DNA of 22,961 nt from Anaerolineales bacterium (lineage in GTDB: Bacteria > Chloroflexota > Anaerolineae > Anaerolineales > JABWBV01), in contig JACKAX010000045.1 in the NCBI GenBank assembly GCA_020634875.1, forward strand, positions 1-22,961, given 5' to 3'. Positions 1 to 22,961 of this stretch are shown piece after piece. A model generated the notes under the pieces. The model searched no databases. It had not been told where the DNA came from and was given only the letters and a program-made list of their open reading frames with translations. The stretch's first letter is position 1. Each line of letters opens with the position of its first letter. Position numbers and translations under genes: made by a program.

Positions 1-346
1 AGTTCTTCGTCTGCGTCAGTTTCAGTATTCTCAATGAATCGATGGGCTGGAAAAGTTGATATGGATGGGTAAGGTGTAGTTTTGATTGGTGTTTCAGTAT
101 TCTCAATGAATCGATGGGCTGGAAAAGGCGCGCATCTTCGGCGGTAAAGGTGGAGTTTCCGATGTTTCAGTATTCTCAATGAATCGATGGGCTGGAAAAG
201 AATGCCAGAAAAAAGTGTGTTATATATCTGGACGGTGTTTCAGTATTCTCAATGAATCGATGGGCTGGAAAAGGAGGACGTAGGACATCAAGCTGTCAAG
301 ACTGAAAACGTTTCAGTATTCTCAATGAATCGATGGGCTGGAAAAG
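1..346 (-). CRISPR. Type I-B CRISPR array, leader-proximal five repeats
   Basis: Five identical 37-nt repeats lie at 19-55, 91-127, 164-200, 237-273 and 310-346. They are separated by unique spacers of 35, 36, 36 and 36 nt. Bases 1-18 are part of another spacer, so the array continues past the left edge. Read on the minus strand the repeat begins CTTTTCCAGCCC and ends GAGAATACTGAAAC. An ACTGAAAC end fits the 8-nt 5' handle (ATTGAAAC-like) known for type I-B crRNAs. I therefore place the transcription direction right to left, with the leader between the array and cas4, and the 310-346 repeat as the newest end. All repeats seen are exact copies, with no decayed terminal repeat, which also argues that the distal end lies outside the window. 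Confidence 0.98.
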
Positions 347-731
347 CCCGCTAGCCGCAAATTCCAATTATGACAAAAATGGCCTTTCCACGAAAAAAAA
401 ACGCTCTCAAAGCGTTTGGTGGCGTCACTTTCCAGGTTCATTATACTGCTAATTTTCATCTGCACTCCTTTTCTCGAAAATTTGACTTTGTTCCAAAACC
501 GGGGTGATTTGCGATAAAACAACAGGCAAAAAAGACCTTATTCAACCTTTTATGTTATTCGGGGACATACTTTACAAGGGAAAGCATGGGATTTGCGAAA
601 CTGCTTGGTGTTAGGGCTGTTTGTTGCCATATTGACTATCCGCTCGAGAAATCACCTGTCAAACTATTGCTTTCGAGAAGCTCACCCAAAATCCAAACAC
701 CGAAGGACTGTCTTCTACTGGCACTGAAAAA
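347..731 (-). other. CRISPR leader / intergenic region between cas4 and the array
   Basis: These 385 nt hold no convincing gene. By position (between cas4 and the newest repeat, same strand) this is the leader. Two minus-strand promoter candidates are visible. One is TTGACA (657-662) with 16 bp to GATAGT (635-640). The other is an extended -10, TGT-CATAAT (CATAAT at 367-372), with only a poor -35; it would start transcription about 14 nt before the first repeat. A terminator-like hairpin (393-417) lies between them, which favours the second promoter for the array. A TATAAT at 440-445 also exists but has no -35. Confidence 0.6.
393..417 (-). terminator. Intrinsic terminator ending the cas transcript before the array
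   Basis: On the minus strand a 7-bp stem AAACGCT/AGCGTTT with loop TTGAG is followed directly by six more T residues. It lies about 47 nt before the first repeat in the transcription direction. It would separate the cas operon transcript from pre-crRNA transcription. Confidence 0.6.
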
Positions 732-1355
732 TTAAATCACATCATTACAAAACCGCCGAAACTCACATGCCACACACCGTGTCCGTATGGGAGTTGGCAT
801 TGGCATCCGCTCGGTCACCGACATCGTCTTCATCGCCGCCAACGTATCGTGTAATTTGGCCCGCAGACGTGCATGGATGGGCACTACCTCGGCTTTTCGC
901 AAAGGGATGTAATACAAAAACCCACGCTTCACGGGCAATTGGTATGTCTCCTCCAACATCAACGCATATGCAGCCAATTGCAGCTTGAAATGCTCCCCCG
1001 CCTGACGCCCTGTCTTATTGGACAATTTGTAATCCACCGGGATGATCTCCCTATCCCCGTCCGGCCAGATCACCATATCCAGCGTCGCACGCAACCCCAA
1101 CTTGTGGGAAGATAACGACAACCCAAACGCTCGCTCCCCCCGTTTAATGCCATACGCCCGTAAACTGCGTCGCGCCTCCCGCCCTTCTTCACCCTTCCCC
1201 GCCTCAACCCCGGCTTCCATCTTATACGTCACCGGGCGCACATCCGGCAAACACAAGTGATAAAACAAAATGCGCGGGCAATACACCCACTGCTTCAAAT
1301 CCGTTACCCGAAAGGGCGGCTCGACCGTTTCCTGGACATGTTCATTGACAACCAT
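732..1355 (-). CDS. cas4: Cas4, CRISPR spacer-acquisition nuclease
   Basis: RecB-like nuclease of about 207 aa that trims prespacers and helps choose PAM-bearing ends together with Cas1-Cas2. An N-terminal cysteine lies in QWVYCPRILFYH and a C-terminal cluster in TRCVACEFRRFC; these four cysteines are the Fe-S ligands typical of Cas4. Between them IIPVDYKLSNK carries the Asp and Lys of the nuclease core, and LQLAAYALMLEE matches the helix with the conserved QLxxYA. I chose the ATG at 1355 because AAGG lies 6 nt upstream; an in-frame extension to 1427 would overlap cas2. It is the last gene of the operon, 32 nt after cas2, and next to the leader. Length is normal for the family. Confidence 0.93.
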   Translation of the reverse strand: MVVNEHVQETVEPPFRVTDLKQWVYCPRILFYHLCLPDVRPVTYKMEAGVEAGKGEEGREARRSLRAYGIKRGERAFGLSLSSHKLGLRATLDMVIWPDGDREIIPVDYKLSNKTGRQAGEHFKLQLAAYALMLEETYQLPVKRGFLYYIPLRKAEVVPIHARLRAKLHDTLAAMKTMSVTERMPMPTPIRTRCVACEFRRFCNDVI

Positions 1356-1387
1356 GATGACCTTATACCTGATTACTTGTTTATTTT

Positions 1388-1639
1388 TTACCTGTCTTCC
1401 TGCACCAGCACCTGCCGCTTCCCCCAATCATCCTTACACAAAGGATACAGATGCACGCTCCCCGGCTTCTTCCCCAAAATCTTCTTGATCTTCAACATCA
1501 TCTCCTCTTGATGTGTAGGTAACAACGGCCCCAGAAACGCACTATACTGCACCCGGTCTAACCCATAATCCAGGCACACATCCGCAATCTTCGTGCGCTT
1601 CCCGTCATCAGGAATATCATAAATCAACAGACATTGCAT
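1388..1639 (-). CDS. cas2: Cas2, adaptation-complex subunit
   Basis: An 83-aa protein that bridges two Cas1 dimers in the spacer integration complex. The N-terminus MQCLLIYDIPDDGKR shows the first beta strand ending in the conserved Asp (D8). QYSAFLGPL matches the VQxSVFE-type strand of the ferredoxin fold. Length is typical. It lies 56 nt after cas1 and 32 nt before cas4, so it is part of the adaptation end of the operon. The ribosome site before its ATG is weak (GTTGAAGTGTT), so expression may be lower than that of its neighbours. Confidence 0.95.
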   Translation of the reverse strand: MQCLLIYDIPDDGKRTKIADVCLDYGLDRVQYSAFLGPLLPTHQEEMMLKIKKILGKKPGSVHLYPLCKDDWGKRQVLVQEDR

Positions 1640-1695
1640 AACACTTCAACTAATCACGAGAAACCGATCACCGATAACCAATTATCAATCATCAA

Positions 1696-2745
1696 TTACC
1701 ACCCCATCGTAAACGCTGTATATTCCGTCCGCTCGTGGCGCAGATACGTAGCAACATGCCGGGCCTGCATTTGCATAATCACCCGCAGGGGATACTTCTT
1801 TCCTTCAAACGGGGCAGGCGCGTCCAACCGGGTATTGATCTTCTCGGCCAACGTGCGCCGGAAATCCTTGGTCAGCAAGCCATTTTCTTCCTGTTCAAAG
1901 GCAACATTCTTGTTCGCCATCCCGATCACCGTACGGTCTACAATGGGTTGGCGGAATTCTTCGATGAAATCCAGAGCCAAGCTGGGTTTGCCGGGGCGGT
2001 CCGCATGAAGAAACCCCGCGTACGGGTCCAACCCTGCCAGGGTCAAACAACGTTCGCACAGATGATAGAGGATCCCGTACCCATAATTGAGGGCGGAATT
2101 GACCGGGTCCCGCGCCCCCCGCCCGGTCCGGGCTGTAAACCCATAGGTCTCTGGGAGCGCTTGCTTGATCGCTCCCCAGTATTGCCGTCCCGCGCGCCCT
2201 TCCAGCCCCATCATCTCCTCGCGCAAATCTTCAATTGTCGCCTCCCCGGAAACCACTTCCGGGTAATGGCGCATCCGTTCGATGTCAATGATCGCATCCA
2301 CCACTTCCGCCGCCCGCAAACGCAGTTCCTCATACAGAGGTGGGTCCGTTTCCTTACGGTATTTGCCCATGTACTTGAGCAGATTGGCCTGGTTTTGCAA
2401 CTTGCCCGCACTGAACGCCATCGCCAGAAACAGCCCGCGGGTAGAAGTATAGGCAAGCAACTGCGCCCGCCGCGTGGCGACCGTCCCGGCCAGGCCCGCG
2501 CTGTACAGGCTGGCATACGCCGTCCCTGTTCCGCTGATGAAGTGAATGGGAATCCCGCGCTCCGTACACTCCCGTACCACCTCTGCCGACAGACTGACCC
2601 CTTGATTGGCAATCGTCAGCGACTCCAGATGCATCAACGGCGCCTGCGCCAGCATTTCCTTCCCTTTCATCACCTTCAACCGTTCTGAGTACTTGCTGAC
2701 AAACGAACCAAATTGATCGACGAGTAAATGTTGAATAATGGGCAT
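1696..2745 (-). CDS. cas1: Cas1, CRISPR integrase
   Basis: A 349-aa Cas1, the catalytic subunit that inserts new spacers at the leader end of the array. Metal-binding positions are visible: E182 in MGLEGRAGRQYW, H247 in FLHADRPGKPSL, and D259/E262 in LALDFIEEFR. The N-terminal beta domain (about 1-80) includes the HLESLTIANQGVSLS segment common in Cas1. The ATG at 2745 is preceded by AGGAGTTAGT; an upstream in-frame extension to 3009 overlaps cas6 and looks non-coding. It lies 68 nt after cas6 on the same strand. All expected catalytic residues are present, so the protein is probably active. Confidence 0.97.
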   Translation of the reverse strand: MPIIQHLLVDQFGSFVSKYSERLKVMKGKEMLAQAPLMHLESLTIANQGVSLSAEVVRECTERGIPIHFISGTGTAYASLYSAGLAGTVATRRAQLLAYTSTRGLFLAMAFSAGKLQNQANLLKYMGKYRKETDPPLYEELRLRAAEVVDAIIDIERMRHYPEVVSGEATIEDLREEMMGLEGRAGRQYWGAIKQALPETYGFTARTGRGARDPVNSALNYGYGILYHLCERCLTLAGLDPYAGFLHADRPGKPSLALDFIEEFRQPIVDRTVIGMANKNVAFEQEENGLLTKDFRRTLAEKINTRLDAPAPFEGKKYPLRVIMQMQARHVATYLRHERTEYTAFTMGW

Positions 2746-2813
2746 ACTAACTCCTGTTATAAACTTGGGAAGTCTCCATACACCTCCTGAAGACTTTCCA
2801 AGTTTGCGACAAT

Positions 2814-3833
2814 CTAACCAACCTCTACGACAAACACCCCATTCCCCTTTGGCGCGCCCCTCCCCACCTGCGTCAATTGCCCCCACACCAGCCAGGGAAA
2901 CAACGTATCCCAATCTTCCAAAGCTGCCGAATATACAACTGGCCCAACCAACCCGCTCAACCAGGTCTTTTGCCCACTGCGGGCAGACCCACTGGCTACC
3001 TCCACCCACCGCGTCTTACTCTCTACCAGCCGCACCCGGTTCGCCGCGGCCCAAAGGCTATCCAACTCCGCGGCCGGGCGAGCATAACCTCCCCCAAACT
3101 GAACCGCAAGATCATCCACCTGTTTCAGCAACCGGGCAAAAAACACCCCAAAATCGGGACTCTTCACCAGCTTTTTATCTTCAATCAACCGTAACGGCGT
3201 CAAAAACGTCACCTTCACCCGTGCCCGGTGACCCTCCAACTGTTCTGACAGCCGTCTCGCCATCGCCAGCACTTCCTCATGTCCCACCGGATTTGCAGGC
3301 GGATAAAACAAGTTGTCTCCCTCAGCCAGCATCTGCCAATCATCCCCAACCAACTTCTCCGCCCACACCTGCCGCAAAGAAAACCGTCCACGCGGCCAGC
3401 CATACCCCACCCCACACCGCCCCGCTTCGGGCACCGCCAGCGCAAAATATGGCAAAAACTCCCGCGCCTCCCCAAACAACGTCAACCAGAACGTAAACGG
3501 TATCCCTGCTTCGAGCACTTCCGGCGTATTCAACGGCGGAATGAGGGTATATCCCCGCCGCTCTTGACCGGGCCGTTCATTCGCCTGCACCAGCCAACAT
3601 ACCGGACACGTCGCCGTATGCACCGCCAGTTCCTCACCACTTATTTTCACCCCTCTCCCAGTGGGAGAGGGGCCGGGGGTGAGGGGGTATGCCGCACACG
3701 TTGCCCGCGTCATCACATTTAACAACGCCCCGCGTAAATTACTCCCGGCCTGCCACCCGCCCAATCGGAGCGGGGATTCAGCCTGACAGTGAAAACGAAG
3801 ACGAATTGCGGTCAAAGGAAAAGCATTGGTCAT
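2814..3833 (-). CDS. cas6: Cas6, pre-crRNA processing endoribonuclease
   Basis: A RAMP protein of about 339 aa that cuts within CRISPR repeats to release crRNAs with the 8-nt handle. The C-terminal QLTQVGRGAPKGNGVF is the glycine-rich loop of Cas6 proteins. GGGYARPAAELDSLW and SLWAAANRVRLVESK resemble the double-RAMP layout of the large Cas6 family (about 280-350 aa). The ATG at 3833 has a strong site (TGGAGG, 5 nt spacing). A longer frame to 4022 exists but runs through the inverted repeat at 3977-4019 and lacks a good start signal. An interspersed palindromic repeat is inserted in frame (see 3650-3688). It is expected to process the array at 1-346 and possibly the mini-unit at 10226-10317. 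Confidence 0.88.
   Translation of the reverse strand: MTNAFPLTAIRLRFHCQAESPLRLGGWQAGSNLRGALLNVMTRATCAAYPLTPGPSPTGRGVKISGEELAVHTATCPVCWLVQANERPGQERRGYTLIPPLNTPEVLEAGIPFTFWLTLFGEAREFLPYFALAVPEAGRCGVGYGWPRGRFSLRQVWAEKLVGDDWQMLAEGDNLFYPPANPVGHEEVLAMARRLSEQLEGHRARVKVTFLTPLRLIEDKKLVKSPDFGVFFARLLKQVDDLAVQFGGGYARPAAELDSLWAAANRVRLVESKTRWVEVASGSARSGQKTWLSGLVGPVVYSAALEDWDTLFPWLVWGQLTQVGRGAPKGNGVFVVEVG
3650..3688. repeat. Interspersed palindromic repeat in frame within cas6
   Basis: A perfect 11-bp inverted repeat (CCCCTCTCCCA, one base, then its complement; 3650-3672) is followed by GGGGGTGAGGGG. On the minus strand it encodes PLTPGPSPTGRG. I know this amino-acid signature from a widely dispersed palindromic repeat found in Chloroflexota, cyanobacteria and others. 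It adds roughly 18 residues to Cas6 without breaking the frame. Confidence 0.75.
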
Positions 3834-3976
3834 CAAAGCCTCCACAATATTACAAAACTGAATGGGGAACGGGATTTTTCCCGCGCTCCGCCATGCCAAC
3901 CAACAAGCATCGGTTAAAAAGATCTTTTCAGGGAAGACATGGACAATTTCTTCCCAACAAATGACTCGCTTCCTTA

Positions 3977-4019
3977 CAGGAATTGATCCGTTTCTTATCA
4001 GGAATTGGATCAATTCCTG
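3977..4019. repeat. Inverted repeat between cas3 and cas6
   Basis: CAGGAATTGATCC at 3977-3989 is the exact complement of 4007-4019 (13 bp, 17-nt loop). The loop contains another CAGGAATT (3999-4006), which can instead pair with 4012-4019 (8 bp, 5-nt loop). The two foldings exclude each other. The element lies in the 263-nt gap between the effector genes and cas6 and could act on the operon mRNA. A plus-strand T-run at 4026-4032 follows it, but no plus-strand gene is known here. Confidence 0.6.
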
Positions 4020-4096
4020 CAAGGAAATTTTTTTCTACCTCACGAAGTGTTAGGGCACATCGGGGAGGTATTCGTAGAGGGTGAAGGAACGGACCA

Positions 4097-6502
4097 TCAA
4101 TCCAGTTCTTCCGACACAATATTCTCAAAGGTTAAACCAAGTTCACGACTGTATGGCGTGCGAACAACTGGCGGGATATGCTCATCGTGAGGAATAAGTA
4201 ATCCCTTTCCTTTCAGTGCATGGTAACGGCTCCAACTAATTGAAACCAGTAACTCTCGTGCCCGAATGGATTCCTTTTCTAATAACTGAATATATTCGTC
4301 GTAAAACATTTCAGGCAGAACATCAATCCCATCAAAGGCTTCATAAAACTTTTCCTTCAAATTCTCATCGGAATTGAACGGGCGCAAAGTATCCACAACA
4401 CTATCTTGAAACTCCTTCCCCATTTTCTCAAATTCCGCTTTCCAGGCTTCCGCAACCTCGCCAGCGTAAATCTCATCCAACCAGGCCCCAACTCGACTTT
4501 CGTCCACAGGTTTGCCGTGTTCGCGCCGCAAAACGTTAAGCGTGCCCGCAATCAGCCTTTCATCGTAGATTTTTTGTCCATCGTTGGGTTCTGTAAACAC
4601 ATGCACCGGGGCCAAATCGGTCATCTTCCGGCGGCGATTGATGCGCCCAAAGCGTTGCACCAGGGCTTCCAGCGGGGCCGGTTCGGTGTAAATGGTGTCC
4701 AGATCAATGTCGAGACTCACTTCAACCACTTGCGTCGCGACCAAAACAATCGGACGCCGGATATCACTTTTGGACCCCGTCGCATCTCGGACAAGTTTTT
4801 CTTTATCCAGGCGATCCCGAAGATTGAAACGCCCATGTAAGAGTTCAACTTCTGCGCCAGTTTCGGTCAAAGGCTTTAGCAGGTTGTAGGCTTGTTGGGC
4901 GCGGTCTACCAAATTGCACACGACCAGGACAGATTTTCCGGCGCGCGCTTCCACTTCAATCCGGGCAAAGTTTTCCGGTGCAAACATCTCCCCTTCAAGC
5001 ACCTCCAGCCGGTGACGTTGAAAGGCTTGAAACAACCCAGGTTCGGCCCTGATCTCCGTGGTTTCTCCAAGCGTTTCTTTCAACCAGTGCTTGATCAAAG
5101 TAGGGAATGTTGCCGACATGATGAAAAAACGCGCATGGTAATGCTTGCGAAGATATTCGATAGTTTTGAGAATCAACGCCAGCCGTTTCGTTTCATACGC
5201 ATGAATTTCATCGAAGATGAACAACCCATTGTGATAATCCGTCAATTGCGCCTCATACCCTTTCAGCCGGTACATCCCTTTGAGCATCTGGTAAGGGCTG
5301 AACACGCGCACGGGCGGGTAGTTCAACTTATTCATATCCCGTATCTGCCGGGCTGTTTTTGCTGCAGCTTTGGGATCGTCTTCCCGCTCCATCAATTGCC
5401 GGTACAAAGCCAACAAACTGCGTCCGTGCTGCAGCCCCACTAGGCTAAGATCATCTTTGCTCAAATGGGGAGGATCGAAGGTTTCCTGTAACCGCAATTG
5501 CATCGCATTCATGCTGGCCTGATAAGGCAGGGTATAGAAAAGGCGCGGGGTATTTCCGTCGAGTACCTGACCCGCCGCCCACAAGAGCGCGGCTTCTGTT
5601 TTCCCACTTCCGGTCGGGGCGGTTAGCAAGACCGACCCACAGGTAGTTTCCACATCGATTTGATGTTTGAACAACTTCTCGCGCGCAATCCCGCGTTTCT
5701 CCACCACATCTTCCGCCCGAAAAACCACGGAGGGGAGCGGCATTAAATGGGCGGAAGCACTATGATCGGCATTGATTAACGTGCCGCGCAGGGCCAACAA
5801 AGGCACAAGTACCGTCCCTTTTGTTTCCCGGTTGAGTTGCCGGACAAACTTCCCAAACGCCTTCACCCATTTACGAATCCGCTTGACCGCCCCGGGCACA
5901 AAGTCCGCTTCCGGGGTGGCCAAAAACTGGACAGGCGCAACCCCCAATCCATCCAGCCCCAACGCTTGCGCCCACGCCCAGCCACATACCACCAGCCAAC
6001 GGTGCAAACTCTGAATGTGCCCAGGGGTAAACCCCTCAAATTGGGCGAGGAGCGGGTCAGTTTCCCCGTCTTCCAGACTTGGATACCCCTGGTAAAGGAG
6101 ATATTCGGCGTCTTTATGATGGGAGATAATCGCTGCGGACGCCCATAACCGTTCTTGTTCATCCAGGCCCTCGGTAATCCAGTCCAAAAAGGCCAATGAA
6201 AATACCTCGTGCCGATGCTTCCCCCAACGTTCCTTAAGGGTTTTGTCTTTCTGCAAAACCCCCTGGAACCCCGGCATCGCCTTCCCAAAGTCGTGCAAGA
6301 ACGCGCCCCAGTACAGGCAATGCCAAAGCCGGGGTTGGTTGAGTTGTTCCGGCAGGTGAGCACGCAGTTTGATAAAGTCAGCCAGGCGGGAGAGCACCAA
6401 CCAGGTGTGGCGGGCGAGGGTTTCGGCCTCCGCCCCCTCGCCCTTTTCCGCACTTTTGGCCAGTATATCGTCTATCCAGTCTGGCCAGATTTCAGGATTC
6501 AT
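4097..6502 (-). CDS. cas3: Cas3, HD nuclease-helicase
   Basis: A fused HD nuclease and superfamily 2 helicase of 801 aa that unwinds and degrades DNA marked by Cascade. HD domain (about 1-135): H32, the H70-D71 pair in LHDFGK, H98 in HRHE, and H128-H129 in ISHHKD. Helicase: Walker A APTGSGKT at about 295-302, DEIH box at about 431-434, SAT at 463-465, then VLVATQVVEVSLDID and VQRFGRINRR (motifs V and VI). All motifs are intact. The ATG at 6502 overlaps the end of cas5 by 11 nt, indicating translational coupling; a TTG at 6517 is an alternative start. Confidence 0.97.
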   Translation of the reverse strand: MNPEIWPDWIDDILAKSAEKGEGAEAETLARHTWLVLSRLADFIKLRAHLPEQLNQPRLWHCLYWGAFLHDFGKAMPGFQGVLQKDKTLKERWGKHRHEVFSLAFLDWITEGLDEQERLWASAAIISHHKDAEYLLYQGYPSLEDGETDPLLAQFEGFTPGHIQSLHRWLVVCGWAWAQALGLDGLGVAPVQFLATPEADFVPGAVKRIRKWVKAFGKFVRQLNRETKGTVLVPLLALRGTLINADHSASAHLMPLPSVVFRAEDVVEKRGIAREKLFKHQIDVETTCGSVLLTAPTGSGKTEAALLWAAGQVLDGNTPRLFYTLPYQASMNAMQLRLQETFDPPHLSKDDLSLVGLQHGRSLLALYRQLMEREDDPKAAAKTARQIRDMNKLNYPPVRVFSPYQMLKGMYRLKGYEAQLTDYHNGLFIFDEIHAYETKRLALILKTIEYLRKHYHARFFIMSATFPTLIKHWLKETLGETTEIRAEPGLFQAFQRHRLEVLEGEMFAPENFARIEVEARAGKSVLVVCNLVDRAQQAYNLLKPLTETGAEVELLHGRFNLRDRLDKEKLVRDATGSKSDIRRPIVLVATQVVEVSLDIDLDTIYTEPAPLEALVQRFGRINRRRKMTDLAPVHVFTEPNDGQKIYDERLIAGTLNVLRREHGKPVDESRVGAWLDEIYAGEVAEAWKAEFEKMGKEFQDSVVDTLRPFNSDENLKEKFYEAFDGIDVLPEMFYDEYIQLLEKESIRARELLVSISWSRYHALKGKGLLIPHDEHIPPVVRTPYSRELGLTFENIVSEELD

Positions 6503-7226
6503 CGTCTGCCCCCACAAAACTGAGCAAACTCAGCCCCCGCTGCACGCCCTTGTATTCTGGCGCGGTCGGGTCAACCCAGTAGGTTTGTTCCGGTTTGGTG
6601 CCAAACCACATAAAATCTTGCTCGCTGTCCAGACGTTCCTGCACGACAAAGTAACGGGCAAACGCAGGTTGGCGTTTGCGTTCGTAATCCAGATAGCGCG
6701 GGAGCAAGATGGCAAAGCCCCGATTTGTGTAACGGGTGGCGCTGTAAGGCAGCAAGGTGTGTTCAAAATACGCGTGGGGCGCCTGGGTCAATTCCACCGT
6801 TTCCACGCGCGTATACGTAAACAAATCTTGGGACCGCCCCAACACCACCGCATAACGCGGACTCCGAAAAGCTGATTCCCATTCCGGGCGGTTGAGATAC
6901 AGCGTCAACCGGGGTTGGAAGAGCAATTCCCGATCAAATGGGTTCACATTGCCTTCCAGCACTTTTGGCTCACCACTGTCTTTCAACTTGCCCGAAGAGG
7001 GAGAAAGCACGATGATATGCTCGATGTCCTTCACTTTGGCCGCGTACGTGAAATGATAGGCAAATTTCACCCCGTCCGGGTCAAACCACTCCCCCAGCGC
7101 ACTGGCAATATGCCCGTAGATCGTCGCGGGGGGCGGCATCGGAAACGTCGGGTGAATCTGCTGCATGAAGTGAGGGTAGCGGAAGGAAGTAGTCATCCCT
7201 TCCGCCACCACTTTGAGGACACGCAT
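6492..7226 (-). CDS. cas5: Cas5, Cascade subunit (Cas5t type)
   Basis: A 244-aa Cascade subunit that caps the crRNA 5' handle. The N-terminus has the family pattern: MRVLKVVAEGMTTSFRYPHF followed by FPMPPPATIYGHIASALGEW, which matches the Cas5t (Tneap) form of type I-B. A GGAGG site lies 6 nt before the ATG at 7226. The stop of cas7 is only 9 nt upstream and overlaps this ribosome site, and the end of the gene overlaps cas3, so cas7-cas5-cas3 are tightly coupled. This subunit should recognise the ACTGAAAC handle, and plausibly the ACTGAAAT handle of the guide at 10257-10264. Confidence 0.93.
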   Translation of the reverse strand: MRVLKVVAEGMTTSFRYPHFMQQIHPTFPMPPPATIYGHIASALGEWFDPDGVKFAYHFTYAAKVKDIEHIIVLSPSSGKLKDSGEPKVLEGNVNPFDRELLFQPRLTLYLNRPEWESAFRSPRYAVVLGRSQDLFTYTRVETVELTQAPHAYFEHTLLPYSATRYTNRGFAILLPRYLDYERKRQPAFARYFVVQERLDSEQDFMWFGTKPEQTYWVDPTAPEYKGVQRGLSLLSFVGADDES

Positions 7227-7235
7227 GGGAGCCTC

Positions 7236-8294
7236 CTATGCCAGCCAGTCTGGATTTTCGTTCACTTTGGCAATCAAAGCCTGATACGCCTCACGCGGGT
7301 GGCTGATCAGCACGTTATCTTTGCCTGTTGCCCAGGCTTCAAAACTGGCGCGTTCTTCATCCAGATAGCCTTGTGCCCACCCAACATAAATTGGGGAAAC
7401 GATTTCATCGGCAAACACGCGCATGACTTCCTCCAACGCTTCGGTTTTGACCGTCGGTTGGCCTTTGCCATTCGCCCCCACTGCATGTCCGAAGATGTGA
7501 TTGCCGCCTTTTGTCACGGCCAGCATTACGAGCGGAGGGGCAACATCGGTGTAGTGCAGGGTTTGTTTCGCCCCGCCTTCCAGCCGGGCCAGTCCATCCA
7601 GCAAGGCACTCACCCGTTGCAGGCGTTCAGCTTGCGGCAGGCGGTAGGATTTTTCGGCTTCCAGATGTTCCAGGCCGCGTTCGGTGGCGATTTTGAGACG
7701 GTTCTCGTCCAGATTGCGAAAGCCCGTTTTATTCCGATAAGAAAAGGTTCCGGCGGCTTGCAAGTCGAGGGAAAAGAGACCGCGCAGGGTGGCCCGGTAA
7801 AACTGGTGTTCGTGGGGAACCGGATCGCCCTCATGCCGGGACATGGTGCCAAAATCTTCGGTGATATTGACCGGGGCCAGCGAAACCAGCGTGCTGACGC
7901 GGAAGGGCGATACCCGCGTAATCGTATCCGTGGTGGGGGTTTCCTCGGCACGGGCCTCGTCTGCCTGCCGTTTTTCGACGGCGGAGGCCTTTTTCGACGG
8001 GGCACGCATATAGCCTAAAAGATCATCATCCCACCAGGTGATCGGATTGGCATCGGTATAAGCCACCTTTTCCTCTCGATAAATGGGGGCGGAACGCCAA
8101 GCGTCATTGGCTTGTAACGTATCCCGCAACCAATAGCGAAAAGCCTGGGCGGAAACATAAGGATACACCCCTTCTTTGGTGCGAATCAATTTGACGCCTA
8201 CCGTGTTATCGGTGCGTGCGCCAGGAATACTACCCAGATTGTTGAGGGCGGATGCCGGAGCATCAATCAACAAAATACCAGTGATAAAAGACAT
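7236..8294 (-). CDS. cas7: Cas7 (Cst2/DevR family), Cascade backbone
   Basis: A 352-aa protein forming the helical backbone that coats the crRNA guide. ITGILLIDAPASALNNLGSI followed by RTDNTVGVKLIRT and YPYVSAQAFRYWLRDTL is the characteristic N-terminal pattern of Cst2/DevR proteins of type I-B. The C-terminal part includes PPLVMLAVTKGGNHIFGHA. The ATG at 8294 has GGAGG 7 nt upstream. It lies 21 nt after cas8 and 9 nt before cas5. In this family one copy occupies about six guide bases and flips out every sixth base, which matters for the mismatch at guide position 6 of the candidate self-targeting RNA. Confidence 0.95.
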   Translation of the reverse strand: MSFITGILLIDAPASALNNLGSIPGARTDNTVGVKLIRTKEGVYPYVSAQAFRYWLRDTLQANDAWRSAPIYREEKVAYTDANPITWWDDDLLGYMRAPSKKASAVEKRQADEARAEETPTTDTITRVSPFRVSTLVSLAPVNITEDFGTMSRHEGDPVPHEHQFYRATLRGLFSLDLQAAGTFSYRNKTGFRNLDENRLKIATERGLEHLEAEKSYRLPQAERLQRVSALLDGLARLEGGAKQTLHYTDVAPPLVMLAVTKGGNHIFGHAVGANGKGQPTVKTEALEEVMRVFADEIVSPIYVGWAQGYLDEERASFEAWATGKDNVLISHPREAYQALIAKVNENPDWLA

Positions 8295-8315
8295 GAGCTT
8301 ACCTCCAAAAAAATA

Positions 8316-9803
8316 TTATTCGTTATCCGTTTCTGTTTCACGTTGGGTTTCGGCCAAGAGTTCCTGGTTCGCGCCCAACCATCCGTTGGCGTGCAGTTGC
8401 TCGACCATGCGGATTAAAACCAAATCACGGGCCAGTTTCCAGTCTACCCGTGCCAGTTCCTCGCCTTCTTCAAAGACACTGATGTAGCCATCCAACGTCA
8501 GGAAAGGTGGATGACCACGCCGAGCGTACTCTTTATTGGCCTTGATCAGTTCATTCCGAACCAGATCATACCGGTTGAGTACGTAAAAATTGCGGAAGAA
8601 ACGCCGGTCATTCTGGCTTTTCACGTAATCAGCCAGCGCGTCTCCCATGTTGCGGATGTTTTCGATTCTTTCATTTTCCATGTACAAAACTCCTTTTAAG
8701 AATGGTTTGGTCAATTTCCAGGAAACAAGTTCCCTTTCCTGTCGTAGAGAATAACTGCCACGCGGGTCCACTTGCGCTTTGGCAAACCGGAACGGATCGC
8801 GCAAAAAGTACGTGCGGATGAACTGCGGCCCCCCCCGGTACGGGTCATCGGCGACCTTGAATAGGTCTTCATACAAATAGTTGCGGCTGGGCGGCGGGGC
8901 TTCTTTTTCACCTTTTTTCGCTTTAGTGATTTCCCAGGCCCTATATACCAGTTGGTTCCAGGCACTTTCATAATCCGGATGCCGCATTTGTTTCAAATAC
9001 AGGACGATTTGGTTGGGGAGATGGTAGAGATTCAACCCCACCCCTTGCCCACTATTGGTCAGGTGATAAGCAGTGATTGAAAACGGCTTTTCATCATCTT
9101 CGTTAACCAATTGCATCTCGCGAGCTTCAAGCAAAGTGTGAATGAGCAGGGTGCGATATTTCAAATCTGGTTCGGGCATTTTGCTGCTGCCCGCTTCGCG
9201 GGCAAGCCCAACCAAACGGCGGTTTTCTTCCAGAAATTTTCCCGCAAAATGCCGAATGATTTCAGGGTTATCCGAATGGACAAAAAGCAACCGTCCTTCA
9301 CATTTTGCACTGCCCAGCGGCAAAGCCTGGATTGCCAGTAACGCCTCGCCCGAAACGGGTAGCCCGGCCTCGCCGTAAGGGTGAAAGTTGATCACGTCTT
9401 CTGCCGTTAGCAAGGGAATGTGCTGGCGAAACGCCCGCCCTGGCATGAGTTTACCCTCCACATCCGCATCAAAAGGCAGATTGGCTGCCGCCAAGCCCAT
9501 GAATGGGTCTGGTTCTTCTAGGCGCGGAGCCGTGTCTTCATACGCTCGTAAAACCCGTGCTTTGTAAATCTCCTGCTTTGCTGGTTGCGTGAAGAAAGCA
9601 GGTTGCGTAAACCCCGAATTCGGGAACGCGACCGTCAAATAACTCCGTAAAGGATTAACGGTGTAATTCTCCGCCATGTAATTGGCAATGGATTCCAGGT
9701 CGGCTTCGTTCAACTGCTCCGGCCTGTCTTTGCGGGCAAAGGCGGTAATCGTCGCCAGACCCACGTCTACGAGGGGGTGTCCGGTATATTTCAATTCTTG
9801 CAT
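8316..9803 (-). CDS. cas8: Cas8 (Cas8b1/Cst1-like), Cascade large subunit
   Basis: A 495-aa large subunit expected to read the PAM and start R-loop formation. The N-terminus, YTGHPLVDVGLATITAFARK then LNEADLESIANYMAENYTVN and FPNSGF, resembles Cst1 proteins. Position directly before cst2-like cas7 supports this. The family is named for two CXXC zinc motifs, but this protein has a single cysteine (in GSAKCEGRLL), so the zinc site is lost. A GGAG site precedes the ATG at 9803. The identification rests on the N-terminal pattern, length and synteny, so it is less certain than for its neighbours. Confidence 0.82.
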   Translation of the reverse strand: MQELKYTGHPLVDVGLATITAFARKDRPEQLNEADLESIANYMAENYTVNPLRSYLTVAFPNSGFTQPAFFTQPAKQEIYKARVLRAYEDTAPRLEEPDPFMGLAAANLPFDADVEGKLMPGRAFRQHIPLLTAEDVINFHPYGEAGLPVSGEALLAIQALPLGSAKCEGRLLFVHSDNPEIIRHFAGKFLEENRRLVGLAREAGSSKMPEPDLKYRTLLIHTLLEAREMQLVNEDDEKPFSITAYHLTNSGQGVGLNLYHLPNQIVLYLKQMRHPDYESAWNQLVYRAWEITKAKKGEKEAPPPSRNYLYEDLFKVADDPYRGGPQFIRTYFLRDPFRFAKAQVDPRGSYSLRQERELVSWKLTKPFLKGVLYMENERIENIRNMGDALADYVKSQNDRRFFRNFYVLNRYDLVRNELIKANKEYARRGHPPFLTLDGYISVFEEGEELARVDWKLARDLVLIRMVEQLHANGWLGANQELLAETQRETETDNE

Positions 9804-9833
9804 TCATTTACTCCTTTTTCATAGGGCCAAAAC

Positions 9834-10091
9834 TCATAAATAACTGATCTGAGTGGGATTGATTGAGTCCCAGCGGATCTTTAGGCCATGCCTTTCACAG
9901 AATGTTTCAAATAGGTTACGTTGACTAGCAGGAATAACCCAACGATCATCTTGCCAGAACCTATCGGGGAATTCCAACTTAAATTCATCAACTAAACGAA
10001 CGAAACTTTCGTAATTCCCATAGCGTAAAAATCGCAAGTGAATTTCCTGATTTTGCTTTGTGCAATCTGCAAGACCAAATTTGTTTTTCAT
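9834..10091 (-). CDS. Unknown 85-aa protein, first gene of the cas operon
   Basis: I do not recognise the family. The protein starts MKNKFGLADC and contains FVRLVDEFKLEFPDRFWQDD followed by RWVIPASQRNLFETFCERHG, which looks like one compact alpha/beta fold rich in aromatic residues. There is no membrane segment or signal peptide. The ATG at 10091 has GGAG 7 nt upstream; a TTG four codons earlier is less likely. It begins about 30 nt after the predicted transcription start and ends 30 nt before cas8, so it is made with Cascade. Lower G+C than cas8 hints at separate origin. It could be an accessory Cascade or regulatory subunit. Confidence 0.75.
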   Translation of the reverse strand: MKNKFGLADCTKQNQEIHLRFLRYGNYESFVRLVDEFKLEFPDRFWQDDRWVIPASQRNLFETFCERHGLKIRWDSINPTQISYL

Positions 10092-10121
10092 GACTATCTC
10101 CAAAACAGGTTGTAATTTTGT

Positions 10122-10157
10122 TTTGACAAGAATAGCATAAAATCACATGAGATTCAA
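10122..10157 (-). promoter_or_regulatory. Promoter of the cas operon
   Basis: On the minus strand TTGAAT (10152-10157) is followed after exactly 17 bp by TATTCT (10129-10134). A TG one base before the -10 hexamer makes it an extended -10. The start would be near 10122, giving a leader of about 30 nt before the ATG at 10091. No other comparable promoter precedes the first cas gene. Confidence 0.75.
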
Positions 10158-10181
10158 CTATACAACAAACACTAACATAGG
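10158..10181 (-). promoter_or_regulatory. Predicted self-protospacer and PAM in front of the cas promoter
   Basis: The minus strand from 10178 to 10158 matches the guide at 10265-10285 in 19 of 21 positions, differing only at guide positions 6 and 11. It is flanked 5' by CCT (10181-10179), a possible PAM. The site abuts the -35 box at 10152-10157, so an R-loop of ordinary length running from 10178 would cover the -35 hexamer. Cascade bound here would be expected to block the cas promoter. The alternative reading is that the two segments form an inverted-repeat operator for a protein such as the WYL regulator. Confidence 0.75.
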
Positions 10182-10198
10182 AGAAACGCTCGGACTTA

Positions 10199-10225
10199 TT
10201 GACAAATGAATTTCTGTGGTAAAAT
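10199..10225 (+). promoter_or_regulatory. Promoter of the crRNA-like guide RNA
   Basis: A perfect TTGACA at 10199-10204 is followed after 15 bp by TAAAAT at 10220-10225, with TGG just before it (extended -10). The start would be near 10232, just at the beginning of the degenerate repeat. It points away from the cas operon. Confidence 0.65.
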
Positions 10226-10231
10226 TTTTCT

Positions 10232-10337
10232 GCACATAATCGATTCGTTTGAGAATACTGAAATATGTTTGTGTGTGTTGTATAGGCCCTCCATCGATCC
10301 GAAGTGGATACTCAAAAGGAGGGCTTATTCCTTTTTA
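10232..10337 (+). ncRNA. CreR-like mini-CRISPR RNA predicted to repress the cas operon
   Basis: The unit reads repeat, guide, repeat, terminator on the plus strand. The first degenerate repeat (about 10226-10264) shares ATCGATTC and GAGAATACTGAAA with the array repeat, with one inserted base and a final T for C. The guide starts at 10265. A second, more decayed repeat (10291-10317) matches the last 27 nt of the array repeat in 19 positions. Only the 3' halves of the repeats are kept, which is the part carrying the Cas6 cut site and the handle. The guide matches the cas promoter (10158-10178). Known CreA and CreR RNAs have the same layout and direct Cascade to promoters without cleavage because pairing is partial. 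No toxin gene lies beside it, so autorepression fits better than a CreTA toxin-antitoxin pair. Confidence 0.8.
10286..10337 (+). terminator. Terminator enclosing the second degenerate repeat
   Basis: GCCCTCC (10286-10292) pairs with GGAGGGC (10318-10324). The 25-nt loop holds most of the second repeat and an inner ATCC/GGAT stem. TTATTCCTTTTTATT follows on the plus strand. The opposite strand has no T-run after the hairpin, so it terminates the guide RNA rather than the WYL gene transcript. Confidence 0.6.
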
Positions 10338-11318
10338 TTGTCCGGCACGTAAATGGGCATTTTTTACTTCTGCCCGCAACCACTCCGGTTGTTCCACGGC
10401 CACGCGCTCGCCGTAATACAACAACCAACTCACCATCTCAGGGGTGATGCCAACAAAAAACCGCATCCGTACCCGCCCATCCGGGAGAAATTCGGCGGGT
10501 TGCTGGCTTTTGTGCCAGTATTCTTCTGCGACCCACTGGCCTGCCAGTTCATCAAAAAGCAAACTGATTTCTTCTGCCTCCTTCGCTGACCCGCGCATCA
10601 AGCCCCACCCATCGCCCAGGTACGCATCCAAATCGAACGTCTCTGGAATCGTGTAGTGGGTATCCAGCATTTCCGCCTCTAAGACACGATCTACTTTGAA
10701 CTGCAAAATCTCCTGGCGATTATGGTCAAAAGCGATTAACTGCCAGGAACGTCCATAGGGCATCAAATGGTAAGGTTCAATTGTCCGGGCTTTGGCTTCC
10801 CCTTTGCGTGAGGCGGTTGCATAAAGAATAGTGATTTGTCGTTTCTCTGCAAATGCCCGATGCAATAATGACAACATCGCTTGCCGGTGTTCTCGAACGG
10901 CTCGCCGGGGTAATTGTTCGGTCGCCTCCCTCAGCATCGGGCGGAGTTCATCCGGGAAGATAGATTCCAACCGCGCAATCGCCGCCGCCAATTCAGATGA
11001 ATTAATTCCAGGAAGCGCCTGTGCAGTACGGGCCGCAGTGAGCAATGCAATCGCCTCCGAAAAAGAATAAGTGGAAGTAGGGAGATGAGGAAGTCTCTCG
11101 AAACTATACCCTATCCCATCATGCGTCAGTTGTAATCCTAAGCGGTAACGAATTATTTCCAAATCCTTCTGGATCATTCGTTCCCCAATTTCATGATGTT
11201 CTGCCAGACTTCGCCGACTCCAATGCCCAGGCGCGGTAGCAATTTGCTGGATGATCTCCAAAACACGGGCAGTACGTCGTATCTGGTTATCTCTATCTTC
11301 ATTCCAATTGTTATTCAC
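10335..11318 (-). CDS. WYL-domain transcriptional regulator
   Basis: A 327-aa regulator with an N-terminal winged helix (about 1-75, RRSLAEHHEIGERMIQKDLE). A central WYL domain follows (about 150-230, TIEPYHLMPYGRSWQLIAFD and FKVDRVLEAE), then a C-terminal WCX region (about 245-320). WYL domains bind nucleic acid or other ligands, and such proteins often lie beside and repress CRISPR-Cas operons. The start is a GTG at 11318 with GGAGG 6 nt upstream. Its stop is only about 10 nt beyond the guide-RNA terminator stem, so its transcript would run antisense to that RNA if not stopped. The likely target is the cas promoter region, but no operator is proven. Confidence 0.9.
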   Translation of the reverse strand: MNNNWNEDRDNQIRRTARVLEIIQQIATAPGHWSRRSLAEHHEIGERMIQKDLEIIRYRLGLQLTHDGIGYSFERLPHLPTSTYSFSEAIALLTAARTAQALPGINSSELAAAIARLESIFPDELRPMLREATEQLPRRAVREHRQAMLSLLHRAFAEKRQITILYATASRKGEAKARTIEPYHLMPYGRSWQLIAFDHNRQEILQFKVDRVLEAEMLDTHYTIPETFDLDAYLGDGWGLMRGSAKEAEEISLLFDELAGQWVAEEYWHKSQQPAEFLPDGRVRMRFFVGITPEMVSWLLYYGERVAVEQPEWLRAEVKNAHLRAGQ

Positions 11319-11446
11319 AAACGACCTCCATATCGTGTTAAAGCTATTCTATCTACTTCGTGAGAACACCCCGATTCCTGTAAAAAAACCTTGTTTGACG
11401 AGACAATAAGTTGGTAATATTCTCGCAAAATAAAACGAAAGATAAA

Positions 11447-11701
11447 ATGGTTCCTATGAAAACGCTAATTGAAAATATTGAAGTTACAGATGAGATTATC
11501 AGTACCAAGTTGTCAGACGGACGCACCATTAGTGTGCCCCTGGTTTTGTCTTGGCGTCTGGCCGAGGCTACACCAGAACAACGTGCCAATTTTGAGATCA
11601 TTAGCGATGGAAAAGGGGTGCATTGGCCTGAGATTGATGAGGATTTAAGTGCTGAGGGGATGTTGTACGGCATAGCCGCACCTTTACCTCCTGTAAAATA
11701 G
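11447..11701 (+). CDS. DUF2442 family protein
   Basis: A small protein of about 84 aa. VTDEIISTKLSDGRTISVPL followed by LSWRLAEATPEQRANFEI and GVHWPEIDEDLSAEGML is the DUF2442 signature. These proteins often sit next to a DUF4160 partner and are suspected to be antitoxin-like; no such partner is present here. The ATG at 11447 is preceded by GAAAG, and a second ATG nine bases later is also possible. It is divergent from the WYL gene; TTGACG at 11395-11400 could be its -35 box, but the -10 is unclear. Function is not established. Confidence 0.8.
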   Translation: MVPMKTLIENIEVTDEIISTKLSDGRTISVPLVLSWRLAEATPEQRANFEIISDGKGVHWPEIDEDLSAEGMLYGIAAPLPPVK

Positions 11702-11743
11702 TGTAACAACAATATACTCGATCACCGATCGGAATTCTGCAAC

Positions 11744-11758
11744 AAAAGGTGTCCTTTT
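11744..11758. terminator. Weak hairpin between convergent genes
   Basis: AAAAGG, three bases, CCTTTT forms a 6-bp symmetrical hairpin in the 76-nt gap between the ends of the DUF2442 gene and the winged-helix gene. It could act in both directions but has only two G-C pairs. Confidence 0.3.
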
Positions 11759-11777
11759 CGTGCCACTTCGTGCTGAT

Positions 11778-11984
11778 TTATTTGTTCCGCCGAAAGAGCC
11801 ATAATCCACCACGGTCATCCTCGCTGACCAGCAACCCTTCATCTTCCAAAGCAGGCAAAGCACGCGTCACATCCGAGCGCTGCCAGCCAAGCAACCGGGC
11901 GAAAAAGCCAGGGCGTTCGCCTTCGTAATCTTCGACCGCCTCGTAAAGCCGATCCAGTTTTCCAGCTTCGTATTTGCGAGCCAC
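11778..11984 (-). CDS. Small winged-helix DNA-binding protein
   Basis: A 68-aa protein. KLDRLYEAVEDYEGERPGFF followed by ARLLGWQRSDVTRALPALED and EGLLVSEDDRGGLWLF reads as a minimal winged helix: helix, helix, recognition helix (QRSDVTRALPALEDEG) and beta wing. It is probably a transcription regulator. The start is a GTG at 11984 with GGAGG 6 nt upstream. Both the start codon and the ribosome site lie within an inverted repeat (11980-12019), which suggests self-control. It stands alone on the minus strand and ends convergent to the DUF2442 gene. Its targets are unknown. Confidence 0.75.
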   Translation of the reverse strand: MARKYEAGKLDRLYEAVEDYEGERPGFFARLLGWQRSDVTRALPALEDEGLLVSEDDRGGLWLFRRNK

Positions 11985-12019
11985 AATACACCTCCAGGGG
12001 TAAAAGTTTGTATTGTGGC
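11980..12019 (-). promoter_or_regulatory. Perfect inverted repeat over the start of the winged-helix gene
   Basis: GCCACAATACA (11980-11990) and its exact complement (12009-12019) are separated by 18 nt. In the mRNA the stem would enclose the GTG start codon, with the GGAGG site in the loop against the stem. It may be an operator for the winged-helix protein or a translational hairpin. Confidence 0.65.
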
Positions 12020-12867
12020 AACTTTAAGATGGGGTTGTTGCAAGTAATGCACAGATACAACCGCGCGGAAAATTTCCCCGATATGTTTCCTGAAAAATTA
12101 TCGGCTAACGATAAAGTTTTGTAGAGTTGAGTTCTGACTAAATCCTCCCTGTTGAACCTCCCTATCCGCCAAGCTGAATTCATAATGTCTTCACCATACT
12201 ACTGAAGATAGCAACAACGCTCGAAAAATTTTATTCCAATTCGTCGCATTTTTGTGGGCTTCATCTTAAAGTCGGTCTGCGTTGTTTGCAGGTATCGAGA
12301 AGAATATCCCGATCAATTTTTCCTGATGCACTGTGTATATGTAAAACCCGAAACCATCCACCAATCTCGCTCCCCGAGTTTGAGGCACACCTCTTGATGA
12401 TTCATTAATTTGAGAAAAACCTCAGTGCGAACTTGTGTTCATTTGGCCAAACAGTTTAATGTCTGTCGCAAAACTATGTTCCCAATAAAAATTCCTAGAA
12501 AAAACCGCATTTTCTAGCCACCTATCACCTTTTACCACTGAATGAACTATGTTTTGGGGAACGTGGATGTTTTTTCATCCTTCATGAGCCAAATGTGGGC
12601 CCAAGTACAACCTCGGTCAACATCTTCATCACTTCTCCAAAAAAATTCGATCACCAGTCCTCAAAAGCACAGATAAATCTCACCCTTTCTCCGTTACACA
12701 TTCATCTAACCCATAAGGACTTCCCCAAATCTGATCTCTGAAATCGCAATCAGGACTACGCCAAAAACGGGACGGTTTGCCGACACGGGGTGATTTGGTG
12801 CCGTACAATCCCCATACTTTATTTTGAACAGTCTATATTTTCTCTTTGAATAGCCCAGCGCAAGCCG
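12020..12867. other. Gene-poor A+T-richer spacer between CRISPR locus and plus-strand module
   Basis: About 850 nt without a convincing reading frame on either strand and with visibly lower G+C than both flanks. Small structures are present. CTAGAAAA (12495-12502) is complementary to 12510-12517. GGATG/CATCC (12565-12580) has a T6 loop. AACTATGTT occurs at 12472-12480 and 12545-12553. A TACAAT at 12804-12809 and a TTGAAC at 12825-12830 lie near the first module gene, but neither forms a clear promoter. I see no iteron array. The stretch may be a junction, a degraded region or a control region of the module. Confidence 0.6.
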
Positions 12868-12918
12868 GGTCATTTCGTTTGAAACGGGTACTGACCTCAC
12901 AAGTTCGTGCCCGTTTTT
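12868..12918 (+). promoter_or_regulatory. Attenuator-like leader before the module
   Basis: AAACGGGTAC (12882-12891) pairs with GTGCCCGTTT (12907-12916), 10 bp with one G-U, and runs into T residues to 12918, so it looks like a terminator. An upstream alternative pairs GGTCA (12868-12872) with TGACC (12892-12896) and CGTTT with AAACG (12876-12886), using the same bases. The two foldings are mutually exclusive. The next gene begins 25 nt later. Confidence 0.5.
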
Positions 12919-12943
12919 CATTTCCCCACCAAAGGAGTTTCTC

Positions 12944-13453
12944 ATGTACGAAGATGTGTTGTTCTCTCTCTACATCCCCCGGGTTGGCGAGCGGCTGTTG
13001 TGCTTCTCGTATACCACCGGGAAACGCACGAAAACGTACTTCGTGATCAGTTGCTATACGGCGCCAAAGTTTCCAGGCAACGATTGTTATCTCATCCAAA
13101 CTTTGAACGGGTTACGCTACATGGTCATGGTTTCCAGCACAGAACCTGTTCCCCACAAACCAAAGGAGGTCCCTATGTCCCCTTCCAAAGCAAAAGCGGT
13201 GGCTGCAACCACCGCTTTTGTACTGCCCTCAAATGGGCAAAATCTAACGTGCATCCATCGTACCACCAACCCTACCCCAACGCAAGAACCCCCCAATCTC
13301 TCTCCGGATTTCTTACAGAAAACCAACGAAACTGGAAAGATGTTTCCATCCTTGAATGGGAGGGTTGTTCCCCTGACTTTAGGATGTTGGAGAAAGTTCT
13401 CAAAAAAATATCTGGGGCCATTAACCCGCTTGCGGCCTGCTCTCACGGCCTAA
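12944..13453 (+). CDS. Hypothetical protein at the start of the module
   Basis: The frame gives 169 aa starting MYEDVLFSLYIPRVGERLL. The ATG has AAAGGAG 7 nt upstream and follows the attenuator-like hairpin. The first 75 residues look like a folded domain (LLCFSYTTGKRTKTYFVISC, CYLIQTLNGLRYMVMV). From about residue 85 the translation becomes low in protein character. A second strong site, AAAGGAGG, precedes an in-frame ATG at 13175, followed by a 12-bp hairpin. After about 13220 another frame, ending at 13539, reads more like protein (NWKDVSILEWEGCSPDFRML). The gene may therefore be two genes, frameshifted or decayed. No family recognised. Confidence 0.45.
   Translation: MYEDVLFSLYIPRVGERLLCFSYTTGKRTKTYFVISCYTAPKFPGNDCYLIQTLNGLRYMVMVSSTEPVPHKPKEVPMSPSKAKAVAATTAFVLPSNGQNLTCIHRTTNPTPTQEPPNLSPDFLQKTNETGKMFPSLNGRVVPLTLGCWRKFSKKYLGPLTRLRPALTA
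13191..13220 (+). repeat. 12-bp hairpin just after an internal start
   Basis: CAAAAGCGGTGG (13191-13202), loop CTGCAA, then the exact complement (13209-13220). The 3' arm holds only four T residues, so it is a weak terminator at most. It lies 14 nt after the ATG at 13175. Confidence 0.6.
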
Positions 13454-13565
13454 ACAAAAAACTCCCCCGTTTCTTTCGAACACAAAACAAACACGGTTCA
13501 CCGCCTGAGCCAGACACCCAATTTTTGGAGAATGTCTGAAGCTGGTTGAACCGGCTCTCTGGACT

Positions 13566-13593
13566 CCCCGGATGCGTGATCATGCGTCCGGGG
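13566..13593 (+). terminator. Hairpin before the 82-aa gene
   Basis: CCCCGGA (13566-13572) pairs with TCCGGGG (13587-13593); the interior TGCGTGATCATGCG can extend the stem with wobble pairs. Only TCTTT follows, so termination would be weak. The next ribosome site lies about 25 nt downstream. Confidence 0.45.
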
Positions 13594-13628
13594 TCTTTGC
13601 GCGCCTCGCAAACAAAAAGGAAAACAAC

Positions 13629-13877
13629 ATGAAATGCCAGCCCTATCATCCCCACCGGCTATGTGGCGGGGGACGCAGTCAGGTACGTCTCACCACTTTA
13701 GACGGTCAATCTATCGCCCTCAAAACATTCAACGAACAATTCGCAGCTGCCCAACTCATTCAAGCCCAATTGTTTCTCGGTGTAGACCGGGCAGAGGCGG
13801 AAGCATTTGCCGCACAACGCATCCTCGAAATTCGCCATGTGAAGCGCTGGGCAAATTTTCACCAGCTCGAGAAATAA
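13629..13877 (+). CDS. Hypothetical 82-aa protein
   Basis: Starts MKCQPYHPHRLCGGGRSQ and continues VRLTTLDGQSIALKTFNEQF, then a long alanine- and glutamine-rich helical part (AAAQLIQAQLFLGVDRAEAE). No family recognised. AAGGA lies about 8 nt before the ATG at 13629; an upstream in-frame ATG at 13572 lies inside the hairpin and lacks a site. It is followed by 191 nt without a gene before the primase. Confidence 0.6.
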   Translation: MKCQPYHPHRLCGGGRSQVRLTTLDGQSIALKTFNEQFAAAQLIQAQLFLGVDRAEAEAFAAQRILEIRHVKRWANFHQLEK

Positions 13878-13986
13878 AAATGCGAACTTTAGGGTGAGCG
13901 CGATTGCCAGGTAAATCACCGCAATCATCGGCATCCTGAAGCTCGCAAATCCGTTGTATCACATCCAATTCTTCCGGCAAGAGGCC

Positions 13987-14005
13987 GTCGCGACGGTTTC
14001 GCGAC
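13987..14005. repeat. Hairpin upstream of the primase gene
   Basis: GTCGCGA, loop CGGTT, TCGCGAC: a perfect 7-bp G+C-rich stem in the otherwise empty 13878-14068 gap, 63 nt before the primase start. There is no T-run, so it is not a terminator. Confidence 0.5.
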
Positions 14006-14068
14006 AAGCCCTGCCCGGAATTCTTACAATCCCCGTGCCGCCTCCGTGCGGTGCGAGGAGGTTTTCCC

Positions 14069-15025
14069 TTGACCACCATTCTCGAAGAAGCCCAGGCACT
14101 CCTGGGACCCCCACTCAAAATCGAAAGCCACCGGAGTTGGGCGATTTGGTGGTGTCCTTTCCACCCAGACGATAACCGCGCCGGGCAGGGCGGGCACCCC
14201 AACTTTGGCATCCACACGGAAAAAGGCTACTGGAAGTGTTTGCGCTGCGGGGCCAAAGGCCCTTCATTGACCGTCCTTCGCAAACGCCTGGGAAAAAACC
14301 TACCCCCTGTTCACACAGTCACCCCAACCCGTCGGGAAACGCGGCCACAAATCGCCCAGCTTGATGAAGCCCTCGCCGAAAACCGCGCGGCGTTGATGCG
14401 CTCACCCGTGTGGGAATACCTGCACCGGCGCGGCATCCGCCCCTACACCTCCTTGCTCTATGGGTTGGGATATGGCCTTACCCAACCGCCTGTATCCCAA
14501 ACTGTGTCCGTAGCTGCCCGAAATTCCGGTTTGATTGCCCGAAGCGGAAAATGGCTTTGGGCAGGGGGGCTTGTTTATGCCGACCCACCCACCGATCCCC
14601 GCGTGGTTCAGGTCCGGCATCTTCCCGCAAAACCTAAAAAGAAATACCAAACCTGGGGCCGCCTGACGATTCCCCTCGGAGCCTGGCGCATCCAGGCCTC
14701 TACCCTGGTTCTGGTCGTGGTCGAAGGCATGTTTGATGCCTTTGCCCTGTCCCAGGCCCTACACGATCGCGAACACGCCCATGCCGTCGCGATCTTTACC
14801 GGAGGTGCGACGCCTTCTTATCCCATGCTGAAATGGTTCGCCACAAACGCCCAGAAATATGGCTTTGTGCTAATCCCCGACCCGGACGAGGCCGGACACC
14901 AATGGGCACAAACGCTTCAAGGAGCTGTGCAGGAGGCATGTGGGATCACCCTCACTCTCGCGCCTCCCAAGGGCCTTGACCCAGACGAAGCCATCCTCCA
15001 GGGCTGGTGGCCTGCCGGACTATGA
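14069..15025 (+). CDS. CHC2 zinc-finger / TOPRIM primase-like protein
   Basis: A DnaG-type protein of 318 aa, shorter than chromosomal DnaG (about 600 aa) because the helicase-binding C-terminal region is missing. The zinc motif is C29-P-F-H32 with C57-L-R-C60. The TOPRIM core follows: E219 in LVVVEGMFDAFAL, then D271-x-D273 in LIPDPDEAGHQW. It should make RNA primers for replication of the element. I chose the TTG at 14069 because GGAGG lies 7 nt upstream; a GTG at 14051 would put that site inside the gene. No replicative helicase is visible in the window, so it must use a host or distant partner. Confidence 0.88.
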   Translation: MTTILEEAQALLGPPLKIESHRSWAIWWCPFHPDDNRAGQGGHPNFGIHTEKGYWKCLRCGAKGPSLTVLRKRLGKNLPPVHTVTPTRRETRPQIAQLDEALAENRAALMRSPVWEYLHRRGIRPYTSLLYGLGYGLTQPPVSQTVSVAARNSGLIARSGKWLWAGGLVYADPPTDPRVVQVRHLPAKPKKKYQTWGRLTIPLGAWRIQASTLVLVVVEGMFDAFALSQALHDREHAHAVAIFTGGATPSYPMLKWFATNAQKYGFVLIPDPDEAGHQWAQTLQGAVQEACGITLTLAPPKGLDPDEAILQGWWPAGL

Positions 15026-15050
15026 ACACGTGGACACCCCGAAGGTTGTT

Positions 15051-15356
15051 ATGCCTGTCTATCTACTCCATTTTTCTGAAAGATATAAACACGCCGGCCA
15101 TTATTTGGGCTTTGCTGAAGACCTTGAAGCCCGTTTGGCCAAACATCGAGCAGGGAATGGCGCACGGTTGGTCGAAGTGATCACTGAAGCGGGGCTGGAT
15201 TTTCAACTAGTCCGCACCTGGAAAGGCGACCGTGCGCTGGAACGCCAACTGAAACGGCAGAAAAACGGGCCGCGCCTGTGCCCGATCTGCAACGCCCGAA
15301 CAAGCCAAAACTTGCCCGGCAAAGGAGAAAAACCACCCTCAGCTTATGACCCATAA
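15051..15356 (+). CDS. GIY-YIG domain protein
   Basis: A 101-aa single-domain GIY-YIG endonuclease-like protein. The signature appears as V3-Y4-L5 and HYLGF (17-21). R28 lies in DLEARLAKHRAGNGARLV and E64 in GDRALERQLKRQKNG, in the expected order for the catalytic residues. PRLCPICNA adds a CxxC near the end. Small proteins like this are related to the UPF0213/YhbQ type; their cellular role is mostly unknown. AAGG lies 6 nt before the ATG at 15051. It follows the primase by 25 nt and probably shares its transcript. Confidence 0.85.
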   Translation: MPVYLLHFSERYKHAGHYLGFAEDLEARLAKHRAGNGARLVEVITEAGLDFQLVRTWKGDRALERQLKRQKNGPRLCPICNARTSQNLPGKGEKPPSAYDP

Positions 15357-15421
15357 ATTAAAACCACCCACACACATCCCCTCAAACCTACATAAAACCT
15401 ACCGTATAAGGAGAAAACCTC

Positions 15422-15829
15422 ATGTATCAAAATTTGATTCTCATCGGCAACTTGGGCCGCGACCCGGAGATGCGCTACACCCCCACCGGGCAAGCCGTCA
15501 CCAATCTTTCCCTGGCCACGAACCGGCAATACACCGACGCTTCCGGCCAACGGATCAAGGAAACCACCTGGTTCCGCGTGTCTGTTTGGGGAAAAACGGC
15601 AGAAAACTGCAACCAATACCTTCAAAAGGGCAGCCGGATTTTGGTTGAAAGCCGACTCAATCCCGACCCGGCGACCGGTAGTCCACGGGTGTGGACCCGA
15701 CAGGACGGTACAGCCGGAGCTTCGTTTGAAGTGACCGCCCACCGGGTGCAGTTTCTCTCCAGCCGGAATGAAGATAACGGCTTTGCCCAATATGAAGAGC
15801 CAGTAGACGACGAATCCATCCCCTTCTAG
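15422..15829 (+). CDS. ssb: Single-stranded DNA-binding protein
   Basis: A 135-aa SSB. The OB fold starts MYQNLILIGNLGRDPEMRYT and includes NLSLATNRQYTD and TTWFRVSVWGKTAENCNQYL. The acidic tail ends DDESIPF, the tip that recruits replication and repair partners. The ATG has AAGGAG 9 nt upstream. The linker is short compared with chromosomal SSBs of about 170 aa, as is common for plasmid or phage copies. It lies between the primase group and the membrane protein gene and fits a replication module. Confidence 0.96.
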   Translation: MYQNLILIGNLGRDPEMRYTPTGQAVTNLSLATNRQYTDASGQRIKETTWFRVSVWGKTAENCNQYLQKGSRILVESRLNPDPATGSPRVWTRQDGTAGASFEVTAHRVQFLSSRNEDNGFAQYEEPVDDESIPF

Positions 15830-15888
15830 CCCCCATTAAAAAATGAAACAAATGTCCACAGATCGTGGTAAGATCAAGGAGACCCTAA

Positions 15889-16275
15889 ATGGTCACGCCC
15901 CTTACAAACCAAAAATGGCCCACCGGCCTACTCCTGGGATGTTTCCTGGTTGCTTTACTTCTGGTCGTTGCTCTCGCCATGGCGAATGATCAAGAAGCGC
16001 GCGTCAGCCCGGAAGAATACCAGGAAGTGATGGAGGCCGCGGACAAAGCACCGCTGCCCCCGGAACAAAACTGTCCTTTCAAACTTACGCGTGCTCAATG
16101 GGATGAACTGCAAGCACAATTCGAGCGCACGCCCGCTTTGGGCGACACCTGGGCTCCAAGCGGTGAACATTACATCCTGGTAGCCCTGCTCAACCGCTGG
16201 AACCTGTTCCCCGCCACCGCCGAAGATGCACTCGAACTCGCTGAATTTCTGTTAACCTATTGCCTGGAGAATTGA
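15889..16275 (+). CDS. Hypothetical membrane-anchored protein
   Basis: A 128-aa protein with one hydrophobic segment near the N-terminus (LLLGCFLVALLLVVALAMA, about 14-32). A soluble domain with EEYQEVMEAADKAPLPPEQN, LTRAQWDELQAQFER and EDALELAEFLLTYCLEN follows. The segment could be an anchor or an uncleaved signal; a cysteine in LLGCF resembles a lipobox but is not in a standard place. AAGGAG lies 7 nt before the ATG. It ends one base before the next start, so the two genes are coupled. Function unknown. Confidence 0.7.
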   Translation: MVTPLTNQKWPTGLLLGCFLVALLLVVALAMANDQEARVSPEEYQEVMEAADKAPLPPEQNCPFKLTRAQWDELQAQFERTPALGDTWAPSGEHYILVALLNRWNLFPATAEDALELAEFLLTYCLEN

Positions 16276-16276
16276 G

Positions 16277-16672
16277 ATGGAAACCTCTCTCCCTATCCAA
16301 ATGCCTAACCCCACCCCGGAACAACTGGCGGAGATTCGCCGTCTGCTCCCGCAAAAAACAGATAACACCCAGACCCTCACCGAGCCGTACCACCCCTTAC
16401 ATACTTATCTCCTGGATTCCCTGGCGTTGAAGTTAAATGGCACCCATGATCAGGCGGTATACACCGCGGGATGGAGTCTCCTATGGTGTGCGCGTCACCG
16501 GCTTCTGCCTGCCATTGAGACGACATACACCCATGCCCGTGAAAACAGCAAGAATGGGGATGGCGGCGGTCACGCAGCTTTGCGCCAGAACCTGAATCAC
16601 CTGGGTTACCGGGTAGCTTCTTCCCACGAGGCTGAACAAGTGGCCGAAGCAATCCTCCAGGGTCAACTCTAG
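16277..16672 (+). CDS. Hypothetical 131-aa protein
   Basis: Starts METSLPIQMPNPTPEQLAEI and has helical segments LHTYLLDSLALKLNGT, AVYTAGWSLLWCARHRLLPA and HEAEQVAEAILQGQL. No family recognised and no membrane segment. It starts one base after the preceding stop, with GGAGA 8 nt upstream inside that gene, so translation is probably coupled. Two strong terminators follow it. Confidence 0.65.
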   Translation: METSLPIQMPNPTPEQLAEIRRLLPQKTDNTQTLTEPYHPLHTYLLDSLALKLNGTHDQAVYTAGWSLLWCARHRLLPAIETTYTHARENSKNGDGGGHAALRQNLNHLGYRVASSHEAEQVAEAILQGQL

Positions 16673-16695
16673 CCCCATTCAAACCTCTCTCATAG

Positions 16696-16725
16696 ACGGC
16701 GGTTTTTACCGCCGTTTTCTTTTTC
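16696..16725 (+). terminator. Intrinsic terminator
   Basis: ACGGCGG (16696-16702), loop TTTTTA, CCGCCGT (16709-16715), then TTTCTTTTT. It lies 24 nt after the stop of the 131-aa gene. Confidence 0.85.
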
Positions 16726-16762
16726 AAAAACGCCCTGTCGAATATTTCGACAGGGCGTTTTT
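16726..16762. terminator. Second, bidirectional-looking terminator
   Basis: A perfect 17-bp stem: 16726-16742 (AAAAACGCCCTGTCGAA) with 16746-16762, three-base loop. T5 follows on the plus strand and, by symmetry, on the minus strand. Directly in tandem with the previous terminator; the next ribosome site begins 13 nt later. Confidence 0.85.
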
Positions 16763-16785
16763 GATTCCCGAAAAAGGAGCATGAT

Positions 16786-16860
16786 ATGCAAACTCAAGCT
16801 TTCCAAACATCTGCCTCCCGCGGTAGCACAGTTTCCAATAACCCCAGAGGTGTGCCATGA
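16786..16860 (+). CDS. 24-aa leader peptide coupled to the next gene
   Basis: ATG at 16786 with AAAAAGGAG 6 nt upstream opens a 24-codon frame, MQTQAFQTSASRGSTVSNNP then RGVP. Its TGA overlaps the next ATG (ATGA at 16857-16860). Good ribosome site plus overlap suggest real translation. Rich in Ser, Thr and Gln; no hydrophobic segment. It may work only by coupling. An out-of-frame ATG at 16781 is close by. Confidence 0.45.
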   Translation: MQTQAFQTSASRGSTVSNNPRGVP

Positions 16861-17249
16861 AGCTCAAGCCCGAACACATTGCCAGCAAGATTCTACAAGA
16901 AGCTGAAGAGACCGACTTCCTGAAAACAATGGCCGAGGATCGTGCGACCTGCGGCAATTTTCTACCCCCGGACATCCCTGGAGCATACCTGTTCTGGTTC
17001 GAAGACGAAGCGGAAATCCAGGAAGCCCAGGCAGAAACCTACCCCGACGAAGCCGAGAAACGCCTGCGATATGCTGATATCCTCCGCGAAGTCGCCGGAC
17101 GTTTGCGTGACCTGGGATACGAACGGTCTATCCCAGAAAAAGAGAAGCCAGATGAGACCCTTATCCCCGTCCACCAAATTGGCCCGGCTCCTTTCATCTT
17201 TTCCTCCCTCAAGCAGGGTGCGTTCGACTTCGCACCAACCGGTGGCTGA
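16857..17249 (+). CDS. Hypothetical acidic 130-aa protein
   Basis: Starts MKLKPEHIASKILQEAEETD and has a strongly acidic middle (FWFEDEAEIQEAQAETYPDE) followed by KRLRYADILREVAGRLRDLG, then a proline-rich tail. No family recognised. Its start overlaps the stop of the 24-aa frame and its own site (AGAGG) is weaker, so it is probably expressed by coupling. It ends 70 nt before the next terminator-like hairpin. Confidence 0.65.
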   Translation: MKLKPEHIASKILQEAEETDFLKTMAEDRATCGNFLPPDIPGAYLFWFEDEAEIQEAQAETYPDEAEKRLRYADILREVAGRLRDLGYERSIPEKEKPDETLIPVHQIGPAPFIFSSLKQGAFDFAPTGG

Positions 17250-17319
17250 GGTGACTACACCAAATCTAAAACATCTCCATCCTGGAGATCAGGAGGAATA
17301 CCCCATAACCCTTTATTGA

Positions 17320-17353
17320 CCGGGACACAGTTTTGAACTGTGTCCCGGTTTTT
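17320..17353 (+). terminator. Strong terminator hairpin directly before the zinc-ribbon gene
   Basis: CCGGGACACAGTT (17320-17332), three-base loop, exact complement at 17336-17348, then T5. Only about 10 nt separate the T-run from GAGGAG of the next gene, so no promoter fits between them. Confidence 0.85.
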
Positions 17354-17374
17354 GTTTCTATGAGGAGAAATCCC

Positions 17375-18037
17375 ATGTTCTGTAAAAATGACCCTTGCGA
17401 AAACGAAGCCGTTCCTGAAAGCGGCAAATTGCACCTTTGCCAAACTTGTTACCAGGCGTGGCAATGCGGGTTCCAACGGTGGACTCACGTTGCCACCCAA
17501 GTCAAAACCTATCACATTCGTGACAGCCTGCTAATCCGTCTGCCCAAGCCTTTCGACGGAAACTTATTCCCAGACACACAAGGCCTGGACACCTGGCCTC
17601 CTCCAAATATGCTCCCTTTCCAGAGCTTGTTTGAAGGCCTCCCACCCAACCGTATCAGTTACGGTTTTCTCGAATTAGGGGAGTGGTCGGGAGAGGCCTA
17701 CGAGAAAGAATTTCAGCTTCCTTTCCTGCTCGGTCCCGATGGCAAAGTCTGGGCTGAAATTGGCGAAGTGGACGACCTACCCCCTCTTGCTGAGCGTGAC
17801 CGGGAAGCCCTGGCGGCCAAAATGATTGATGAGTTTCTGGAAATCTGTGACGACGGCGAGTTTACTCTGGAGGAAGGCGAGCCAACCCGTGCCGAACTTT
17901 GCTTCTGGCCGGTGCCGCGGGTCATGCACTGGCTTCAACGCCCCACGACCTTACGCCGGGCCGCCCCCGCCCAACGACAACTCATCCAAGGCTTGCTCAG
18001 GGAACTAAAAGCTCTAGGGTTCCAACCGAAACCCTGA
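17375..18037 (+). CDS. Hypothetical protein with N-terminal zinc ribbon
   Basis: A 220-aa protein. The N-terminus MFCKNDPCENEAVPESGKLH followed by LCQTCYQAW has a C-x4-C and a C-x2-C pair that can bind one zinc ion. The remainder has an acidic middle (EIGEVDDLPPLAERD, CDDGEFTLEEGEPTR) and an arginine-rich end (RPTTLRRAAPAQRQL). No family recognised for the body. The ATG at 17375 has GAGGAG 7 nt upstream; an in-frame ATG at 17333 lies inside the terminator hairpin and is unlikely. Flanked by terminator-like hairpins on both sides. Confidence 0.7.
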   Translation: MFCKNDPCENEAVPESGKLHLCQTCYQAWQCGFQRWTHVATQVKTYHIRDSLLIRLPKPFDGNLFPDTQGLDTWPPPNMLPFQSLFEGLPPNRISYGFLELGEWSGEAYEKEFQLPFLLGPDGKVWAEIGEVDDLPPLAERDREALAAKMIDEFLEICDDGEFTLEEGEPTRAELCFWPVPRVMHWLQRPTTLRRAAPAQRQLIQGLLRELKALGFQPKP

Positions 18038-18067
18038 ACCAGGTCGTCTTTCCTTTTCATATTCTAG

Positions 18068-18099
18068 TGCCCGCCCGGCTATCCGGGCGGGCATTTTTT
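18068..18099 (+). terminator. Strong terminator abutting a ribosome binding site
   Basis: TGCCCGCCCGG (18068-18078), loop CTAT, exact complement (18083-18093), then T6 to 18099. The GGAG of the next gene begins at 18100, directly against the T-run. Confidence 0.85.
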
Positions 18100-18111
18100 G
18101 GAGATTGTACG

Positions 18112-20445
18112 ATGTCTACCCAAACTTATCCCTTCCAATTTACTACTCCCCATCTGGGGACCCTCACGATCCAGTGCAAACTGCCGAAAGAAACGGCTGA
18201 AAAACTGGCGAGTACCCTCCGCTCGCTTCTCCAATTGAACGAAGGCCGCTGGTATTACGAATTGACCGGCGTGCAAGGGCAGGAAGTCCACAAAAACGGA
18301 CCCTTCCGGCTCCTCTTTGGTTCGGATGACAAAGCCAAAATTGCTGATGAACCGGCGTACATTCGGGCCCTCCAGACCTTTTGGAATAGCTTGCCCCGAC
18401 CGATTACCCTCGATCATCTTCCAACTGTACAAGAAGCGGCCAATCAGTTGTTTGAACAACACTGCCCGGTCGTGGACAAGACTGAAACGCTCGAAGAAGT
18501 CCAGGCGCGGCAAGTAGCTTTAGAGGCCGCAGAAGCGGCGCAACAAGCTGAAAGGCAAAGAATCATTGCCGCCTACGCAGATAGCGACGAAGAAATTACG
18601 CTCGAAAAAGGTGAGATGGGCGTTGTCCTTGCCCTGGTATATGACAACTCGGACATGATGACCGACTATTACCACCCCCGGTCGGTAAAAAACAGTTTCC
18701 TCCTCACGCAGATGCGTTCGCAACGACGACAGGAACGCCACCTCCGGCAGGTACTCGAAAGGTATCCTAACTTGAAAGCCATCGAATGGGTCTGGCATGG
18801 CAGCGACAAATACAGCCACGGCCCTGACTGCTACCTCAAATCGAAAGGAACGTTTGAGTATCTGGGGACACCTTTCAAAGCCTACGCGGGCCACGAAGTC
18901 ACCCGTATCTGGTACGAAATCCGTTTCGTCCCCTCCGGGCGGTATTTGCCTTTCAAAGGGTTCCAAATCCCATCGCCTGGGAACGCGCCATCCCAATCCC
19001 CTGCTTCTCCCGAGACCATCCATCTTGAATATGAGGGCACCTGGACCTGGCTCTTCTTTCCTGAAAAGCCCGAGGCTCCTACGCGCGCCCGGCTTACCCA
19101 AATGGGAGGCAGATGGGGAAGGGGGCGTGGAGGTTGGTACTTCAAGCGGCATGTCCCGGAAGAAGCCTTTGCTTGGTTGTTCCAAACGGAGTCGGAACAA
19201 CCTGAAGAACATCTAGCAGAACCTGTCGCAGACGAACCTACCCCGCCTGTATCTGCAGTCCGCGAGACGCCGGGTCCGGCGGGATACATGCCTGGCAAGG
19301 GCAGCGCCTACGAATACATTCCTCCCTGGATGGAAGTACCGCCGCCCTATGCCACCGAGAAACAAGTGGATCCGCTCGCCGTGATCAAGCTCTTTACCCC
19401 TGATTCGAATTGGACCTGGTATTTGCTCGAATACGATGGGCAAGACCTCGCCTTCGGGTTGGTTGTGGGCTTTGAAACGGAGTTCGGGGACTTTTCCTTA
19501 CAGGAAATTGCCAGCGCACGCGGACCGCTAGGGGTCCAACCCGAGCGGGACATTTGGTTTTGTCCTACCCCGGTCACGCAGTTGCCGGAGTACAAAGAAA
19601 AATGGGGCGACAACGGGCCATTCCGTGGGGGAGGGGATTCATCTCCGACCCCGGAACCGGACGAACCCCCTCCACCAGCTTTGCCGCCTGCCTCTGTTGC
19701 GGCTACCATCCCTGAAGGCTGGACCGAGGAAGACCTTGCCTTTCTGCATACGCAACTCGAACTCGGCCCCATCTTGGTGGCCGATGCGGCGCTGGGCTTT
19801 CCGACCATTCACGAGGTTCCCAATGCCGATCATCTGGGCTACGGGTTGTTCCGCGCGGTCGGCGACGGATACACCTTGTACTTCGATGGGGGTGGGGCGA
19901 TGCGGAGAACACCGAGCGGCAAGGGTTGGACACAATTAGACATACAAGGCGAATACCCTTACGACCTTAAGGCGGCGCGTGCCATTCTGGAACGTTATTT
20001 ACTCACGATTCCCCCTGAGGAGGCCGAGACACTCACCAAAGGAGAAGCTCTGGAACTGGTAGAAGAGACGCTTTCTCCAGAGGAGAATCCTGCCCAAACC
20101 CTGACGGCAGGCATGTTAGACACCGGGCGTCACGACGCCATGAAGCGTGTAGAACAGGCAGAGATCGTTGAGGAAGAACCTATAGGAACCGCCGAAGGCA
20201 ATCACCCCCTGGACATTGTGTTAGCGCCGGAACCGACTCTGGAAGATCAGACCGAGTTTGCCCACTGGCAGTTGGAACTCCTCACCGGGCTGGTGCAGAA
20301 AAAGGACAGTGCGTTTTATCAAGCGCTGGCTGCCATTCGCAGCCCCGGCACGCTCCACCTCGCCCTTCAACAGGTAAACGGCGATCACGCGCGCCGTAAA
20401 CGATTGGAAGCTCGTTTGAATAGCCTGCAAGGCTCTCCGGTTTGA
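18112..20445 (+). CDS. Large multidomain protein with DUF2958
   Basis: A 777-aa protein starting MSTQTYPFQFTTPHLGTLTI. In order: an N-terminal domain (1-120); an alanine/glutamine helix, possibly coiled coil (about 122-155); a domain of about 155-290 with GEMGVVLALVYDNSDMM; a small domain near 303-359 with RARLTQMGGRWGRGRGGWYF, a pattern seen in plasmid-borne proteins; DUF2958 at about 420-492 (VIKLFTPDSNWTWYLLEYDG, FGDFSLQEIASARGPLGVQP); a proline-rich linker (about 508-530); and a C-terminal alpha/beta part to 777. DUF2958 is common on plasmids and conjugative elements; its function is unknown. GGAG lies 8 nt before the ATG; an upstream frame extension crosses the terminator and is not real. 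Confidence 0.8.
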   Translation: MSTQTYPFQFTTPHLGTLTIQCKLPKETAEKLASTLRSLLQLNEGRWYYELTGVQGQEVHKNGPFRLLFGSDDKAKIADEPAYIRALQTFWNSLPRPITLDHLPTVQEAANQLFEQHCPVVDKTETLEEVQARQVALEAAEAAQQAERQRIIAAYADSDEEITLEKGEMGVVLALVYDNSDMMTDYYHPRSVKNSFLLTQMRSQRRQERHLRQVLERYPNLKAIEWVWHGSDKYSHGPDCYLKSKGTFEYLGTPFKAYAGHEVTRIWYEIRFVPSGRYLPFKGFQIPSPGNAPSQSPASPETIHLEYEGTWTWLFFPEKPEAPTRARLTQMGGRWGRGRGGWYFKRHVPEEAFAWLFQTESEQPEEHLAEPVADEPTPPVSAVRETPGPAGYMPGKGSAYEYIPPWMEVPPPYATEKQVDPLAVIKLFTPDSNWTWYLLEYDGQDLAFGLVVGFETEFGDFSLQEIASARGPLGVQPERDIWFCPTPVTQLPEYKEKWGDNGPFRGGGDSSPTPEPDEPPPPALPPASVAATIPEGWTEEDLAFLHTQLELGPILVADAALGFPTIHEVPNADHLGYGLFRAVGDGYTLYFDGGGAMRRTPSGKGWTQLDIQGEYPYDLKAARAILERYLLTIPPEEAETLTKGEALELVEETLSPEENPAQTLTAGMLDTGRHDAMKRVEQAEIVEEEPIGTAEGNHPLDIVLAPEPTLEDQTEFAHWQLELLTGLVQKKDSAFYQALAAIRSPGTLHLALQQVNGDHARRKRLEARLNSLQGSPV

Positions 20446-20457
20446 ACGGTTCTTAAA

Positions 20458-20495
20458 GCAGGGTGCTCCATGGGAGCGCCCTGCGCCTTCTTTTT
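20458..20495 (+). terminator. Terminator hairpin before dnaN
   Basis: GCAGGGTGCTCC (20458-20469), loop ATG, GGAGCGCCCTGC (20473-20484): 12 bp with one T-G pair. CCTTCTTTTT follows. The dnaN ribosome site begins about 12 nt later. Confidence 0.8.
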
Positions 20496-20518
20496 CAATT
20501 TTCCATAGGAGAAAACTC

Positions 20519-21673
20519 ATGGAACTCACTGTTTCCCAACCTGAACTTGCCCGCGCCCTCGCCCGCGTCAGCCGCGCTGTTTCACATCGCAGCCTCTTAC
20601 CTGTCTTGTCGCACCTCCTATTAGTCGCACGCCCAGGTGATCGGCAAAGCTCAACCCCAGGCCGTTTACAGCTTGCCGCGACGGATCTTGAACTCTGCCT
20701 GACAACCTGGCTCGAAGCCGAAGTTACCCAGCCAGGGGCAATCACTATTCCGGCCCGCCCTTTCACCGAATTGGTGAACACGCTCCCCGCAGAAGATCTT
20801 CATCTGAACCTCGAAACCCCTTCCCAAATCTTGGGGGTACATGGCCAGGGATCTACCACCCACCTCAAAGGGATGGACGCCCAAGAATTTCCGCAATTGC
20901 CCCAAGCGGATGGTCAAAATAGCGTTCAATTCCTGGCCTCTGAACTAAGAGCGATCCTCCGGCGCGTAACGCTTGCGGCCTCAAAGGATGAAGCCCGGTC
21001 AGCTTTGACCGGGGTATTTGTCAAATTGGTGGGACAACAAGCCTCATTCGCGGCCGCAGATGGTTTCCGGTTGGCGGTCCACACCGCCACCCTTCCTGCG
21101 CCAGTTCGTGAGAACTGCCAGTACCTGATTCCTGCGCGTGCCCTGGAAGAATTAGGGCGCGTCCTGACGGACAGTCCAGACCTCGTGGACATGCTTCTTC
21201 CTACAAATGCACCGCAAATTCTCTTTCGCACCTCCGAGATCGAACTGTCTTCCCAACTCATCGATGCGAACTTTCCTGAGTATGAAGCGGTCATTCCGAC
21301 CGAACATGCCGTGCAAGCGGTAGTCCCAACCCCTGACTTTCTCAAAGCCTGTAAGCAGGCGGAAATCTTCGCCCGGGATAGCGCGAATACCGCCCGGCTG
21401 GAACTCCTCCCGGAAGACGAAGGACTGTCTGGCAAGCTCAAGCTTTTCGCCCAGGCAGACGAGACGGGTTCTAATGAAACATGTCTCGAAGCTGAGGTTA
21501 AAGGAAAGCCGGTGCAAATTGCCTTTAATGTGCGGTTCTTACGGGATGTTCTGGAGGTGATCCAGACGCCTCATGTCCGCCTCGAAGCCAATCAAGCCAA
21601 CACCCCCGGCGTGCTTCGCCCCCATGGCGAGGAGGGGTATCTCTGTGTGCTGATGCCCATGTATGCCGGGTAA
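20519..21673 (+). CDS. dnaN: DNA polymerase III beta sliding clamp
   Basis: A 384-aa beta clamp, full length. It encircles DNA and holds the polymerase. Three repeated clamp domains: 1-130 (MELTVSQPELARALARVSRA, LQLAATDLELCLTTWLEAEV), about 140-260 (LRRVTLAASKDEARSALTGV, AADGFRLAVHTATLP), and about 265-384 (LIDANFPEYEAVIPTEH, IAFNVRFLRDVLEVI, ending VLMPMYAG, the usual clamp C-terminus). The ATG has AGGAG 8 nt upstream. A clamp gene beside ssb, primase and radC rather than dnaA and gyrB suggests an element-borne copy, so the host chromosome probably has its own. Confidence 0.96.
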   Translation: MELTVSQPELARALARVSRAVSHRSLLPVLSHLLLVARPGDRQSSTPGRLQLAATDLELCLTTWLEAEVTQPGAITIPARPFTELVNTLPAEDLHLNLETPSQILGVHGQGSTTHLKGMDAQEFPQLPQADGQNSVQFLASELRAILRRVTLAASKDEARSALTGVFVKLVGQQASFAAADGFRLAVHTATLPAPVRENCQYLIPARALEELGRVLTDSPDLVDMLLPTNAPQILFRTSEIELSSQLIDANFPEYEAVIPTEHAVQAVVPTPDFLKACKQAEIFARDSANTARLELLPEDEGLSGKLKLFAQADETGSNETCLEAEVKGKPVQIAFNVRFLRDVLEVIQTPHVRLEANQANTPGVLRPHGEEGYLCVLMPMYAG

Positions 21674-21697
21674 ACCTCAACCAAAAGGAGAAACCAT

Positions 21698-21949
21698 ATG
21701 AAACCCACGCGCTGCTCAAAATGTGGACGTGTCTTGACGAACCCCGACAGTATTGCCCGAGGTATGGGGCCGGAGTGTGCCGGAACCACAAGTAGGGGCC
21801 ACCATGCCCGTGTGCATTTCCGAAAATCCGGACATGGAAAGCCCTATGCCGCCTCCCTCGGAACCACGCAAATCCCGCTCTTGCCTGTGTTCAGCCCTGA
21901 GCGGGATGAATGGCTTGAAAAGGAACCTGCTCGCGCACTTCCGGCCTAA
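21698..21949 (+). CDS. Small zinc-binding protein (DUF6011-like)
   Basis: An 83-aa protein. CSKCGRVLTNPDSIARGMGP followed by ECAG is a zinc-binding signature (C-x2-C and a later C) that I associate with DUF6011-type proteins found on mobile elements. The rest, KPYAASLGTTQIPLLPVFSP, has no recognised domain. AAAAGGAG lies 7 nt before the ATG at 21698. It is 24 nt after dnaN with no hairpin between, so the two are probably co-transcribed. Confidence 0.75.
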   Translation: MKPTRCSKCGRVLTNPDSIARGMGPECAGTTSRGHHARVHFRKSGHGKPYAASLGTTQIPLLPVFSPERDEWLEKEPARALPA

Positions 21950-21968
21950 GCGAAATGATCCCCCTATA

Positions 21969-22004
21969 AAAATACCCAGACAATTACGCTGTCTGGGTAT
22001 TTTT
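21969..22004 (+). terminator. Strong terminator before radC
   Basis: AAAATACCCAGACA (21969-21982), 7-nt loop, exact complement (21990-22003), T-run to 22004. The next ribosome site (GGAG) starts 7 nt later. Confidence 0.85.
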
Positions 22005-22023
22005 GTTTCCTGGAGAAAACATA

Positions 22024-22722
22024 ATGAAAAACCAATTGGCTTTTTTAACTTTCCCTGACGCACGTCTCACCTACCTGCCTGCACGCGAACACCCTGTCCG
22101 CCGCGTCGCAGAACATCCCACGGCCTGCAACCTGGTTGAACTGCTGGCCGCCCTGATCGGCGGACCGCGCCAGGTCGAAACCGCAGAAGTCCTCCTACAA
22201 CAATTCAAATCCCTCCGCGCGATCCGGCAAGCCCATGCCGAAGAAATCGCCGGGAATGTGGCTGGCATCGGGCTACAAACGGCGACGCGGCTGGTAGCCG
22301 CGCTGGAATTGGGGCGGCGGTTATCCCTGGAGACGGAGGAACGCCCCTTGATTTCCAGTCCCGCGGATGCCGCGGCGTTGCTCCAATATGAAATGAGTAC
22401 GCTAGAGCAGGAGGAACTCCGGGTCATCCTGCTCAATACCCGTAATCGGGTACTCGGCATTGAAACAGTCTATCGCGGCTCGATCAATTCTGCCCAGGTG
22501 CGGGTTGGTGAAATCTTCAAAATGGCGATTCGCCGGAACGCCCCTGCCCTGATCCTCGCCCATAACCATCCATCGGGGGACCCGTCCCCTAGCCCGGATG
22601 ATGTCGCCATTACCCGGACAATTGTGGAAGCTGGAAAACTTTTAGATATTGATTTGCTTGACCACCTCATTGTGGGAAGCACTTATGTCTCGATGAAAGA
22701 AAGAGGGCTGGGGTTTTTATAA
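22024..22722 (+). CDS. radC: RadC-family JAB/MPN protein
   Basis: A 232-aa RadC. The N-terminal helix-hairpin-helix part includes AEEIAGNVAGIGLQTATRLV. The C-terminal JAB domain carries the metal motif in ILAHNHPSGDPSPSPDDVAI (HxH and the later Asp) and EELRVILLNTRNRVLG. RadC-like proteins are frequent on plasmids, integrative elements and near phage-defence genes; the old recombination role is not supported and the reaction is unknown. GGAG lies 9 nt before the ATG at 22024. A terminator overlaps its stop. Confidence 0.95.
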   Translation: MKNQLAFLTFPDARLTYLPAREHPVRRVAEHPTACNLVELLAALIGGPRQVETAEVLLQQFKSLRAIRQAHAEEIAGNVAGIGLQTATRLVAALELGRRLSLETEERPLISSPADAAALLQYEMSTLEQEELRVILLNTRNRVLGIETVYRGSINSAQVRVGEIFKMAIRRNAPALILAHNHPSGDPSPSPDDVAITRTIVEAGKLLDIDLLDHLIVGSTYVSMKERGLGFL

Positions 22723-22731
22723 CCCTTTTTT
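22711..22731 (+). terminator. Terminator overlapping the radC stop codon
   Basis: GGGTT (22711-22715), loop TTTAT, AACCC (22721-22725), then T6. The TAA stop (22720-22722) lies in the hairpin, and the next ribosome site (AAGGAG) follows about 14 nt after the T-run. Confidence 0.7.
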
Positions 22732-22758
22732 CTTTCCTCAAGCCAAGGAGAATCTCTT

Positions 22759-22961
22759 ATGCAACCCCCTTACGAAGACTCGCATTTACTCGACCGGATT
22801 TGTGCCTTGCGCCAATTCCAACGGGAAGGGAAGTTTCTGGTCAATTTCTTTCCGACCCATCATCCCAATGCCATCCCTGCCTGGCCGAGTGCGGATGAAC
22901 TTGGTCTGGAATACGGCGCGAGGACATCTATACGTGCCGCCCCCTGGGGAAAATTTACCGT
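22759..22961 (+). CDS. Unknown protein, cut by the window end
   Basis: ATG at 22759 with AAGGAG 8 nt upstream opens a frame that runs off the right edge (67 codons seen): MQPPYEDSHLLDRICALRQF, then QREGKFLVNFFPTHHPNAIP and AWPSADELGLEYGARTSIRA. No family recognised from this fragment. It belongs to the same plus-strand series as radC. Confidence 0.65.
   Translation, partial: MQPPYEDSHLLDRICALRQFQREGKFLVNFFPTHHPNAIPAWPSADELGLEYGARTSIRAAPWGKFT

Follow-up and report, generated by a model that had tools for sequence, protein, structure and literature searches.

The window, as we call the whole 22,961-nt stretch of Anaerolineales DNA analysed here, opens with a CRISPR array and a set of cas genes encoded on the minus strand. 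The array (19-346, written in the sense of its handle) contains 5 repeats of 37 nt separated by spacers of 35-36 nt. It is followed by a block at 732-3009 with cas4 (732-1427), cas2 (1388-1639) and cas1 (1696-3009), and by cas6 (2814-4022; PF10040), cas3 (4097-6517; TIGR01587 and TIGR01596), cas5 (Cas5t/Cas5b; 6492-7226; TIGR01895), cas7 (Cst2/DevR; 7236-8294; TIGR02585) and cas8b1 (Cst1; 8316-9803; TIGR01908). The system was assigned to type I-B (Cas8b1/Cst1), as Cas8b1, Cas7/Cst2, Cas5t, Cas3 and Cas6 are all present, with a Cas8b1 family score of 25.8 against a cut-off of 19.4. The first gene of the operon encodes an 85-aa protein (9834-10091, minus strand) and has GGAGA upstream. Beyond it lies a gene for a WYL-domain regulator of the CRISPR-associated type (10335-11318, minus strand; PF13280, PDLC01457), and a mini-CRISPR unit is placed between this gene and the cas operon.

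Several other features of the window were recorded. About 94 residues precede the Cas1 match in the cas1 reading frame, which may reflect a wrong start or an extension. Strong hairpins at 3970-4026 (25 nt at 88%, 7-nt loop) and 16724-16764 (19 bp perfect, 3-nt loop) are perhaps terminators. The plus strand from 14051 to 22722 encodes a primase-like protein, a single-strand binding protein, a DUF2958 protein, DNA polymerase III beta and RadC, suggesting that the CRISPR locus may sit on a plasmid or integrative element.

The mini-CRISPR unit and its match to the putative cas promoter

The unit lies on the plus strand and consists of a degenerate repeat, a short guide and a second degenerate repeat within a terminator-like hairpin. 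We aligned the first repeat (psiR1, 10239-10264) to the array repeat of the window and to the arrays of three related loci (L001, L007 and L047). It keeps the hairpin arms ATTC/GAAT and an 8-nt handle (10257-10264, ACTGAAAT) that differs from the array handle ACTGAAAC in the final base alone, where C at base 37 of the array repeat is replaced by T at 10264. The guide (10265-10285) is followed by the terminator-like hairpin (10286-10336), formed by GCCCTCC (10286-10292) and GGAGGGC (10318-10324) and ending in the T-rich stretch TTATTCCTTTTT. In its loop lies the second repeat (psiR2, 10293-10317), which retains a hairpin, ATCC/GGAT, with a compensated pair, and has a handle decayed to ACTCAAAA. 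The sequence-only reading had described the first repeat and the guide, both borne out here, and had overlooked psiR2 inside the stem. The same nesting of a second repeat in a terminator-like stem was seen at another locus, L045 (GCCGTGT ... ACACGGCTTTTTT).

The predicted RNA fold of 10232-10337 had an energy of -29.8 kcal/mol (z -2.42), equalled by 5 of 200 shuffles, and its minimum-energy form contained both the terminator-like stem and the psiR2 hairpin. The 4-bp psiR1 hairpin was missing from this whole-transcript fold, in which the leader pairs with the guide. The features expected for Cas6 processing are therefore present in the arms and handle of psiR1, yet not in the fold. A search of Rfam with gathering thresholds gave no match.

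A putative cas promoter was read on the minus strand at 10129-10157 as TTGAAT (10157-10152), a 17-nt spacer and TATTCT (10134-10129), with TGC preceding the -10 box and 8 of 12 bases agreeing with consensus. The putative promoter of the unit (10199-10231, plus strand) comprises TTGACA (10199-10204), a 15-nt spacer and TG-G-TAAAAT (10220-10225), with a predicted start near 10232; it is probably weak, as its spacer lies outside the 16-18 range. A promoter scan of 10060-10420 at a threshold of 9/12 called neither, and a terminator scan that is blind to loops longer than 8 nt found none at the unit. The earlier proposal that the unit has its own promoter and terminator, and that its target is the cas promoter, was thus upheld as to the TTGACA, the stem with its T-rich tract and the -35-like box adjoining the site, and weakened as to the nonstandard spacing, the 8/12 agreement and the silence of both scans.

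By direct reading, the arms at 10158-10179 and 10264-10285 form a 22-nt inverted repeat that is 91% complementary. The guide, read from 10265, matches the minus strand from 10178 to 10158 at 19 of 21 positions, the exceptions being 6 and 11. This target (protospacer, 10158-10178, minus strand) abuts the -35-like box of the cas promoter, itself a prediction (8/12), and CCT occupies the PAM position (10179-10181, minus strand); the three equivalent bases on the guide's own side are AAT. Our rereading confirmed the sequence-only reading on each of these points. The best guide match in 10080-10239 had 2 mismatches, while 4000 first-order Markov stretches gave a minimum of 4, reached in 5 of them, and elsewhere in the window mismatches never fell below 7. 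With positions 6, 12 and 18 left free, no place outside the unit other than the promoter site matched 9 or more leading guide positions. The match between guide and site is far beyond chance.

The rule for PAM and seed applied here comes from the type I-B1 Cascade of Thermotoga maritima, not from the present system. There the PAM is YYD, the seed comprises positions 1-5 and 7, and a mismatch at position 6 had no effect on binding (PMC13199841, part of the text). In the window CCT fits YYD, positions 1-5 and 7-10 match, and the mismatch at position 6 can be excused, as had been argued from the DNA on other grounds; position 6 is also mismatched at loci L041, L044 and L119. The second mismatch lies at position 11, not 12, and hence inside the 7-11 seed of CreA, which counts against a role in directing Cascade.

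Guide-bearing units at other Cas8b1 loci

We surveyed the upstream regions of related Cas8b1 genes. A first genome scan with the single Cas8 sequence gave 14 pattern matches, none of them a relative. From 1390 homologous proteins 120 were taken, and 32 of these were aligned for a second genome scan, which yielded at least 80 stretches and at least 63 loci; in a further step 30 of 42 places became loci. The 125 fetched loci and the window made 126 sequences, 118 with a usable Cas8 start. Removal of duplicates and of sequences with less than 150 nt upstream left 75 distinct upstream regions, in which 416 repeat-like candidates were scanned. Searches with Cas8 gave 6 pattern matches in viral contigs, none a relative, and one distant match in plasmids (Herpetosiphon, 39%).

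A guide matching its own upstream region next to a CC PAM was found in 12 of the 75 regions, the window included. The units were strong in the window, L002 (Promineifilum), L077, L007, L051, L036 (Ammonifex), L041 (Pelotomaculum) and L045, and weaker in L031 and L044 (five mismatches each), L123 (two) and L119 (a 12-nt match). In the other 63 regions the scan detected no unit with a matching site; L001, the closest relative with readable context (77% Cas8 identity), is one of these. For the unit present in L050, no target was detected. Matches in L004 and L095, which had no CC PAM, were set aside as chance or coding repeats.

The guides differ widely across lineages, the first 7 nt being common to the window and L002, and each nevertheless matches the region upstream of its own operon. 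The independent divergence of guide and promoter that had been named as evidence against the proposal was not what we found. When the orthologous units of L041, L044 and L119 are compared, guide and site have changed together at positions 1 and 10. Position 6 has a different base in every guide and fails to match the site in each unit, and the remaining positions among 1-11 are unchanged and matching. This comparison of orthologs revealed the covariation expected of a CreR guide and its promoter site. The sequences of 11 other loci show the same arrangement as the window, in which different guides would each be directed to the unit's own upstream region.

Judged by eye, 9 of the 12 regions have their sites at TTGACA-like promoters; in L031, L036 and L123 the site shows no clear promoter. 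The site precedes the -35 box in the window and L002, covers the promoter in L051 and follows the -10 box in L077, L045, L041, L044 and L119; sites occur on either strand. In L007 one guide has two sites (-1786 and -1708 from cas8), before the -35 and after the -10 box of the promoter-like TTGACA-N17-TAATCT. Each site has a CC PAM and mismatches the guide at 6 and 12, and the pair may form a double operator.

The matched promoter is separated from cas8 by the unit in L041, L044 and L119. A 189-aa gene (-815 to -245 from cas8) stands between the matched promoter and the unit in L044, with the same order in L119, so the RNA could derive from the operon that is predicted to be under its control. 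Loci where no unit was detected (for example L010, L011 and L072) often have a regulator-like gene, by eye of WYL type, directly upstream of cas8 and in the same direction. In the window, and by eye also in L002 and L045, the unit and a promoter stand between the regulator gene and cas8.

Mismatch phase, PAM and alternative explanations

We scored guide matches with positions 6, 12 and 18 left free, counting scores of 14 or more, and used the other phases and guides swapped between loci as controls. The 6/12/18 phase gave 12 matches, 10 of them with a CC PAM, compared with 6, 5, 3, 4 and 2 matches for the five other phases and 0-4 (mean about 0.9) in 40 rounds of swapping. Among swapped-guide matches scoring 12 or more, 2 of 65 had a CC PAM. 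A search blind to both PAM and mismatch phase returned 46 matches, 15 with CC. In these 15, which include two of doubtful context and possibly due to chance (L032 and L009), 23 of 31 mismatches fell at positions 6, 12 or 18, against 13% expected (35/263 positions; binomial P 1.9e-14, a test that assumes independent mismatches, an assumption that does not fully hold for the orthologous units or the two L007 sites). The 31 matches lacking CC had 11 of 73 mismatches at these positions, as expected by chance (76/506 positions). The PAM was CCC at 6 of the 13 sites of the 12 units; the last base misfits YYD, so the PAM preference may differ here.

The units also differ from arrays in guide length. 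Ungapped matching of psiR2 against shuffles was weak: for 5 of 13 units, no more than 14 of 500 shuffles attained the score. It was replaced by a motif test, for which both hairpin motifs were written after the sequences had been seen. A second-repeat hairpin motif followed the guide in 12 of the 13 units examined, L051 failing the test; the two motifs turned up in 60 and 134 of 40,000 random windows. The second-repeat core lies 23-37 nt from the guide start in 12 units (11 with a site, and L050). In the arrays of eight loci the distance from spacer start to the following repeat core is 49-54 nt, except for one longer gap in L001. The window's second-repeat core is 20 nt nearer to the guide start than in the array. 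In Haloarcula type I-B, with spacers of 21-24 nt, about 9-13% of the target mRNA remained in one strain and 10-29% in a second; 24-nt spacers supported neither interference nor priming (PMC10989794, part of the text). By analogy across subtypes, the 21-nt pairing in the window fits repression without cleavage.

We considered whether a transcription factor, for example the WYL protein encoded alongside, might instead use the two arms as a pair of operators, with the likeness to a repeat being accidental. A 22-nt inverted repeat does adjoin a regulator gene. In the CC matches, however, the PAM lies on the target side, orientation and position vary from locus to locus, mismatches recur every 6 nt and the guide arm comes after the repeat handle, although our search required the last of these; we consider this explanation very improbable. 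Complementarity near the operon would also fit an antisense RNA that acts, independently of Cascade, on the cas transcript. This is the least credible of the alternatives, since PAM and mismatch period have no role in antisense pairing and since the window and L002 have the site on the upstream side of the -35-like box, where that promoter does not transcribe it. The PAM and the 6-nt phase of mismatches are, as judged from the sequences, the imprint of Cascade, and neither that of an antisense RNA nor that of a protein operator. Stray repeats and self-matching spacers do occur, and the unit could be a leftover array fragment whose spacer matches by chance and has no regulatory role. We regard this too as very unlikely: the pattern recurs in 12 loci, guides are shortened, seed positions have changed together, and the second repeats have retained their hairpin but in most cases not the handle, L031 being an exception. 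The WYL operator, antisense RNA and chance were thus all weighed and rejected.

A different proposal is that the guide guards a toxin-like first gene, following the logic of CreTA and CrePA, so that loss of Cascade would free the 85-aa protein as an alarm or toxin. The matched putative promoter would drive an orphan protein ahead of cas8, with homologues in L002 and L077 only among the 75 upstream regions, and small unrelated ORFs picked by eye lie between unit and cas8 elsewhere: hydrophobic peptides of 30 aa in L036 (-134 to -41 from cas8) and 28 aa in L123 (-138 to -51), and ORFs of 64 aa (L051), 69 aa (L031) and 77 aa (L045). The ORFs of L036 and L051, however, were not picked by the automatic caller, and L041 has no leader gene. 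The 85-aa protein has no family match and no membrane helix by hydropathy, and a sequence search requiring shared 5-residue words found the protein itself alone. Its AlphaFold model (pLDDT 82.9, from three sequences) gave no confident fold match, with weak and mixed matches to YciH/aIF1 and XPB in the PDB and to a HepA-related phage protein in BFVD. With 30 nt between the end of this ORF and cas8, and no separate promoter seen, control would extend to the cas genes either way. We think it improbable that guarding a toxin is what the guide is for. Slightly better odds, although still low, attach to a combined arrangement in which the first gene behind the guarded promoter encodes a small protein particular to its lineage (of 85 aa here, and elsewhere a membrane peptide with a single helix), so that CreR and CrePA (described in review PMC12737573, part of the text) would be fused in one operon. 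If so, an anti-CRISPR that removes Cascade would free both new Cas proteins and an alarm or toxin.

Predicted autorepression of the type I-B cas operon

The unit is very probably a mini-CRISPR that yields a CreR, leading Cascade to repress its own type I-B cas operon with no cutting. This reading is favoured because of the Cascade-type mismatch phase and CC PAM, the co-changed seed positions and the shortened guides, and psiR1 and psiR2 are, as in a CreR, degenerate repeats of the cognate CRISPR in a standalone unit. The weakness of both window promoters by consensus counts against it. A short transcript would start near 10232, and Cas6 would cut at both degenerate repeats to leave a short guide flanked by an 8-nt 5' handle (10257-10264) and a 3' hairpin. 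Once loaded with this RNA, Cascade would read CCT, pair over 10178-10158 and block the adjoining -35 box. Recruitment of Cas3 would be prevented by pairing that ends at 21 nt and by a second repeat core 20 nt nearer. Competition from array crRNAs for Cas proteins, or removal of Cascade by an anti-CRISPR, may lift repression.

Related elements are known from other systems. Standalone repeats and mini-arrays, a class of crRNA-like elements that match cas8 promoters and in this resemble the present units, are reportedly described in a computational study by Shmakov et al. in 2023 (NAR). Workman et al. are said to have reported in 2021 that Cas9 is autorepressed by a natural single guide, again a cas autorepression by a natural guide, although in a Class 2 system and with a tracrRNA-derived RNA.

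CreA has two divergent degenerate repeats, each keeping the part it needs, and by sequencing the 8-nt 5' handle derives from the first and the 3' handle from the second; the seed of CreA comprises positions 1-5 and 7-11, and CreA pairs partially with a promoter (PMC8501985, part of the text). The unit resembles it in these respects, and differs in that CreA represses a toxin RNA whereas the site here is the cas promoter, with position 11 mismatched. Autorepression by CreR (Liu et al. 2023, Cell Host Microbe, as given in the parts available of the reviews) is stated for types I-B, I-E and V-A (PMC13131331) and also covered in PMC12737573 and PMC12948488. The sequence-only reading knew of no such RNA in this Cst-type system; within type I-B as such, the present case is not the first. 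The present case, recognised by sequence alone, differs in concerning Cas8b1/Cst1 systems of Chloroflexota and Firmicutes. Among the titles and abstract openings searched, a set that does not include the key CreR papers, we found no report of CreR in Cas8b1 systems or in Chloroflexota, and we accordingly make no claim to a first report.

These results would extend Cascade-based autorepression to the Cas8b1 systems of Chloroflexota and several Firmicutes. They also provide an evolutionary test of the mechanism without experiment, as mismatches across differing guides sit where Cascade does not read, and the combination of mismatch phase and PAM offers a cheap filter for finding such regulators. 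The shortened guides suggest a way in which a cell may bind its own promoter without cutting it.
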